This document shows, piece after piece, positions 1 to 64,000 of a stretch of DNA of 64,000 bases (position 1 is the stretch's first letter; each line of letters opens with the position of its first letter). The stretch lies in assembly GCA_027449885.1 (NCBI GenBank), contig DAIDKS010000016.1:1-64000 (forward strand), read 5' to 3'. Source of the DNA: Acidimicrobiaceae bacterium (GTDB lineage Bacteria > Actinomycetota > Acidimicrobiia > Acidimicrobiales > RAAP-2). The translations under genes and the position numbers were made by a program. A model generated the notes under the pieces. That model saw only the letters and a program-made list of their open reading frames with translations, did not search any database and was not told the DNA's origin.

Positions 1-220
1 CCCGGACCACAATCTGAGCTACCTCGGTGCCGCGGCGAAGGCCTTCGCCTCGGACACGGCGATGAGCGTGGCCACCGACGCGGTACAGCTGCTCGGCGGC
101 TACGGGTTCACCAAGGACTTCCCGGTGGAGCGTTTCATGCGCGACGCGAAGATCACCCAGATCTACGAGGGCACCAACCAGATCCAGCGCGTCGTGGTCG
201 CCAAGCACCTGCTGAAGTAG
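1..220 (+). CDS. acyl-CoA dehydrogenase, C-terminal end (partial)
   Basis: Seen: an open frame enters from the left edge (codons start at base 2) and stops at TAG 218-220, giving the last 72 residues. It carries the family's C-terminal signature: LLGGYGF, then [17 protein letters not shown], where the Glu of YEG is the usual catalytic base of short/medium-chain acyl-CoA dehydrogenases. Known: these are FAD flavoproteins that oxidise acyl-CoA to enoyl-CoA. Inferred: this is the integration target of the island that follows. Its last 66 bases recur at 26710-26775, so the present 3' end may be the copy brought in by the element. Confidence 0.93.
155..220 (+). repeat. left attachment site (attL candidate)
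   Basis: The final 66 bases of the acyl-CoA dehydrogenase gene match 26710-26775 at 58 of 66 positions, with unbroken identical blocks of 17, 20 and 11 bases. The differences at alignment positions 18, 21 and 42 are synonymous third-codon changes, so the duplicated end still encodes [17 protein letters not shown]. An integrase and an excisionase-like gene sit beside the other copy. This is the layout of an element that integrates into the 3' end of a protein gene and restores its reading frame. Confidence 0.8.
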
Positions 221-449
221 CCATTTCGTTACCATACATGGGTTCTGTGACCACTGCGGAGTCGGTGGTGCTCGGCTGGTCCCCACGATCCGGGGTCAGG
301 AACCCAGTTTCTGGGGCCGTTTCTGGGGCCAACGCCTGAAGGTTCAAACGGCCCACTCGCAACGCCTGGGTACCGGCGGAACGACGTGTCACGTCATGAG
401 GGACAGTCTCGCGGCACGGTCCACCAGCTCGTAACAGGCCCGCGATACC

Positions 450-476
450 CTGGCACTCTCAGCGTTGGAGTGCCAG
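450..476 (+). promoter_or_regulatory. CIRCE-like operator (HrcA-type)
   Basis: CTGGCACTC (450-458), exactly nine bases, then GAGTGCCAG (468-476): a perfect 9-bp inverted repeat. Known: the HrcA operator CIRCE is TTAGCACTC-N9-GAGTGCTAA, and actinobacterial versions often have CTGGCACTC or TTGGCACTC arms. The arm length, the nine-base spacer and the invariant GCACTC/GAGTGC core all agree. No groES, groEL or hrcA lies nearby; the next gene is the CBASS cyclase. HrcA control of that operon is inference. Confidence 0.6.
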
Positions 477-510
477 GTTGACTGGTAGTTCAGCGTTGAG
501 AGAGAAAGAC

Positions 511-542
511 GGCGAGGGGCCGGCGGTAACCGGCCCCTCGCC
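511..542. other. strong stem-loop, 13-bp stem with 6-base loop
   Basis: GGCGAGGGGCCGG (511-523), loop CGGTAA, CCGGCCCCTCGCC (530-542): a perfect GC-rich hairpin. No U-run follows on the plus strand. On the minus strand it is followed by a pyrimidine run (GTCTTTCTCTCTC). It could therefore stop leftward transcription, or act as a leader hairpin upstream of the CBASS genes. Confidence 0.5.
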
Positions 543-553
543 CAGAAGAGATA

Positions 554-608
554 CCCGTACGTGCGGGCTCTCCACCAGATTGCGGTAGGAGCGTAGCGCA
601 CATACGGG
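554..608. other. second leader inverted repeat
   Basis: CCCGTACGTGCG (554-565) pairs with CGCACATACGGG (597-608) over 12 positions with one G-U pair and a 31-base loop. It lies just before the ribosome binding site of the CBASS cyclase gene. Its function is unknown. Confidence 0.35.
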
Positions 609-630
609 CACAGAGAAAGGAAAGTGCCCC

Positions 631-1650
631 ATGACAGCTATGAATCCACTTAATCCACCGGGGACGCCAACATCACCCGCGGTCCAAGCAGCCTTCGAGG
701 ATTTCGCTCGTGAACTGAACCTGGATGGCGATGAACGGCGCGACGCCAGGGAGCGCCTCACCGAGATCACGCAGCACCTTGTCGATGAAGGCGTCATCGC
801 CGACTTCTTCCTGCAGGGGAGTCTGGCGCGGCGCACGATGATCTCGCCGTTGCGCGACATCGACGCGGTGGTCATCCTGAGCCCCGAGCATGAGCATCTT
901 CGTCATGAGGGTGAAGGCGCACATAGAGCCGCAGGACTGGTCGGCGACGTTCTGCGCCGGCAATACCCCAACGCCGCCCATGATCGATCTCGTCACTCCG
1001 TCAAGCTTGACCTCGGTGAGGACACATTCAGCTTCGACGTCGTCCCCGCTTTCGAGTCGCTCGACGCATCCGATGACGTTGAGATCATGGATCTGGACCG
1101 CGGTGCGTGGTCCTCGTCGAACTCCCGTGAGTTGATTCGCGTGGTCGCCGAGCGAGACACGTGGTGTGACGGCGCCTTCGTCCAGCAGGTGCGATTCGTC
1201 AAGCACTTTGTGCGCCGGGAACTCGGCACCGACTTCCCGGGCCTGCACGTTGAGGCAATTGCCTACGGCAGTGTTACCGAGAGGCTCGGACACGCCGAGG
1301 CGGTGGAGATGATCATCTTGGCGGGCGCACGACTGCTAGGACCTCTCCAGTCCTACTCGGATCCGACGGGACGCGAACGCCTCGACGTGAAGCTTGACAC
1401 CGGTGTCCGCGAGAGAGCTCGCCAGGTCTTCGAGGGGGCGGCTCGACGAGTGGGCGATGCGATGGATCAGGCTCTGGAAGGTCGCGACGAGCAGGCAATC
1501 AGCATTTTTGCCGGACTCTTCGGTGAGCCCTTTCCAAAGCGGACTGCCCCTCGGCCAGTGCGACGGCTTGCACCTGGAGCGGCGACGGCGGCGGCGCTGC
1601 GCGCGGTTGAGCCGCCCACGCCGACAGCTCGGGCCTGGCGGGCAACGTGA
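631..1650 (+). CDS. CD-NTase, CBASS oligonucleotide cyclase
   Basis: Seen: 339 residues with a polymerase-beta-type nucleotidyltransferase core. G63-S64 begins the GS motif, D76-I-D78 is the metal-binding DxD, and D136 in FSFDVVPAF is the third acidic residue; the DVVPA context is typical of CD-NTases. Known: on phage infection these enzymes make cyclic di- or trinucleotides that switch on a killing effector. The next gene encodes an E2-like protein and overlaps by GTGA, which is the type II 'short' CBASS layout. The last ~45 residues are rich in Pro/Arg/Ala, a possible flexible tail for conjugation by the E2 partner (inference). The start is fixed by AGAAAGGAAAG about 7 bases upstream. Confidence 0.85.
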   Translation: MTAMNPLNPPGTPTSPAVQAAFEDFARELNLDGDERRDARERLTEITQHLVDEGVIADFFLQGSLARRTMISPLRDIDAVVILSPEHEHLRHEGEGAHRAAGLVGDVLRRQYPNAAHDRSRHSVKLDLGEDTFSFDVVPAFESLDASDDVEIMDLDRGAWSSSNSRELIRVVAERDTWCDGAFVQQVRFVKHFVRRELGTDFPGLHVEAIAYGSVTERLGHAEAVEMIILAGARLLGPLQSYSDPTGRERLDVKLDTGVRERARQVFEGAARRVGDAMDQALEGRDEQAISIFAGLFGEPFPKRTAPRPVRRLAPGAATAAALRAVEPPTPTARAWRAT

Positions 1651-2201
1651 TCGCCGGCTCACACCAGTACACGCTCCAGCGCGCGTCTGAGTGCGCTGCG
1701 TGGCTCACGGATGGGGGCGTCGTCAATGGCGCCTCCGTCCGTGTTCTGTCGGCTCGGGACAAGGAGGTGGTGTACGACGTGTGGTTCCGGCCCCTGCCCG
1801 CGATAGCTGACTTTGGCTATCCGCTTGAACACGTCCGCCTCCTCGTCCCCGCATTTGGCGACCCTGTGGCGGTGCCGTGTGGGCCAGAGCGGACCTGGAT
1901 GCATCGCTACTCTTCTCCAGTCCTCGGACAACTTGGTCTCGGTGGGAGGATCAACAAGTCAGCCCCCATGGTGGCGCTCGTGGGTGGACTCTGTCTCTGG
2001 TTCCCGGGTGACCGGCCCGACCGTCGGTGGTCGTGGTCGTGGGGCTTTGACGCGTTTGTCCGCCTCGTGCGCGATCATCTTTGGCATGAGGAGGACGCGC
2101 GGCGTTTCGGAGTGTGGCCCGTTGAAGACGCACCGCACGGCTGGCCCGAAGTGCGCAGACTGTCCGAGACGGCGACGGGTGCCCTGCGGCGGACATCATG
2201 A
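1647..2201 (+). CDS. CBASS E2-like conjugation protein
   Basis: Seen: 184 residues. The GTG start overlaps the cyclase stop (GTGA) and the stop overlaps the next start (ATGA). The diagnostic stretch is GGLCLWFPGD (Cys116) followed by a Trp-rich segment, a predicted helix and the dipeptide-rich DAPHG (161-165). Known: the prokaryotic E2 family of short type II CBASS has the LCL(W/Y)xPxD motif with a catalytic Cys and regulates the cyclase by a ubiquitin-like conjugation step, without a separate E1 or JAB protease. Neither an E1 nor a JAB gene is present here, which fits the short type. The family call rests on motif and neighbours. Confidence 0.75.
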   Translation: MIAGSHQYTLQRASECAAWLTDGGVVNGASVRVLSARDKEVVYDVWFRPLPAIADFGYPLEHVRLLVPAFGDPVAVPCGPERTWMHRYSSPVLGQLGLGGRINKSAPMVALVGGLCLWFPGDRPDRRWSWSWGFDAFVRLVRDHLWHEEDARRFGVWPVEDAPHGWPEVRRLSETATGALRRTS

Positions 2202-2725
2202 TCGCGATGACGACGGCGGTGCTGGCGGTGTCCATCTTGGTGCCGGTGGCCATCGCCGGTCTGATCGCCATCATCAATGCTCTGCTGGCGCAGGTCAGTC
2301 AGGCGACAAATCACCGGCGTGAGAGTTACGCGTCGGCGGTCCGCACGCTGGTGGCGTGGATCGAGTTCCCCTATCGCGTACGCCGGCGGGTCGATGACGA
2401 ACCCGGGACTCTGAAGGATCTGGCAGATCAGGGCCACACGCTACAGGAGCAGTTGGAGTACAACCGCGCGTGGATCATCTCAGAGAGCCCACGGGTTGCT
2501 GTCGTTTACAGCGGCGTGCTGGAGCGAATCAACTCTGTAGTCGGGCCGGCGGTGAGTGACGCGTGGAAGAACGTGCCTGTTTCTAGTTCCTCAGGAATGG
2601 TTCTTGGGTCAGTGATGGATCGCAACTCGTGCACCGATGCCCTCGTTGAACTCGAAGCCGCCATCGCGCATCGATTTGGTTGGCGTCGGTTTCGCCTTCG
2701 GCGCCGTGACCGTCCTAGTGGCTGA
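2198..2725 (+). CDS. one-TM protein, candidate CBASS effector
   Basis: Seen: 175 residues. One strong hydrophobic segment (about 5-31) is followed by a mostly helical cytosolic part (about 35-150) and a short Arg-rich tail (RRFRLRRRDR). The start overlaps the E2 stop by ATGA, so the three genes are translationally coupled. Known: many CBASS effectors are membrane proteins that disrupt the inner membrane when they bind the cyclic nucleotide. Inferred: as the only other operon member it is the best effector candidate. I do not recognise a named effector family; it could instead be a membrane-anchored accessory protein. Confidence 0.6.
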   Translation: MIAMTTAVLAVSILVPVAIAGLIAIINALLAQVSQATNHRRESYASAVRTLVAWIEFPYRVRRRVDDEPGTLKDLADQGHTLQEQLEYNRAWIISESPRVAVVYSGVLERINSVVGPAVSDAWKNVPVSSSSGMVLGSVMDRNSCTDALVELEAAIAHRFGWRRFRLRRRDRPSG

Positions 2726-2807
2726 GTACATGCGAGTTCAGAAGTCCTGGCGGCCAGCAATGAAGTGCTGCGAGCGCGTCACGAGGTTCCTCGCCGCCTA
2801 GCTCATC

Positions 2808-3419
2808 TCAGTGAGTGAGGGCACTTGACTGTCGCGGCGCTGTTGATACGAGAGGGAGGGCTGACGGCCGTTGAGCGCAGCGCCTTTCGTTCGCCTGGAG
2901 GTCGAGGCCGAGCAACGCGCTCGTCGTCTTGCGCTGCTCCTCAACCACGCAGCCCTTGACGATCTGGAGACACTGGTGGCGGGTCACCTTGGCAATGTCG
3001 GGGATGTCCGCCTTGCTCTGTGCGACCTGGGTGGCGATGCCGCGCTCACCGGAATGTGAGGAGAACGCCGCGATGCGAACCGACTCCATTTCGGCCCCGA
3101 TGAGACACTCGCGCAACATGCCCGTCACCGCCGGACCAGCGGCCGCCGGGACTGGTCGCAGAGACCCGCCAGGCGTCTCTTCGAACAGGCAAAGGTTCTG
3201 GTGGCACTCGATCCGAGAGACGAGGGCGCTGTCGCCAAAGGGCCCGGCGGCCCATAGGGCCGCTACCCAACGCTCTACAGCGCTCGCCTCGTTCGTCTCG
3301 AAGTGCTCGCCCCAGGGCAGGAAGGCAGTCAGCCCCTGGCCGACTTGATCGGTCGTGGGGCATCGGTTGTCAGGTCTGGGCGGATCGCACCCGCTACGGG
3401 CATGTCGAGGCCATGTCAT
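2808..3419 (-). pseudogene. decayed tyrosine recombinase (C-terminal fragment)
   Basis: Seen: a minus-strand frame of about 203 codons whose second half reads like an integrase catalytic domain: SHSGERGIATQ, then DIPDIAKVTRH, then KGCVVEEQRKTTSALLGLDL. In active enzymes the first block is H-x-x-R and the last carries the nucleophilic Tyr (GYV). Here the Arg position is Glu and the Tyr position is Cys. No N-terminal core-binding domain or first catalytic Arg is seen. Inferred: the remnant of an older integrase near the left end of the island. The region upstream on this strand (3420-3540) has similar-looking but frame-broken sequence. Confidence 0.6.
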
Positions 3420-3994
3420 TCACCAGCTCGATCACTCTCACGGGTCGACCGGGGATCTCGTCGCGGCACACGGACGTCCCATCGGGGCCGGGCAACCACG
3501 GCCCTAGCGGTCGGAGTTGCTAGCGGGGGCTGAACCCGACGGTTGGTCAGGATGGCTCGGGCGCCCGCGGTGGTGTTGCGAGCTATCGCGGCAAGGTGTC
3601 GGCAGCTCAAGTTCCCAGTAATCGGGATACTTCAATTGCGTCTCGGCGATTGCGTGTTCGCGGCAAGGGCGGACGGTGATCAGCATGAAGAGAACCACGC
3701 CTCAAGCCAACTCGTCGAAGCACCAGGACATCGACAACTTCGCCGTGCTCATCGCGCTGCCTCAGGTGGAGCGCCTCCGTCTACTGCGAGAGCTACGAGG
3801 AGGCGCAGGAAGATCGGCGGTGATGATCCGGGCGCGAGTGCTCGTGAAGTCGATCGAGGTAACTGGTCCTGATCAGGACTGAGGATACCTGTGCACATCC
3901 ACGGTGACCCTGTCTCTACTCTTCCCTCAGCCAGCTGAGAAGAACGTAATCGCCGGTGTGTGCGTGTGCAGCGCCTCTGAGCACCGTCCATGCC
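3420..3994. other. intergenic region with no well-supported gene
   Basis: Only short open frames with no recognisable motif or good ribosome binding site are present. The best is 3685-3882 on the plus strand (65 codons from ATG 3685), which contains an amphipathic stretch IALPQVERLRLLREL; I would not call it a gene without homologues. The region probably holds the promoter of the recombinase-like gene that follows. Confidence 0.4.
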
Positions 3995-6900
3995 ATGAGC
4001 ACCAAGAACTCGTCCGTAGCGAAGCGCAGCGTTAGGGAACACGACTCCGGGCAGCGGTCCTCGCGGTCGGCGACCGACGCAGTGACGCACCCTCTCATCG
4101 CGCGGCTTCGTAGCGAACTAGGCCTCGACCCTCATCAGCGCTATCAGGTCGGTCTCATTCGCGTCTCTCAGAAGGGCAACCTGGACAAGCTGGATGACCA
4201 ACGTGGCACCGGCGTCGCCGTGTACGAGGGAATGCCAGACTTTGCAGCCCTCAAGAACCTTCCAATGGACGTGGCGGCGCGCGAATGGATCGTAGTGCGC
4301 TACCGAGATCTCAACCCCGCAGGTGGCACAGGGACCTTCGGATGGGTGGGCCTCATTGGCGAGACGGTATTCGTTGCCGTGGCCGACTCGGCGGTCAAGG
4401 CCAATTTGCCGCCCGATCCGAACGACCCGGCCCAGATCGGGCGCAATGCCTACGTTGACTTGCTCACCGCGGCCGCTCTGGCCGCAAACGCCAGGTGCAT
4501 CTACGTGCCCTTCCGTAATCGGTGGTGGCGCAATGATCTCTACGCCAACCAACTGATGACCGCCATCAATCGTCGATTGCCCTCTTGCCAGCTCATGGAG
4601 GGCGATCGCCTGGTGGCTACCAGCGGCGTCGAGAAGCTGGTCACCGACGTCATCGGACACGCCGAGGGCTCCGGCAACGCTGAGATCCTTGCTGAGCAGA
4701 CCTTCACCAAGAGCATCGAGCACCTTGAGGCGGGCGGTCAGTGGGACCGCCGCGAGAGCGAGTTGCCTCTCGGTCTCGGGCGCGAACGATTGCCTGTCGC
4801 AGGGGGCACAACCCGCAAGGGCCTCAAGGTCGTCGAGAACGAGTTCTGGGAGGTCGCCGCGAGGGCCCTGGAATTGCGAGCAGAAGGTGAGAGCTGGCAG
4901 GCCGTCGGTGACTACCTCGCTGAGAAGCGCGTCCCCATGACTGGCACGAAGGCTCGCGGACGCACCTTCGCGGCCTACACCAAGGCGCATGAGCGCACGA
5001 GCGCCGCGCGATCTCTCCTCCTGCGCTACGTCGACTGGTACCGCACTGGAGATCTGGTTGTTCGCCGCTACACCAAGCTCCAGCGTGACCAAGTCCGTGG
5101 CCACGCCCTGAACTTCGATGCCGCAACGGGTCAGCGCTACTGCGACGTGACTGTGAGGCTTCCGTGGCGACCCTTGCTGTCCGAGAGTCAGTGGGCCTCC
5201 TTCGACCGTCACGAAGCTGAAGACGTGGCCTGCCGAGCGGCGAGTCGCCAGACGGGGGGTGCTACCCACAAACACTCTCGAGGTGGAGCAGCCTTTCAGG
5301 GCGTCCCTCGGTGGGGAGAGGACCAGACTCTGGCTCCCGAGACGCCCACGGCCTACCGCTGGCGGCGCAATGGGCGTATCGAGGCCACTCTCCGAAGAAC
5401 CCTCGTGCACCGTGGTGCCGGGATTGCGCTTCTCGAGGCCCTTCGCCATCTGGATCAACCCATGGGAGCCGCCACATTGCGCCGGGGCGACAACGATCCA
5501 TTCAGCGAGAGAGAATCTCGCATCGCCGCGATGGAACAGGAGATCATCGATCTACGGTCGAGTTCGGAGGCCGCCGACGCAGAGTTGCTGCGATCGCGTA
5601 CCCTCGGAAAGCCAGAACGTGAAATCGAGCACTGGAGATCACAGGGCACGGCGATTCGAGAAAGGCTCTGGCGCGTGGAAGAAGCACGCGACAGCGCTCT
5701 AGAGGAACTTGCGCGTGCGCGCGAGCGGGTCGTTGACCTCATCGATGAGCGCGACGCGGACATCACTGAACCATTGCTCCTGGCGTCGCTGCTCGCTGAT
5801 GGGGACCAGCGAGTCGACCCCAGCGTGACGGAGCTCTGCGAACGCTGCGGAATCACCACAACGCTCCGCGCCACCTGGGACGACGGCGGCGATGAACGAC
5901 GTGTGGACCAGGAGCCCGGTCGATTCGTGCGCCTCAACGCCGTGGCGAGAGTTGCCCTACTCGACGGAGAGACGGTTGAGTTGGACCTTGCCTGGAACGT
6001 CGGTGACAGCTTCGAGGCCCCCGGCGATGTCGCTCTTACGCCGGTCATGCTTCGCCAATGGGCGGGCGGGGCCGGTTACGAAGAGATCGCCAATGCGCTG
6101 CCCGACTACGACGCGACCCGCGTCCGACGTTGCATCGGCCGGACTCTTCTCAAGGCGGGTGTGGTGGATCGCTCACTGCGTCGCTCACTTCTTGAGGCGC
6201 CCGTTGCGACTCCACGTGCGATCGTGGCCGCCGTTGCACTCAACGATCATGATCTTGCGCGGCCTTTCGCTCGAGTCCTGCGCGACGAGATCGCGGCCAC
6301 CTACTTCGGCAAGACCGCCTCCTTCAAGGGGCTCTGGTGTGACAGTGCCAACCTCGCAGAGTATCGACGAGTACTCGAAGTTCTGGCGGATGTCAACATC
6401 GGGGAGGACGGCATCGATCACACGGCACTCGTTCGTGGCGCTGGTGTTTCACACGATGTGCTTCGGCTGATGGCTCGAGGGCGCCTCTTTGACAAAGTGT
6501 CGGCCTACGCCGCGCGCGCACGTCGCTGCACCTTTCAAGACCCGACGCTGAGCGCGGTGTGCGGAGGGCGAATGACCATCTACACACCGGCTCCCGAGGC
6601 TGGTCTGATCTGCTCCAAGTGCTGGCGCCCAGATGGGCGTCATGGCCAACTGGGAGAGGAGTACACCCGACACTGGATTCGTGATGGCGAAGGACGGCTC
6701 GTCGCCGCGTCCTCGCCATCGGTGGCGCCCGTGTCTCGTCAGCGAGATCGCATGCTCACAGTCTCCGAGGTCGCCGAGCGACTGAGGATTTCGTCGAGCG
6801 CTGTGCGCCGACTCGATCTCGAAGGACAACTCGTTCCGGAGAGTCGTGACGGCATCAACCGTGGCCGCCTCTATTCGAACCGCCAGGTCGACGAACTGAC

Positions 6901-7375
6901 CCCTAGGACGATTGAAGGCTGGCAGTCGCGCTTTGGTACTGATACCGAGGTCGAGCTCTTGAGCACTGGCGATGTAGTCACGCTTCTGGGCGTGACCACG
7001 TCGCATGTGCGTGACTTCGTCGATTCGGGGCAACTGAAAGTGGCTCGCGTATCGGCTGGCGGGCGTCTCCACTTTCGCAGGGAGGACGTGGACCAGCTCA
7101 ATCCGAACTTGCTCGATGCTTACTCGCACGTGGCGATCAGCGATGCCGCGACAGCCGTAGGACTTTCGCCGGACATGCTCCGTAGGCTCTCAGATGACGG
7201 GAGAATCCACTCGTTTCGCACCGCGGGGCGGCGTCGCCACTTCGACCTCGCTGTCCTACGTGAGGAACTTGATGCTCTCGGCATCTACGTCGATGCCGAC
7301 GGGAGGCCCTCCTCGAACGGAGGGATTGAGACCGCCGGTGCACCTCGCACGGAGCCTGAGGCGCCGGAGGTCTAG
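3995..7375 (+). CDS. very long serine-recombinase-like protein with three C-terminal HTH domains
   Basis: Seen: 1,126 residues from ATG 3995; an upstream in-frame GTG at 3956 is possible. The N-terminal region has YQVGLIRVSQKG (Ser58 in the place of the catalytic Ser of YxRVS). At about 280-325 is a recombinase-type segment (NEFWEVAARALELRAEGESW, then YLAEKRVPMTG), like large serine recombinases. A coiled coil spans about 500-600. Cys pairs (ELCERCG; VCGG with CSKCW) suggest zinc binding. Three MerR/excisionase-type winged helices follow near 920-965, 987-1030 and 1047-1095. Known: large serine recombinases are usually 450-700 residues. Inferred: a DNA-binding recombinase relative, perhaps for transposition or excision. 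The catalytic domain is diverged, so activity is uncertain. Confidence 0.55.
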   Translation: MSTKNSSVAKRSVREHDSGQRSSRSATDAVTHPLIARLRSELGLDPHQRYQVGLIRVSQKGNLDKLDDQRGTGVAVYEGMPDFAALKNLPMDVAAREWIVVRYRDLNPAGGTGTFGWVGLIGETVFVAVADSAVKANLPPDPNDPAQIGRNAYVDLLTAAALAANARCIYVPFRNRWWRNDLYANQLMTAINRRLPSCQLMEGDRLVATSGVEKLVTDVIGHAEGSGNAEILAEQTFTKSIEHLEAGGQWDRRESELPLGLGRERLPVAGGTTRKGLKVVENEFWEVAARALELRAEGESWQAVGDYLAEKRVPMTGTKARGRTFAAYTKAHERTSAARSLLLRYVDWYRTGDLVVRRYTKLQRDQVRGHALNFDAATGQRYCDVTVRLPWRPLLSESQWASFDRHEAEDVACRAASRQTGGATHKHSRGGAAFQGVPRWGEDQTLAPETPTAYRWRRNGRIEATLRRTLVHRGAGIALLEALRHLDQPMGAATLRRGDNDPFSERESRIAAMEQEIIDLRSSSEAADAELLRSRTLGKPEREIEHWRSQGTAIRERLWRVEEARDSALEELARARERVVDLIDERDADITEPLLLASLLADGDQRVDPSVTELCERCGITTTLRATWDDGGDERRVDQEPGRFVRLNAVARVALLDGETVELDLAWNVGDSFEAPGDVALTPVMLRQWAGGAGYEEIANALPDYDATRVRRCIGRTLLKAGVVDRSLRRSLLEAPVATPRAIVAAVALNDHDLARPFARVLRDEIAATYFGKTASFKGLWCDSANLAEYRRVLEVLADVNIGEDGIDHTALVRGAGVSHDVLRLMARGRLFDKVSAYAARARRCTFQDPTLSAVCGGRMTIYTPAPEAGLICSKCWRPDGRHGQLGEEYTRHWIRDGEGRLVAASSPSVAPVSRQRDRMLTVSEVAERLRISSSAVRRLDLEGQLVPESRDGINRGRLYSNRQVDELTPRTIEGWQSRFGTDTEVELLSTGDVVTLLGVTTSHVRDFVDSGQLKVARVSAGGRLHFRREDVDQLNPNLLDAYSHVAISDAATAVGLSPDMLRRLSDDGRIHSFRTAGRRRHFDLAVLREELDALGIYVDADGRPSSNGGIETAGAPRTEPEAPEV

Positions 7376-7898
7376 TCGTACGTCACTCTCAAGGGCGGCG
7401 TGTGAGTTGAAAGGTCGCCCTGGGCGCGCCACCATCGTGCCTGAATGGCCCAGGCGCGATGAGGGCAGGAACGGCATGTAGGAGTTCGGCCTCAATGTGA
7501 GCCGGGGCCCAATTACTGAGGTAGCAGGTTCCTGCGTCGCGGCAAGCGGCCAGAGAGTCCGACAGCGTGGCGAAGGTGGGCACGTCGTGTGGCAGCGTTT
7601 GGGCTGTCTTCGGGGCATTCCAGGAATCCTTGTCGGGGCGGAGAATCCATGTGCACGGCGTCGCGTCGGCGGCACGGTGGTGTTCGATGAGGAACCCAGA
7701 CAGACCGGTCGGAGTCCTACGAGGCGTAGATTCCTCGCAGTCCTCAGACGCCTCTGTCGCCGCGGCGGCCCTGCATCGTCCGAGTGGACCTCTCGTCATT
7801 GTGAGTGCCGCCGTTGGCCCGCGCTCTGGATCCTGTCGGGCTTCCCGCCGCTACGCCACGGACAACGCCCCTTCACCCAGCACCAACCAAGGAGGAAC
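7376..7898. other. intergenic region, no supported gene
   Basis: Several open frames overlap each other on both strands (for example a minus-strand frame 7389-7799), and none has a recognisable domain or clear ribosome binding site. The region ends in a consensus AAGGAGG (7889-7895) serving the gene at 7899. Confidence 0.4.
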
Positions 7899-8225
7899 AT
7901 GACCATTCAGCACCCGAGCCTCGAGGAGAGCCTGCGCACCGAGCTGCACAGCTGGCTCTGCTGTGCGCTGGCCGACGTGATCGCCCTGCCCACGGAGACC
8001 TCGCTCGTCACCAAGGACCGAGAGGGCCTCCTGCTCGTCGTGGCTCGGACGTGTCGCAGCATCGACGCAGTCCAGCTCTACGCCTCGGAGTGCCGAGAGG
8101 TGGCCCAGTCCCAGGCGATCTCGTCCCTCACACTCGCCTTCGCAGAACTCGCGGTGGCGATGTGCCGACTGCTGGAAGAGGAGGTGCAGATCGTTCAAGA
8201 CCACGTTCTGACAATCGCCTGCTGA
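7899..8225 (+). CDS. small helical protein of unknown function
   Basis: Seen: 108 residues, predicted almost all helical, acidic and with several Cys (LCC, RTCR, MCR, IAC at the end). The start is decided by a textbook AAGGAGG (7889-7895) three bases before ATG 7899; the frame is open much further upstream, but that part is Arg-rich and low in plausibility. It has no recognised domain. The next gene encodes a similar-sized helical protein with its own start 93 bases on, and the two share a loose E-x-S-A-x-x-L-x-E-E pattern near the C-terminus. They may be a functional pair. Confidence 0.6.
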   Translation: MTIQHPSLEESLRTELHSWLCCALADVIALPTETSLVTKDREGLLLVVARTCRSIDAVQLYASECREVAQSQAISSLTLAFAELAVAMCRLLEEEVQIVQDHVLTIAC

Positions 8226-8318
8226 CACGAACGCCAGCAGGCTCTCAACTCGCCGGCGTCACACTTTGCGATGGCCGGTATGTCTGATTCCCATCTAGAC
8301 CCGAAAGTAGGACTACTC

Positions 8319-8651
8319 ATGCATGTCATACCCGTATCCGAGGTGGAGCTCAATCGCTCGGCTCAGCTCTACCGACGGCTGGGCGAGCTCAGCGCTGAGA
8401 TGTCGCAATTACCCACGGAGCGATCCGTCAAGTTGTGCACGCAGAGCGAGGCGCGCGACGCAGTGAGCCGCTGCAAGGATGCTCTCATCGACGCCCTCTA
8501 CAGTGCCATTCGGCTCGCCCAGTTGAACGATATCGACGAGACGTCGCGCGGGTGGGTCGAGGAGGCCCTTCGTTTTGCCGAAGAAGATCGGGCGATTCTT
8601 GAGCACGTGGAAGGAAGCCTCGTGGGGAAGTGCCTTGTGAATCTGACGTAG
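8319..8651 (+). CDS. small helical protein of unknown function
   Basis: Seen: 110 residues from ATG 8319 (an upstream in-frame ATG at 8271 is less likely), preceded by GTAGGA about 10 bases before. It is predicted to be nearly all helical (about 8-30, 45-70, 80-100), with no membrane segment or known motif. It follows the other small helical gene and precedes the DISARM-like operon by about 230 bases. Its function is unknown; it could be an accessory or regulator of that operon. Confidence 0.55.
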   Translation: MHVIPVSEVELNRSAQLYRRLGELSAEMSQLPTERSVKLCTQSEARDAVSRCKDALIDALYSAIRLAQLNDIDETSRGWVEEALRFAEEDRAILEHVEGSLVGKCLVNLT

Positions 8652-8878
8652 AAGAGCCCCTGCGGCGGTGCGCGGACTGACGAGTCGATGGTTGAGCCCC
8701 GCTCAGCCGCTTCCTAACAGCGTCTCGTGCGCCAGTGCCAGTCTTCATAAATTCGAATGAATTCTCCGAAGGTGGAGGTGTGGCTCCAATGTACTAAGCA
8801 CGTAGTGTCGCAATGCCGAAGTACGTTCTTTAGGTTGTCGGTTTGCCGCACCAACGCGAAGAGAGGGCAAGCAAGGGG

Positions 8879-11800
8879 ATGAACGTCTTTGAGTTGCGGC
8901 GTCACCAGGTAAGCGACTACGAGCACTACGTGCGCAGCTTCATGTCCATGCGCGACGACCGGCTGCGAGACGAAGTGGAGACCCAGCTGTCGGGGGGCCT
9001 GCTGTGGCCGCATCCGCGCATGGGACTGAACCCGTCCTTCGCTCCTGGCGGGTGGATCGATCAGCTCGTCTCCGACGGCACTTTGCATCCCGAATGTGGG
9101 CGGATCTTCCGGATCAAGCCTGATGGAACTACAGAGCGCGGGCTCCACCTTCACCGCCATCAGGTCGAAGCGATCGAAGCCGCCCAGCGCGGCGGCAGCT
9201 ACGTGCTCACGACAGGCACTGGATCGGGCAAGAGCCTCGCCTATCTCATCCCCATTGTGGACGCCATCCTGCGCGAGGGTCCGGGGAAGGGCATCAAGGC
9301 GATCGTCGTCTACCCGATGAACGCCCTCGCCAACTCACAGGCGGGAGAGCTGGAGAAGTTCCTCTATCGGGGCTATCCCGACTTTCGAGGACCCGTGAGC
9401 TTTCGTCGCTACACCGGTCAGGAGAGCGACGAGGAGCGCCGACAGATCTGGGCCGATCCCCCGGACATCATCCTCACGAACTACGTCATGCTCGAACTCG
9501 TCCTGTCTCGGGTCGACGAACAGGCACTGGTTAAGGGGGCGCAGGGCCTGCGGTTCCTCGTCCTCGACGAGTTGCACACTTACCGGGGACGCCAGGGGGC
9601 GGACGTGGCCCTGCTCTGTCGGCGCGTGCGCGACGCCTGTCGAGCCGAGCGACTACAGATCGTGGGGACGTCCGCGACGCTCGCGAGTGGTGGATCCTGG
9701 GGGGAGCAGCGAGTCGAGATCGCTCGCGTGGCGACGCGCCTGTTCGGCCTACCCGTCGCCGCTGGTGACGTGATCGGAGAGACCCTGACGCGGGCGACCG
9801 CTGGCTTTGAGGATGATGACCCGAGTGCCGTCGCCCAGCTGCGCGAGCGAGTGGTGTCAGGTATTCCCGTCCCTTACGACTACAAGGCCTTCGTGGCCGA
9901 CCCCCTCTCTGCGTGGATCGAGTCACGCCTGGGCATCGCGACAGAGGAGGGCTCGGCGCGTCTGGTGCGCGTGCGACCTCGGACCATCGGACTACCTGAC
10001 GGTGTCGCCACTGAGCTCGCGGCGCTGATCGGCGCCGATCTTGCTCTCTGCGAGCAGCTCATCGAGGATCAGCTGCTCGCGGGGGGCAATGTGTATCACC
10101 CGGACACGGGCGTTCCGGTCTTCGCCTTCCGACTCCACCAGTTCTTCTCTCGAGGTGACACGGTGTACGCCTCCCTCGAGGACCCAGCCACCCGTTACAT
10201 CACGACGAGTCCGCAGGAGTACGTGCCCGGCGACCGCTCGCGCGTGCTGCGACCGCTCGCTTTTTGTCGCGAATGCGGCCAGGAGTACTACCCGGGGTCG
10301 GTAGCGGATCGGCGAGGCAAGGAGTTCGATCCTCGTCCCCTGAACGAGCGTCTGGCCGACGCCCCGCCGTCCTACCTCGTGATCGGCACCGACTGGCCGG
10401 AGTCGACGGATCCAACGCTCTTCGATCGCCTGCCGGAGGACTGGGTGGAGGAGACGGCGAACGGGCCCCGGGTGAAGTCCGATCACCGGCGGCACCTGCC
10501 TGAGGCTGTGACGGTCGCGCCTGACGGACGTCTCTTCGAGGGTGGCGTACGGGCCTGGCTGATCAGCGCCCCGTTGCGCTTCTGCCTGAACTGCGGGGTG
10601 ACCTACGGCTCTCGTCAGAACTCCGACGCCACCAAGCTCGCGACCCTGGGATCTGGCGGACGTAGCTCAGCCACGACGATCCTCTCGCTGGCGGCGGTGC
10701 GGTACATGCGCGAGGACTCGTCACTCCCCGAGGAAGCCCGCAAGCTACTCGCCTTCACGGACAATCGCCAGGACGCCTCCCTGCAGGCGGGACACTTCAA
10801 CGACTTCGTCGAGGTCGGCCTCATTCGCTCGGCCCTGTGGCGCGCCGTTGACGCGGCGGGCGAGGCGGGCCTCTCGCACGACGAGTTGACAACCAGGGTC
10901 TTCGAGGCACTCGCCCTGCCCAAGCACGACTACGCGCTCAATCCTGACCTGCGGGGCGTCGCCGCCATCGAGACAGACCGGGCCCTGCGCGACGTCCTGG
11001 GCTATCGGCTGTATCTCGACCTACGGCGGGGCTGGCGCATCACCTCACCCAACCTCGAGCAGGTCGGACTGCTGAAGGTCGACTATCTGGCCCTCGAGGA
11101 TGCCGCGGCGGATGGGGAGATGTGGGCGACCTTCGGGGCGGTGGTGGCTGGCTCGCCGGTCCAACTCCGTCTCGAGCTGCTGCACACGTTGCTCGATTTC
11201 CTGCGTCGCGGTCTCGCCATTCGAGTCGACTACTTGGACAAGGAGCGCCTCGAACAGATCGGACAGAACTCGCGACAGCGCCTCGTGACACCGTGGGTGC
11301 TGGAGGAGGACGAACAGGAGTTCGCGGCGATCGCCTTCGCCCGCCCGCGACGTCCCGGGGACTTCCGTGGTGCCGTCTACGTCTCGGCGCGAGGAGGCTT
11401 CGGTCAGCACCTGCGCCGTCGCCTGCGCGCGACGACCGGTCACGATCTCACGCTCAGGGATACGGACGACGTCATCATCGATCTCTTCCGGGGCCTCGAG
11501 CAGTATGGGCTCGTGACGACGGTGAGGGAGGGCACCGACGGGGCTGAGGCGGGCTTTCAGATCCCGGCGGCCGCCCTGCGCTGGCGCGCAGGAGACGGTG
11601 AGCCCGCCGTCGACCCGATCCGCATTCCGCGCCCGCCTGAGACGGGTCGACGGGCCAACGAGTTCTTCACCGACTTCTACCGCACCGTGGCAGCAACGGG
11701 AGCTGGTCTCGAGGCACGAGAGCACACGGCTCAGGTACCCGCGCAGATCCGCGAGGAGCGCGAGGAGGAGTTCCGGAGCGCTCGACTCCCGGTGCTCTTC

Positions 11801-14038
11801 TGCAGCCCGACCATGGAGCTCGGCGTGGACATCGCCTCGCTAAACGCCGTCGGGATGCGCAACGTGCCACCGACGCCCGCGAACTACGCCCAGCGTTCTG
11901 GCCGCGCGGGCCGGTCAGGCCAGGCGGCCCTCGTCTTCACGTACTGCTCTACCGGCTCACCGCACGATCGTTACTTCTTCCGCCACCAGGAGCAGATGAT
12001 TGCTGGCCAGGTGACCCCACCGCGTCTGGACGTGGCCAACGAGGACCTGGTGCGCGCCCACGTGCACGCAATCTGGCTCGCCGAGGCGGGCCTGAGCCTG
12101 GGGGCCTCGCTGACGGACGTGCTCGACGTGGCCGGAGACGAGCCGTCACTCGCGCTCCTCGCGCACGTCGCTGACGCGCTCGAGGCACGAGAGCCCCGAC
12201 GCCGGGCGGCCGTTCGCGCGAGGGAGGTCCTGGCCGATCTCGAGGCAGACCTCGCTGCCTCGGGATGGTGGCACGACGGGTGGGTCGACGCCACGCTGGC
12301 CGAGGTGCGCCTGCGCTTCGAAACGGCGGCCGAGCGCTGGCGCGACCTCTACCGCGGCGCCCTCGCCCAGGCGCGTGCTCAGACGCGCATCATCAACGAC
12401 GCGAGGCGCTCGACGCAAGAGCGCAAGCGGGCCCAGCAGCTACGACGCGAGGCCGACGCCCAGGCCGAGCTCTTGCGAAGCGAGGGGACCCGCCAGTTCC
12501 AGAGCGACTTCTACTCGTACCGCTACTTCGCCTCGGAAGGCTTCCTGCCCGGCTACTCCTTCCCGCGTCTACCCCTCTCCGCATTCATACCCGGGCGTCG
12601 AGGGGTGAAGGGTGACGACGAGTACGTCTCGCGCCCGCGCTTTCTCGCGATCTCGGAGTTCGGTCCGGGCAACTTCATCTACCACGAAGGGGCGCGCTAC
12701 CAGATCACGCGCGTGATCTTGCCCGTGGCGGATGCCGTGGGCGATGAAGCCTCGCCACTGACCATCTCGGCCAAGATCTGCAGCTCGTGCGGTTACCTGC
12801 ACCTGGGCGTCGAACAGGACGTCTGCGAGGCGTGCGGCGCGGCGCTACCCGTTGCGCGCACGAATCTGCTGCGTCTGCAGAACGTGGTGACCCGGCGTCG
12901 CCAGCGCATCAACTCTGACGAAGAGGAGCGCCAGCGACAGGGCTACCAGATCCTGACCACCATGCGCTTCGGGCCTGAGGGTCCACGGCGGGCTCGGGTG
13001 GTCGCCGTGGGCGAGGAGCTCGTCCGCTTGGCCTACGGACAGGCGGCCAGCATCTGGCGCTTCAACGTGGGCTGGCGTCGCCGCCGACCCGAGGATCCAG
13101 AGGGTTTCGTGCTTGACACCGAGCGTGGCACGTGGGAGAAGAACCCCGCCGACGCCGACGAGGTGACGGACGACGCGGACAGTGTCGGGCGACGCCACCA
13201 GCGGGTCATCCCCTTCGTCGACGACACGCGCAACTGCCTCGTTGTCGAGGTGGCGGGTCTGCCCTCGGACGGCGATGAAGCGACGAATCTTCTTGCGTCA
13301 TTGCAGTCGGCCCTCAAGACCGCCATCCAAGTCCAGTACCAGTTAGAGGACAGCGAGCTCGCCGCCGAACCACTCCCGAGCGCCGACGAGCGCCGCCAGC
13401 TCCTGTTCTACGAGGCGGCCGAAGGCGGGGCGGGCGTGCTGCGTCGCCTCGTGGAAGACGCGGGCGCCTGGAGCGCGGTGACGCGCCGGGCTCTCGAGCT
13501 TTGTCACTTCGACCCCGAGAACGGAGATGACCTGCGGCACGCGTCGGGGGCGAGCGAGGACTGCGAGGCGGCGTGCTACGACTGCCTGATGTCCTACACC
13601 AACCAGCTCGATCATCGCCGCCTGGACCGAATGGCGGTGCGCGAGACGCTGATCACTTGGTCGCAGGCGGAGCTCGAGGTGGGAGCACTCGGGGAGAATC
13701 GTGCCGACCACCTCGAGCGACTCCTGCGCCTGTGCGGGAGTGATCTCGAGCGTCGGTGGCTCCATTGGGTCGATGAGCAGGGCCTGCATCTGCCGAGCGA
13801 CGCCCAACGACTCTTCCCCGATGAGGGCACGCGCCCGGACTTCACCTACGACGACGCCTACGTCGCCGTCTATATCGACGGACCGCCCCACGACTACCCC
13901 GAGCGCCAGTCGCGTGACGGGGCCCAGGAGAGCGCGCTGCGCCAGGCGGGTTGGTCGGTGCTGCGCTTTCGCTACGACGAGGAGTGGACGCCCATGGTTG
14001 CCTCGCGACCCGACGCCTTCGGTGAGGTTCGTCGATGA
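8879..14038 (+). CDS. DISARM-like helicase with DUF1998 region and C-terminal nuclease-like domain
   Basis: Seen: 1,719 residues from ATG 8879 ([11 protein letters not shown] is a natural family start; an in-frame TTG lies at 8843). Walker A TGTGSGKS is near 112, the DEAD-box variant DELH near 229, and helicase motif [13 protein letters not shown] near 1005. Cys pairs at CRECG, CLNCG and CSSCG...CEACG suggest zinc ribbons. A DUF1998-type tail has [12 protein letters not shown] near 1561. The last ~75 residues ([17 protein letters not shown], then a segment ending [10 protein letters not shown]) resemble a Vsr/DUF559-type PD-(D/E)XK fold. Known: DISARM splits helicase and DUF1998 between DrmA and DrmB. 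Inferred: this protein combines both, plus a nuclease-like end. The stop overlaps the next start (ATGA). Confidence 0.75.
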
Positions 14039-16827
14039 GCTTCAGCGTCGGCAGCCTGGTGCGCGCCCGCGGGCGCGACTGGGTGGTATTGCCCGACTCG
14101 AGTGATGAGCTCCTCCTCCTTCGACCCCTGGGTGGCGCCGAGAGTGAGGTGGCGGGAGTCCTCACGTCCCTAGAGACGGTCGAGGAGGCCACGTTCGCTC
14201 TCCCTGGCCCTGAGGATCTGGGCGACGACCGCTCCGCGAGACTGCTGCGGGATGCGCTGCGCCTCGGCTTCCGTTCGAGCGCCGGTCCTTTCCGGTGCTT
14301 CGGTGGTCTCAATTTCGAGCCTCGGCCCTACCAGATCGTGCCCCTTCTGATGGCGTTGCGTCAAGAGACGACGCGGCTGCTAGTCGCTGACGACGTGGGC
14401 ACCGGCAAGACGGCGTCGGCACTCCTGGTCGCGGCGGAGCTTCTCGCTCAGGGTGACGTCAGTGGTCTCGCAGTGCTCTGCCCGCCGCATCTGGCGACGC
14501 AGTGGCGCGAGGAGATGGTGGAGAAGTTCCACCTCGATCCGGTGATCATCCTCTCGTCGACTGCGCCTCGACTCGAACGCGAGTGCCGCCTCGGTGAGTC
14601 CATCTTCGATCGCTACCCGATGACGATCGTCTCCACTGACTTCATCAAGGCCGACCGTCGCCGTGACGAGTTCTTGCGCGCCGCACCCTCTCTCGTCATC
14701 GTGGACGAGGCGCACACCTGCACCCCTGACGGGGGTGTTCACGGCGGGCGCCACCAGCGCTATGAGCTCCTGCGGGGTCTGGCAGCCGACGCCAATCGTC
14801 ACCTGATCCTCGTGACGGCGACGCCCCACGCGGGTAAGGGGGAGCCCTGGCGCGCCCTGCTTGCCATGCTGTCACCGACTCTCGAGCAGTTGCCCGAGGA
14901 CCTCTCGGGCGAGTCCAACCGGCGCAGCCGCGAGGCTATCGCTCGTCACGTCGTCCAACGCACCCGCGGTGACCTACGTCGCTACCTCGAGGCGACGCAG
15001 TTCCCGGACGTGCAGTACGCCGCGCCGGAGCCGACCTATCAGCTCTCGGCGGAGTATCGGGCGCTGTTTGACGCGGCGTTCGCCTATGCCACCGAGACGG
15101 TGCGTGGCGGCCCCGAGGCTCACCGACTGCGCTGGTGGTCGGCGCTGGCCCTGCTGCGCTCGATCGGTTCGAGTCCGGCGGCCGCCGTCGCGACGCTGGA
15201 GAACCGCGCCGAGTCGCCAGTTCTCAGTGAGGAGATGGCTGATCACCCCGACCTCTTCGACTACTCGATCGACGACGACGAGGAGGGGACCGGCGACGCG
15301 GTGCCCGTCGGGAACCTCGGTGAGTCACACGGGGAACGCGCGCGTCGCCAGCTGAAGGAACTTCGCGAACTTGCCCAGGTCTGCTTCGGCGCAGCGGACA
15401 CCAAGTTGGCGGGCGCCGTGAAGATCTGCACGGAACTCGTCGAGGCGGGCTATCGGCCGATCGTCTTCTGTCGCTACATCCCCACTGCCAACTACCTCGC
15501 TCGCGAGCTCGCCAGCCGACTGCCGGACGTTGAGGTGCGAGCGGTCACCGGGGAGATCCCGGGACCGAAGCGGCCCGAGCAGGTGGCGGCGCTCGGAGCG
15601 TACGAGCGTCGCATCTTGGTGGCGACGGACTGCTTGGCCGAGGGGATCAACCTTCAGTCCCTCTTCGATGCGGTGGTCCACTACGACCTGCTCTGGAATC
15701 CTTCGAAGATGGCCCAGCGCGAGGGCCGCGTCAGCCGGCTCAATCAGCCGAGCCCGACGGTACGCGTCGTCACGTACTACGGCGCGGACAACTTCATCGA
15801 TCAGCTCGTGCTCGAGGTCCTCCAGCGCCGCCACGTCACGATCCGCACCGACACCGGCGTGGCCGTCCCGGTGCCGGGGGACCCTAACGCCCTCATCGAA
15901 GCCTTCGCTCGCCGTCTGCTGAGTGGCAGCGGCACGCTCTCACACACGCAGCTCTCGTTCACGGGCATGGACGAGGAGGCCGAGCAGATCGCCCAGTGGG
16001 AACAGGCGGCCGAGAAGGAGAAGCGCAGCCGCACGCTCTTCGCTCAAGAGGGCATCAAGGTCGACGAGGTCGCCGCTGAGCTCGACCGCGTTCGCGAGGC
16101 CATCGGAGCGGGCGCCGACGTGCAGCGCTTCCTCATAGACGCCGCCACGTCGCTCGGCGGAGCGGTGCACGAGCGACGGGGCGCGATCCGTGTGGACCTG
16201 ACTGAGGCCCCGGTCGCCGTGCGCGAGCTCGTCCCCGATGGAGAGGTGACGGCGCGCTTTGAGCCTCCGGCGGGTGAGGGCGAGACGCTGCTTACGCGTA
16301 CCCACCCGGTGATCGCGGGACTCGCCAAGTACACGCTCGACAGCGCGCTCGACATGCGCGAGGCGGGCGTCGCCCGACGAGCGGGCGTGATGCGCACGGA
16401 TGCCGTCACCACTCGAACTGTGCTCATCCTGGCTCGCTACCGCCTGCACATCCTCGAGGGGGAGGCGGCGAGCCGTCGTCAACTCCTGGCCGAGGAATGC
16501 GCCGTGCTCGCCTTCTCGGGAGACCCGAAGAGTCCCCAGTGGCTCTCCTCTGGCGAGGCGGAGGAGCTCCTTCGAGCTCGACCGTCGGGCAACGTCGCCG
16601 GCGAACAGGCGCGCGAGGTCCTCTCCGAGATCGTGGCGGCGGAAGGTGGCTGGCGAGGGGGCGTGGAGGACGACGCCAGGACGCGCGCAAACGAGCTCCT
16701 CGCTGATCATCGTCGGGTGCGCCAGAGCTCACAGCGTCGAGTGCGGGGTCTCTTCGTGGAGGCTCAGCTGCCCGTCGACGTGATCGGCTGCTACGTTCTC
16801 CTGCCGGGGTCAAGGGGGGCGTCGTGA
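14035..16827 (+). CDS. SNF2-family helicase, DrmD-like
   Basis: Seen: 930 residues. Walker [11 protein letters not shown] is near 119, Walker B VDEAHTC near 223, SAT-like TATPHAGKG near 262, and the C-terminal helicase lobe [14 protein letters not shown] with [11 protein letters not shown] near 528-570. This is the Swi2/Snf2 pattern of DNA translocases. Known: class 1 DISARM carries an SNF2 protein (DrmD) beside a DrmMI methyltransferase and the DrmA/DrmB pair. The gene overlaps both neighbours by four bases (ATGA upstream, GTGA downstream), so it is made with them. The acidic region after 730 has no recognised domain. Confidence 0.75.
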
Positions 16828-19793
16828 GCTCGACCAGCGGCTTCAGCGCCATTCGTACCGAAGGGGGACTGCTACCGGCCGATCTCCTCAGTCGGCTGGC
16901 CGGACCCGACGCGGCACTTCCGGGTCTGAGCTCGGCGGACTACCACTTGGCCCCGGGGGAGAGACCCACCGAGGCGATCACGCGCTCGTGGAACCGCCTA
17001 GTGCCCCTCTGGCGACGCTTCGCGACGGTTTTGGAAGGTCTGAGTGAGGGCGACCCGGCGGCCGGAGCGACTCGTGACGCCTGGCTCTATCCACTCCTCG
17101 ACGAGCTTGGCTTCGGCCGGCCATCTCCGACGAAGGCGCTCGACATCGAGGGCAAGTCCTACCCGATCTCACACCTGCGTGGTCGCCTCCCGCTGCACCT
17201 GGTGGGCGCCGGCACCTCGCTCGAGAGACGCCAGGCGGGCGTGCGCGGGGCGGCGAGCGCCAGTCCCCACAGCATGGTTCAGGAGCTCCTGAACCGCTCC
17301 GACGAGTACCTGTGGGCGTTGCTCAGTAACGGACGGCAACTGCGGATCCTGCGCGACAACGTGAGCATGACTCGTCAGGCCTTCGTGGAGTTCGACCTCG
17401 AGGCGGTCTTCGCCAACGAGCTCTACGAGGAGTTCGTCGTCCTCTGGCTGGTGTGCCACGAGAGTCGCTTCGACACCGAGAGTCCGGAGGCTTCGTGGCT
17501 CGAGCGCTGGCGCGAGGAGGCCGAGAGCACGGGGGCTCGGGCTCTCGATGCGCTGCGAGGTCAGGTTGAGCGGGCCATCACCCTCCTCGGGCGAGGATTT
17601 CTCCGCTTCAGTGACAACCGCGAGTTGCGCCGTCGTATCCGATCCGGTGAGCTCAACCGTCTCGACTACTACCGTCAGCTGCTGCGCCTCGTCTACCGGC
17701 TGATCTTTCTGTTGGTGGCCGAGGACCGCGGGCTGCTACTCGTGCCCGCAGCGGACGAGCTCGCGCGACAGCGCTACCGCGACCACTACGGCGTGGGTCG
17801 ACTTCGCACCCTCGCCGCCGGTCGCTCGTCTCGCGGACCCCACCCTGACCTCTGGCGCTCTTTGCTCGTGGTCATGCGGGGGCTCTCCTCGCCCGAGGGT
17901 GTGGCAGCGCTCGGGCTCCCGGCACTGGGGTCATTCCTGTGGTCCGATGAGGCGACACCCGACCTCGACAGCGCGGACATCTCCGATACGGATCTGCTCG
18001 CCGCGCTGCGCTCCATCACGTTCCTCGTGGACCGCGATGCGCGAATCCTGCGCCCGATCGACTACCGCAATCTCGGCGCGGATGAGCTGGGCGGCATCTA
18101 CGAGGGCCTCTTGGAGCTACACCCTGTGCTCGAGGAGGACGGCAGTCACTTCGCCCTCGAGACCTTCGCCGGGAGTGAGCGCAAGAGCACCGGCAGTTAC
18201 TACACGCCGGACTCGCTGATCGTGGCGCTCCTCGATTCGGCTCTTAGCCCGCTCCTCGACGAAGCGACGCGAGCGCGCGAGCCGGAGGAGGCCCTCCTGG
18301 CATTGCGGGTCCTCGATCCGGCGGCGGGGTCGGGCCACTTCCTCGTCGCCGCAGGGCGTCGAATCGCTCACCGCCTCGCCGCCGTGCGCACAGGGGACGA
18401 CGAGCCCTCCCCGGACGCCGTGCGCCACGCCCTTCGTGACGTGGTGGGAAAGTGCCTCTACGGCATTGACCTCAACCCGATGGCGCTTGAGCTCGCGAAG
18501 ATCAGCCTCTGGCTGGAGGCCATCGAGCCGGGCCGACCCCTCTCGTTCCTCGATCATCACCTCGTTGAGGGCAACGCCCTGCTCGGCACCACGGCGGCCC
18601 TGGTAGAGAAGCCCATTCCGGCCGACGCTTTCAAGGCGCTCACGGACGACGACAAGACCGTGGCGAGCGCCTGGCGTAAGTCGAATGCGGGCGAGTCCAA
18701 GTTGGCGCAGGCGGGCCACGGCCAATTCGCGCTGGGATCTCCCGTCGAGCACTTGGTGGAGAGCCTCGTGAGGGGCTCGCGCGCCGTGGAGGCAATCGGG
18801 GACGAGACCGTCGCCGAGGTCGAGCGGAAGAAGGCCGCCCACGAAGCGCTGGCCCACTCCAGCGACATGACGCGGGCGCGCCTGATGGCCGACGCGTGGT
18901 GCGCGGCCTTCTTCGCCCCGAAGCGAGCGGGGATCCCGCGAGTGACCACCGCGACCGTCAACACGCTGGCCGAGGGGGCGGTGGACTCTGCGGTCCTGGA
19001 TGTGATCGAGACGAGCCGGACGCGTCACCGCCTCCTGCACTGGCACCTCGCCTTCCCTGACGTGTTCGCCCAGGGGGGCTTCTCCCTAGTCGTGGGCAAC
19101 CCGCCGTGGGAGAAGGTGAAGCTGTCGGAGAAGGAATTCTTCGCGGCGCGTTACCCAGAGATCGCCGAGGCAGCCGGCGCTACGCGCAAGGCGCTGATCG
19201 CGCGTCTCGAGGCCGAAGATCCGGTCCTCTGGGCCGAGTACCGCCAGGCGCTGCGCGACGCCGAGGCGGAGAGTCTCTTTTTGCGCACCTCAGGTTGTTA
19301 CCCGCTCTGCGGTCGAGGGGACATCAACACCTACGCCGTCTTCGCGGAGGCCATGCGCGAGGCGCTGGCGCCCGGTGGACGCCTGGGGGTCATCGTGCCG
19401 ACGGGCATCGCCACCGACGACACCACCAAGGAGTTCTTCGGCGACTGCGTCTCTAGTGGGCGGCTCGTGAGCCTCTTCGACTTCGAGAACGGCGCCCCGC
19501 TCTTCCCGGACGTTGACCGTCGCTTCAAGTTCTGTCTGCTCACTCTCACCGGTCCCGGCGGCGGAGCGAGCGAAGCGCAGTTCTCCTTCTTCGCGCGCGA
19601 GACGCGCGACCTCGCTGACCCGGATCGGCGCTTCACTCTCAGTCCTGAAGACATCGCGTTGCTCAACCCCAACACGAAGACGGCCCCGGTCTTTCGCTCG
19701 CGGGTCGACGCCGAGCTTACGACCAAGATCTACCGGCGGGTGCCCGTGCTGGTGCGCGAGGACGACCCCGAGGGCAATCCCTGGGGAATCTAG
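16824..19793 (+). CDS. N6-adenine DNA methyltransferase, large part, cut by in-frame TAG
   Basis: Seen: 989 codons to TAG 19791-19793. An N-terminal helical region is followed by KSTGSYYTPDSL (about 455), SAM motif I DPAAGSGHF (about 498) and the amino-methyltransferase motif NPPW (about 758). Known: this is the Eco57I/DrmMI-type layout, in which the target recognition part follows the catalytic domain. The frame continues after the stop through 20696 as the missing C-terminal part. The host-protecting methylase of the DISARM-like set is therefore broken by one codon, unless the stop is read through, the enzyme works as two chains, or the base is an assembly error. The GTG start overlaps the helicase stop (GTGA). 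Confidence 0.8.
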   Translation: MSSTSGFSAIRTEGGLLPADLLSRLAGPDAALPGLSSADYHLAPGERPTEAITRSWNRLVPLWRRFATVLEGLSEGDPAAGATRDAWLYPLLDELGFGRPSPTKALDIEGKSYPISHLRGRLPLHLVGAGTSLERRQAGVRGAASASPHSMVQELLNRSDEYLWALLSNGRQLRILRDNVSMTRQAFVEFDLEAVFANELYEEFVVLWLVCHESRFDTESPEASWLERWREEAESTGARALDALRGQVERAITLLGRGFLRFSDNRELRRRIRSGELNRLDYYRQLLRLVYRLIFLLVAEDRGLLLVPAADELARQRYRDHYGVGRLRTLAAGRSSRGPHPDLWRSLLVVMRGLSSPEGVAALGLPALGSFLWSDEATPDLDSADISDTDLLAALRSITFLVDRDARILRPIDYRNLGADELGGIYEGLLELHPVLEEDGSHFALETFAGSERKSTGSYYTPDSLIVALLDSALSPLLDEATRAREPEEALLALRVLDPAAGSGHFLVAAGRRIAHRLAAVRTGDDEPSPDAVRHALRDVVGKCLYGIDLNPMALELAKISLWLEAIEPGRPLSFLDHHLVEGNALLGTTAALVEKPIPADAFKALTDDDKTVASAWRKSNAGESKLAQAGHGQFALGSPVEHLVESLVRGSRAVEAIGDETVAEVERKKAAHEALAHSSDMTRARLMADAWCAAFFAPKRAGIPRVTTATVNTLAEGAVDSAVLDVIETSRTRHRLLHWHLAFPDVFAQGGFSLVVGNPPWEKVKLSEKEFFAARYPEIAEAAGATRKALIARLEAEDPVLWAEYRQALRDAEAESLFLRTSGCYPLCGRGDINTYAVFAEAMREALAPGGRLGVIVPTGIATDDTTKEFFGDCVSSGRLVSLFDFENGAPLFPDVDRRFKFCLLTLTGPGGGASEAQFSFFARETRDLADPDRRFTLSPEDIALLNPNTKTAPVFRSRVDAELTTKIYRRVPVLVREDDPEGNPWGI

Positions 19794-20696
19794 TTCAGCA
19801 CGATGTTCCACATGACCAACGACTCGGGGCTCTTCCGCACGGCGGCGGAGCTCGAGGCGCTGGGTGCGCAGCTGGAAGGGAACGTGTGGCGCAAAGGTGC
19901 CGAGGCGTGGCTGCCGCTATACGAGGGAAAGATGGCTCATCATTTCAATCATCGGTGGGCCGACGCTTCCAGGAGCGCAAGTGAGGATAGTGAGGCAAGA
20001 CCGTCTCACATCCGTGATTCTGAACTTGCCGACTCAGAATACGTGGTTAGTCCTAGGTACTGGGTCGAGGAGCGCGAAGTTCAGGAGAGGCTGCCTAGGG
20101 GTGCTCGTTGGCTACTCGGATTCCGTAAGGTCTGCCGCCCAACCGACGAGCGAACGTTGATCATTGCCGCGCTTCCGTTGTGTGGCACAGGGGATAGTGA
20201 GCAACTTGTGTGGTCAGACAAGCCGACTCCTCTTAGAGCCAGTCTGATTGCCTTGCTGTCGAGTTTCGTCGTAGATTACGCAGCACGGCAGAAGCTGGGC
20301 GGAAGTAACCTGAACTACTTCGTTGCGAAGCAGCTACCTGTGCTGCCCTCCGATGTCCTGGAGGCGCCCGCTCCTTGGTCCCCATCTGAGTCGGTGGCCG
20401 CATGGATGATGTCGTGCGTATTCGAGTTGACATACACGGCAGTAGACATGGCGGGGCTTGCGGTGGATCTTGGCTACGACGGCCCGCCATTCCGTTGGGA
20501 TCCTGAGCGACGCCGGCGACTCCGTGCCGAGCTTGATGCAGCCTGCTTTCACCTCTACGGCCTTGATCGCGACGAGGTGTCGTACATTATGGACACGTTT
20601 CCAATCGTGAAGCGCAAGGACGAGGTTGCTTACGGCGAGTTTCGGACGAAGCGCGAGATATTAGAGCAATACGATGTTCTTTCGTCGGCCATTTAG
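19794..20696 (+). CDS. methyltransferase C-terminal part (target recognition region) after the TAG
   Basis: Seen: the same frame runs on from the TAG; the first possible restart is ATG 19803, giving 297 residues. FSTMFHMTNDSGLFR directly continues the NPWGI end of the upstream part. The segment contains GGSNLNYFVAKQLPVLP, a phrase typical of the recognition/closing region of Type IIG and DISARM methylases, and the usual C-terminal RRRRLRAELDAACFHLYG. No ribosome binding site is visible before 19803. From about 19940 on the DNA is clearly less GC-rich than the catalytic part, as expected if the recognition domain was swapped in. Not an independent gene in origin. Confidence 0.7.
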   Translation, partial: FSTMFHMTNDSGLFRTAAELEALGAQLEGNVWRKGAEAWLPLYEGKMAHHFNHRWADASRSASEDSEARPSHIRDSELADSEYVVSPRYWVEEREVQERLPRGARWLLGFRKVCRPTDERTLIIAALPLCGTGDSEQLVWSDKPTPLRASLIALLSSFVVDYAARQKLGGSNLNYFVAKQLPVLPSDVLEAPAPWSPSESVAAWMMSCVFELTYTAVDMAGLAVDLGYDGPPFRWDPERRRRLRAELDAACFHLYGLDRDEVSYIMDTFPIVKRKDEVAYGEFRTKREILEQYDVLSSAI

Positions 20697-20805
20697 AGAG
20701 ACTGACGCTGCCGTGACAGCTGGCATTGGAGACGAATTCGCCGTGTCACAGTGATGCTGTAAGGTTCCGCACGTGTGATCAGGGGCAGGGGCCGAAAGGG
20801 GAAAC
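20697..20805 (+). promoter_or_regulatory. promoter-like gap with inverted repeat
   Basis: GTGACA and TGTCAC form a spaced 6-bp inverted repeat between about 20714 and 20752, followed by TGTAAG as a weak -10-like hexamer. The gap ends in a good ribosome binding site (GAAAGGGGAAAC) before ATG 20806. It is the only sizeable gap in the operon, so the downstream genes may have their own promoter. Confidence 0.3.
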
Positions 20806-22113
20806 ATGATGCCAGTAGAGGTCTCCGAGGATCAAGTGGTCATTCGAGACTTTCAAGTCGATGATCCCGGAGTAATAGCCGAGTTCCGCTCTGCTCAGGA
20901 CTCCGGGGTGGATGCGGTTGAACTGTGCAGGAAGATCTTGGTGCTCGGAGCACAGGTAGTGGCCCTAGGTTCTCATGCCGCAAGTGTGGAGAAACTCGAT
21001 GCGAGCATCGGCAGCGCCAAGGTCGCCATCCAGGATGCCGTTGGCGACGTGAGCGCGAACTTGAAAAAGCAGCTGAGTGAACTCGTCTCCGAGGACGGTT
21101 CTCTTGTGCGGAACGTGAACCAAGTCGTCGGCGAGCTTCGCCAGAGCCTGGAAGCTCTGACAACTGGGGAAGACTCCCCGCTGCGCCAAGCAATACTCAA
21201 GAGCCTTGACGACGCGCAAGTGAAGATTCAGACCGACATCTCTCGCCAGGTTGGCCAACAGCGCAGTGACCTCGCTGAACTGCTCGACGCTGAGAAGCCG
21301 ACGTCCCCGTTGCGCGTGTTATCCCTCAAGCTAGACGCCCTGTCCTCTTCTATCGAGGATCTGCGCGATGAGCGCTCCCGCGAGATTGCCGTGGCAGAGG
21401 TCGTCGAGGCTGGAGTGATTGGGGGGCTGCAGTACGAGGACGTGGCGGTGTCGTATGTGCAGCGCCTAGCCAACTTGGCCGGTGACGAGTGTGAGAAGAC
21501 AGGGAACGTCACCGGGCGGGTCTCCAAGTCCAAGAAGGGTGACGGGCTGGTGCACCTGATGGTGGGCGGTGTGGATCAGGCCCGTATAGTCATCGAGGCG
21601 AAGAACCAGGCGCTCTCGCGACTCGACTGGGAGCGAGAAGCGAAGGGGGCGAAGGAGAATCGTGCTGCGGGGAGCTTCCTCGGTCTGTGTAAGCACGTCG
21701 AGGACATGCCTACCGCAGGCCGACTCATGGTGCTTTCACCCAACGAGATCGTGATCGCATTCGACCCAGATGTGGACGATGTCGAGCTCCTAGCCCTTAC
21801 CTACCAGTTACTGAAGCTCAACGCTGTTCGGGGTTTCGGCTCGCTCGACGAGGTCAGTGTGGTCGAGGTCAACCACGCGCTGGTCGAGGCTCTCGCCGCA
21901 CTGGAGCGCTTCGATGGCATCAACAAGCAGGTCTCGGCCATCAGGAACTCGGCGGACAAGATCAAGCAGGAGGCCGATGCCATCAGGGATTTGGTACATC
22001 AGAGTCTTCACAAGGCCGAGGCAGCGATGCGGCCGAACGCCACTGTTGAGTCTCTCAACGACGCCGAAACCCTTTCGCTGGACAGCGGACCGACCTCAGA
22101 CGGCGAAGCTTGA
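20806..22113 (+). CDS. coiled-coil protein with PD-(D/E)XK nuclease-like domain
   Basis: Seen: 435 residues, start fixed by AAAGGGG upstream. Residues about 55-200 are a long heptad-like coiled coil rich in Ser/Leu/Asp. A compact domain then shows GDG near 245 and IEAKNQ near 263-268, the D...ExK spacing of PD-(D/E)XK nucleases (similar in outline to DUF2130 proteins). Another helical stretch closes the protein. Inferred: a DNA-cutting or DNA-sensing partner of the DISARM-like operon, possibly oligomeric through the coiled coil. It lies 110 bases after the methylase on the same strand. It is less GC-rich than the helicase genes. Confidence 0.55.
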   Translation: MMPVEVSEDQVVIRDFQVDDPGVIAEFRSAQDSGVDAVELCRKILVLGAQVVALGSHAASVEKLDASIGSAKVAIQDAVGDVSANLKKQLSELVSEDGSLVRNVNQVVGELRQSLEALTTGEDSPLRQAILKSLDDAQVKIQTDISRQVGQQRSDLAELLDAEKPTSPLRVLSLKLDALSSSIEDLRDERSREIAVAEVVEAGVIGGLQYEDVAVSYVQRLANLAGDECEKTGNVTGRVSKSKKGDGLVHLMVGGVDQARIVIEAKNQALSRLDWEREAKGAKENRAAGSFLGLCKHVEDMPTAGRLMVLSPNEIVIAFDPDVDDVELLALTYQLLKLNAVRGFGSLDEVSVVEVNHALVEALAALERFDGINKQVSAIRNSADKIKQEADAIRDLVHQSLHKAEAAMRPNATVESLNDAETLSLDSGPTSDGEA

Positions 22114-22117
22114 TCCA

Positions 22118-22816
22118 ATGGCACGTGGCATGACGTCCTACGGAGAAGGGAACAATGGTGCGAGGTCGGACGAACCTTTGGCCGACACCGATTGGTTCAC
22201 CACACTTGAGGCTGCCGCGGCAGTCCTCGCCCCAGGCGAGCGGTATCACATCCTGGCCCGCCGATACTTCCCCGCGATTAGTGGAGAGCCACCGATGGAG
22301 CGCTTGGTATCGCAGTCGCTCCTCGTGAGAATCCACGGACTCCATCGCGGGATCTGGCTCGGCCTTGTTGACGACAACCCGTGGCAGGTGTGGCCCCTGA
22401 TGCGCGCGATGTTCGAGCTCGAGGTGGTCATGCTTTTCATTGCGCAGGCGCCTCATTACCTCGACGCTCTTTCGGCGAGGCCCTCGTTGGAGCGCCGCGA
22501 TCACCCGGTGCTACCCAGCATGGCCAAGATGCTTCACCGCGTGCGTGACGAGATTCCACCTGGGGTGCGCGCCTACGAGGAGTTGTCGGATGTGACGCAC
22601 GCTGGACCTAGGGCAACCTGGATGGCACATGAGGTTCAGCATGCGGACGACGCGCTGGTCCCGACGTGGAGTTCACAGCCAAGGTTTCGTGCCGAACAGG
22701 TCCCGATCGCAGCTTCCCAGCTGCGTGAACTAATCGACGGCTGCACGCTCGCCTTCGAGCGACTAGCGACTGCCGTTCGCTTAGTGGAAGTTGGAGCGCC
22801 CGGGGAGGCGTTGTGA
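22118..22816 (+). CDS. HEPN/DUF5677-like helical protein
   Basis: Seen: 232 residues from ATG 22118, four bases after the nuclease-like gene's stop, so cotranscribed. It is all helical, with a run typical of DUF5677-type proteins: LLVRIHGLHRGIWLGL, PLMRAMFELEVVMLF and YEELSDVTHAG. The RxxxE(L) and S-x-x-x-H pattern is shared with HEPN-like families, several of which are RNases in toxin or abortive-infection systems. A strict R-x4-6-H HEPN catalytic motif is not obvious, so RNase activity is not claimed. The stop overlaps a short ORF by GTGA. Confidence 0.5.
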   Translation: MARGMTSYGEGNNGARSDEPLADTDWFTTLEAAAAVLAPGERYHILARRYFPAISGEPPMERLVSQSLLVRIHGLHRGIWLGLVDDNPWQVWPLMRAMFELEVVMLFIAQAPHYLDALSARPSLERRDHPVLPSMAKMLHRVRDEIPPGVRAYEELSDVTHAGPRATWMAHEVQHADDALVPTWSSQPRFRAEQVPIAASQLRELIDGCTLAFERLATAVRLVEVGAPGEAL

Positions 22817-22914
22817 GCATCAGCGATCTCGTTCAAGTTGTGGGTACGTTGACCATCGGCGGCCGTCGAACGAAGGTTCAATCGGACCAGCCCGGTGGGG
22901 GAGGTGGACTGTGA
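22813..22914 (+). CDS. 33-residue coupled small ORF
   Basis: Seen: GTG 22813 overlaps the previous stop (GTGA), the frame runs 33 codons, and its TGA (22912-22914) overlaps the next gene's GTG 22911 (again GTGA). The peptide begins VSISDLVQVVGTLTIGG and ends in a Gly-rich tail that also encodes the next gene's GGAGG ribosome binding site. Coupling at both ends suggests it is translated, either as a small subunit or only to deliver ribosomes to the next gene. No homologue is recognised. Confidence 0.45.
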   Translation: MSISDLVQVVGTLTIGGRRTKVQSDQPGGGGGL

Positions 22915-24500
22915 CGCTCTTGTATCGCGCTATATGGGAGGAAGATCGCCAGAAGTTGGACGAAGTGGCCGCTGCGGCGTTTCTGGCGTGGCTCCGCTCC
23001 AAAGGCATTGAGCTGGAGCAGTTGCCTGATGGAGAGTCATCTGGCGACGTCCACAAGCCTCGAACTTCCTCGCTGAGTCTGGATCAATACGAGCTCTTCG
23101 TGGCCCGGGCCGAGAGCGAAGGAGTCCATGGTCTTCGCGCTCGTCTCACGGAGCAGCGACAAGGCGGCAGCGAGAGTTGGACCACGAAGCTGACGGTGCT
23201 GCAGGGATCCGAAGCAGGCGGAACTCTCTGGGTGGACGTGGAGCGCGAGAGTGAGGACCCTTTCGCACGACTCGTCTTCAAGGCACCGCGACTCGTCAAG
23301 ACCCTGCTGGAAACGGGCTGCGATCCAAGGGTGGGAGGGGTTCGGTTGGGAAGCGGTCCGCTCGCAATCGATGCGGCGGGCCTAGCGGGGCTGATCGCCA
23401 ATCCGAATCGACGTCTCCCACTCGTGGTGTTCTCGCACGATTGGGCGGGCGTGGCGGAGACCAGTGCGAGGGCCAGGGCCGCTTACGACCAGCTCGCCGG
23501 CGTCGTGCAGGTCTACGTGCTTGCCCCGGAGGACGTAGAGGATCTCAAGGCTCTCGTTGGAGACGACCTCGCCGTCTGGGGAGGCGGGGCACGACTCTAC
23601 CTACCGAACAGAGGTGACAGCGGTCTGAGCCCAAGCCGCCACCGCTACGTCAGTGGGCAGGTCGCGTCGCGTTTTCCGGCCGCCGCCGCGGAGAGATTCG
23701 CCGAGATGTTGGTGACAACAGTCACCGCCACGCGACCGCCCGAGCTCTTCGGTGCGGTTCGTCGACAGTTGAGGGAGGGCGTGGATCGTGACAACCATGA
23801 TCTCATTGCTCTGGCCGACGAGGAAGCCCAGGCGTTGCGAGAGAAGCTCGCCGCACTAGAAGACGATCTGCTCGACGCCGCCGCTGACAACGAGGAGCTT
23901 GCAGGTCAGGTCAACGTCCTGATCGAGCGCTTCGACGAGGTCGCTCGACACACCCAGTTGAAGGATCCAGATGACTCCGCTGAGGTGGGGTTACCCGAGG
24001 ACGTCGATAGCATTGGCGATGCCATAGAGTTCGCGAATCTCTTGCCATTCATAGTGATCCACGAGCTTGCACCGGTCGACATCGAGAAGATGGAGTCGGA
24101 CCTCAGGAGTGGTTCGTGGGCTAAGCAGACATGGCTTGGCTTACGCGCTCTGAACGAGTACGCCGCGACCAGAGGCAAGCATGACGGGGGTTTCTACGAA
24201 TGGTGCAAGAGTTCCGGTTCTCCCCGAACGTGGAACCCATCGGAGAAGAAGCTGTCCATGACGGAGAGCGCGGGGGTGCTCAATAATGACCGCCTTCGCG
24301 CACGAAGGCAGCTCCCCGTTGACACCCAAGTGAATGCATCAGGCCGAGTTGAGATGCTTGCTCATCTCAAGATCGCCCAGGGTGGCGGGCCTTTGATCCC
24401 TCGGGTCTACTTCTACGACGACACACGTGGCAGCACGGGGAAGGTTCACGTTGGATTCATCGGACCCCATGAGCACATGCCCAATCTGTCCACCAACTGA
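22911..24500 (+). CDS. large protein of unknown function in defence operon
   Basis: Seen: 529 residues from GTG 22911, supported by GGAGG just upstream; longer starts run back over the preceding ORF. An N-terminal alpha/beta region (about 1-280) includes LPLVVFSHDW near 170. A coiled coil follows (about 300-345), and a C-terminal mixed domain contains WAKQTWLGLRALNEYA and VYFYDDTRG followed by KVHVGFIGPH. I do not recognise the family. The order (nuclease-like, HEPN-like, mini-ORF, this gene) with near-zero spacing argues for one functional module. The C-terminal part could be a ligand- or nucleic-acid-binding domain, but the sequence does not show which. Confidence 0.6.
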   Translation: MTLLYRAIWEEDRQKLDEVAAAAFLAWLRSKGIELEQLPDGESSGDVHKPRTSSLSLDQYELFVARAESEGVHGLRARLTEQRQGGSESWTTKLTVLQGSEAGGTLWVDVERESEDPFARLVFKAPRLVKTLLETGCDPRVGGVRLGSGPLAIDAAGLAGLIANPNRRLPLVVFSHDWAGVAETSARARAAYDQLAGVVQVYVLAPEDVEDLKALVGDDLAVWGGGARLYLPNRGDSGLSPSRHRYVSGQVASRFPAAAAERFAEMLVTTVTATRPPELFGAVRRQLREGVDRDNHDLIALADEEAQALREKLAALEDDLLDAAADNEELAGQVNVLIERFDEVARHTQLKDPDDSAEVGLPEDVDSIGDAIEFANLLPFIVIHELAPVDIEKMESDLRSGSWAKQTWLGLRALNEYAATRGKHDGGFYEWCKSSGSPRTWNPSEKKLSMTESAGVLNNDRLRARRQLPVDTQVNASGRVEMLAHLKIAQGGGPLIPRVYFYDDTRGSTGKVHVGFIGPHEHMPNLSTN

Positions 24501-24831
24501 TCACGGGTACTCGCTGTATGGCGAGGTCGATGAGCGGCAGACTCTGCACGGTGTCAACCCTCGAAGGTCTGTGGAGCGGGTCTGTCCGCGGGGTCGAAGC
24601 GAGGCTCGAAGGTCTGTCTATTCCCGGGCGCCCGATGGCTCTGTCGGTGCTGCGGGCTATGGTGAGAAGCACCACCCGAAGGGGACCACGATGACCGAGC
24701 GTCAGAGTGGATTCCTTCCCACTGGGCCGACGCGGAGTCCCGCCGCCGACACCTTCGCGAATCAATGGGCGGGAAGCGCATGGGTGCATGCGAGGTTTGT
24801 CATCAGGTACCGTACGTTCCTTCGAGAACTC
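24501..24831. other. intergenic region beside the integrase with 13-bp direct repeat
   Basis: No supported gene. CTCGAAGGTCTGT occurs at 24560-24572 and again at 24605-24617, 45 bases apart, with a related GGTCTGTCCG between them. Repeats of this sort near an integrase can be arm-type binding sites, though they are at the far end of the gene from the attachment site. Confidence 0.35.
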
Positions 24832-26241
24832 TCAAAGGCCGGGCCATTGGATGGTTGCCGTACGAACATGTCGGAACTCTTCGTTGGTGACGTGGCGGTA
24901 GATGGCGAGCGTCGTGCGCTCGTCGGCGTGACCCATCGACATCTGGACCGCCTTGGTACTCCATCCAAGGCCACCACTCTGCACGGGAGCCAAGCTGTAG
25001 GAGCCGTAGGTGTGGCGTGTGTAGTGGGGGCGCCATATCCAGACTGCGGGGGCGTCGTCCGGCGCGACGCCACTGTCGAGTGCACGTTGGCGGAGTGTGC
25101 CCATGTAGTGAATTGCCCGCTTCCACTCGGACTCCCGGGCCTTCGTCCGCCAGAGTTGGCGTGACGGGGCGGGAAAGAGCCAGCCACCGGAGTGCTCGTC
25201 GGCGTACTCCACGAGCTGGCGCAGCACTGGTTCGAAGAAGGGCCACACATTGACCCTGCGGGGCCGGTCGTTCTTCGGCGGGACCATCGGTGGGGCGTCG
25301 CCCGGGTACCAAGGCCGGTAGACGTCGATTTGGCGGTCGACGCCGATGGTCATGTCGTCGAGGTCGATGCGGCTCGTGTGGACGACTAGCGTTTCACCGA
25401 GACGCATGCCCGTGGCCACTTGGAACATCGGCTGCTGGGACGTCTGCGAGGCCGCTTCGGGGCTTAGTAGGCGATGATGCGCGCGGAGTCCTTCGATCCC
25501 CAGCGTCTCTACGGCGTAGATCGCGTCGCGCAGCTGGCTCACCACGCTGAGACTCGGAACGTCCTTGAGGCCAATGCCGCGCTCGTCATCGCCATCTCCC
25601 GAGTAAGTCTCACTCGCGAGTTTTTCGTAGGCGCGAACCCGAATGCGCGCGCGCCGCGCGGCCGCTTTCGTGGCGATGTCTTCGTCCATGAAGCCGAAGG
25701 GGTCCTCTATGGCGTAGCCCTGGTCGATGAGCCAGCGTCCAAAGGTGCGCAGCGAGCTCTCGGCGCGGCTCTGGGTGTTGAGGGCCTTGGGTCTCCCATC
25801 GCGGGTAAGCGCAGTGGAGATGGAGGCGACGACGTCTTTCGCCATCGGGCCCACCAGGTCTCTTACGCGCGGGGCGCTGCGCTGCGTCAGTGGCCCGAGG
25901 TGAAGTCTCACGTCACTGAAGCGGCAGTCAGCCGTGCCCTGGGGCATCGTGTGGGCCGCGACGGCCTCGTCGAGGAACCGCTGGTACACGTTGATGGCGT
26001 CGGCGAGGAGGATCCGAGTGTGGTCGCCGCGGGTGCCGTGGACGTCGCGATGTTCGAGAAGTCTCTGACGCAAGAGGGCGGCCGCCTCGAGGGCGGTATC
26101 TCTCGAGGAGTACGTCGAGGGGAGCTCCTTGCGGTCCTTCGGGTCGGTGATCTCGCCGGTGGGGTAGTAGCGCACGCGGAAGCGCTCGCCCTTGCGGCAC
26201 ACGCTGACCGGGTCTCCGTAGGGGTTCTTGGGCCTAGCCAC
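24832..26241 (-). CDS. tyrosine recombinase (integrase) of the island
   Basis: Seen: 469 residues from GTG 26241, chosen for GAGAGGA about 6 bases upstream and the overlap with the excisionase-like gene. An N-terminal SAM-like arm region (about 1-200) is followed by the catalytic domain: first Arg in TGMRLGET, HxxR in PHYTRHTYG, and the His plus nucleophile Tyr in MGHADERTTLAIYRHV. All catalytic residues are present, so it looks active. Known: tyrosine integrases insert elements at short sites, often in gene 3' ends. The 66-base duplication of the acyl-CoA dehydrogenase end lies about 470 bases beyond its start. Inferred to be the enzyme that moved this island. Confidence 0.9.
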   Translation of the reverse strand: MARPKNPYGDPVSVCRKGERFRVRYYPTGEITDPKDRKELPSTYSSRDTALEAAALLRQRLLEHRDVHGTRGDHTRILLADAINVYQRFLDEAVAAHTMPQGTADCRFSDVRLHLGPLTQRSAPRVRDLVGPMAKDVVASISTALTRDGRPKALNTQSRAESSLRTFGRWLIDQGYAIEDPFGFMDEDIATKAAARRARIRVRAYEKLASETYSGDGDDERGIGLKDVPSLSVVSQLRDAIYAVETLGIEGLRAHHRLLSPEAASQTSQQPMFQVATGMRLGETLVVHTSRIDLDDMTIGVDRQIDVYRPWYPGDAPPMVPPKNDRPRRVNVWPFFEPVLRQLVEYADEHSGGWLFPAPSRQLWRTKARESEWKRAIHYMGTLRQRALDSGVAPDDAPAVWIWRPHYTRHTYGSYSLAPVQSGGLGWSTKAVQMSMGHADERTTLAIYRHVTNEEFRHVRTATIQWPGL

Positions 26242-26545
26242 GGCGATCCTCTCGCAGGAGATGGGCGATGGAGCCCACATCGAATTCTGGCGTCCTGGTC
26301 AGGGCCGCCTGGGTGGGTTGGGCGGCCTCCTCGGCGCCGGCGCAGAGCCGGTCGATCCAGGCGACCACGTCACCCGGGCGCCAGCGCCGTCCCTGCATCG
26401 CGAGGGGCACCGTCGCAGGGAACGACGGGTGGCGTGCCACCAGCTCGTCGATGGAGCGAAAGCCCACGAAGGCGGCGACGTCATGTTCGTCCCAGAGACG
26501 GTTGGTCGGAGGTCCCGGCACGGGTTCGTAATTGGAGTTCCACAC
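26234..26545 (-). CDS. excisionase/AlpA-like small DNA-binding protein
   Basis: Seen: 103 residues from GTG 26545. A helix-turn-helix/winged-helix pattern of the HTH_17 type: LWDEHDVAAFVGFRSIDEL, a short wing, then the usual closing WRPGDVVAWIDRL. The C-terminal ~30 residues are a variable tail. Its stop (TAG 26236-26234) overlaps the integrase start by eight bases, so both come from one message. Known: such proteins set the direction of tyrosine integrases or regulate them. The start is less certain, since the frame is open further upstream. Confidence 0.65.
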   Translation of the reverse strand: MWNSNYEPVPGPPTNRLWDEHDVAAFVGFRSIDELVARHPSFPATVPLAMQGRRWRPGDVVAWIDRLCAGAEEAAQPTQAALTRTPEFDVGSIAHLLREDRRG

Positions 26546-26709
26546 GACGGCAGACGGTCGGGCCCGACCTGGGGCATGCACTCGGCACTTTTTTCGTGGG
26601 GCCTCAGCGCCGCCTCGTCCTACACTGGCGGGCTGTGACCGAGATTCTGTGGGAACCGACATCGCGAAAGACCAGTCGTCCCTTGGCCTTTCGAGGTCTA
26701 CGGCCTGCC

Positions 26710-26775
26710 ACCCAGATCTACGAGGGAACGAACCAGATCCAGCGCGTCGTCGTCGCCAAGCAGCTGCTCGGATAG
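26710..26775 (+). repeat. right attachment site (attR candidate)
   Basis: A second copy of the acyl-CoA dehydrogenase 3' end ([17 protein letters not shown], then QLLG and TAG 26773-26775), with no gene body upstream: the preceding DNA is the promoter side of the excisionase-like gene. A 7-bp hairpin follows the stop at once (26783-26799), as expected for the gene's original end. This suggests that this copy is the host's old 3' end and that 155-220 came with the element. Confidence 0.8.
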
Positions 26776-26782
26776 CGCGCTC

Positions 26783-26799
26783 CGATCCCGCGGGGATCG
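26783..26799 (+). terminator. hairpin after the displaced acyl-CoA dehydrogenase end
   Basis: CGATCCC, loop GCG, GGGATCG: a perfect 7-bp stem starting eight bases after the TAG of the attR copy. No U-run follows, so factor-independent termination would be weak. Confidence 0.4.
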
Positions 26800-27302
26800 T
26801 GCGTCGTGGCGACGGGCGACCCGGGATGGAGGACGCAGCGAACGGAACGCTTCGCGCGGCGCGCCGGTGATTCGTCACGAGCCCACTCTCGATGATCCTT
26901 GCTCGTTCCCGTCGCGAACGGCGACGGGCCGACCCGTGTCGGGTGGGCGACTCCTCTCGGTCGCGTAGCGAACGGGAGGAGATGCGTTGCTCGCGAGGTG
27001 AGGGAACGTCGTCAGTGGGGTCGAGTGGCCGGCGTTCGCTCCGAACGACGCGCTCGAGCGATCAGTCACGGAGGGTAGCCCGCCAACGGCGCGGCGAGCG
27101 CCGCGTCCCCCCGATCGTGGGGCGCGGTCGAGCACCGTCACGTCGCGCCTCGGTCGGCCCGCACGACCTCGGATCGTTGATTGATCACAGCGTGACATTC
27201 CGGGTGACGTGATAACGTCCGTCAATCGCTCTGGGGGGAGAGTGGCGCCGATGCCGTCGATCGTGGCCGTTCGCGGCCCGAATGTGACTCAGTACTACTC
27301 AG
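26800..27302. other. gene-poor stretch with small hairpins
   Basis: No coding region is supported. CCCGTCGC (26908-26915), loop GAACG, GCGACGGG (26921-26928) forms a stable hairpin, followed at once by CCGAC-CCGT-GTCGG. The word GCGAACG and its variants recur several times. The stretch probably marks the junction between the island and the next transcription unit. Confidence 0.4.
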
Positions 27303-29684
27303 GTGCGAGACGCGCGACGTGCGGCGGACGGACCACCTCCAAGCGAGCCGGCCGAGCGAGTCGGCCGTGCCGCCTCCTCCGGTGACGACATGGTGACTCG
27401 TTCCGTCGCATTCGTCGGCCGCCTCCGCCGGGCCTCGTTGACCGACTCTCGGAGCATCCTGCTGGCGATGCTCGTCTCGCTGCTCCTGATCGGCGCCGGC
27501 CGTCACGGAGAGGTCCTCGAGGTCTCCGATCGGGTGATCTTCGCCGGAGTCATCGCCCTCCTCTCCGTCCCCGTGGTGCGCCGTCTCCGCGCGAGCGAGT
27601 TCCGACGCCTCGCGTGGGGGCTGCTCCTGGTGGCGGAGGGCCTCACGGCGACGGCCGGTCTGCTGTTCGGCTCCCTGCCGAGGGGCGTGAACCCCTTCGC
27701 CCCGCCCACCGCCAACCTCGAGTTCGCGGTCATGATCAGCGTCTGCGGCGTCGCGTTCGTTCTGGCCCTCGCGTACTCCTCACTCCGCACGCTGACCCTG
27801 TCGCTGCAGATCGACGCGGTCGCCGGTGGGCTGGCGCTGTCCGCCGCACTCAGTTGGCTCTATCTCAACCGTGTGTTGGGGCAGGTGTCCGAGGTCTTCA
27901 CCCGCCTGAATCATCGTGAGCACTGGGTCATCGGCATGGCCCTCGTCGCCATCATCGTCATCGCCGCGACGGCCACGACGATGGTCGACGTGACGAGAGA
28001 TCACGTCGTTCCCTACGTCGGTGGCGCCGCGCTGGTGATCTCGGTGGGCATGGTCCTCGCGCAGCGCGACGCGGTCCACAACACCGCCCACTGGGGCGTG
28101 CTCATCGACCTCAGCTGGATCGCGGCGTACGCCCTCGGTGGCTGGGCGGCCTCCATCGACGTCGACCGGCCCACGACGCGGAACGTGTTCCACGAGTCGG
28201 TGTCGGGCTACGTGCAAGCTCGCAAGATCGCGGCGTTCGGCCTCCTGGCGATGATCGTGACCTCACTCGCCGCGCTCTTTCGCGATCCACCGGTCGTGGG
28301 GGGTCTCGCCCTCGCCGCCATCCTGGTTCTCCTCGTCCGGCTCCTCATGTCCCTTCGGATCGAGCGAGTCCAGTCGGATGCGTTCAAGGCTCTCGCTGAG
28401 ACGGACGCGCTCACGGGTCTCGCCAACCGGCGAGGCCTGGCGCGCGTCGAGAACGGCGGAGCCGCGGACGGGGCGAGTGGGGTCGGCGGCGTGATCCTCG
28501 TCGATCTCGACAACTTCAAGGAGGTCAACGACTCACTCGGCCATCGAGCGGGCGATCTGGTGCTGGTGCAGTTGGCCCATCGCCTGAAGGGGGGGCTTGA
28601 CGCCCCGGGGGTCCTCGCGCGTCTCGGTGGCGATGAGTTCGCGATGTACCTGCCGCACGCGTCGCACGACGAGCTGACGGAGGTGGCCCATCGCATCGAG
28701 CGACTGGTCCGTGAGCCCACGGTGGTGGACGAACTGTCCCTACAGCTGAGCGCCAGTGTGGGAGTCGCCGTTCGTGCGGTCGATGGTGAGTCGCAGGACG
28801 AGCTGATCCGCAAGGCGGACATTGCGATGTACCGCGCCAAGGGAGATCGCTCGGGGGTGAGACACTACGACTTCGAGCACGATCGGGGCGACCCGAGTCG
28901 TCTCGTGCTCTTCGGGCGGGTGAGTCAGGCCGTGCGCGATCGGAGCATCGGAGTCCACTTCCAACCCGTGGTCCACGTCGGCACCGCGTCCATCGTGGGG
29001 TGCGAGGCGCTGGCTCGGTGGAGTCCGGAGGGCTATGGCCCGATACCGCCCGATCGCTTCGTGCCCATGATCGAGCTGCAGGGACTGATGGTCCCCTTCA
29101 CCGAACACGTCGTGCGCCGTTCCATCGAGCAGGTCCAGAGCCTGGGTGAGGCACACGGGCCCCACCGACTCAGCGTGAACGTGTCCGAGCGAGACTTCGT
29201 CAACGGCGACTTTCCCCAACTGCTTCGCCGCATCCTCGACGAGAGTGGTTTCTCTCCGACACGGCTCACGATCGAGATCACCGAGAGCATCCTGGCCAAC
29301 GACAACGAGAAGGTGGGTCGGGGCATCGAGTCGCTTCGCCGTTCGGGTGTGCGCATCTCGGTCGACGACTTCGGAACGGGGTTCTCGGCACTCTCCAAAC
29401 TGGTCGACTTCTCGGTCGACGAGCTGAAGATCGACAAGGCCTTCACGAGTCGACTCCTCACCAACGACAAGGCTCTCGCGGTCGTGAAGGCCGCCGTCGA
29501 GCTGGGAAGGGCCATGAGCCTCGACGTGGTCGCGGAGGGCGTCGAGACGGCCGACGTCTACGACGCGCTCGCCAACCTGAACGTCGACCTCGTCCAGGGG
29601 TACCACGTCGCCCGCCCCATGCCGGTGGAGGAGTGCCACGGATTCCTCGCGGCGTACGGCGGGAGCCGCCGGGTCCCCGCCTGA
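27303..29684 (+). CDS. membrane GGDEF-EAL cyclic-di-GMP protein
   Basis: Seen: 793 residues from GTG 27303; ATG 27390 (M30) is an alternative start. About eight hydrophobic segments fill residues 45-345. A GGDEF domain with intact RLGGDEF is near 440, and an EAL domain has GCEALARW near 568, TIEITES and DDFGTGFSALS. Both catalytic signatures are intact, so the protein could both make and degrade c-di-GMP. No RxxD inhibitory site is visible in the ten residues before GGDEF. Known: the N-terminal membrane part of such proteins is usually a sensor. It stands alone, with the next gene 32 bases on. Confidence 0.9.
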   Translation: MRDARRAADGPPPSEPAERVGRAASSGDDMVTRSVAFVGRLRRASLTDSRSILLAMLVSLLLIGAGRHGEVLEVSDRVIFAGVIALLSVPVVRRLRASEFRRLAWGLLLVAEGLTATAGLLFGSLPRGVNPFAPPTANLEFAVMISVCGVAFVLALAYSSLRTLTLSLQIDAVAGGLALSAALSWLYLNRVLGQVSEVFTRLNHREHWVIGMALVAIIVIAATATTMVDVTRDHVVPYVGGAALVISVGMVLAQRDAVHNTAHWGVLIDLSWIAAYALGGWAASIDVDRPTTRNVFHESVSGYVQARKIAAFGLLAMIVTSLAALFRDPPVVGGLALAAILVLLVRLLMSLRIERVQSDAFKALAETDALTGLANRRGLARVENGGAADGASGVGGVILVDLDNFKEVNDSLGHRAGDLVLVQLAHRLKGGLDAPGVLARLGGDEFAMYLPHASHDELTEVAHRIERLVREPTVVDELSLQLSASVGVAVRAVDGESQDELIRKADIAMYRAKGDRSGVRHYDFEHDRGDPSRLVLFGRVSQAVRDRSIGVHFQPVVHVGTASIVGCEALARWSPEGYGPIPPDRFVPMIELQGLMVPFTEHVVRRSIEQVQSLGEAHGPHRLSVNVSERDFVNGDFPQLLRRILDESGFSPTRLTIEITESILANDNEKVGRGIESLRRSGVRISVDDFGTGFSALSKLVDFSVDELKIDKAFTSRLLTNDKALAVVKAAVELGRAMSLDVVAEGVETADVYDALANLNVDLVQGYHVARPMPVEECHGFLAAYGGSRRVPA

Positions 29685-29716
29685 GACCCGTCGACCTTGA
29701 GTACGCTGGCTCGGTC

Positions 29717-30766
29717 ATGAGCGACGATCCGACCCCCACCGAGAGCGCGAGCGACGGTCGCGGCGACGCGCCGGCCGTGATGGCGCGGCGCGGCCTCGCC
29801 CGCCTCGACGCGACGGCCGTGCTCGAGGTGGTCGACTCGCTCGACCTCCGCCCCAGCGCCCGCCTGTCGCCGGCCGTCGCGGTCCCGCTGCGGGGACTCC
29901 ATCAGCGACGCGACCTCTCCGTGTTCGTCGCCGGTGCGCCGATCGTCGCCGTGCGCGCCCTGCTCGAGTTGATGGTCGCCGGTGCGCTCGATCGCGTCGT
30001 CACCGCGCTCGGGGACCACGCGGACCATCCCTCCTACGAGCAGCTGGCCCGAGCCGTCGACACCCTCGCCTCCGACGGCGTCACGGCCGACGAGATCGCG
30101 GCCCTCCTCGCCTTCGCCGTCTCGGAGTCGTTCCCCGCCGCTCCCCACTGTCGCCGGCTGCTCGGTGAGCGTTCCGAGTGGGAGCTTCCGGCGGTGGCGG
30201 TGGTCCCGGCCCGCTCGGTGCTCTCGCCCCGCGAGGTCGATCCCGAGGTACGGGCACGACGTCAGGCGCGCAAGGAGGCGGAGAAGGCCCAGCGTCGCAC
30301 GACCACCCGCCCCGTCTCCCGCGGTCCGAAGACGAAGGGCCCGACGGGCGCCCCCGCGGCGGCGACGCCTTCGACGGCGACGCCGAGTCCCGACGTCGCG
30401 ATCGAGGTCGTCCGTCGTCGAGCCCGCCTCACCCCGGCGGAGGCACGGCGTGTCGACCTCGCCCATCCGCTCGCCGGAGCGGTCGTGCACGTGGAGATGC
30501 CCTTCAGCGAGCCGGACCCCGCACAGCCGGAGATCCGCAGCAAGGAGCGTCCGGCCCTCGTCGTCGCGGCGTCCACGGACGCGGTCCTGGTGCGGGGCGT
30601 GTACTCGAATCCGGGACCGGGCCGTCAGGTCTTCGGCCCCTGGAGGCGGCTCGGTCTCGACCACGTCTCCTACGTGGCCGACGAGCACGTCCTGATCGAG
30701 GCGGCGCCGAGCGACGTGCGCGAGGTCGGGCGGCTGAGCGACGAGGAGTGGAACAGCCTCCAGTAG
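29717..30766 (+). CDS. unknown protein with PemK/MazF-like C-terminal domain
   Basis: Seen: 349 residues from ATG 29717, with TACGCT nine bases upstream as a -10. A helical N-terminal half (about 20-150) is joined by a charged, Pro/Thr/Ala-rich linker (about 180-225) to a C-terminal beta-rich part: GAVVHVEMPFSE, KERPALVVAAS and VLVRGVYSN. The PALVV strand and its spacing resemble the SH3-like barrel of PemK/MazF proteins. Known: that fold is found in mRNA interferases but also in inactive relatives. No adjacent antitoxin gene is seen, so a toxin role is not claimed. Confidence 0.5.
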   Translation: MSDDPTPTESASDGRGDAPAVMARRGLARLDATAVLEVVDSLDLRPSARLSPAVAVPLRGLHQRRDLSVFVAGAPIVAVRALLELMVAGALDRVVTALGDHADHPSYEQLARAVDTLASDGVTADEIAALLAFAVSESFPAAPHCRRLLGERSEWELPAVAVVPARSVLSPREVDPEVRARRQARKEAEKAQRRTTTRPVSRGPKTKGPTGAPAAATPSTATPSPDVAIEVVRRRARLTPAEARRVDLAHPLAGAVVHVEMPFSEPDPAQPEIRSKERPALVVAASTDAVLVRGVYSNPGPGRQVFGPWRRLGLDHVSYVADEHVLIEAAPSDVREVGRLSDEEWNSLQ

Positions 30767-30785
30767 GCGCCTCGCTCGACCGACC

Positions 30786-30791
30786 TACGAT
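30786..30791 (+). promoter_or_regulatory. -10 element of leaderless tnaA-like gene
   Basis: TACGAT ends six bases before ATG 30798, which puts the expected transcription start on or next to the start codon. No ribosome binding site is present. Confidence 0.55.
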
Positions 30792-30797
30792 CGGGTC

Positions 30798-32177
30798 ATG
30801 GACCACCAGTTTCGCACGATCATCGAGCCGTTCCGCATCCATTCGGTGGAGCCCCTGAGGATGACGACGGCGTCGGAGCGCGCGGTCGCGATCCGCGCGG
30901 CCGGCTACAACCTGTTCAGCCTGCGCGCCGAGGACGTGCTGATCGACCTCCTGACCGACTCGGGGACCGGTGCGATGTCGCGTGACCAGTGGGCGGCGAT
31001 CCAGCACGGCGACGAGAGCTACGCGGGATCCCCGTCGTGGTTCCGTTTCGAGGCGGCGGTGAAGGATCTCTTCCCGTTCCGCCACATCATCCCCACTCAC
31101 CAGGGCCGGGCCGCGGAGAAGATCCTCTTCACCGCGCTCGGTGGTCCGGGCAAGGTCGTCCCGAACAACACGCACTTCGATACGACGCGAGCGAACGTCG
31201 AGGCGAGTGGCGCCGAGGCTCTCGACCTCGTGATCGAGGAGGGACGCGATCCGGCGCTGGATCACCCCTTCAAGGGCAACATGGACCTCGCCGCCCTCGA
31301 ACGGGTCCTCGAGGAGCGGGGGAGTGACGTCCCGGTGGTGATGCTCACGGTGACCAACAACTCCGGGGGTGGCCAGCCCGTCTCTCTGGAGAACATTCGC
31401 GGTGTGAGTGAGATCTGTCACCGACGTGGCGTGCCCTTCTTCCTCGACGCCTGTCGCTTCGCCGAGAACGCCTGGTTCATCCACGAGCGCGAGCCCGGTC
31501 AGGGCGACCGCCAGGTCGCGGACATCGTCCGCGAGATGGCATCCCTCGCCGACGGAATGACCATGTCAGCGAAGAAGGACCCCTTCGGGAACATCGGGGG
31601 CTGGCTGGCCCTCAACGACGACGCCCTCGCCGAATCCTGTCGCAACCTGCTCATCCTCACCGAGGGATTCCCCACGTACGGGGGGCTCGCGGGGCGCGAC
31701 CTCGAGGCGCTGGCGCAGGGCCTCTCGGAGGCAGTGCACCACGACTACCTGCGCTACCGGATTCGCTCCACCGCCTATCTCGGCGAGGCGTTGCGCGACG
31801 CGGGGGTTCCGGTCGTCTGGCCCATCGGGGGCCACGCCGTCTATCTCGACGCAAAGGCGCTCCTACCCCACATCGACCCCTTGGCCTATCCGGGTCAGGC
31901 GCTCTCCGTCGCCCTCTACGAACTAGGCGGGGTGCGCAGCGTGGAGATCGGCACCGTGATGTTCGGTCGTCACCCCGACGGCACCGAGCAGCCCGCGGCG
32001 ATGGAGCTGGTGCGGCTGGCCATCCCGCGGCGCACCTACACCCAGAGTCACATCGACTACGTGGTCGAGGTGGTGACGGCGGTCGCCGAGCGCGCCGGCG
32101 ATCTCCGGGGCTATCGCATGGTCCACGAGCCGCCGGCGCTGCGCCACTTCACGGCGCGGTTCGAGCCTCTTCCCTAG
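30798..32177 (+). CDS. tnaA: tryptophanase (tryptophan indole-lyase)
   Basis: Seen: 459 residues of the beta-eliminating lyase family. PLP-binding SAKKDPFGNIGG (Lys near 252), EGFPTYGG, and SVEIGTVMFGR. In tyrosine phenol-lyase the last motif has Arg (MERG) to bind the phenol; here it is EIG, as in tryptophanase, and IPRRTYTQSH also matches. Known: it cleaves L-tryptophan to indole, pyruvate and ammonia in the cytosol with PLP and K+. No TnaC-like leader peptide or TnaB permease is nearby. The 3' end overlaps the convergent lgt gene by 29 bases. Activity on other amino acids cannot be excluded. Confidence 0.85.
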   Translation: MDHQFRTIIEPFRIHSVEPLRMTTASERAVAIRAAGYNLFSLRAEDVLIDLLTDSGTGAMSRDQWAAIQHGDESYAGSPSWFRFEAAVKDLFPFRHIIPTHQGRAAEKILFTALGGPGKVVPNNTHFDTTRANVEASGAEALDLVIEEGRDPALDHPFKGNMDLAALERVLEERGSDVPVVMLTVTNNSGGGQPVSLENIRGVSEICHRRGVPFFLDACRFAENAWFIHEREPGQGDRQVADIVREMASLADGMTMSAKKDPFGNIGGWLALNDDALAESCRNLLILTEGFPTYGGLAGRDLEALAQGLSEAVHHDYLRYRIRSTAYLGEALRDAGVPVVWPIGGHAVYLDAKALLPHIDPLAYPGQALSVALYELGGVRSVEIGTVMFGRHPDGTEQPAAMELVRLAIPRRTYTQSHIDYVVEVVTAVAERAGDLRGYRMVHEPPALRHFTARFEPLP

Positions 32178-32925
32178 GGCGACGCAGGGACCAGACGACG
32201 AGGGCGAGACCGGCCGCGGCGAGTGCCAGGCCGGCGAGCTGGACGCCCACCGAACCGGAGTGGGAGTTCTGCCCGAGCAGCAGGCGTTCGTCGGTCGAGC
32301 GCACGAGGCCCCACACGGTCATGGCCCAACCCGCGATGAGTCCGGGTCGGCGCCCGAGACCGCGTCGCTCCAGCCCGAGGAGGACGACCCAGAGCGTTCC
32401 GTCCTCCGCCCCCTGGATCAGAGGAACGGGAACGCGCTTGCCGACCTGGCCGTGGTAGCGCAGGCCGAACCACTGGTGGGTGAGGTGGCCGCCCCCCGCG
32501 ACCATGAACTGCGGTCCGAGCACGCGCCCGAGCGCCCACCCCGCGACCAGGGCGGGGACGACGGCGTCGGCGAAGGTGGCGAGGGAGACGCCCGGCCACC
32601 AGCGCCGTACCAGGTAGACGGCGACCGGGACGGCCGCGGCGATGCCGCCGAAGCTGGCGAGGCCCCCCTCCCACACCGCGAACCATCGTGCGGGATCGTG
32701 AGCGTAGATCGACCAGTTGGTCGCCACGTGGGCGACGCGAGCGCCGACGAGGGCGGCCACCACGATCCATCCGGCGAAGGCGCCCACCCGACTTACGTCG
32801 AGGCCGCGACGAGCGAGGCGACGGCCGAGGTACAGGTAGGTGACGTAGGCGGCGACGGCGAGGCCCAGCCCGTAGAGGTGGAAGACGAGGGGGCCGAGGT
32901 GGATCGCGGTGGGAACGCCGGACAC
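32149..32925 (-). CDS. lgt: Lgt-family prolipoprotein diacylglyceryl transferase, divergent
   Basis: Seen: 258 residues with about seven membrane segments. HLYGLGLAVAAYV matches the first Lgt helix, WEGGLASFGG the central loop and VRSTDERLLLG the C-terminal Arg motif. The Lgt signature GRxGNFxNxE is degraded to GRVLGPQFMVAGGG: the Arg is kept, while both Asn and the Glu are lost. Known: Lgt attaches diacylglycerol to lipobox Cys of lipoproteins. It starts nine bases after the NlpC/P60 gene and is probably cotranscribed with it. Either this lineage tolerates the change or the protein has another role; a second, canonical lgt elsewhere would favour the latter. Confidence 0.7.
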   Translation of the reverse strand: MSGVPTAIHLGPLVFHLYGLGLAVAAYVTYLYLGRRLARRGLDVSRVGAFAGWIVVAALVGARVAHVATNWSIYAHDPARWFAVWEGGLASFGGIAAAVPVAVYLVRRWWPGVSLATFADAVVPALVAGWALGRVLGPQFMVAGGGHLTHQWFGLRYHGQVGKRVPVPLIQGAEDGTLWVVLLGLERRGLGRRPGLIAGWAMTVWGLVRSTDERLLLGQNSHSGSVGVQLAGLALAAAGLALVVWSLRRPREEARTAP

Positions 32926-32934
32926 GGGGGCGGA

Positions 32935-34038
32935 CTAGGCGCGCGGACGACCGGCGCCGGCGAATCCGTAGCCGAGGCGCACGGGCGTGATGTGGACCGT
33001 GTAGCCGGTGCTCGGCGCCTCGATCATCATTCCGTGACCGAGGTACATGGCGACGTGCTCGTCACCGTTGTAGCCGTAGAAGAGCAGGTCGCCCGGCTGG
33101 AGGTCCCAGAGGGGGACGCGTACCGTGTCGGCGAACTGGGCACCCGAGTAGTGGGGGAGGTAGATCCCGGCCGCCTCGTAGGCGAGCATCACGAGTCCGG
33201 AGCAGTCGACGCCGGAGCGCGACGCCCCTCCCCAGACGTACGGGACCCCCAGGAAGCTGAGGGCGGCCCGAATCGCGATGTCGGCGCGCGAGTTGGGGGG
33301 TGGGGCCGGGAATCCCGCGACCGGCTTCGCGTTGCTGAGCGCGCTCGCCGAGGCCGCGTTGGCCGCGGCCTGCTGCTGATTGATGTAGTAGGCGATCTGC
33401 CCCTTGACCTTGCTGAGCGTGTTCTGGAGCGACGCCTGCAGCAGCTTCGCCTCGTGGAAGGCCTTGGCGGCGGTGCGCGCGGCGTCGGCCGCCTTGCGGT
33501 CCTCGGCGGCGAGGATGGAGCGTTCCTGGGTCAGCTTGATCTTGTAGTTCTTGAGGTTCGCGATCTGGGTGCTGATGTTGCCCTGGGCGAACTGCCCGTA
33601 GACCTGCGTCGCACCGATCTGCGTGGCGTTCGCCGAGAAGAGCGGATTGTTGCTCGCCGCGGCTCCGGCCATCACGTAGGCGAAGACGGCGTCCTGACGC
33701 AGCTGGGTGTTGCCGTGAGCCACCTGGCGCTCGATCTGGGCGACGATGTTCTTCGTGTTGACGATGACGTTGTTGATGTGGTGGAGGTTGATGAGCGTCG
33801 CGTCGTACTTCTGGCCGAAGTAGCCCACTCGATTGTTGATCGTCTGGATCTGCTTGTAGAGGGTGGCCGCTTCCGCCCGGGCGTTGGTGAGCCCCGTCGC
33901 TCCCGCCGTCGCCGTGGGCGCGACCAGCGTTCCGAGCGCGGCCGCGACGGCGAGCGCCGACCCGATGAGTCGGCGTCCACGCAGCCAGTGCGGCGGCTGG
34001 AGCGTCGAGAAGCGCGTCACGCGCCCGACGGCAGTCAC
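32935..34038 (-). CDS. secreted NlpC/P60 peptidoglycan endopeptidase
   Basis: Seen: 367 residues. An N-terminal signal region (Arg residues, then a hydrophobic stretch about 24-45 ending ATAGA) leads into a long coiled coil (about 50-215) and a C-terminal NlpC/P60 domain with VDCSGLV (catalytic Cys), EHVAMYLG (His) and MIEAP. This is the RipA/RipC-type layout of actinobacterial cell-wall hydrolases, which cut stem peptides during division; the coiled coil usually controls activity. GTG 34038 has TAGCCT seven bases upstream, a likely leaderless start. It heads an operon with the lgt-like gene. Confidence 0.88.
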   Translation of the reverse strand: MTAVGRVTRFSTLQPPHWLRGRRLIGSALAVAAALGTLVAPTATAGATGLTNARAEAATLYKQIQTINNRVGYFGQKYDATLINLHHINNVIVNTKNIVAQIERQVAHGNTQLRQDAVFAYVMAGAAASNNPLFSANATQIGATQVYGQFAQGNISTQIANLKNYKIKLTQERSILAAEDRKAADAARTAAKAFHEAKLLQASLQNTLSKVKGQIAYYINQQQAAANAASASALSNAKPVAGFPAPPPNSRADIAIRAALSFLGVPYVWGGASRSGVDCSGLVMLAYEAAGIYLPHYSGAQFADTVRVPLWDLQPGDLLFYGYNGDEHVAMYLGHGMMIEAPSTGYTVHITPVRLGYGFAGAGRPRA

Positions 34039-34113
34039 GGGTGCCAGGCTAGTTCTGCCGGTCCGCCCGCCGGTCGGCCCAAAGGTAAGTTTTGATTAAA
34101 GTACCTGATGAGA

Positions 34114-34128
34114 ACGTATGCAATACGT
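34114..34128. promoter_or_regulatory. palindrome upstream of the lyase gene
   Basis: ACGTAT-GCA-ATACGT, a perfect 6-bp inverted repeat with a 3-base centre, lies about 28 bases upstream of the TAGGCT -10 and between two divergent genes. Its size and position fit a regulator operator; the regulator is unknown. Confidence 0.4.
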
Positions 34129-34155
34129 CGGCTCCGCCGTGGAGAACGGGCCACG

Positions 34156-34161
34156 TAGGCT
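34156..34161 (+). promoter_or_regulatory. -10 element of leaderless lyase gene
   Basis: TAGGCT with a six-base gap to ATG 34168; no ribosome binding site. Confidence 0.55.
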
Positions 34162-34167
34162 CGGCGC

Positions 34168-35103
34168 ATGTCCGAGCGCTCCCGTGACCTGCCCCGTCGT
34201 TCCTGTCTCTCCACCCCGGGATCGTCGGACCGATTCCTGGCGAAGGCCCCCCAGACGTCCGCCGACATGACCTTCCTCGACCTCGAGGACTCGGTCGCAC
34301 CGGGCGAGAAGGTCGCGGCGCGCGCGAAGGTGGTTCGAGCGATCCGGGACAACGACTGGGGCGAGCGCGTCCTCTGCGTGCGCGTCAACGCCTGGGACAC
34401 GCCGTGGACCTACGGTGACGTGATCGAGGTCGTCGGCGGCGCCGGGCCCCGCCTCGACGAGGTCATGCTGCCCAAGGTCGAGTCCGCCGCCCAGGTCGTG
34501 GCCCTCGACCTGCTCCTCACCCAGGTCGAGCGCAACGCGGGACTGCCGGTCGGGCACATCGGGATCGAGGCCCAGATCGAGACCGCCCGGGGGCTGATCA
34601 ACGTCGACGAGATCTGTGCCGCGTCGCCCCGACTCGAGACGATCATCTTCGGGCCGGCCGACTTCGCCGCCTCGATCGAGATGCCGGTCCTCACGGGAGG
34701 GGTCGCGATCCCCGAGTACCCCGGCGACCACTTCAACTACGTCTTCTCGCGGATCCTGATGGCGGGACGCGCCAACGGGCTCCAAGTGATCGACGGGCCG
34801 TTCCTCAAGGTCCGCGACCTCGACGCCCTGCGCGAGTTCGCCCAGCGCACTCGCGTGCTGGGCTACGACGGCAAGTGGGCCCTCACCCCGGATCAGGCGG
34901 CCGTCCTGAACGACGTCTACTCACCGACCCAGGAGCAGTTCGACCGGGCCTGGGACATCCTGGAGGCCTACCGGACGGCGACGGACCAGGGATCGGGAGC
35001 CGTGATGTTCGGCGACGAGATGATCGACGAGGCCAGTCGCAAGATGGCGATCAAGTTCGTCACTCGAGGGACCCGCGCCGGACGGAGCCGCTCCGCCAGC
35101 TGA
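34168..35103 (+). CDS. CitE/HpcH-family CoA-ester lyase (malyl-CoA lyase-like)
   Basis: Seen: 311 residues of the HpcH/HpaI TIM-barrel aldolase family. RSCLSTPGSSDRFLAKA at the N-terminus, FLDLEDSV (metal/CoA region), IEAQIETARGL (metal-binding Glu) and FGPADFAASI. Known: these Mg2+ enzymes cleave or form malyl-, methylmalyl- or citramalyl-CoA to give an acyl-CoA plus glyoxylate, acetate or pyruvate. The length and the PGDHFNYV and KWALTP motifs are closest to L-malyl-CoA/beta-methylmalyl-CoA lyases. A MaoC-type hydratase gene about 3.3 kb downstream could act on related CoA esters, but the two are not in one operon. The exact substrate is not decided. Confidence 0.8.
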   Translation: MSERSRDLPRRSCLSTPGSSDRFLAKAPQTSADMTFLDLEDSVAPGEKVAARAKVVRAIRDNDWGERVLCVRVNAWDTPWTYGDVIEVVGGAGPRLDEVMLPKVESAAQVVALDLLLTQVERNAGLPVGHIGIEAQIETARGLINVDEICAASPRLETIIFGPADFAASIEMPVLTGGVAIPEYPGDHFNYVFSRILMAGRANGLQVIDGPFLKVRDLDALREFAQRTRVLGYDGKWALTPDQAAVLNDVYSPTQEQFDRAWDILEAYRTATDQGSGAVMFGDEMIDEASRKMAIKFVTRGTRAGRSRSAS

Positions 35104-35120
35104 CCTGACGGAGGCGTTCG

Positions 35121-35143
35121 CTACTAGGACTCCCTCCTATTAG
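35121..35143. promoter_or_regulatory. operator overlapping the NiCoT promoter
   Basis: CTACTAGGA (35121-35129), CTCCC, TCCTATTAG (35135-35143): a 9-bp inverted repeat with one mismatch that overlaps the first bases of the TAGGGT -10 (35141-35146). A protein bound here would block RNA polymerase, so a metal-responsive repressor (NikR/Nur/RcnR-like) is plausible. Confidence 0.5.
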
Positions 35144-35146
35144 GGT
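35141..35146 (+). promoter_or_regulatory. -10 element of leaderless NiCoT gene
   Basis: TAGGGT with a six-base gap to GTG 35153; no ribosome binding site. Confidence 0.55.
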
Positions 35147-35152
35147 GGCGTC

Positions 35153-36352
35153 GTGAGCACCCCCGCGACCTCGACGCGCCCCGCGCGGTCCCGCGTCCTC
35201 GACGCCTTCAGTCCGCGCGAACGCCGCTCCCTCGGGGGCATGTTCGCCTTCATCATTGCCCTCCACGTCATCGGGTGGGGTCTGCTGATCCTCGCGGCGA
35301 CGCGGCACTACGCGGTGGGTTCGGGCAAGGTCCTGGGCATCGGCACGGGCGTCCTCGCCTACACCCTGGGCATGCGCCACGCCTTCGACGCCGACCACAT
35401 CGCGGCGATCGACAACACGACCCGGAAGTTCATGACCGAGGGCAAGCGCCCCATGTCGGTGGGCTTCTTCTTCTCGTTGGGGCACTCATCGGTGGTGACG
35501 GCCCTGACGATCCTGCTCGGCCTCGGCGCCCGCGCCCTCGGTGGCCAGGTCCGCAATGCCAACTCGCCCCTGCACCACTACGGCGGCCTCATCGGCACGA
35601 TCGTCTCGGGCGGGTTCCTCTATCTCATCGCGATCCTCAACCTCATCGTCCTGCTCGGGATCGTGCGCCTCTTCATCCAGATGCGCCAGGGACGGTTCGA
35701 CGACTCCGAGCTCGAGAAGCACCTCAACTCCCGGGGCTTCATGATGCGGTTCTTCGGACCGGTCGCGAGGTCGATCGACGCCCCGTGGAAGATGTACCCG
35801 CTGGGCGTCCTCTTCGGACTGGGGTTCGACACCGCGACCGAGGTGGCCTTCCTCGTGCTCGCCGGAACGTCGGTCGCGGCCGGTCTGCCCTTCTGGGCGA
35901 TCCTCAGCCTGCCGATCCTCTTCGCGGCGGGGATGAGCCTCCTCGACACGATCGATGGCTCCTTCATGAACTTCGCCTACGGGTGGGCCTTCTCCAAGCC
36001 GGTCCGCAAGGTGTACTACAACATCACCATCACCGGGCTGAGCGTGGTGGTCGCGCTCTACATCGGGACCCTGGAGCTGGCCCAGGTCCTCGCCTCCCAG
36101 CTCCACCTCACGGGTGGTCTCTGGAACTACGCGGCCGGGTTCAACATCAACCAGGCCGGCTTCGTGATCGTCGGGCTCTTCGTGGCGGTGTGGGCCGGAG
36201 CCCTCACGTTCTGGCGCTACGGGCGGGTCGAGGAGCGCTGGGAGCGAGCGGCCATGAGGGCCCAGCGTGCGCGGGGGGAGCGCGTCAACCTCCACTCGGC
36301 GGGCATCACCCTCGGCGACATCCACCGACCGTTCACCATCGACGAGGAGTGA
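35153..36352 (+). CDS. NiCoT-family nickel/cobalt permease
   Basis: Seen: 399 residues, eight or so membrane segments and all four family signatures: RHAFDADHIAAIDN (His/Asp metal motif), FFSLGHSSVV, LGFDTATE and GMSLLDTIDG. Known: HoxN/NixA/NicT permeases take up Ni2+ and/or Co2+ at the cytoplasmic membrane for urease, hydrogenase or cobalamin. A cobalamin-dependent metH lies at the right end of the window, so cobalt use in this organism is certain; nickel versus cobalt preference cannot be read from the sequence. Its stop abuts the convergent acyl-CoA dehydrogenase stop (TGATCA). An inverted repeat over its promoter suggests metal-controlled repression. Confidence 0.92.
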   Translation: MSTPATSTRPARSRVLDAFSPRERRSLGGMFAFIIALHVIGWGLLILAATRHYAVGSGKVLGIGTGVLAYTLGMRHAFDADHIAAIDNTTRKFMTEGKRPMSVGFFFSLGHSSVVTALTILLGLGARALGGQVRNANSPLHHYGGLIGTIVSGGFLYLIAILNLIVLLGIVRLFIQMRQGRFDDSELEKHLNSRGFMMRFFGPVARSIDAPWKMYPLGVLFGLGFDTATEVAFLVLAGTSVAAGLPFWAILSLPILFAAGMSLLDTIDGSFMNFAYGWAFSKPVRKVYYNITITGLSVVVALYIGTLELAQVLASQLHLTGGLWNYAAGFNINQAGFVIVGLFVAVWAGALTFWRYGRVEERWERAAMRAQRARGERVNLHSAGITLGDIHRPFTIDEE

Positions 36353-37954
36353 TCACTCCTCGAGGAGCCGTCGCGCCACGACCTTGAGGGCGAGGGTCTC
36401 GTCGGCGCCCTCGAAGATCGAGAGCACTCGCGCGTCGACGAAGTAGCGGCTGACGGGGTACTCCTCGGCGTACCCCATGCCCCCGTGGATCTGCATCGCC
36501 TCCCGGGTGACCCACTCGGCCGCCCGGCAGACGTAGGCCTTGGCCATCGAGGCCTCGGTCGTCCCCTGGCCCCGACCCATCTGGCGCGCCACCGCGAGAC
36601 TGAACTGTCGGGCCGCCTGGATGATGGTGGCCATCGTCCCCAGCTTCACCCGGGTGAGCTCGTACTCGATGATGGGTCGTCCGAAGACGTGGCGCTCTCG
36701 GGCGTAGGCGAGGGCCGCCTCGTAGGCCGCCTGCATGACCCCGACCGCGCGCGCCGCGGTCTGGATGCGCCCGTTCTCGAAGCCGGCCATCTGGTAGTAG
36801 AAGCCACGTCCGAGTCCCGCCTCGCCGCCCACGAGGTCGGCGTCGGGGACGAACCAGTTGTCGAAGGCGAGCTCGTAGGAGTGCATGCCGCGATACCCGA
36901 GGGTGTCGATCGGGCGTCCCTCCAGGCGGCCGTCGGGTCCCGACCGGCCGGCGGCGGAGGCCGACTGGGTCAGCACGAAGCCGTGGCCGTCAGCGCGCTC
37001 CTTCTCGACGAGGAAGAGCGAGAGGCCCCGGTGAGCCCGGGAGCGGTCCGGGTCGGTGCGTGCCAGCACGACGAGCACGTCGGCGCGGGCCGCGAAGGTG
37101 CACCACGTCTTCGTGCCGCTGATGAGCCAGCCCCCCTCGGTCCGCGCGGCACTCGTCGTGATCCCGGCGACGTCACTGCCGTAGTCGGGCTCGGTCACGG
37201 CGATGGCCGCGAGCACGGAGGCCGTGGCGACGCGGGGCAGCCACCGCGCCCGCTGCTCCTCGGTGCCCCCGGTGAGGAGAGCCCGGGTCAGGATCTCCGG
37301 CCGCGTGATCAGCGAGCCGCCGATGCCGAGGCTGCCCCACGACAGCTCCTCGGTCGCCACGACCATGGCGAGGTACTCGGACTCGTCGCCCGTGGCGTCG
37401 CCCCCGAAGGCCGTCGGAATCGAGAGGCCGAAGCCGCCGAGCTCGGCGAGGCCCCGAATGATCGACTCGGGGATGTCGGCGTTCTCCCGGTGGACGTGAT
37501 CCGCGTGCGGGCGCACCTGCTCCTCCGCGAAGCGGTGGAAGACCTCGCGCACCATCTCGTAGTCCTCGTCGAGGTGGCGGGGTCCGGGCGTCTCGGCGAG
37601 GGAGGCGAGGACCGAGGGATCGCGTTGGGCGTCGACGAACGTGGCGAACGGGCTGAACCAGTCCGCGCCCACCCCCCAACGCGCCTCACGCCCCAGCACG
37701 CGCTGGGCGAGGTCGGCGAGGGCGAGTCCGACGAAGGCTCCGGCGAGGCGCGCCTCGTCGTCGCCCCGTCGCGCGTAGTCGAGTGACGCGCGTGCGGTCG
37801 CGACGGCGCTCGCCGCGTGGGCCAGGTCGTAGGCGAGTACCTGGTCGGCGTCGACGCCTCCCCGAGATCGCAGGGCGGCCACGGCGCCGTCGACGACGTG
37901 CTGGGCGTCGTCGACGAGACGGGCGAGGAGGTCGGGGTCGGGCGCGGTCGTCAT
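36353..37954 (-). CDS. acyl-CoA dehydrogenase with N-terminal extension
   Basis: Seen: 533 residues, about 130 longer than the usual 380-400. The helical N-terminal part (about 1-125) resembles the extra domain of long acyl-CoA dehydrogenases. The core follows with VTEPDYGSDVAG (FAD/substrate), WCTFAARAD, GTMATIIQAARQ, HGGMGYAEEYPVSRYF and the end SIFEGADETLAL, whose Glu is in the catalytic base position. Known: FAD-dependent alpha,beta-desaturation of acyl-CoA. ATG 37954 has TAGTTT six bases upstream on the minus strand, a leaderless start. It is divergent from the small gene at 38009, with a shared 54-base promoter region. The substrate is unknown. Confidence 0.88.
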   Translation of the reverse strand: MTTAPDPDLLARLVDDAQHVVDGAVAALRSRGGVDADQVLAYDLAHAASAVATARASLDYARRGDDEARLAGAFVGLALADLAQRVLGREARWGVGADWFSPFATFVDAQRDPSVLASLAETPGPRHLDEDYEMVREVFHRFAEEQVRPHADHVHRENADIPESIIRGLAELGGFGLSIPTAFGGDATGDESEYLAMVVATEELSWGSLGIGGSLITRPEILTRALLTGGTEEQRARWLPRVATASVLAAIAVTEPDYGSDVAGITTSAARTEGGWLISGTKTWCTFAARADVLVVLARTDPDRSRAHRGLSLFLVEKERADGHGFVLTQSASAAGRSGPDGRLEGRPIDTLGYRGMHSYELAFDNWFVPDADLVGGEAGLGRGFYYQMAGFENGRIQTAARAVGVMQAAYEAALAYARERHVFGRPIIEYELTRVKLGTMATIIQAARQFSLAVARQMGRGQGTTEASMAKAYVCRAAEWVTREAMQIHGGMGYAEEYPVSRYFVDARVLSIFEGADETLALKVVARRLLEE

Positions 37955-37960
37955 GGCACG

Positions 37961-37966
37961 AAACTA
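37961..37966 (-). promoter_or_regulatory. -10 element of leaderless acyl-CoA dehydrogenase gene
   Basis: Minus-strand TAGTTT with a six-base gap to ATG 37954; no ribosome binding site. Confidence 0.55.
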
Positions 37967-37996
37967 CCGACTTCTCACGCCCCGTGACCTCCTCGG

Positions 37997-38002
37997 TAGG
38001 CT
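37997..38002 (+). promoter_or_regulatory. -10 element of leaderless gene at 38009
   Basis: TAGGCT with a six-base gap to GTG 38009; no ribosome binding site. Confidence 0.55.
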
Positions 38003-38008
38003 CGTGCC

Positions 38009-38449
38009 GTGAACGTCGTAATGCTTCTCGCGGACGCGGCCCAGGTGGCCGACGGAAAGTTGTACATCCTGGGAGGGGGGTGGTCGGTCACCGGCCCGGA
38101 TCCCGTACCGTCGGCCGTCGCGGTCAAGGTCTCCGTCGACACTCCCGAGTTCGACCGCCCTCACCACTGGGAGCTCTTCCTCGAGGACGCCGACGGGGCC
38201 GTCGTCCAGTTCGACACGCCCGAGGGACCCCAGGCCATCGAGGTCCGAGGCGACTTCTCCGCGAGCGAGCCCCCCGGGGCGCCCGTGGGCACCCCCGTGG
38301 ACGTGCCGATCGCGGTGAACTTCGGCCCGATCCCCCTGCCGCCGGGGGCTCGGTACACGTGGCGGATGGTGGTGGACGGCGAGTCCCTGCCGGGGGCCCT
38401 CTGCTCCTTCACCACGCGACCACTGCCGGCTCCCGGGGTGATGGAGTGA
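38009..38449 (+). CDS. conserved small beta-rich protein (DUF6941-like)
   Basis: Seen: 146 residues, predicted beta-rich, beginning MNVVMLLADAAQVADGKLYILGGGW, with a later WELFLEDADG strand pair and PLPPGARYTWRMVVDG. The opening 'no signal peptide, ADAAQ...GKLYILGGGW' is what I associate with the actinobacterial DUF6941 family; the number is from memory. No catalytic motif. It is the first of four overlapping or close genes (DUF, MaoC, MutY) and overlaps the MaoC gene by GTGA. Function unknown. Confidence 0.65.
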   Translation: MNVVMLLADAAQVADGKLYILGGGWSVTGPDPVPSAVAVKVSVDTPEFDRPHHWELFLEDADGAVVQFDTPEGPQAIEVRGDFSASEPPGAPVGTPVDVPIAVNFGPIPLPPGARYTWRMVVDGESLPGALCSFTTRPLPAPGVME

Positions 38450-38958
38450 GCATTCACGATCGCCCCTTCGGGCGTTACCTGGAGGACTTCGTTCCCGGGG
38501 ACGTCTACCGGCACTGGCCGGGCAAGACGATCACCGAGGCCGACGACCACCTCTTCTGCATGATCACGATGAACCACCACCCCCTGCACACCAACGAGTG
38601 GTTCGCGCAGCACGAGACGATCCACGGGCGCAACGTGGTGGTGGGGAATCTGGTGTACTCGTTGGTCCTGGGGATGAGCGTCCCCGACGTCTCGGGGGCG
38701 GCCATCGCGAACCTCGAGGTCGAGTCCCTCATTCACCGGCACCCGACCTTTCACGGCGACACGATCTACGCCGAAACGCGCGTGATCGCGGTGGCGCCGT
38801 CGTCGTCGAAGCCCGATCGGGGCATCGTCACGGTCGAGACGAAGGGCTTCAATCAGGAGGGCCTCGAGGTCTGCTACTTCCGGCGCAAGGTGATGGTCTG
38901 GACCCGCGCCGCCGCTCCGGCGCGCCGCCGCCCCTACGGTGACGACGTCTGGGACTGA
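38446..38958 (+). CDS. MaoC-family (hot-dog) acyl-CoA hydratase
   Basis: Seen: 170 residues from GTG 38446, which overlaps the previous stop (GTGA). Single hot-dog domain: FVPGDVYRHWPGKTITEADD at the N-terminus, then NHHPLHTNEWFA (the His of the hydratase motif), GNLVYSLVLGMS and HPTFHGDTIYAETRV. Known: MaoC-like hydratases add water to enoyl-CoA; the closest pattern here is that of mesaconyl/beta-methylmalyl-CoA hydratase-type single-domain proteins. A CitE-like lyase gene is nearby, which would be a chemical fit, but the pairing is inference. The 3' end overlaps the mutY-like gene by 20 bases in another frame. Confidence 0.82.
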   Translation: MSIHDRPFGRYLEDFVPGDVYRHWPGKTITEADDHLFCMITMNHHPLHTNEWFAQHETIHGRNVVVGNLVYSLVLGMSVPDVSGAAIANLEVESLIHRHPTFHGDTIYAETRVIAVAPSSSKPDRGIVTVETKGFNQEGLEVCYFRRKVMVWTRAAAPARRRPYGDDVWD

Positions 38959-39826
38959 CGACCTCGCCACCCTTCGACGCCTCGTCCTAAGGGCGGCACC
39001 TCGCCTGCGCCGCGACCTCCCCTGGGTCGGGTCGACCGACGGCTGGGCCGTCCTCGTGAGCGAGATCATGCTCCAGCAGACGCCCGCGTCGCGAGTGATC
39101 GGTCCGTGGGAGCGGTTCGTGGCGCGACACCCGACCCCGGCCGCACTCGCGGATCGACCGCTCGCGGACGTCCTGCGCGAGTGGCGGGGTCTCGGCTACC
39201 CCCGTCGGGCACGCGACCTCCAGGCGGCCGCACGCGTGATCGTCGAGCGTCACGGTGGCGAGGTACCCCGCGACCCGGAGGTCCTGCGGACCCTCCCGGG
39301 CGTGGGTCCGTACACGGCGGCCGCCGTGGCGAGCTTCGCCTTCGGGCGACGGGTCGCGGTGATCGATACCAACGTGGGGCGGATCCTCGCTCGGGCGGTC
39401 GCCGGTCGGCCGTTGCGTCCCGCCGAGGCCCGCGACCTGGCCGAGCGACTCCTCGCTCCCCGTTCGCCGGCGCGATTCAACCAGGCGCTCCTCGACCTCG
39501 GCGCGCAGCACTGCCGGTCGGTACCCCGGTGCGACGGGTGCCCACTGGCGTCGCGGTGCCGCTGGCTCGGCGACGGCGGGCCCGACCCGGCGACGCGCAG
39601 CGCGGGGGTGTCGCGGGCGCAGGCCCCGTACCGGGGCTCGCGGCGCGAGCTGCGCGGACGCATCCTCGACGCCCTCGGCGCGGGACCGCACACGGAGTCC
39701 CAGCTGCACGCGTCGCTCTCCGACCCCGACGCCGAGCGCGTCGGGGCTGCCCTGCGCGGGCTCGTCGACGACGGTCTCGTCGAGTGGCGCGATGGGGGCG
39801 TCGCCCTCCGGGGGGAGACCCGCTGA
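38939..39826 (+). CDS. mutY: A/G-specific adenine glycosylase, short form
   Basis: Seen: 295 residues from GTG 38939. HhH-GPD fold: SEIMLQQT with catalytic Glu42, the helix-hairpin-helix LPGVGPYTAAAV (119-130), VIDTNV with Asp143, and a 4Fe-4S loop C-x5-C-x2-C-x5-C (HCRSVPRCDGCPLASRC). Known: MutY removes adenine mispaired with 8-oxoguanine. The usual C-terminal NUDIX-like oxoG-reading domain is replaced by a short winged-helix-like segment of about 75 residues (ELRGRILDALGAG and onward), so lesion recognition may differ. The Fe-S cluster depends on the suf genes in this window. Confidence 0.87.
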   Translation: MTTSGTDDLATLRRLVLRAAPRLRRDLPWVGSTDGWAVLVSEIMLQQTPASRVIGPWERFVARHPTPAALADRPLADVLREWRGLGYPRRARDLQAAARVIVERHGGEVPRDPEVLRTLPGVGPYTAAAVASFAFGRRVAVIDTNVGRILARAVAGRPLRPAEARDLAERLLAPRSPARFNQALLDLGAQHCRSVPRCDGCPLASRCRWLGDGGPDPATRSAGVSRAQAPYRGSRRELRGRILDALGAGPHTESQLHASLSDPDAERVGAALRGLVDDGLVEWRDGGVALRGETR

Positions 39827-39903
39827 GGCCGTCCTCGGGGCGGCCGCGCGACCTGCGGTCGACGGACGGGACGGCGAGAGAACGCACGCGGCGGCCGCCC
39901 CGG

Positions 39904-39909
39904 TAGGGT
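39904..39909 (+). promoter_or_regulatory. -10 element of leaderless flavin reductase gene
   Basis: TAGGGT with a seven-base gap to GTG 39917; no ribosome binding site. Confidence 0.5.
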
Positions 39910-39916
39910 TCGCCGG

Positions 39917-40390
39917 GTGAGCGACCCCAGCACGAGCGAGTACCGACACGTCGCGAGTCACTTCGCCACGGGCGTCGCGGTCGTCAGCGCCGAGGGGCCG
40001 ACGGGTCCGGTGGGCTTCACCTGCCAGAGCTTCAGCTCCCTCTCGCTCGATCCCATGCTCCTCAGCTTCGCGGCCACGAGCGGGGGCCGGAGCTGGTCCA
40101 CGGTGCGTGACGCGCAGCGAGTGGGCGTGAGCATCCTGTCGGCGACCCAGGCCGAGGTGGCTCGGCGCTTCTCCCTCTCGGGGGTGGAGCGGTTCGCCGT
40201 CACCCCGTGGCACCCGGCGCCCGAGGGGTCGCCCCTCGTCGACGGGGCGATCGCCTACTTCGAGGGACGACTGATCGGGGTCACGACGCACGGGGACCAC
40301 GACGTGGCCGTGGTGTCCGTGGAGTGGGTGTCGGCGCCCGGGGGTGACCCCCTGATCTACTTCCGGCGCGACTTCACCCGTCTGGTCTGA
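39917..40390 (+). CDS. flavin reductase-like domain protein
   Basis: Seen: 157 residues of the FMN-binding split-barrel family: FATGVAVVSAEGPTGPVGFTCQSFSSLSLDP is the typical N-terminus (FMN phosphate region), followed by VGVSILSATQ and a closing HDVAVVSVEWV. Known: these proteins reduce FMN or FAD with NAD(P)H, or serve as the reductase part of two-component monooxygenases. No monooxygenase gene is adjacent, so the partner is unknown. Confidence 0.85.
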   Translation: MSDPSTSEYRHVASHFATGVAVVSAEGPTGPVGFTCQSFSSLSLDPMLLSFAATSGGRSWSTVRDAQRVGVSILSATQAEVARRFSLSGVERFAVTPWHPAPEGSPLVDGAIAYFEGRLIGVTTHGDHDVAVVSVEWVSAPGGDPLIYFRRDFTRLV

Positions 40391-40453
40391 GCCCGGCATG
40401 CTCGGTACGCTGGCCCCGAGGCCTTCGGGCCCGGACGGAGCTTGAGGATCGTG

Positions 40454-40948
40454 ATGGGTCTCTACATTGCGGGTGTCGTGATCGCCGTGGTCGTGGTGGC
40501 GATCGCGGCGCTGCGGTGGCGCAAGGTCCGACGCGACGCGATGCGCGCTGATCCGGTCGGCCCGGGACGCGCGGCTCCGCCGCCCTCTCCCTACAGTTCT
40601 CGTCGGGGCTTTCGGCTCCTCGAGACCGACGGGCCGTCACCGGAGCCGGCGCCGCCGCCGCGCCCGCGCCTCGAGGAGCACGACTACGTCTTCTCCGACG
40701 CCCAGCTGCTCCCGCCCGCCGACCCGTCGACCCTCGCCCATCGCCACGACGTCTCCTGGGCGCTCGAGCGGGCGGGTCACCGCTCGCCTCTCGCGGGGCG
40801 GCGCCTGCGCCGCGCGATCATCGCCGGCGCCATCGTCGTCGCGGTCGTCGTCGCGGGAACGGTTCTCTATCGCCACCACCGATCGTGGTTCGGGGCTCGG
40901 GCCCACGGCGCCCCGGTCGTGGTGATCTGGACACAGGGGGCACCATGA
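40454..40948 (+). CDS. two-TM membrane protein of unknown function
   Basis: Seen: 164 residues from ATG 40454, chosen for GAGG at 40444-40447; in-frame TTG 40442 and GTG 40451 also exist. A TM helix at the N-terminus (IAGVVIAVVVVAIAAL), a Pro-rich cytosolic or periplasmic region (about 40-85), and a second TM near 125-145 (AIIAGAIVVAVVVAGTVL) with a short His/Arg-rich end. No domain recognised. Its stop overlaps the start of the isochorismatase-family gene (ATGA), so the two are coupled. Confidence 0.6.
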   Translation: MGLYIAGVVIAVVVVAIAALRWRKVRRDAMRADPVGPGRAAPPPSPYSSRRGFRLLETDGPSPEPAPPPRPRLEEHDYVFSDAQLLPPADPSTLAHRHDVSWALERAGHRSPLAGRRLRRAIIAGAIVVAVVVAGTVLYRHHRSWFGARAHGAPVVVIWTQGAP

Positions 40949-41508
40949 CCACACTGACCGATCGCCCGGCGACGGCCCTGCTCGTCGTCGACGTCCAAGA
41001 GGGGGTGGTCGCCGCTGCCTACGAGCGCGACCGAGTGGTCGCCAACGTCCGCACCCTGGTCGAGCGGGCCCGCTCCGCCCACGTGCCGGTCGTCTGGGTC
41101 CAGCACTCCGACGAGGGCCTCGTCGAGGGGACCGCCCCCTGGCGCTACGTGGCCGAGTTGGAACGGCGCGACGAGGAGCCGCTCGTCCCCAAGAGCTACG
41201 GGGACTCCTTTGAGGACACCGTGCTCGAGGACGTCCTCGCCGAACGCCGCGTGGGTCGTCTCATCGTGGTCGGCGCCCAGACCGACGCCTGCATTCGATC
41301 GACCCTCCACGGAGCCATCACTCGGGGCTACGACGCGATTCTCGTGGGCGACGCCCACACGACGGAGGACATCTCGTCCTACGGTGCCCCGACGCCCGAT
41401 CTCGTCATCGCGCACACCAACCTCTACTGGTCGGAGCACCGAGCCCCGGGGCGAACGGGCGGGGTGGTCACGACCGACGAGGTCGTCTTCGACCCGCCGA
41501 CGAACTAG
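40945..41508 (+). CDS. isochorismatase-family cysteine hydrolase
   Basis: Seen: 187 residues from ATG 40945 (ATGA overlap). Rossmann-like fold with the catalytic triad of the family: Asp in LLVVDVQEG, Lys in LVPKSYGDSF and Cys in VVGAQTDACIRST. Known: members hydrolyse C-N or C-O bonds (nicotinamidase, N-carbamoyl hydrolases, isochorismatase). The sequence does not decide the substrate; a nicotinamidase metal-binding motif (D-x-H-x-x-H) is not present. Its TAG overlaps the convergent oligopeptidase stop in CTAG. Confidence 0.85.
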   Translation: MTTLTDRPATALLVVDVQEGVVAAAYERDRVVANVRTLVERARSAHVPVVWVQHSDEGLVEGTAPWRYVAELERRDEEPLVPKSYGDSFEDTVLEDVLAERRVGRLIVVGAQTDACIRSTLHGAITRGYDAILVGDAHTTEDISSYGAPTPDLVIAHTNLYWSEHRAPGRTGGVVTTDEVVFDPPTN

Positions 41509-43679
41509 GCCGCCGGCGGTGCGCTGTCGGGCGCGATCTCGCTGATCACGAAGGCGAGGACCTGGGCCTCGTCGCGCCACGCGTCGTAGCGCCCCGAGGG
41601 TCCTCCGTGGCCGGCACCCATCTCGGTCTTGAGGTAGGCGACGTTCTCGGGGTGGAGGTCGCGCAGGCGGGCCACCCACTTGGCCGGCTCCCAGAAGCCC
41701 ACGCGAGAGTCGTTCAGGCCCCCGGTGGCGTAGACGTGCGGGTAGACGAGGGGCGAGCCGTCCTCGTGTCGATCCCGCAGGTTGTCGTACGGGGAGTAGT
41801 GGCGCATGATGCGGTAGGTCGTCGCGCTGGCGTCGGGGTCTCCCCACTCCTCCCACTCGCCCACCGTGAGGGGCAGCGTGGCGTCGAGCATCGTCGTGAG
41901 GGCGTCGACGAAGGGGACCTCGGCGACCACGCAGCGAAAGAGGTCGGGCGCGAGGTTCATGACGGCACCCATGAGGAGCCCTCCGGCCGACCCACCGCGG
42001 GCGGCGAGCTGGTCGGGCGTCGTCCAGCCGCGCCGGACCACGTCGCGCGCGACGGCGACGAAGTCGCTGAAGGTCGTCGGCTTCTGCGCCAGTCGACCCA
42101 TCTCGTACCACGACCGGCCCATCTCACCCCCACCGCGTACGTGGGCGATGGCGAAGAGCACGCCCCGGTCGAGCAGGGAGAGCCGCAGCGACGAGAAGGC
42201 CGGGTCGATGGAGATCTCGTAGCTGCCGTAGCCGTAGAGCAGCATCGGCGCCGGGGCGGCGACGGTCCACTCGCCGCCGTCGCCGGCGACGAGGACGTCG
42301 CGACGACCGACGACCGAGACCGGAATCCGCGCGCCGTCGCTCGCGGTCACCCAGAGCCGGCACGTGGCGTAGGCGCTCGGGTCGTACCCGTGAACCACCT
42401 GGCGCTTGCGCACGACGCGACGTCGCGTCGGGACGTCGATGTCGACGACCTCTCGTGGGGAGACGAGCGAGGTGGTCACCACGCGCAGTGACGGTGACGC
42501 GTGCATCGGGTTCGCTCCGAGACCGACCGTCGAGGGGTCGTCGGGCCCGTCGATCGCCCACGACCGATCCATCAGGTCGTCACCGAAGGGGTCGTCGTCC
42601 CCGATCGAGGCGACCCGAACGGTGGCCACGCCGCCGTCGCGCAGCGAGATCACGAGGTGGTCGGCGAAGGCGTCCACGCCGTCGAGTCGGCGCCCCGCCA
42701 CCTCGGCGATGACCTCCCGCCAGGGGCCGTCGTCGTCCACGCGACGCACGCGCAGGGCGAAGTCGGTGGCCCCCTCGTTCGTGATCATGAGCCACCAGCG
42801 ACGTCCCCGCCGGTCGATCAGGTGCTCGATCCCGTACTCGACGCCGGTACGGCGCGGCTGGAGGGTGGTGAAGTCGCCGATGGGCTCGTGGGCGGGGCGG
42901 GTGCGGATCTCCGAGGTGGTCGACGAGGCGACGACGATCATCAGTACCTCGTCGTCGCGAGTGCGCCCGACGCTCACGGTGAAGAGGGCGTCGGGCTCCT
43001 CGAAGACGAGGACGTCCTCGGCGCTCGGGGACCCGAGGCGGTGTCGCCAGACCTGCCACGGGCGCATGGCCTCGTCGACCCGGGTGTAGAAGACGTAGCG
43101 GCTGTCGGCCGACCAGGTGAACCCGTAGTAGACGTCGTGCAGTTCGTCGGCGACGGCCGCCTGGCCCGCGAGGGGCCGGAACGTGACGGTGTGGCGCTCG
43201 TCGCCATCGAAGTCGACGCCCACCGCGACCCAGTCGTCGTCCGGGCTCACCTCGAAGACGCCGACCGACAAGAAGTCGTGTCCCGCGGCCTCGACGTTCT
43301 CGTCGAGGATCACCTGCTCACCCGGGAGGGTCGCGTGCGCGTCGACGGTCGGCGGCTCGTCCTCGGCGTGCGCGGGGACGCGACAGGCGATCGGGTAGTT
43401 GAGCCCCTCGCGCGTCCGCTCAAAGTACCACCACGCCCCCCGACGCACCGGCACCGAGATGTCCGTCTCCTCGATGCGGCTCTTGATCTCCTCGAAGATC
43501 CGCTCCTCCAGGGGGCGAATCGCCGCGAGCGACGCGGCCAGGTACTCGTTCTCCGCGCGCAGGTGGGCGAGGACGGCCGGATCGTCACGGTCGCGGAGCC
43601 AGAAGTAGGGATCCACTCGGGAGTCCCCGTGATGGGTCAGGGTCGTGGGGCGCTGGTCGGGGCGGGGTGGTACGGGCAC
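41505..43679 (-). CDS. ptrB: oligopeptidase B (prolyl oligopeptidase family S9A)
   Basis: Seen: 724 residues. N-terminal beta-propeller (about 60-420), then the alpha/beta-hydrolase domain with ARGGSAGGLLMGA (nucleophile Ser), the Asp in GGLNDSRVGFWEPAKW and the His in MGAGHGGPSGRYD. GGGEMGRSWYEMGRL before the Ser is typical of oligopeptidase B. Known: cytosolic serine peptidase cutting small peptides after Arg/Lys. GTG 43679 with CAGAGT six bases upstream looks leaderless. It is divergent from sufB. All catalytic residues are intact. Confidence 0.93.
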   Translation of the reverse strand: MPVPPRPDQRPTTLTHHGDSRVDPYFWLRDRDDPAVLAHLRAENEYLAASLAAIRPLEERIFEEIKSRIEETDISVPVRRGAWWYFERTREGLNYPIACRVPAHAEDEPPTVDAHATLPGEQVILDENVEAAGHDFLSVGVFEVSPDDDWVAVGVDFDGDERHTVTFRPLAGQAAVADELHDVYYGFTWSADSRYVFYTRVDEAMRPWQVWRHRLGSPSAEDVLVFEEPDALFTVSVGRTRDDEVLMIVVASSTTSEIRTRPAHEPIGDFTTLQPRRTGVEYGIEHLIDRRGRRWWLMITNEGATDFALRVRRVDDDGPWREVIAEVAGRRLDGVDAFADHLVISLRDGGVATVRVASIGDDDPFGDDLMDRSWAIDGPDDPSTVGLGANPMHASPSLRVVTTSLVSPREVVDIDVPTRRRVVRKRQVVHGYDPSAYATCRLWVTASDGARIPVSVVGRRDVLVAGDGGEWTVAAPAPMLLYGYGSYEISIDPAFSSLRLSLLDRGVLFAIAHVRGGGEMGRSWYEMGRLAQKPTTFSDFVAVARDVVRRGWTTPDQLAARGGSAGGLLMGAVMNLAPDLFRCVVAEVPFVDALTTMLDATLPLTVGEWEEWGDPDASATTYRIMRHYSPYDNLRDRHEDGSPLVYPHVYATGGLNDSRVGFWEPAKWVARLRDLHPENVAYLKTEMGAGHGGPSGRYDAWRDEAQVLAFVISEIAPDSAPPAA

Positions 43680-43724
43680 CGCTCTACTCTGCCAGTATGT
43701 GACCGGTCGGTCGGCCCGCGTAAT

Positions 43725-43732
43725 TAGTACTA
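43725..43732. promoter_or_regulatory. palindrome in the sufB promoter region
   Basis: TAGTACTA, inside an AT-rich patch (TAATTAGTACTAT) in otherwise GC-rich DNA, about 30 bases before the sufB start. It may be part of the -10 or an operator for an Fe-S regulator. sufB itself has a real leader with GAGGAGAG as ribosome binding site. Confidence 0.35.
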
Positions 43733-43762
43733 TGGGCGTAGTAAGAACGGCCGAGGAGAGAG

Positions 43763-45163
43763 ATGGCGATCGACAACCTGGACTTCAGCCGCTACCAGCT
43801 CGGGTGGTCGGACGAACAGACGCCGGTGTTCAAGCCCAAGAAGGGGCTCAACGAGGCGATCGTCCGGGAGATGTCGGGCATCAAGAACGAGGAAGGGTGG
43901 ATGCGGGACTTCCGCCTCGCCGCCCTCAAGCGATTCGAGAAGAAGCCGATGCTGCCGTGGTTCGCCGAGAGGATGCCGGACCTCGACTTCGACGACATCT
44001 ACTACTACATCAAGCCGACCGAGAACCGCGTCGAGCGCTGGGAGGACCTCCCCGACGCCATCAAGAACACCTACGAGCGACTGGGGATCCCCGAGGCCGA
44101 GCGCAAGTACCTCGCGGGCGTCACGGCCCAGTACGAGTCGGAGGTCGTCTTCCATCGCAATCGGGCCGACCTCGAGCGCCTGGGCGTCCTGTTCTGCGAC
44201 ATGGACACCGCGGTGCGCGAGTATCCCGAGCTGGTGCGCAAGTACTTCGGGACGGTCATCCCGCCCAACGACAACAAGTTCGCGGCCCTGAACTCGGCCG
44301 TCTGGAGTGGGGGATCCTTCATCTACGTTCCGCCGGGGGTGAAGGTCGACCAGCCGCTGCAGGCCTACTTCCGCATCAACACCGAGAACATGGGTCAGTT
44401 CGAGCGAACGCTGATCATCGCCGACGAGGGCTCTCAGGTGCACTACGTCGAGGGCTGCTCGGCCCCGGTGTACTCGACCGACTCGCTGCACTCGGCCGTG
44501 GTGGAGCTCGTCGCGCTGCGCGGCTCCAGGATCACCTACACGACGATCCAAAACTGGTCGAACAACGTCTACAACCTCGTGACCAAGCGGGCCCGCGCCG
44601 AGGCCGAGGCCCACGTCGAGTGGATCGACGGCAACATCGGCAGCCGCCTGACCATGAAGTACCCGAGCGTCTACCTCATGGGTCCCAAGGCGTCGGGTGA
44701 GGTGCTGTCGGTCGCCTACGCCGGACCGGGCCAGGTGCAGGACGCCGGCGCGAAGATGGTGCACGTCGCTCCCGAGACCACCTCGACCATCGTGTCGAAG
44801 TCGATCTCGAAGGACGGGGGCCTCACGACCTACCGTGGACTGGTCAAGGTGGAGGAGGGCGCGACCGGGGCGAAGAGCTTCGTACGGTGCGACGCCCTGA
44901 TCCTCGACGAGCAGTCCACGTCGGAGACGAAGCCCTACATGGAGGTCGGTGAGCGCGACGCGGCGATCGGTCACGAGGCGACCGTCTCGAAGATCGGCGA
45001 CGACCAGCTCTTCTACCTGATGAGCCGGGGGCTCACCGAGAGCCAGGCGATGGGGATGATCGTCAACGGCTTCATCGAGCCGGTCACGCGCACCCTGCCC
45101 ATGGAGTACGCGGTCGAGTGGTCGCGGCTGATCGAGCTCCAGATGGAGGGCTCGGTCGGCTGA
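43763..45163 (+). CDS. sufB: SufB, Fe-S cluster scaffold subunit
   Basis: Seen: 466 residues of the SufB/SufD family with SufB-specific features: [20 protein letters not shown] at the N-terminus, [23 protein letters not shown], the beta-helix core, and the closing [16 protein letters not shown] with [11 protein letters not shown]. Known: SufB with SufC and SufD forms the complex on which Fe-S clusters are built from SufS-derived sulfur. ATG 43763 follows GAGGAGAG. It heads the plus-strand suf group, but its sufD and sufC lie 1.3 kb away beyond an opposing enoyl-CoA hydratase gene. Confidence 0.96.
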
Positions 45164-45198
45164 GCCGGACCCGCGTTCGGGCGTGGAAGGATGTCACC

Positions 45199-45549
45199 GT
45201 GGCGATGCGTGAGGAGTGCAAGCACTTCCAGAGCCGAACCTACGCGTCGGGCGAGGTGGCCCGGTTCTGCGTTCTCGGGAACGCCCCCGACCAGCCGTGG
45301 TCGTGTCCGGAGGACTGCCTGACCTACGAGCGGCGGCTCGCCGACGTGGGGTGGTCGCACGGATCGCTCGCGAGCCGACCCGTCGAGCGGGAGCCGGAGA
45401 CCTCGGTCCCCGACGAGGAGCGGCGACGACTGCTGGCCCAGGCCGAGGAGATCGTCGAGTCGGTGGCGCCCGGGCTGGTCGACGAACGGCGTCGGGCGAC
45501 GGGTGACGCGTCTCGCCCCCGCCGCCGCTGGTGGCCCTTCAGCCGCTGA
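45199..45549 (+). CDS. small Cys-containing protein of the suf locus
   Basis: Seen: 116 residues from GTG 45199 (ATG 45205 also possible). Upstream is AAGGAT with a six-base gap to the GTG, a leaderless-type start. Four Cys in the first half (REECKHF, RFCVLG, WSCPEDCLTY) could bind Fe-S or zinc; the second half is charged and helical, ending in a basic RRRWWPFSR. No family recognised. The position between sufB and sufD suggests an Fe-S-related role, for example as a reporter or carrier, which is inference only. Confidence 0.6.
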   Translation: MAMREECKHFQSRTYASGEVARFCVLGNAPDQPWSCPEDCLTYERRLADVGWSHGSLASRPVEREPETSVPDEERRRLLAQAEEIVESVAPGLVDERRRATGDASRPRRRWWPFSR

Positions 45550-46380
45550 TCAGTCGCCGCGAAACGACGGGGGACGCTTCTCGAGGAAGGCGGTGATCGC
45601 CTCGCTGAGGTCGTGGCTCTGCAGGTAGAGGGTGTTCCAGTGCGCGACGAACTCGAGCCCCTCGTCGACCGTGCGGCCGTCGTTGGCGCGCAGGACGGCC
45701 TTGGTCCCCCGCACCGCCATCGGGGAGTTCGCGGCGATCTCGTCGGCGAGCGCGTGGGCCGCGACCAGTACGTCGGCGCTCGAGGACCCCGCGACGCGGT
45801 TGACGAGCCCGATGCGGGCGGCCTCGGCCGCGTCGATGTCACGACCGGTGTAGGCCAGTTCCGCGACGTGGCCGGACCCGATGACCCTCGGCAGCCGCTG
45901 CAGCGTCCCGAGGTCCGCGACGATGGCCATCTTCGTCTCGCGAATCGAGAAGACGGCGTCGGCGGCGGCGAGGCGAACGTCGCACGCGGTGATCAGGTCG
46001 AGCCCGCCACCCAGGCAGTAGCCGTGAACCGCGGCGATCACCGGGACGGGCAACTCGGCGAGGGAGCTCACCGCCGCCTGCATCGTGCGCACGGCCCGCC
46101 AGCGAGCCTCGTTGGCCCTCGCCGGGGACGCGTCGCCGTCGGCGACGCCGTGGACGAGGTCGCCACCCAGGTCCTTCAGATCGAGTCCGACGGTGAAGTG
46201 ATCCCCCCGGGCGGCGAGCACCAGCGCCCGGGCCCCCGACTCACGGACCGCGGCGCACGCTCGGGGCAGGTCCTGCCAGAGGGCGCGGCCCAGGGCGTTG
46301 CGCGCGTCGGCCCGATCGAGCCACAGCGTGGCGACCGGTCCCTCGATCTCCAGAGCGAGAACGTCGGACGAGAACGTCAG
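45550..46380 (-). CDS. enoyl-CoA hydratase/isomerase with CTG start
   Basis: Seen: crotonase fold. LEIEGPVATLWLDRADARNA at the N-terminus, HFTVGLDLKDLG (oxyanion region), HGYCLGGGLDLITACDVRLA, and a helical end. The N-terminal ~53 residues lie upstream of the first ATG/GTG/TTG (46221) but in the same frame. The upstream stop leaves no standard start; CTG 46380 directly follows AAGGAGGG (46391-46384), so CTG is the likely start (276 residues). Known: hydration or isomerisation of enoyl-CoA. One catalytic Glu (E144-type) is not obvious, so an isomerase or dehydratase role is possible. It interrupts the suf genes on the opposite strand. Confidence 0.82.
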   Translation of the reverse strand: MTFSSDVLALEIEGPVATLWLDRADARNALGRALWQDLPRACAAVRESGARALVLAARGDHFTVGLDLKDLGGDLVHGVADGDASPARANEARWRAVRTMQAAVSSLAELPVPVIAAVHGYCLGGGLDLITACDVRLAAADAVFSIRETKMAIVADLGTLQRLPRVIGSGHVAELAYTGRDIDAAEAARIGLVNRVAGSSSADVLVAAHALADEIAANSPMAVRGTKAVLRANDGRTVDEGLEFVAHWNTLYLQSHDLSEAITAFLEKRPPSFRGD

Positions 46381-46446
46381 GGTCCCTCCTTGTCGGGGTC
46401 AGCCTAGGTCGGACCGTCGCGCGTACCCGGTACACTGCCGAGGCCT

Positions 46447-47685
46447 ATGCCCTTCGCCCTCGACGTCGCCGACGCCCTGCCGACACTCGGCGACGCCGCC
46501 GCTCGCGAGTCGGCACTGCGCGCCTTCGAGGCCGCGGGACTCCCCACGACTCGCGACGAGGTCTGGCGCTACGCGCCTCTCGAGCGACTCGATCTCGACC
46601 GGGTACGTCCGGCCGTCTCCGCGGGCGTCGTCCCCCCGTCGCGGCTGGCCGACGCCATCGCGTCGGGGTCGTGCGCGGTGGTGCACACCGTCGACGGCTT
46701 CGTCGTGGAGCAGAGCACGGTCCCGGATGGGGTGCGAGTGACCGTGGCGCCCCCCGGGGCGACGCCCCTCGAAGGATCGTCGCAGGAGCGCTACGCGGCG
46801 GACGCGTTCGCGCTGGTGAACGCCGCGCTCGCGCCGGGCGCCCTCGAGATCCGCATCGAGCGCGACGTGGTCCTGGAGGCCCCGCTCGTCGTCGTCCACC
46901 ACGTGTCACCGGGCCTCGCCGTGGCGCCCCGCACGCACATCGTGCTCGAGCGAGGGGCGGCGGCCACGGTCGTCGAGCTCCTCGTCGGTGGCGCGGGCTC
47001 CGTCGTGGTCCCCGTCGGCGAGTACCGACTCGAGGCCAACTCGTCACTCCGGCTCGTCGCCTACCAGCGGTTGGCGATGGACGCCTGGCACGTCGCGCGC
47101 ACGACGGCCGTCATCGATCGCGACGCCCGGATGTCCCACTCGGTCCTCGGGCTCGGCGCCGTGTACGACCGGTCCCGCAACGACGCCGAGCTGATCGCGA
47201 CCGGGGCGCGCAACGAGTTGCGCACCACGTACCTCGGCCGCGCCGACCAGGTGCACGACCTGCGCACTCGCCAGTTTCACCGAGCGGCCCGGACGACGTC
47301 GGTCCTGCTGTCGAAGGGCGCCGTGGACGACGCGTCGCGATCGATCTACACCGGGCTCATCGAGATCGAGCACGGTGCGCGCAAGACCGACGCCCGCCAG
47401 ACGAATCACAACCTCCTGCTGTCACCCCACGCGCACGCCGACAGCGTGCCCAACCTCGACATCCGGGAGAACGACGTCGTCTGCGCGCACGCGTCCACCG
47501 TGGGCCCCCTCGACGAGCTGCAGCTCTGGTACCTGCAGTCGCGGGGCGTCTCGCGGGACGACGCTCAGCGACTCATGATCCAGGGCTTCTTCGCCGAGAT
47601 GCTGGACGACCTGCCGAGTGGGGTGGCCACGAGCATGGAAGAGGACGTCGCCGCCCTGCTGGGCGGCGTGGAGGTGAGCGCGTGA
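46447..47685 (+). CDS. sufD: SufD, Fe-S assembly subunit
   Basis: Seen: 412 residues. TRDEVWRYAPLERLDLDRV near the N-terminus, then a long beta-helix core (HIVLERGAAATVVEL, SLRLVAYQRL, RTTYLGRADQVHDLR) and the family end DARQTNHNLLLSPHA, CAHASTVGPLDELQLWYLQSRG. Known: SufD pairs with SufB in the SufBC2D complex and helps iron entry. TACACT lies ten bases before ATG 46447. Its stop overlaps the Rieske gene's start (GTGA), and that gene overlaps sufC. Confidence 0.93.
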   Translation: MPFALDVADALPTLGDAAARESALRAFEAAGLPTTRDEVWRYAPLERLDLDRVRPAVSAGVVPPSRLADAIASGSCAVVHTVDGFVVEQSTVPDGVRVTVAPPGATPLEGSSQERYAADAFALVNAALAPGALEIRIERDVVLEAPLVVVHHVSPGLAVAPRTHIVLERGAAATVVELLVGGAGSVVVPVGEYRLEANSSLRLVAYQRLAMDAWHVARTTAVIDRDARMSHSVLGLGAVYDRSRNDAELIATGARNELRTTYLGRADQVHDLRTRQFHRAARTTSVLLSKGAVDDASRSIYTGLIEIEHGARKTDARQTNHNLLLSPHAHADSVPNLDIRENDVVCAHASTVGPLDELQLWYLQSRGVSRDDAQRLMIQGFFAEMLDDLPSGVATSMEEDVAALLGGVEVSA

Positions 47686-47993
47686 GGGTGGACCTAGGCG
47701 GTCTCGACGAGTTCGCCGACGGCGTCCCCGTGCGGGCGACCGCGGCCCAGCGGGCCGTGGTCGTGGTCCGCTCGGGTGAGCGCGTCTACGCGCTGGAGGA
47801 CCGGTGCAGCCACGAGGACTTCCCGCTCTCGGCCGGCGAGGTCGACCTCGAGACCGGCGAGATCGAGTGCGCCCGTCACGGGGCGATGTTCCGGTTGGAG
47901 GACGGGGCGCCGATGTCGCTGCCGGCCACGCGGGCGGTCGCGACCTACCCGGCCCAGGTGGCCGACGGGCGCGTGGTGGTGGAGCTGCCGTGA
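47682..47993 (+). CDS. Rieske-type [2Fe-2S] ferredoxin
   Basis: Seen: 103 residues from GTG 47682 (GTGA overlap with sufD). Cys-x-His and Cys-x2-His ligands: DRCSHEDFPLSAG and IECARHGAMF, 15-20 residues apart. Known: small soluble Rieske proteins of this type occur between sufD and sufC in many actinobacteria and supply electrons or serve as cluster carriers. Its stop overlaps the sufC start (GTGA). Confidence 0.9.
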   Translation: MRVDLGGLDEFADGVPVRATAAQRAVVVVRSGERVYALEDRCSHEDFPLSAGEVDLETGEIECARHGAMFRLEDGAPMSLPATRAVATYPAQVADGRVVVELP

Positions 47994-48712
47994 GCACCGG
48001 ACTGGTCCTCGACGGGCTGTGCGTCCGCGTCGGCGAGAAGGACGTCCTTCGCGGCATCGACCTCCGTGTGGGCGCCGGCGAGGTCCACGTGATCATGGGG
48101 CCCAACGGCTCGGGCAAGTCCACCCTGGCCCACGCCCTCGCGGGTCACCCGGGCTACCAGGTGACGGCCGGGCGGGCGCTGCTCGACGGCGTCGACCTGC
48201 TCTCGCTCGATCCCACCGAGCGAGCGCGTCACGGGCTGTTCCTCGCCCTCCAGCAGCCACTCGACGTGCCCGGGGTCCGTCCGCGCGACATGCTCCTCGC
48301 GGCGGGGGCGGTCGCCGAGGGGCTGGAGACCCGTATTGAGGACGAGGCCCGTCGCGTGGGCCTACGACCCGACCTCCTCGAGCGCTTCGTGAACGTCGGG
48401 CTGTCCGGTGGGGAGCGCAAGCGCGCCGAGGTGGTCCAGTTCGGCGTCCTGCGGCCGACGATCGCCGTGCTCGACGAGATCGACTCGGGCCTCGACGTCG
48501 ACGCCCTGGGCGCCGTGGCCCGGCGTCTCGCGGCGGCGACGAGCGAGTGGGGCTGCGGACTGCTCGCCATCACGCACTTCCGACGCCTGCTGAGCGAGTT
48601 GCGGCCCGACACGATTCACGTCATCAGCGGGGGGCGCGTCGTGGCGACCGGGGGACCGGAGCTGGCCGAGACGCTCGAGCGCGAGGGCTACGAGCCCTTT
48701 CGCTCGCACTGA
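47990..48712 (+). CDS. sufC: SufC paralogue 1, Fe-S assembly ATPase
   Basis: Seen: 240 residues from GTG 47990. ABC ATPase: Walker A GPNGSGKST, signature LSGGERKRAEVVQ, Walker B IAVLDEIDSGLD, and the H-loop ITHFRRLL. The Q-loop region reads FLALQQPLDVPGV; the Suf pattern (ERKR and SGLDVDAL) is clear. Known: SufC drives SufBD conformational change. It ends the sufD-Rieske-sufC unit with four-base overlaps. A second sufC at 51759-52514 has the more usual FQYPEAIAGV Q-loop region, so the two may be specialised. Confidence 0.9.
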   Translation: MSTGLVLDGLCVRVGEKDVLRGIDLRVGAGEVHVIMGPNGSGKSTLAHALAGHPGYQVTAGRALLDGVDLLSLDPTERARHGLFLALQQPLDVPGVRPRDMLLAAGAVAEGLETRIEDEARRVGLRPDLLERFVNVGLSGGERKRAEVVQFGVLRPTIAVLDEIDSGLDVDALGAVARRLAAATSEWGCGLLAITHFRRLLSELRPDTIHVISGGRVVATGGPELAETLEREGYEPFRSH

Positions 48713-48731
48713 AGGTCCTCGAACCGACCGG

Positions 48732-48737
48732 TAGAAT
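48732..48737 (+). promoter_or_regulatory. -10 element of leaderless LCP gene
   Basis: TAGAAT with a six-base gap to GTG 48744; no ribosome binding site. Confidence 0.6.
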
Positions 48738-48743
48738 CGTCGG

Positions 48744-50063
48744 GTGCCGCCAACCAGCGATAGGCCGACGGGCCCCGACGGGGGACACCGTCGCATCGCC
48801 AACGAGGAGCGCCTGAAGGCCCTCGGTCAGGCCATCGACTCCCGGCAGAACCCGGGCGCCGCGCGTCGTCCGCGCCGATCGGGCCACCGGGGGCGGAACA
48901 TCACCCTCGTCAGCCTGGCGGTCGTGGTCGTGCTGGCGCTCGTCGTCGTCGGTGGCGGCTACCTGTACGCGCAGTGGCGGTTCGGCCAGATCCCGAAGGT
49001 GCACGTGGCGGGTGAGCAGCCCACGGTCTCGGGGCAGCCGATCAACATCCTCGAGATCGGCTCCGACTCCCGTGCCGGCCTCACCGGGGCCCTCGCCAAC
49101 CAGACGGGGGCGTCGACGGTCGCCGGCCAGCGCAGCGACGTCGTGAAGATCATGCGCGTGGACCCGGCCGCGGGCACCATCACCGTCCTGTCGATCCCCC
49201 GCGACACCGTGGTGACGCTGCTCGCGAACCAGTCCCTGTACGGGAAGTTCAACCGGATCAACGTCAACTACGGCAACGGCCCCTCGCTCCTCGCCCAGAC
49301 GATCACGGCGAACCTCGGGATCCCGATCAACCACGTCGTCCAGGTGAGCTTCGGCGGCCTCATCAACGCGGCCGACGCCATCGGGGGCGTCTACCTCGAC
49401 TTCCCCTACCCGGCCAAGGACGCCTACTCGGGCCTCAACATCCCCCACGCGGGCTGTCAACTGGTGACCGGGTTCCAGGCTCTGGCCGTCGCCCGCAGCC
49501 GCCACTACCAGTGGTACCAGAACGGCGTGTGGAACTACGACGGGACGAGCGACTTCGGTCGCATCGACCGTCAGAACGCCTTCATCCGAGCCCTGATCAG
49601 TCGTGCGAAGAGTGAGATCACGAACCCGATCGCCCTCAATGACTTCCTCTCGAAGATCCCGCAGGGGATCACCCTCGACAGCGGCTTCTCGCTGAATGAG
49701 CTGGTGGGGCTGGCCTGGAAGTTCCACAGCTTCAATCCGGCCAACATGCGCACCTACACGCTCCCGACGGTGGCGGCGACCGTCAATCCCCTCGGCGACG
49801 TCCTCTTCGTGGACCAGCCCGCCGCCCAGCAGCTGCTCGTCAACATCTTCGGTTCGTCGCTGATCACCCCGACGAACCCGCCGCCGAACGCCCAACTCCA
49901 GACGCCGCCGCCGCCCGTGGTGACGACCACCACCACGACGATTCCCGCGTCGACGACGACCACGCACCGCCCGGCCAGCTCGACGTCGGCCGGAGGGGCC
50001 ACCACGACGACGATTCCCCAGACGTCGGGTCAGTACTTCGACCCGGTGCCCTGCCACCCCTAG
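48744..50063 (+). CDS. LytR-CpsA-Psr (LCP) family cell-wall ligase
   Basis: Seen: 439 residues from GTG 48744. A short basic cytosolic part, TM near 50-75 (ITLVSLAVVVVLALVVVGGGYL), then the LCP domain: NILEIGSDSR, RSDVVKIMRVDPAAGTITVLSIPRDT (Arg/Asp motifs), KFNRINVNYGNG, GVYLDFPYPAKD and RSRHYQW. It ends in a low-complexity linker of Pro/Thr (about 375-430). Known: LCP proteins attach wall teichoic acids, arabinogalactan or capsule to peptidoglycan outside the membrane. The TT-rich tail is common in actinobacterial members. Its stop overlaps the convergent sufU stop (CTAG). Confidence 0.92.
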   Translation: MPPTSDRPTGPDGGHRRIANEERLKALGQAIDSRQNPGAARRPRRSGHRGRNITLVSLAVVVVLALVVVGGGYLYAQWRFGQIPKVHVAGEQPTVSGQPINILEIGSDSRAGLTGALANQTGASTVAGQRSDVVKIMRVDPAAGTITVLSIPRDTVVTLLANQSLYGKFNRINVNYGNGPSLLAQTITANLGIPINHVVQVSFGGLINAADAIGGVYLDFPYPAKDAYSGLNIPHAGCQLVTGFQALAVARSRHYQWYQNGVWNYDGTSDFGRIDRQNAFIRALISRAKSEITNPIALNDFLSKIPQGITLDSGFSLNELVGLAWKFHSFNPANMRTYTLPTVAATVNPLGDVLFVDQPAAQQLLVNIFGSSLITPTNPPPNAQLQTPPPPVVTTTTTTIPASTTTTHRPASSTSAGGATTTTIPQTSGQYFDPVPCHP

Positions 50064-50530
50064 GCCGACGGGGCCGCCTCGTCGAGCGCCTGGGTGAGGG
50101 TGTTCCAGGCCAGGGTGGCGCACTTGATGCGCACCGGGAACTGCGCGACCCCCTGGAGGGCCGCGAGCTCGCCCATGGTGCGCAGGTCGGCGACGCTCGG
50201 CGCCGCGTCGGCGCCCGTCTCCCCGACGGTCATCATGGCCTTGAAACGCTCGATGGTCGCGCGCACCTCCCCGAGGGGACGACCCTTCACGGCGACGCTC
50301 ATGAGCGACGAGGACGCCTGGGAGATGGAGCAGCCGTGTCCCGAGAGTCGGATATCGGTCAGGACGCCGTCGTGCACCTCGACGTAGAGGGCGATCTCGT
50401 CGCCGCACAGCGGGTTGAAGCCCTCGACCCGGACGGCGGGGGGCACGGGCAGCTCACCGCGGTTGCGGGGGGTGCGGTAGTGGTCGAGGACGATCTCCCG
50501 GTAGAGCTCGTCGAGGTTGCCCAGGCTCAC
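50060..50530 (-). CDS. sufU: SufU, Zn-dependent sulfur transfer protein
   Basis: Seen: 156 residues from GTG 50530 (GTGA overlap with sufS). Cys42 with Asp44 in NPLCGDEI, Cys67 in HGCSISQASSSLM, and the last Cys in RIKCATLAW, the three SufU cysteines plus Asp that bind zinc. Known: SufU accepts the persulfide sulfur from SufS and passes it to SufB. It is the last gene of the minus-strand sufC2-sufS-sufU operon. Confidence 0.93.
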   Translation of the reverse strand: MSLGNLDELYREIVLDHYRTPRNRGELPVPPAVRVEGFNPLCGDEIALYVEVHDGVLTDIRLSGHGCSISQASSSLMSVAVKGRPLGEVRATIERFKAMMTVGETGADAAPSVADLRTMGELAALQGVAQFPVRIKCATLAWNTLTQALDEAAPSA

Positions 50531-51762
50531 GAGAACATCGCCACCGCGTGTCGGAGGGCGTCGATGAGAACGTCCACGTCCTCGTCGATCGAGTAGGGGC
50601 CGAAGGAGGCTCGAGCCGTCGCGGCGAGGCCGAAGCGACGCATCAGGGGCTTGGCGCAGTGGTGTCCGGGCCGGACGCAGACGCCGAACTGGTCGAGGAC
50701 CTGGGCGACGTCGTGGGGGTGGACGCCCGCCACGTCGAGACTGAGGACGCCCCCTCGATCGAGTGCCGTCGCGGGCCCGATCACCCGCACGCGGCCGGCG
50801 AACTCGCCGTCCAGTCGCGCCAGGGCCCGTTCGGTGAGCCCGTGCTCGTAGGCGGCGACGTCGGACAGGCCGAGCGACTCCAGATAGCGGATGGCCGCCC
50901 GCAGACCCGCCGTCTCGGCGATCGGGGGAGTGCCGGCCTCGAACTTGGCGGGGCCGTCGGCGGGGGTGAACCCGTCGCGGCGCACGTCGGCGATCATGCC
51001 GCCGCCACCGAGGAAGGGGGGCATCGCCTCGAGGAGCTCCCGGCGGGCCCACAGGACCCCGAGGCCCGTCGGGCCGAGCATCTTGTGAGCCGAGAAGCAG
51101 AGGAAGTCAGCCCCCAGCTGCGTCACGTCGGTGACGTCGTGGGCGACGCCTTGGGCGGCGTCGACGGCGACGAGGGCCCCCCGCTCGTGGGCTCGCGCCG
51201 CGAGCGCGGCGACGGGATTGCGCGTCCCGAGGACGTTGGACACCAGGGTGAGCGAGAGCAGACGCACGCCGTCGAGGAGCCGGTCGATCTCACTGAGGTC
51301 GAGGCGGAAGTCGTCGCCGACGGGGATGAAGCGCACCTCGATGCCGGTCGTCTCGCGCAGCTGGAACCACGGAACGATGTTCGCGTGGTGCTCCATCTCG
51401 GTCACCAGGACGACGTCGCCGGCGCGCAGGTTCGCTGCGCCCCAGGATCGAGCGATGAGGTTGAACGACTCGGTCGTGTTCTTGGTGAAGACGATCTCGT
51501 CGGCGCCTCCGGGCGCTCCGATGAAGCGCGCCACGTCGGCCCGCGTCCCCTCGTAGACGTCGGTCGCCTCGTTCGCCGTCTGGTAGACGCCCCGGTGAAC
51601 GTTGGCGTGACGTAGGGAGTAGTAACGGTCCATCGCCTCGATGACCGCTCGCGGGGGAACCGTTGAGGAGGCCGAATCGAGGTAGGTGATGGGACGATCG
51701 TTGATCACGCGGCCGAGGAGGGGGACGTCCGCCCGGACCCGACGAGGGTTGAAGGAGGTCAC
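50527..51762 (-). CDS. sufS: SufS cysteine desulfurase
   Basis: Seen: 411 residues from GTG 51762 (GTGA overlap with sufC2). Group II cysteine desulfurase: YLDSASSTVPP, HANVHRGVY, ESFNLIARSWG, the PLP Lys in CFSAHKMLGPTGLGVLW, and the catalytic Cys in RPGHHCAKPLM. Known: PLP enzyme turning cysteine into alanine plus an enzyme-bound persulfide for Fe-S assembly. Overlaps at both ends show tight co-expression with sufC2 and sufU. Confidence 0.95.
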   Translation of the reverse strand: MTSFNPRRVRADVPLLGRVINDRPITYLDSASSTVPPRAVIEAMDRYYSLRHANVHRGVYQTANEATDVYEGTRADVARFIGAPGGADEIVFTKNTTESFNLIARSWGAANLRAGDVVLVTEMEHHANIVPWFQLRETTGIEVRFIPVGDDFRLDLSEIDRLLDGVRLLSLTLVSNVLGTRNPVAALAARAHERGALVAVDAAQGVAHDVTDVTQLGADFLCFSAHKMLGPTGLGVLWARRELLEAMPPFLGGGGMIADVRRDGFTPADGPAKFEAGTPPIAETAGLRAAIRYLESLGLSDVAAYEHGLTERALARLDGEFAGRVRVIGPATALDRGGVLSLDVAGVHPHDVAQVLDQFGVCVRPGHHCAKPLMRRFGLAATARASFGPYSIDEDVDVLIDALRHAVAMFS

Positions 51763-52514
51763 GCCAGGACCCGCCAGGCGTCGTAGCCCTCGCGGTCGAT
51801 CTGGGCCGCCACCTCGACGCCGCCACTGTGCACGATGCGTCCGTCGACCAGCACGTGGACGTGATCGGGTTCGATCTCCTCCAGCAGCTTCACGTAGTGG
51901 GTGACGACGATCGCTCCCATGGCGGGTCGCTCGGCTCGCACCGTCTGGACCCCTCGAGCCACCACGCGCAGGGCGTCGATGTCGAGACCCGAGTCCGTCT
52001 CGTCGAGGAGGGCGACGTCGGGCTCGAGGAGGGCCATCTGGAGGACCTCGTTGCGCTTGCGCTCGCCCCCCGAGAAGCCCTGGTTGAGGTGGCGCTCGGC
52101 GAAGGCGGGGTCCATGCCGAGTCGGTCCATCCACTCGGCGAGGGCGAGGCGCACTTCGAGGACGCTGAGCTCGCCGAGCCCCCGTCGCGCCACCATGGCC
52201 TGTCGCAGGAACTGGACGACCGAGACGCCGGCGATAGCCTCCGGGTACTGGAACGCGAGGAAGACCCCCGCGCGGGCCCGCTCGTCAGCCGACCAGCCCG
52301 TGACGTCCTGCCCCTTCAGGCGAATCTCGCCGTCGGTGAGCTGGTAGCCGGGGTGGCCCATGATCACGTTGGCGAGCGTCGACTTGCCCGCTCCGTTCGG
52401 CCCCATGATGGCGTGCACCTCACCGGACTCGACCGTGAGGTCGAGCCCCCGCAGGATGGGGACGTCATCGGCCACCGCGTGGACATTGACCAATTCGAGG
52501 AGGGGGCTCGACAC
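51759..52514 (-). CDS. sufC: SufC paralogue 2, Fe-S assembly ATPase
   Basis: Seen: 251 residues. Walker A GPNGAGKST, canonical Q-loop region FLAFQYPEAIAGV, signature FSGGERKRNEVLQ, Walker B VALLDETDSGLDIDAL, and VVTHYVKLLEEI. It is closer to the standard SufC than the copy at 47990. GTG 52514 has TAGGCT six bases upstream on the minus strand, so this operon (sufC2-sufS-sufU) has its own leaderless promoter, separate from sufB and sufD. Confidence 0.93.
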   Translation of the reverse strand: MSSPLLELVNVHAVADDVPILRGLDLTVESGEVHAIMGPNGAGKSTLANVIMGHPGYQLTDGEIRLKGQDVTGWSADERARAGVFLAFQYPEAIAGVSVVQFLRQAMVARRGLGELSVLEVRLALAEWMDRLGMDPAFAERHLNQGFSGGERKRNEVLQMALLEPDVALLDETDSGLDIDALRVVARGVQTVRAERPAMGAIVVTHYVKLLEEIEPDHVHVLVDGRIVHSGGVEVAAQIDREGYDAWRVLA

Positions 52515-52520
52515 GACCCG

Positions 52521-52526
52521 AGCCTA
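52521..52526 (-). promoter_or_regulatory. -10 element of leaderless sufC2-sufS-sufU operon
   Basis: Minus-strand TAGGCT with a six-base gap to GTG 52514; no ribosome binding site. Confidence 0.6.
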
Positions 52527-52552
52527 CCGGCGGCGCGGCGGCGCGGATCGGG

Positions 52553-53167
52553 TCACCACCCCCGCGCGACCCACTCCGCCAGGTGGGGTCGCTCGGTGCC
52601 GATGGTGGTCTGCTCCCCGTGTCCGGGCCAGACGATCGTCGCGTCGGGGAGGACGAAGAGTCGTTCCTCGATCGACCGGATGATCGTCGGAAAGTCACCC
52701 CCGGGGAAGTGGGTCGCCCCCGGCCCACCCGGGAAGAGGGTGTCGCCGGCGAAGAGGAGCGGGCTGCCCGCGGCCGTGAGACACGTCGAGCCCGGCGTGT
52801 GCCCCGGGGTGTGGTGTGCCACGAGCCGGAGGGCGCCGACGGGGATCTCCACCCCGTCGTCCAGGTGGCGGGTGGGCGTGGACACCAGGGCCGCGTCGGC
52901 CCCGTTCATCCACGCGGGTCGTCCGGTGGGGGAGAGGCGCTCGAGCGCGCCGACGTGGTCCGCGTGGCCGTGCGTGACGACGACCGTGGTCACGCGGTGA
53001 CGCGCGGCGAGGGAGGCGAGGCCGTCGGGATCGTCGGCCGGGTCGATCAGCACCGACTCGCCGGTCCGCCGACAGGTGATCACGTAGACGTTGGTCGACA
53101 GCGGGCCGACGACCGCGCGGCGGACCTCGAGGGCGCCGTCACTCCAGATGGGGGTCGCGTCCGTCAC
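52553..53167 (-). CDS. metallo-beta-lactamase-fold hydrolase (glyoxalase II-like)
   Basis: Seen: 204 residues with the zinc motif THGHADH, later LVAHHTPGHTPGS, LLFAGDTLF and WPGHGEQTT, i.e. all five MBL motifs. Known: this family includes glyoxalase II-like thiolesterases and persulfide dioxygenases that act in the cytosol. The sequence does not decide between them; the suf genes next to it make a sulfur-related role attractive but unproven. Confidence 0.85.
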   Translation of the reverse strand: MTDATPIWSDGALEVRRAVVGPLSTNVYVITCRRTGESVLIDPADDPDGLASLAARHRVTTVVVTHGHADHVGALERLSPTGRPAWMNGADAALVSTPTRHLDDGVEIPVGALRLVAHHTPGHTPGSTCLTAAGSPLLFAGDTLFPGGPGATHFPGGDFPTIIRSIEERLFVLPDATIVWPGHGEQTTIGTERPHLAEWVARGW

Positions 53168-53262
53168 GGTCCCAGGCTGTCACAGCCCCGGACGGCGGTG
53201 GGCGCTTTGGCTAGTCTCCTGAGTGACACCGCCTACTGGCGGGTAGGGATCGAGGGTGGACG

Positions 53263-54378
53263 ATGAACTTTGGCTTTACCGAAGAGCAGGAGGAGCTGCG
53301 GCGCATGGTGCGGCGATTCCTCGAGGAGAAGTCGCCCGAGACCGAGGTGCGCCGGTTGATGGCCACCGAGGAGGGCTACGACCCCCAGGTGTGGCGACAG
53401 ATGGCCGACGAGCTCGCGCTGCAGGGCCTGGGCATCCCCGAGGCGTACGGCGGCCAGGGATTCGGACCGGTCGAGCTCTACGTCGTGTTCGAGGAGATGG
53501 GCGCGTCCCTCTACTGCGGCCCCTACTTCTCGACGGTGGCCCTCGCGGCGCCCGCCCTGGCACTGGTGGGAACCGAGGACGACCGTGCGACGTGGCTGCC
53601 CGGGATCGCCGACGGATCGACTATCGCGACCCTCGCCCTGACCGACGACATGGGGGCGTGGGACCTCGCCGCGACGTCGACCACGGCCCAGCGCGCGGGC
53701 GACGGGTGGACGGTGTCGGGAGTGCGCAACTACGTCACCGACGGAACGGTCGCGAACCTCATCCTCGTGCCGGCGATGACCCCAGCGGGCCTCTCCCTCT
53801 TCGCCGTGCGGGGCGACGCGCCGGGGCTATCGCGCGAGAGCCTGCCCACCATGGACCAGACGCGCAAGCAGGCGCGCCTCGTCCTCGAGCGCGTACCGGC
53901 GGAGCTCGTCGGGGTGGACGGTGCGGCGGCTCCGGGCTTGGAGACGACCGTTCAGACGGCGGCCGCGATGCTCGCCGCCGAGCAGGTCGGAGGCTCCCAG
54001 CGGGTCCTCGACAACGCCGTCGCCTACGCGAAGACGCGTGTCCAGTTCGGGCGTCCCATCGGGTCGTTCCAGGCCATCAAGCACAAGTGCGCCGACATGC
54101 TCCTGGACGTGGAGTCGGCCAAGTCGGCCGCGTACTACGCGGCCTGGGCGGCCCAGGAGCGCAACGACGAGCTGCCGGTCGCGGCGAGCCTCGCCAAGTC
54201 CTTCTGCTCCGAGGCGTACTTCCACTGCGCGGCGGAGAACATCCAGATCCACGGCGGCATCGGCTTCACCTGGGAACACCACGCGCACCTCTACTTCAAG
54301 CGAGCGAAGAGTTCCGAGCTGCTGCTCGGGGACCCGGCGTATCACCGCGAGTTGATCGCCCAGCGTTTGGGGATCTAA
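53263..54378 (+). CDS. acyl-CoA dehydrogenase
   Basis: Seen: 371 residues. NFGFTEEQEELRRMVRRFLE at the N-terminus, ALTDDMGAWD, a flavin-contact region, FGRPIGSFQAIKHKCADM, and HGGIGFTWEHHAHLYFKRA. The C-terminal end lacks the YEG Glu, as in ACADs whose catalytic base lies elsewhere (isovaleryl/long-chain type or steroid-degradation FadE type). Known: FAD-dependent acyl-CoA oxidation. ATG 53263 follows GAGGGTGG. It is seven bases before the alpha/beta hydrolase gene and is likely cotranscribed. Confidence 0.88.
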   Translation: MNFGFTEEQEELRRMVRRFLEEKSPETEVRRLMATEEGYDPQVWRQMADELALQGLGIPEAYGGQGFGPVELYVVFEEMGASLYCGPYFSTVALAAPALALVGTEDDRATWLPGIADGSTIATLALTDDMGAWDLAATSTTAQRAGDGWTVSGVRNYVTDGTVANLILVPAMTPAGLSLFAVRGDAPGLSRESLPTMDQTRKQARLVLERVPAELVGVDGAAAPGLETTVQTAAAMLAAEQVGGSQRVLDNAVAYAKTRVQFGRPIGSFQAIKHKCADMLLDVESAKSAAYYAAWAAQERNDELPVAASLAKSFCSEAYFHCAAENIQIHGGIGFTWEHHAHLYFKRAKSSELLLGDPAYHRELIAQRLGI

Positions 54379-54385
54379 GCGCCCC

Positions 54386-55129
54386 GTGCTCGTCCACGAG
54401 CAACTCACCTCCGACCACGCCCACCTCGATCTGCGGATCGCGACGGCCGCGACGCGACCCGCCAGTGGTCACGTGCTGATCCTGGTGCACGGCCTGCCGC
54501 GAGCCACCGGCATGGGCCGCCAAGCCGCGGGACTGCTGCCGGAGCTCGCCGAGCACCTGGCCGCCGAGTCGGGCTGGACCGTGGCGACCGGCACGCTCTC
54601 GGGGGTCGGCACGAGCACCGGGACCTTCTCGGCGCGACAGTGGCGTCAGGACCTCGGGCGCATCATCGATCGGATGGACGACGGGACCCGGCGCATCTCA
54701 CTCGCGGGCTTCGGCTTCGGGGGCTCGCTGTCGCTCGCCGTGGCGGCCGACGACGACCGCGTGCGCAGCGTGGCGACCTTCGCCGCACCCGCCCACCTCG
54801 AGCCGTGGTGCGGACCGGCCGCGACCTTCCGCGAGCGAGTGGTCGAGGCCGGGGTCGTCGGCGACGACCCCCCCCTCCCCGCCGAGCAGCTCTGGGCCGA
54901 CGTCATGGACGTCAATCCGCTCTCGGCCGTGGGTCGAGTGGCGCCGCGTCGGCTGCTTATCGGCCACGGGACCGACGATGTCGAAGTCCCGCCGAGCGAC
55001 GCCCGCGACCTGGTCGCCGCGGCGGACGGGCACGCCGAACTCCGTCTCATCCAGGGCGCGGGCCACCAGTTGCGCGCCGATCCCCGCATGGTCGCCACCC
55101 TCCTCGGATGGCTCGATCGACACCGTTAG
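54386..55129 (+). CDS. alpha/beta hydrolase
   Basis: Seen: 247 residues. LILVHGLPRATGMGRQA gives the oxyanion loop after strand 3. The nucleophile elbow region reads AGFGFGGSLSLA, where Gly replaces the Ser of G-x-S-x-G at the first position; whether the Ser in GGSLS is the nucleophile is unclear. IGHGTDDVEVPPSD supplies a likely Asp and GAGHQLRAD the catalytic His. Known: very broad family. It is coupled to the upstream acyl-CoA dehydrogenase and may be a thioesterase, which is inference. Confidence 0.72.
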   Translation: MLVHEQLTSDHAHLDLRIATAATRPASGHVLILVHGLPRATGMGRQAAGLLPELAEHLAAESGWTVATGTLSGVGTSTGTFSARQWRQDLGRIIDRMDDGTRRISLAGFGFGGSLSLAVAADDDRVRSVATFAAPAHLEPWCGPAATFRERVVEAGVVGDDPPLPAEQLWADVMDVNPLSAVGRVAPRRLLIGHGTDDVEVPPSDARDLVAAADGHAELRLIQGAGHQLRADPRMVATLLGWLDRHR

Positions 55130-55154
55130 GAGGGTGCGCGCGCCCCGAGTGGGG

Positions 55155-55160
55155 CAGAAT
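55155..55160 (+). promoter_or_regulatory. -10 element of leaderless Rrf2 gene
   Basis: CAGAAT with a six-base gap to GTG 55167; no ribosome binding site. The same six-base gap GTCACC precedes the small gene at 45199. Confidence 0.45.
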
Positions 55161-55166
55161 GTCACC

Positions 55167-55625
55167 GTGCAGATTCCCGCGAAGGCCGAGTACGCCGTTC
55201 GAGCGCTCCTGACCCTGGCGGCCAGCGACAGTTCCGTGAGCGCCGAGAACCTCGCGGCCCAGCAGGCGCTGCCCGCCAAGTTCCTCGGGGCGATCCTCTC
55301 GGACCTCCGTCGCGGCGGACTGGTCACCAGCCAGCGTGGGCCTGACGGGGGCTTCCGGCTGGCCCGGGATCCCGACGCGATCTACATCGCCGACGTCCTG
55401 CGGGTCGTGACCGGCCCGATGGCGGGCGTGCGGGGAATGCGACCCGAGACCCTCCAGTACGAGGGCGAAGCCACCCACCTGCGTGACGTGTGGGTAGCCG
55501 TTCGGGCGGCTCTGCGGGAGGTCCTCGAGCACGTGACGCTCGGACAAGTCCTGCGCGGGGAGCTACCCGAGGCGGTGACCCGATTCACCGCCGACCCGGA
55601 CGCGTGGATCACTCGCAAGATATGA
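55167..55625 (+). CDS. Rrf2-family transcriptional regulator without cysteines
   Basis: Seen: 152 residues from GTG 55167. Winged helix of the Rrf2/IscR/NsrR family: AKAEYAVRALLTLAAS, LAAQQALPAKFLGAILSDL, and the wing GLVTSQRGPDGGFRLAR. The three Cys that hold an Fe-S cluster in IscR and NsrR (around the DxxWxxV region, here LRDVWVAV) are absent. Known: Rrf2 proteins often regulate Fe-S assembly genes, and the suf genes lie in this window. This member must sense something else or be non-sensing. It is translationally coupled to rnhA (ATGA). Confidence 0.85.
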   Translation: MQIPAKAEYAVRALLTLAASDSSVSAENLAAQQALPAKFLGAILSDLRRGGLVTSQRGPDGGFRLARDPDAIYIADVLRVVTGPMAGVRGMRPETLQYEGEATHLRDVWVAVRAALREVLEHVTLGQVLRGELPEAVTRFTADPDAWITRKI

Positions 55626-56071
55626 CCCGGGTCCATACGGACGGGTCCTGCCGTGGCAATCCGGGACCCGGAGGCTGGGCGTGGGCCCTCGACGGGGAGC
55701 ACTACGCGAGTGGCGCCGCGGCGCACACGACGAATCAGCGCATGGAGATCACCGCGGTGCTCGAGGCCCTGCGCTCGCTCGACGGTGGCGACATCGAGGT
55801 CGTGAGCGACTCGACCTACGTCGTCAAGTGCTTCAACGATCGATGGCACGTCGGCTGGCGCCGGCGGGGGTGGAAGAACTCCCAGGGCCAGCCCGTGGCC
55901 AATCGCGACCTGTGGGAGCCGCTCCTCGACCTCGTGCTGGACTCGGGTCGACGGGTCCACTTCACGTGGGTGAAGGGTCATTCCGGTGATCCCATGAACG
56001 ACTTCGTCGACGCGCTCGCGACTCGAGCCGCCGACCAGCAGCGAGGAGAGTCGCGGCGTCACCACGAGTGA
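55622..56071 (+). CDS. rnhA: ribonuclease HI
   Basis: Seen: 149 residues from ATG 55622 (ATGA overlap). All four catalytic acids: Asp in VHTDGSCRGNPGPGG, Glu in RMEITAVLEAL, Asp in VVSDSTYVVKC, and Asp in DFVDALATRAA; the basic handle RRRGWKNSQGQP is present. Known: cleaves RNA in RNA-DNA hybrids. The pairing with an Rrf2 regulator is unusual. Confidence 0.95.
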   Translation: MTRVHTDGSCRGNPGPGGWAWALDGEHYASGAAAHTTNQRMEITAVLEALRSLDGGDIEVVSDSTYVVKCFNDRWHVGWRRRGWKNSQGQPVANRDLWEPLLDLVLDSGRRVHFTWVKGHSGDPMNDFVDALATRAADQQRGESRRHHE

Positions 56072-56135
56072 CGCCTCACGGTCCTCGAACATTAGGATTT
56101 CCCAGGTAATTGGTAATCAGGTGAAGGGACCGGCC

Positions 56136-57551
56136 GTGGCGAACGAGGTGCAGGAATTCGACGTAGTGATCGTCGGCGGCGGACCCGGAGGCTACGCCGC
56201 TGCCCTCTACGGCGCGGCGGCCGGACTGTCCATCGCCATGGTCGAGCGGGACAAGGTGGGCGGCACGTGCCTCCACCGCGGATGCGTGCCCGCGAAGGAG
56301 TTCCTGGAGACGGCCCACGTCCGGCGCACGCTGGAGCACGCGGGGGCGTTCGGATTCCAGACCGGTGACGTCGCGGTCGACTTCTCGGTCAGTCAGGCTC
56401 GCAAGAACGACGTGGTCGGACGCCTGCACAAGGGACTGAGCGGCCTTCTGAAGGGTCGCAAGGTGACGATCTTCGAGGGCACCGGCCGCCTCGAGGCCGA
56501 CCTCACGGTCAGCGTCGCCGACGGCGCCGACGCGGGCGTCGTCGCGCGCGGCCGTCACGTGATCCTGGCCGCTGGCTCGGTGCCGCGCACGCTGCCCGGA
56601 TTCGATGTCGACGGCCAGTTCGTCGTGACGTCGGACGAGTTCCTCGACCTCACGAGCCTGCCCGCTCGCGCGGTCGTGATCGGCGGCGGGGCCATCGGAT
56701 GTGAGTTCGCGTCGATGCTGTCGGACATGGGCAGCGCGGTCACCATCCTCGAAGGTCTGCCGACGATCCTGGCCGGCTGCGACGCCGACGTCGTGAGCGT
56801 GGTGCAGCGCGCCTTCAAGAAGCGGGGCATCGAGGTCCGCACGGGCGTCACGGTGGCCGGGCACGCCCCGCAGGGCTCCTCGACCACCGTGCGCGTCGAG
56901 GGGGGCGACGACGTCGAGACCGACATGGTCGTCCTCGCCATCGGCCGACGCCCGCGCACCGAGGGCCTCCTCGCGGAGGGCACCGGGGTCGAGGTGAACG
57001 AGAAGGGCTTCGTCGTGGCCGACGCGATGATGCGTACCGCGAACCCGAAGGTGTTCGCGATCGGTGACGTGGTCGCCAACACGCCCCAACTGGCTCACGT
57101 CGGCTTCGCCGAGGCCATCGTCGCGATCAAGACCATCCTCGGTGAGCCCGTCGTACCGGTCGACTACGACCGAGTGCCGTGGGCGATCTACTCGAATCCC
57201 GAGGTGGCCTTCGTGGGACTCTCCGAGGCGGCCGCCAAGGAGCGGGGCTACGAGGTCGTGGTGAAGAAGGACCCCTTCGGCGGCAACAGTCGCGCCCAGA
57301 TCATCGGCGACACCGATGGGGTCGTGAAGGTGATCGCGGAGAAGCGCCCCGACGGCTCGGCGGGCCAAATCCTCGGTGTCCACATGGCCGGTCCGTGGGT
57401 GACCGAGCAGCTGAGCGGGGGCTACTACGCGGTGAACTGGGAGGCGACGGCGGAAGAGGCCGCTGCGCTGATCCAGCCGCACCCGTCCCTGTCGGAGACC
57501 TTCGGCGAGACGCTGTTGGCCCTAGCTGGTCGGGGGCTCCACGTTGGCTGA
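56136..57551 (+). CDS. lpd: dihydrolipoyl dehydrogenase
   Basis: Seen: 471 residues from GTG 56136, supported by GAAGGG seven bases upstream; GTG 56121 is in frame but has no such site. FAD motif VVIVGGGPGGYAAAL, redox pair GGTCLHRGCVPAK, NAD motif VVIGGGAIGCEFA, FAIGDV, and the C-terminal HPSLSETFGETL with the active-site His. Known: the E3 of 2-oxo-acid dehydrogenase and glycine cleavage complexes, reoxidising dihydrolipoamide. Its stop overlaps the next gene by eight bases. Confidence 0.95.
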   Translation: MANEVQEFDVVIVGGGPGGYAAALYGAAAGLSIAMVERDKVGGTCLHRGCVPAKEFLETAHVRRTLEHAGAFGFQTGDVAVDFSVSQARKNDVVGRLHKGLSGLLKGRKVTIFEGTGRLEADLTVSVADGADAGVVARGRHVILAAGSVPRTLPGFDVDGQFVVTSDEFLDLTSLPARAVVIGGGAIGCEFASMLSDMGSAVTILEGLPTILAGCDADVVSVVQRAFKKRGIEVRTGVTVAGHAPQGSSTTVRVEGGDDVETDMVVLAIGRRPRTEGLLAEGTGVEVNEKGFVVADAMMRTANPKVFAIGDVVANTPQLAHVGFAEAIVAIKTILGEPVVPVDYDRVPWAIYSNPEVAFVGLSEAAAKERGYEVVVKKDPFGGNSRAQIIGDTDGVVKVIAEKRPDGSAGQILGVHMAGPWVTEQLSGGYYAVNWEATAEEAAALIQPHPSLSETFGETLLALAGRGLHVG

Positions 57552-58734
57552 CGTCACCCTCCCGTCGCTCGGCGAGTCGGTGACCGAGGGAATCATCACG
57601 CGTTGGTTCAAGAAGGTCGGCGACGCCGTCGCTCGTGACGAGCCGCTCTTCGAGGTCTCGACGGACAAGGTGGACTCGGAGATGCCGTCGCCGGCCGCCG
57701 GCGTCCTCGTGGCGATCCTCGCGGACGAGGGCGACACGGTGGAGACGGGCTCGCGCGTCGCCGTCATCGACGAGGGGGCGACCGCCGCGGCCACCCCCGC
57801 GTCACCCGCAGCCGCGGCCGCTCCCGCTCCCGCTCCGGCGACCCCGGAGCGGCCCGCGGCTCCCACGCCGAGTGTCGCCGCATCGTCCGACGGGCCCGTC
57901 GGCGTCGTGATGTCGCCGGTCGTGCGTCGCATCCTGGCGGACGGTGGCGTCGACCCGTCCCGCGTGCGGGGGTCGGGGCCCGGTGGCGCCGTCACGCGAC
58001 GCGACGCCGAGCGGGCGGTGGCACAAGGGCCCAGTGACGAGGTGGTCGTCGAGCTCACGCACGGTCAGCGGCGCATGGGGCAGCACATGGCCCTGTCGCT
58101 GCAGGTCGCGCCGCACGGCTTCGTCGCGATCGAGGTCGACGCGTCCGTGTTCGATCGACTCGACGGCGTCGGCCGTGTCTCTCGCGACGGTGTCCCGATC
58201 CCGGACGAGGTGGTCGTCGGCCTCGCGGCCGTTCGGGCCCTGGGTGAGTTCGAGGTCCTGAACGCGACCTACGCCGGGGACGAGCTGGTGATCCATCGCA
58301 CGGTCAACCTCGGCTTCTTGCGCGAGGTCCCGCGCGACGGATTGCTGGTGCCCGTGGTGCACGCCGCGGCGGGACTGACCCTGCGGGCGCTCGCCCGCCG
58401 GTCGGCCGACCTCGCCGAGCGCGTCGCCACTCGGCAGCTGAACACCGACGACCTCATGGGGGGGACCTTCACCCTGGTGGGGCCGACGGGCGGTGCGACG
58501 CTCGTCCACGTGCCGATCATCATCCAGCCCCAGGTCGCGATCCTCGCGATGGGTGCCGTGCGTCGCGTCCCGGTCGTCGTCGAGCGCGACGGCCAGGTCA
58601 TCGTGGAGCCCGGGCGTCGGGTCGTGCTGGGCCTCTCCTTCGATCAGCGAGTCTGCGAGCCGTTCGTCGCTACCGCCTATCTCGAGAGGGTGGCGGAGCT
58701 GCTCGCCGGACTCGACATCGAGAGCGAGCGCTAG
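57544..58734 (+). CDS. 2-oxo-acid dehydrogenase E2-like protein, active-site motif degenerate
   Basis: Seen: 396 residues from TTG 57544. One lipoyl domain (ETG...STDKVDSEMPS, lipoyl Lys42), an Ala/Pro-rich linker, a peripheral subunit-binding domain (VMSPVVRRILADGG...GSGPGGAVTRRDAE) and a C-terminal acyltransferase domain. In active E2 proteins this domain ends in D-H-R-x-x-D-G; here it is FDQRVCEP (Gln368 for His, Glu-Pro for Asp-Gly). The S-N-x-G strand is also changed. Inferred: lipoyl and E3-binding roles are possible, but acyl transfer by the standard mechanism is doubtful. It lies between lpd and the lipoate-synthesis fusion. Confidence 0.82.
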   Translation: MADVTLPSLGESVTEGIITRWFKKVGDAVARDEPLFEVSTDKVDSEMPSPAAGVLVAILADEGDTVETGSRVAVIDEGATAAATPASPAAAAAPAPAPATPERPAAPTPSVAASSDGPVGVVMSPVVRRILADGGVDPSRVRGSGPGGAVTRRDAERAVAQGPSDEVVVELTHGQRRMGQHMALSLQVAPHGFVAIEVDASVFDRLDGVGRVSRDGVPIPDEVVVGLAAVRALGEFEVLNATYAGDELVIHRTVNLGFLREVPRDGLLVPVVHAAAGLTLRALARRSADLAERVATRQLNTDDLMGGTFTLVGPTGGATLVHVPIIIQPQVAILAMGAVRRVPVVVERDGQVIVEPGRRVVLGLSFDQRVCEPFVATAYLERVAELLAGLDIESER

Positions 58735-60360
58735 ATGCTGCGTCGTCGTCACGTGGGACGGGTGCCGTTCGCCGAGGCGAACGACTTCCAGCGAGCGTTG
58801 CTCAACGCCGCGGACGACTACGTCATCGTGATGGAGCACCCGCCGACGTACACGCGTGGCGTACGGGCCACCGACGACCACTTCCTCGTCCCCCTCGCGA
58901 GTCTCGACGCGGTGGTGGTGGACGCCGATCGCGGAGGTGACGTCACCTACCACGGACCCGGCCAGGTCGTGGCGTGGGCGGTCGTCACCGTGGCCGACGA
59001 CCCCGGGGCGGGGCGCGAGCACGTGCGCCGACTCGAGGATGCCGTGATCGACACCGTCACGTCGTTCGACCCCGAGCGCCGGTTGGGGGAGGTCGGGCGT
59101 CTCGATGGGTATCCCGGTGTGTGGGTCCACCTCGACGGTCGACCCGCGAAGATCGCGGCCGTCGGCGTGCGCACCGAGCGTGATCGTGAGGGTCGACGCC
59201 GCACCCTGCACGGTGTGGCGCTAAACGTCGACGTCGACCTCGCGGCGTTCTCACTCATCGTGCCCTGCGGCATTCCCGACAAGCCGGTGACGTCACTGCA
59301 GCGCGAGGGCCTCGTCGTCACGTCGCGCGACGTGGAGGATCGACTCGGCCGGGCGCTCGAGGAGCGCCTCGGCGGGCCGGGCACGGTGGCGTCCGTCGAT
59401 CGGGCTCCCGCCGAAGCCGGAACCGAGCGACCACTGATCCGGCGACTGCGTCGGGCCGGCGTCGACCCCGACGCCGGAATCGACGTGCGCAGCCGTAAGC
59501 CGGACTGGTTGCGCGTCGAGGCCCACATGGGCGAGCGCTACGGCGCGTTGCGACGCCTCACCGAGGACCTCCGCCTGGTCACGGTGTGCGAGGAGGCGGG
59601 CTGCCCCAACATCTTCGAGTGCTGGGACGCCGGCACCGCGACCTTCATGGTGAACGGCGAGCGGTGCACGCGGGCGTGCGGGTTCTGTCTCGTGGATACG
59701 CGCAAGCCCCTCGCCCTCGACCCCACCGAACCAGATCGAGTCGCGGAGGCGGTGGTCCGTCTCGGACTGCGCCACGCCGTCGTCACCTGCGTCGCCCGCG
59801 ACGACCTGGCCGATGGCGGGGCCGGAGCCATCGCCCGCACGATCGCCGCGATCCGCGAGCGCTCGCCCGAGACGGCGGTCGAGGTGTTGATCAGCGACGT
59901 GAAGGGCGATCCCGACGCGCTCCAACTGATCCTCGACGCCCGACCCGACGTGCTCAATCACAACGTCGAGACCGTGGCGCGCCTACAGCGGGCGGTACGG
60001 CCGAGCGCCGGCTACCTTCGTTCGCTGACGGTGCTCGCCCGAGCCGGGGCTCAGGGGCTGACGACCAAGTCGGGGCTGATGGTCGGCCTTGGCGAGACCG
60101 CCGACGAGGTGGAAGAGACGTTGGCCGACCTCGCGGCCGTCGGGGTCTCGATCGCGACCATCGGCCAGTACGTGCGGCCGACCACGAACCACATCCCGGT
60201 CCAGCGCTGGTGGCGGCCGGAGGAGTTCGACGACCTCGCCGCGCGCGGACGGCGCCTGGGTCTGGCTCACGTCCAGTCGACGCCGCTGACCCGGTCGAGC
60301 TACCACGCCGGCGAGGCGCTGCGCGAGGCGACGCCGGTGGCGGCGCCGTCGCGTCGCTAG
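58735..60360 (+). CDS. lipB-lipA: LipB-LipA fusion (octanoyltransferase plus lipoyl synthase)
   Basis: Seen: 541 residues. LipB half (about 1-215): RGGDVTYHGPGQ, the Lys in PAKIAAVGVR (about 139) and the Cys in VPCGIPDKPVTSL (about 177). LipA half (about 245-541): CEEAGCPNIFEC (Cys285, 290, 296) for the auxiliary cluster and CTRACGFC (Cys311, 315, 318) for the radical SAM cluster, then VTCVARDDLADGGA. Known: LipB puts octanoate on lipoyl domains and LipA inserts two sulfurs, using its auxiliary Fe-S cluster as the source. Normally they are two proteins. The gene starts one base after the E2-like stop, so lipoylation and its target are co-made. Confidence 0.95.
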   Translation: MLRRRHVGRVPFAEANDFQRALLNAADDYVIVMEHPPTYTRGVRATDDHFLVPLASLDAVVVDADRGGDVTYHGPGQVVAWAVVTVADDPGAGREHVRRLEDAVIDTVTSFDPERRLGEVGRLDGYPGVWVHLDGRPAKIAAVGVRTERDREGRRRTLHGVALNVDVDLAAFSLIVPCGIPDKPVTSLQREGLVVTSRDVEDRLGRALEERLGGPGTVASVDRAPAEAGTERPLIRRLRRAGVDPDAGIDVRSRKPDWLRVEAHMGERYGALRRLTEDLRLVTVCEEAGCPNIFECWDAGTATFMVNGERCTRACGFCLVDTRKPLALDPTEPDRVAEAVVRLGLRHAVVTCVARDDLADGGAGAIARTIAAIRERSPETAVEVLISDVKGDPDALQLILDARPDVLNHNVETVARLQRAVRPSAGYLRSLTVLARAGAQGLTTKSGLMVGLGETADEVEETLADLAAVGVSIATIGQYVRPTTNHIPVQRWWRPEEFDDLAARGRRLGLAHVQSTPLTRSSYHAGEALREATPVAAPSRR

Positions 60361-60364
60361 AGCC

Positions 60365-61888
60365 CTACCCGTACACCGTCGCGATATTGCCCGCCGATGG
60401 CTGGTGACGGCCCGCCGGGCCGGCGCCGAAGAGGGTGAGGATGTTCTGGGTCGCCCGCTGCAGGACCGGGGTGACGCCGGGGAGTGGGGCCGGAACCCAG
60501 AAGTTGCCGAGGCGCGGCGCGTCCGAGAGGTCGAAGACCCAGTGACCCGTCCCGCTCGCGAAGACGCCGCCCCGGCCCGGGGCCGCGACGTAGGTCACGT
60601 CGCTGACCCCCCCTCCGACGGGGGAGTGGCCCAGGATCTCCACGTTCGCGGGCGTCGGTCCACCGAGATTGAAGTGATTGAACTCGCCGCCGAGCGCACC
60701 CGGGAGGACGGATCCCGCGCGCACGCCGGTCCCGCGCCAGAGCCACGAGGTCGGATCGACCACGTGGAGGCTGCCCACACCGTCGACACCGCCGTAGATC
60801 GATCCGCTGAAGGTGCTCTCGGGCAGGTTGGAGGGCGGGGAGCTCCAGTTCACCGTGGCCGCGCCCGGGTCGGTCGCGGTGATGGGGTCGGCGGTCGAGC
60901 GATAGTTGATCATGAGCCGATCGGGGCCGTTGACGCCCGGCTCGAAACGAATCTTGCGATAGCAGAAGTTCGCGCCGAAGAGCGCCAGGTTGACCCCAGC
61001 GGCGACGCCGTCGACGAGGGCCGCCCGCATGGCGGGCGAGTAGTACTCGTCGTGTCCGAGGGAGAGCAGGGCGCGGTGCCGCTGGAGCGTTGGTCCCCGC
61101 TGGTGGAGGTCGAGATCGGTCCAGTAGGCGAGGTCGAGCCCGAGGCGCTCGACCTCGAAGAGCAGGGGGAACTCGTTGCCCACGAAGTCGGCCGCCCCGT
61201 TCGCGAACACTCGGTCGTAGGGTCGATTGAACGACACGCGTACGGCGCGGTTCGCGTTCGAGACCGTGACGCCACCGAGGGGGGTCGTCTGCCGGTAGAG
61301 GGAGAAGCCTCCCCAGGTGTTGTACGCCTGCCACGTGGTCACCGAGCTCTGGTAGACGAAGGCGGCGCGTGACGCGTCGTCACGCACGAGGAGCGGGACG
61401 AAGCGGAACTCGTGACGGTCATTGTCCAGGCGGATCAAGTACTGGCCCGGTCGATACCGCTGGTCGAGATCGAGGTGGAACGACGGCGACCAATGGCAGT
61501 CGACCGTGCCGTAGCGATCGGGTGCCGGCATGGCCTGGACACCACCCTTCAGGAAGGGACGGGACTCGACGAGCCGGGCGCCGAGTCCCTGGTAGTAGCC
61601 CATTCGAAAGACCCGAACGCGGTACGGGGTCGTCGAGGAGACGAAGACCGTCACCTTCTCCCCGAGGGCGGCGCTCGCGGCGCTGGCGTAGCCCTCGAGG
61701 GTCCCGGCGACGGCCGCGGGGCCGCGCAGCCAGCTGCCGTCACCCGTTCGCTCGTTCTCCTTGCGAACCCAGGTGCTCAGGGGCAGGGTCGCCGCACCGG
61801 CACCAGGGGGGAAGGCGGCGGCGAGGGCCGCGCCGGCCGCGGCGCTCGCGGCACCGCGCAGGAAGTCACGTCGAGAGAGGGAGGGCAC
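60365..61888 (-). CDS. Tat-exported N,N-dimethylformamidase beta-like protein
   Basis: Seen: 507 residues from GTG 61888. A twin-arginine signal SRRDFLRGAASAAAGA with a following hydrophobic Ala-rich stretch and AGA, so the protein is exported folded. The mature part has the DMFase beta C-terminal-domain pattern: FRMGYYQGLGARLV, TWQAYNTWGGFSLY, LSLGHDEYYSPAMR and GANFCYRKIRF. Known: DMFase has an iron site in this domain, and many exported homologues have no known substrate. TACAGT lies six bases before the GTG on the minus strand, so it is leaderless. The substrate is unknown. Confidence 0.78.
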   Translation of the reverse strand: MPSLSRRDFLRGAASAAAGAALAAAFPPGAGAATLPLSTWVRKENERTGDGSWLRGPAAVAGTLEGYASAASAALGEKVTVFVSSTTPYRVRVFRMGYYQGLGARLVESRPFLKGGVQAMPAPDRYGTVDCHWSPSFHLDLDQRYRPGQYLIRLDNDRHEFRFVPLLVRDDASRAAFVYQSSVTTWQAYNTWGGFSLYRQTTPLGGVTVSNANRAVRVSFNRPYDRVFANGAADFVGNEFPLLFEVERLGLDLAYWTDLDLHQRGPTLQRHRALLSLGHDEYYSPAMRAALVDGVAAGVNLALFGANFCYRKIRFEPGVNGPDRLMINYRSTADPITATDPGAATVNWSSPPSNLPESTFSGSIYGGVDGVGSLHVVDPTSWLWRGTGVRAGSVLPGALGGEFNHFNLGGPTPANVEILGHSPVGGGVSDVTYVAAPGRGGVFASGTGHWVFDLSDAPRLGNFWVPAPLPGVTPVLQRATQNILTLFGAGPAGRHQPSAGNIATVYG

Positions 61889-61894
61889 AGGGCC

Positions 61895-61900
61895 ACTGTA
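61895..61900 (-). promoter_or_regulatory. -10 element of leaderless DMFase-like gene
   Basis: Minus-strand TACAGT with a six-base gap to GTG 61888; no ribosome binding site. Confidence 0.55.
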
Positions 61901-61937
61901 GACACGCGAACCGGAGGGGTCCCGTCGCCCCGGACTC

Positions 61938-64000
<2,063 letters not shown>

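Follow-up and report, generated by a model that had tools for sequence, protein, structure and literature searches.

A putative HrcA operator and a conserved RNA leader precede a mobile CBASS operon in an Acidimicrobiaceae bacterium

Introduction

Regulators of CBASS operons have been described in several forms. The genes for CapW/BrxR, for CapH with CapP, and for CapK with CapS lie next to the operons they control, and DNA damage is the signal in each case (PMC13373217, 2026). RNA can also act on the system, as cabRNA, a structured phage RNA derived from terminase genes, activates the CdnE03 cyclase of CBASS (PMC10686824). The HrcA/CIRCE regulon, in turn, comprises class I heat-shock genes. 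In C. jejuni, GroE enhances the binding of HrcA, and the model for relief of repression invokes titration of GroE by misfolded protein (PMC8533110).

Here we describe a CBASS operon which appears to be controlled by the HrcA repressor of its host. The locus resembles the HrcA/CIRCE regulon in operator sequence, in the 9-nt spacing and in the presence of hrcA in the host; a position near the transcription start is inferred from promoter-like sequence (starts are unmapped). In contrast to that regulon, the operator precedes a mobile anti-phage operon and not chaperones or proteases, and it is followed by a long structured RNA leader. As with CapH and CapP, CapW/BrxR or CapK and CapS, a repressor would keep a toxic immune operon low until stress, which we propose for HrcA. 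However, no HTH or peptidase gene was recognised in the stretches scanned before the operon; the host HrcA would serve instead, and the signal would be protein-folding stress. The leader shares with cabRNA a folded structure and a link to a CBASS cyclase, but it belongs to the operon itself, whereas cabRNA stems from phage terminase genes, and no binding has been shown for the leader. With a cyclase, an E2-like protein and a transmembrane effector in one operon, the system matches Type II CBASS with E2 only, which we take to be the variant labelled 'short'.

Should the proposed control be confirmed, HrcA would tie abortive infection to proteostasis rather than to DNA damage, and the operon would borrow a housekeeping repressor of the host instead of carrying its own. 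Furthermore, a conserved RNA structure that matches no Rfam family here stands before a CD-NTase, an enzyme class with at least one member that RNA activates (PMC10686824). We found no literature joining HrcA and CBASS, nor, among the matches listed and judging by titles and listings, any linking CIRCE/HrcA to phage defence or CBASS to the heat-shock repressor HrcA; most subscription-journal papers and all bioRxiv preprints lay outside the search.

The CBASS operon and its relatives

The window is the whole stretch of 64,000 nucleotides analysed here. It forms the beginning of a contig in a host assembly of 1.98 Mb which is 84%-complete, and 448 bp are available upstream of the operator. The earlier note had named the CBASS cyclase as the only gene downstream of the operator. 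The cyclase is indeed there (631-1650, plus strand; SMODS, PF18144, E=3.9e-16; PADLOC Cyclase, E=2.3e-34), but it opens an operon of three genes. An E2-like protein (1647-2201, plus strand; PADLOC E2, E=1.5e-11) and a 1TM effector (2198-2725, plus strand; PADLOC effector 1TM, E=5.1e-19) follow, neither of which has a Pfam match. The elements that define CBASS are thus present: a CD-NTase-type cyclase, an effector in the operon and an E2-like ancillary protein. Nothing unusual was seen in the proteins of the operon; its novelty is the control region.

The leader of the window (415-640) is 81% identical in a second species, G030, where it stands before the same CBASS operon (70% identity over the whole of 415-2691). 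A leader model, R1, was built from these two leaders without protein information and run on 297 related genomes. Besides its two parents, it found two full-length matches, in G054 and G057, at E about 1e-12. This leader is only 56% identical to that of the window (92/163 aligned bases). Both copies precede a homologous cyclase-E2-1TM effector operon whose cyclase is 48% identical to the window cyclase; the PADLOC calls of the E2-like protein and the 1TM effector were made on the G057 copy. Since the copies of G054 and G057 do not differ anywhere in the 2 kb compared, they count as one, which leaves only three distinct leader sequences. Weaker R1 matches in nine further genomes (E 2e-4 to 0.07, with stricter filters which lose weak matches) mostly corresponded, in the alignments read, to one GC-rich hairpin or to coding-like sequence and are treated as chance.

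The operator and the putative promoter

Directly upstream, positions 449-477 harbor the inverted repeat CCTGGCACTC-TCAGCGTTG-GAGTGCCAGG, to which no strand is assigned. Its arms (449-458 and 468-477) are 10 bp each, 100% complementary and 9 nt apart. The repeat had been reported as a perfect 9-bp repeat with nine spacer bases at 450-476, a description which is right in place, perfection and spacing and one which gives the arms too short. The core GCACTC-N9-GAGTGC is exact. In the host assembly, this core occurs at two places only, the CBASS operator and a site just upstream of hrcA, and the reversed pattern does not occur at all. The operator is of the TGGCACTC form and not of the Bacillus form, since TTAGCACTC-N9-GAGTGCTAA has no match in the window with up to three mismatches. 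The layout of an HrcA operator, which had been proposed from the GCACTC/GAGTGC core, is borne out by the exact core, the 9-nt spacing and an hrcA gene in the host. Together with cross-genome pattern counts and locus reading, the repeat geometry makes the identity as a CIRCE/HrcA operator close to settled, as far as sequence can settle it.

The promoter is less clear. A -10-like TACCCT (446-451, plus strand; TACCGT in G030) overlaps the left operator arm, and a conserved block, GGTCCACCAGCTC (418-430, plus strand), which is identical in G030 at 13/13 positions, occupies the corresponding -35 position. No TTGACA-like -35 hexamer is recognisable in the promoter region of the window, and the promoter assignment is therefore an inference only. 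Both the window and G030 have a -10-like TANNNT that touches or overlaps the operator. Among the other HrcA-type sites presented below, TANNNT lies just before the operator at five of six zinc-ribbon sites (further upstream at the sixth), at 2/4 groESL sites and at the single hsp20 site, and it is absent there at all 13 hrcA, four groEL-only and three lon sites. A putative TTGACG-N17-TGTAAT promoter is present at G054/G057, with its end 17 nt upstream of TTAGCAGCC, the left arm of the operator (transcription starts unmapped).

HrcA and HrcA-type sites in the host and its relatives

The host encodes hrcA (PF01628, E=1.1e-40; the Pfam match starts at C40:1167), as does G030. The presence of the gene was established for these two hosts only and not for G054/G057. 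The second exact core of the host, at C40:790-810, is followed after a few bases by the ribosome site and an ATG of the hrcA frame. A search of the host for hrcA and for other CIRCE sites, which had been suggested as a check, thus returned both. The operator also stands up to comparison with the operators of its hosts: its left arm, CCTGGCACTC, is letter-identical to the left arm of the host hrcA site, and the version in G054/G057 is the groESL operator of the genus. Two groEL loci were found in the host, with degenerate operators that carry one or two core mismatches.

In a set of 148 related genomes, the 16-base form TGGCACTC-N9-GAGTGCCA has 55 sites in 49 genomes and its reversed control none, so that chance is very unlikely; a chance palindrome is rejected on these counts. 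Apart from the CBASS sites of the window and G030 and the host hrcA site, 52 sites remain, of which 30 were read and 22 were not. Twelve of those read lie beside hrcA, four at groESL, four at groEL alone, six at a zinc-ribbon gene, three at lon (the assignment at L096 rests on a match below its Pfam cut-off) and one at hsp20. No recognised defence gene was found beside any of these 30 sites; the CBASS sites of the window and G030 are the exceptions.

The operator in G054/G057 has the form TTAGCAGCC-N9-GAGTGCCAA, which occurs 39 times in 38 of the 148 genomes and is restricted to this genus (reversed control, 0). Two of these asymmetric sites belong to CBASS operons and 37 are others. All 25 non-CBASS sites that were read lie directly upstream of groES; the 12 unread ones include the second G057 site and that of the host, the latter placed at groES by a separate locus reading. 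G054/G057 match the genus groESL operator at 18/18 specified bases. Its orientation at CBASS is opposite to that at groES in the 25 sites read, which should not matter to a dimer that binds a palindrome.

One target of the HrcA type in this order was unexpected. At six of the 30 loci read (L079, L081, L082, L086, L088 and L090), a zinc-ribbon gene (Zn_ribbon_8) stands behind the CIRCE element. We presume this gene to be FmdB-type.

Structure and conservation of the leader RNA

Between operator and cyclase lies a structured RNA leader which the earlier note overlooked. Compared with shuffled sequences, the leader of the window folds at z=-9.0 and that of G030 at z=-5.0. The consensus structure contains three elements, all on the plus strand. 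H1 (459-499, 16 pairs) overlaps the operator spacer and the right arm. H2 (511-542) has 12 consensus pairs and forms a perfect 13-bp stem in the window. H3 (554-608) has 19 pairs in two helices, and its segment 578-601 is identical in G030. Standard pairing is seen in 98.6% of the 141 cells of the three distinct sequences, and sliding the partner lowers pairing to 37-42%. Double-sided changes are present in 15/47 pairs, where shuffles would give 5.4. Among the five measures, one does not exceed its shuffles, namely the count of further pair types (26 against 24.0; 73/500 reach 26). Because two of the three aligned sequences went into the model to which the alignment was fitted, the result is biased towards that structure; the third row, from G054/G057, was found by R1 without protein information.

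The nature of the RNA is not given by known families. Rfam 15 yields no match above the gathering score in window positions 1-10000, and up to E=5 only one match appears there, to a miRNA family and far below its gathering score. Neither a tRNA nor a known Rfam RNA was found as the identity of the leader. An RNA thermometer, with the ribosome site in a small hairpin (607-630), was set aside, as its stem sequences differ between the window and G030. Possible roles of the leader are those of stabiliser, attenuator or ligand, each of them inferred.

The overlap with H1 raises the question whether the repeat is merely a part of the structured leader RNA and its likeness to CIRCE a by-product of folding. 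The right arm does lie inside a covarying hairpin, the leader folds far better than shuffles in both species, and the left arm keeps only six of its ten bases between the window and G054/G057, whose left arm has two mismatches to the operator pattern. However, the left arm (449-458) belongs to no consensus helix and is still conserved at 9/10 positions in G030, where the same exact core is found, and none of the three distinct sequences departs from the 9-nt spacing. In addition, no constraint on RNA predicts the complete match of G054/G057 to a genus-specific groESL operator. We therefore consider a folding by-product quite improbable. Part of the conservation of the right arm may nevertheless come from the RNA, because this arm also belongs to H1. 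Since the left arm is outside the helices and the right arm inside H1, a DNA operator and an RNA overlap here and yet are separable by mutation.

Relatives without the leader

A cyclase search in 172 genomes of the family gave six holders at E <= 1e-15: the window host, G030, G054, G057, G034 and the distant G222. The absence of the repeat from homologous CBASS islands would have spoken against the operator. This is not what is seen, as three of the four other operons of the clade in the genus keep the operator at the same position of the leader. In the fourth, G034, operator and leader are absent together. Its cyclase shares 68% identity with the G057 cyclase, and a fused HTH-M78 peptidase gene (L154, 311-1366, minus strand), which matches the PADLOC models RmrA, capP and capH, is divergent from it. 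HrcA control is thus not universal in the clade.

The operator is also absent upstream of the G222 cyclase, of seven further cyclases (E <= 1e-20) from 395 sampled genomes of the class, and in two Rhodococcus plasmid copies. An M78 peptidase gene is present upstream of four of the seven class cyclases and was not found at the other three, with one upstream frame scanned each. Of the leaderless cyclase loci from the genome searches that were read, 5/9 have an upstream M78-peptidase (CapP-like) gene (L071, L072, L073, L076 and L154), and none was found at L070, L074, L075 and L155 in the one upstream frame scanned per locus.

In the frames scanned, the operons of the window, G030 and G054, which have the leader, gave no such neighbor. 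At the window operon no adjacent HTH and M78 genes were found, and the frames scanned in the 630 bp upstream give only the end of a dehydrogenase gene. The nearest upstream frames at G030 are a recombinase and one without a match, and the upstream frame scanned at G054 is DUF4232. It looks as if HrcA control had taken the place of the adjacent regulator, as an exchanged regulatory module. As a single genus holds the operator with the leader in four genomes and an adjacent HTH-peptidase regulator in a fifth, such a module swap is testable.

The island

The operon lies near one end of a 26.5-kb defence island bounded by 60-bp direct repeats which are 93% identical. The left repeat (154-213, plus strand) falls within the 3′ end of a gene for an acyl-CoA dehydrogenase (2-220), and the right repeat (26709-26768, plus strand) matches that gene end. 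In G066 the site is empty: the flanks are contiguous (1-213 at 97.7% and 26709-36214 at 91.4%) and overlap by the repeat. A tyrosine recombinase gene (24832-26280, minus strand; Phage_integrase PF00589, E=1.8e-8) adjoins the right end; its role as the island integrase is inferred. G030 has the same leader and operon in other surroundings, between two tyrosine recombinase genes.

This setting bears on a second reading, raised as an alternative in the earlier note, in which the operon was recently inserted behind the promoter of groESL, hrcA or another heat-shock gene and is read by accident. The letter identity of the left arm with the host hrcA site would fit such a captured promoter. However, leader and operon stay together in different surroundings, no other copy of the leader exists in the host assembly, and a sequence search of the 297 genomes gives nothing longer than about 40 bases outside G030. 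The operon belongs to the cargo of the island, and in the relative with the empty site the dehydrogenase gene leads directly into the right flank; the operator is therefore no stranded chromosomal heat-shock promoter. The groE-type variant of G054/G057 is, in addition, inverted relative to its orientation at groES. Capture of a promoter thus appears very unlikely and is not supported as an account of the locus. A remnant of a displaced groE locus is rejected, as both groEL genes were found on other contigs and the operator is inside the island.

Several other features of the island were noted. A DruE-like helicase (8843-14038) is followed by a DEAD/SNF2 helicase (14035-16827), and G030 likewise has the stretch 8879-14810 behind its CBASS operon (77% nucleotide identity). 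A protein of 1139 amino acids (3956-7375) shows HTH_17 in three stretches and MerR in two, and each of its Pfam matches is best beyond residue 900; it has no nucleotide match in the G030 stretch read. An apparent remnant of a tyrosine recombinase (2808-3419, minus strand) has no Pfam match and is 68% identical in nucleotides to a part of a Phage_integrase gene (L033, 4048-5556). Several relatives carry extra copies, 60-70 bp long, of the dehydrogenase gene end, which suggests an insertion site that is used repeatedly.

A model for HrcA control

The operator matches HrcA sites of the same organism and is conserved before three divergent copies of the operon. Given this, we consider it probable that HrcA represses the CBASS operon and releases it when GroEL is titrated; both the binding of HrcA and the induction are inferred from the sequence of draft assemblies, without expression or binding data. 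In the proposed sequence of events, the operator would lie across the start of a promoter which transcribes the cyclase, E2-like and 1TM effector genes through the three-hairpin leader RNA. At rest, GroEL would keep the host HrcA active, and HrcA on the operator would hold the operon low. Misfolded proteins, such as those produced by heat, or newly made viral ones would then occupy GroEL, and HrcA would let go. Upon its release the promoter would fire and leave the cell armed for abortive infection. Phage assembly leans on GroEL in well-studied cases, and GroEL occupancy could for this reason serve as a signal of infection. The phage as natural trigger remains an inference.

The operator may also be functional without any link to infection, and serve general-stress expression or a heat-linked upkeep of the island. 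This reading draws on the other HrcA-type sites read in the order, which precede general proteostasis and zinc-ribbon genes, and on the lack of phage data. Against it, each of the three distinct copies has the operator directly before the cyclase-E2-effector operon, with different genes around them, and phage infection can raise heat-shock chaperones, as phiX174 does in E. coli, via sigma-32 and not HrcA (PMC8125068). We regard general stress as the sole purpose of the operator as doubtful, without dismissing it. A more elaborate form of HrcA control has two layers: chaperonin occupancy as an infection alarm through release of HrcA, and the leader RNA as a checkpoint, either as a translation or termination switch or as a ligand of the cyclase. 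This extension is tentative, a possibility that we favour less than HrcA control by itself.

HrcA-type sites in viral contigs

Mobile and viral sequences were also searched. The stretch 415-1000 (leader and start of the cyclase) has no blastn match in plasmid and phage records, and no relatives of the cyclase were found in viral contigs by a scan that reaches close relatives only. The 16-base leader core occurs at six loci in viral contigs, where the leader models give nothing better than E=4 (R1) and nothing up to E=2 (R2).

Furthermore, 104 stretches of viral contigs (IMG/VR) contain an exact TTAGCACTC-N9-GAGTGCTAA, and a recurrent group of these sites lies directly before an Hsp20-like gene. 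The gene was recognised by eye and confirmed with Pfam for L252 only (site at L252 243-269). Phages may place a chaperone of their own under the HrcA of the host.
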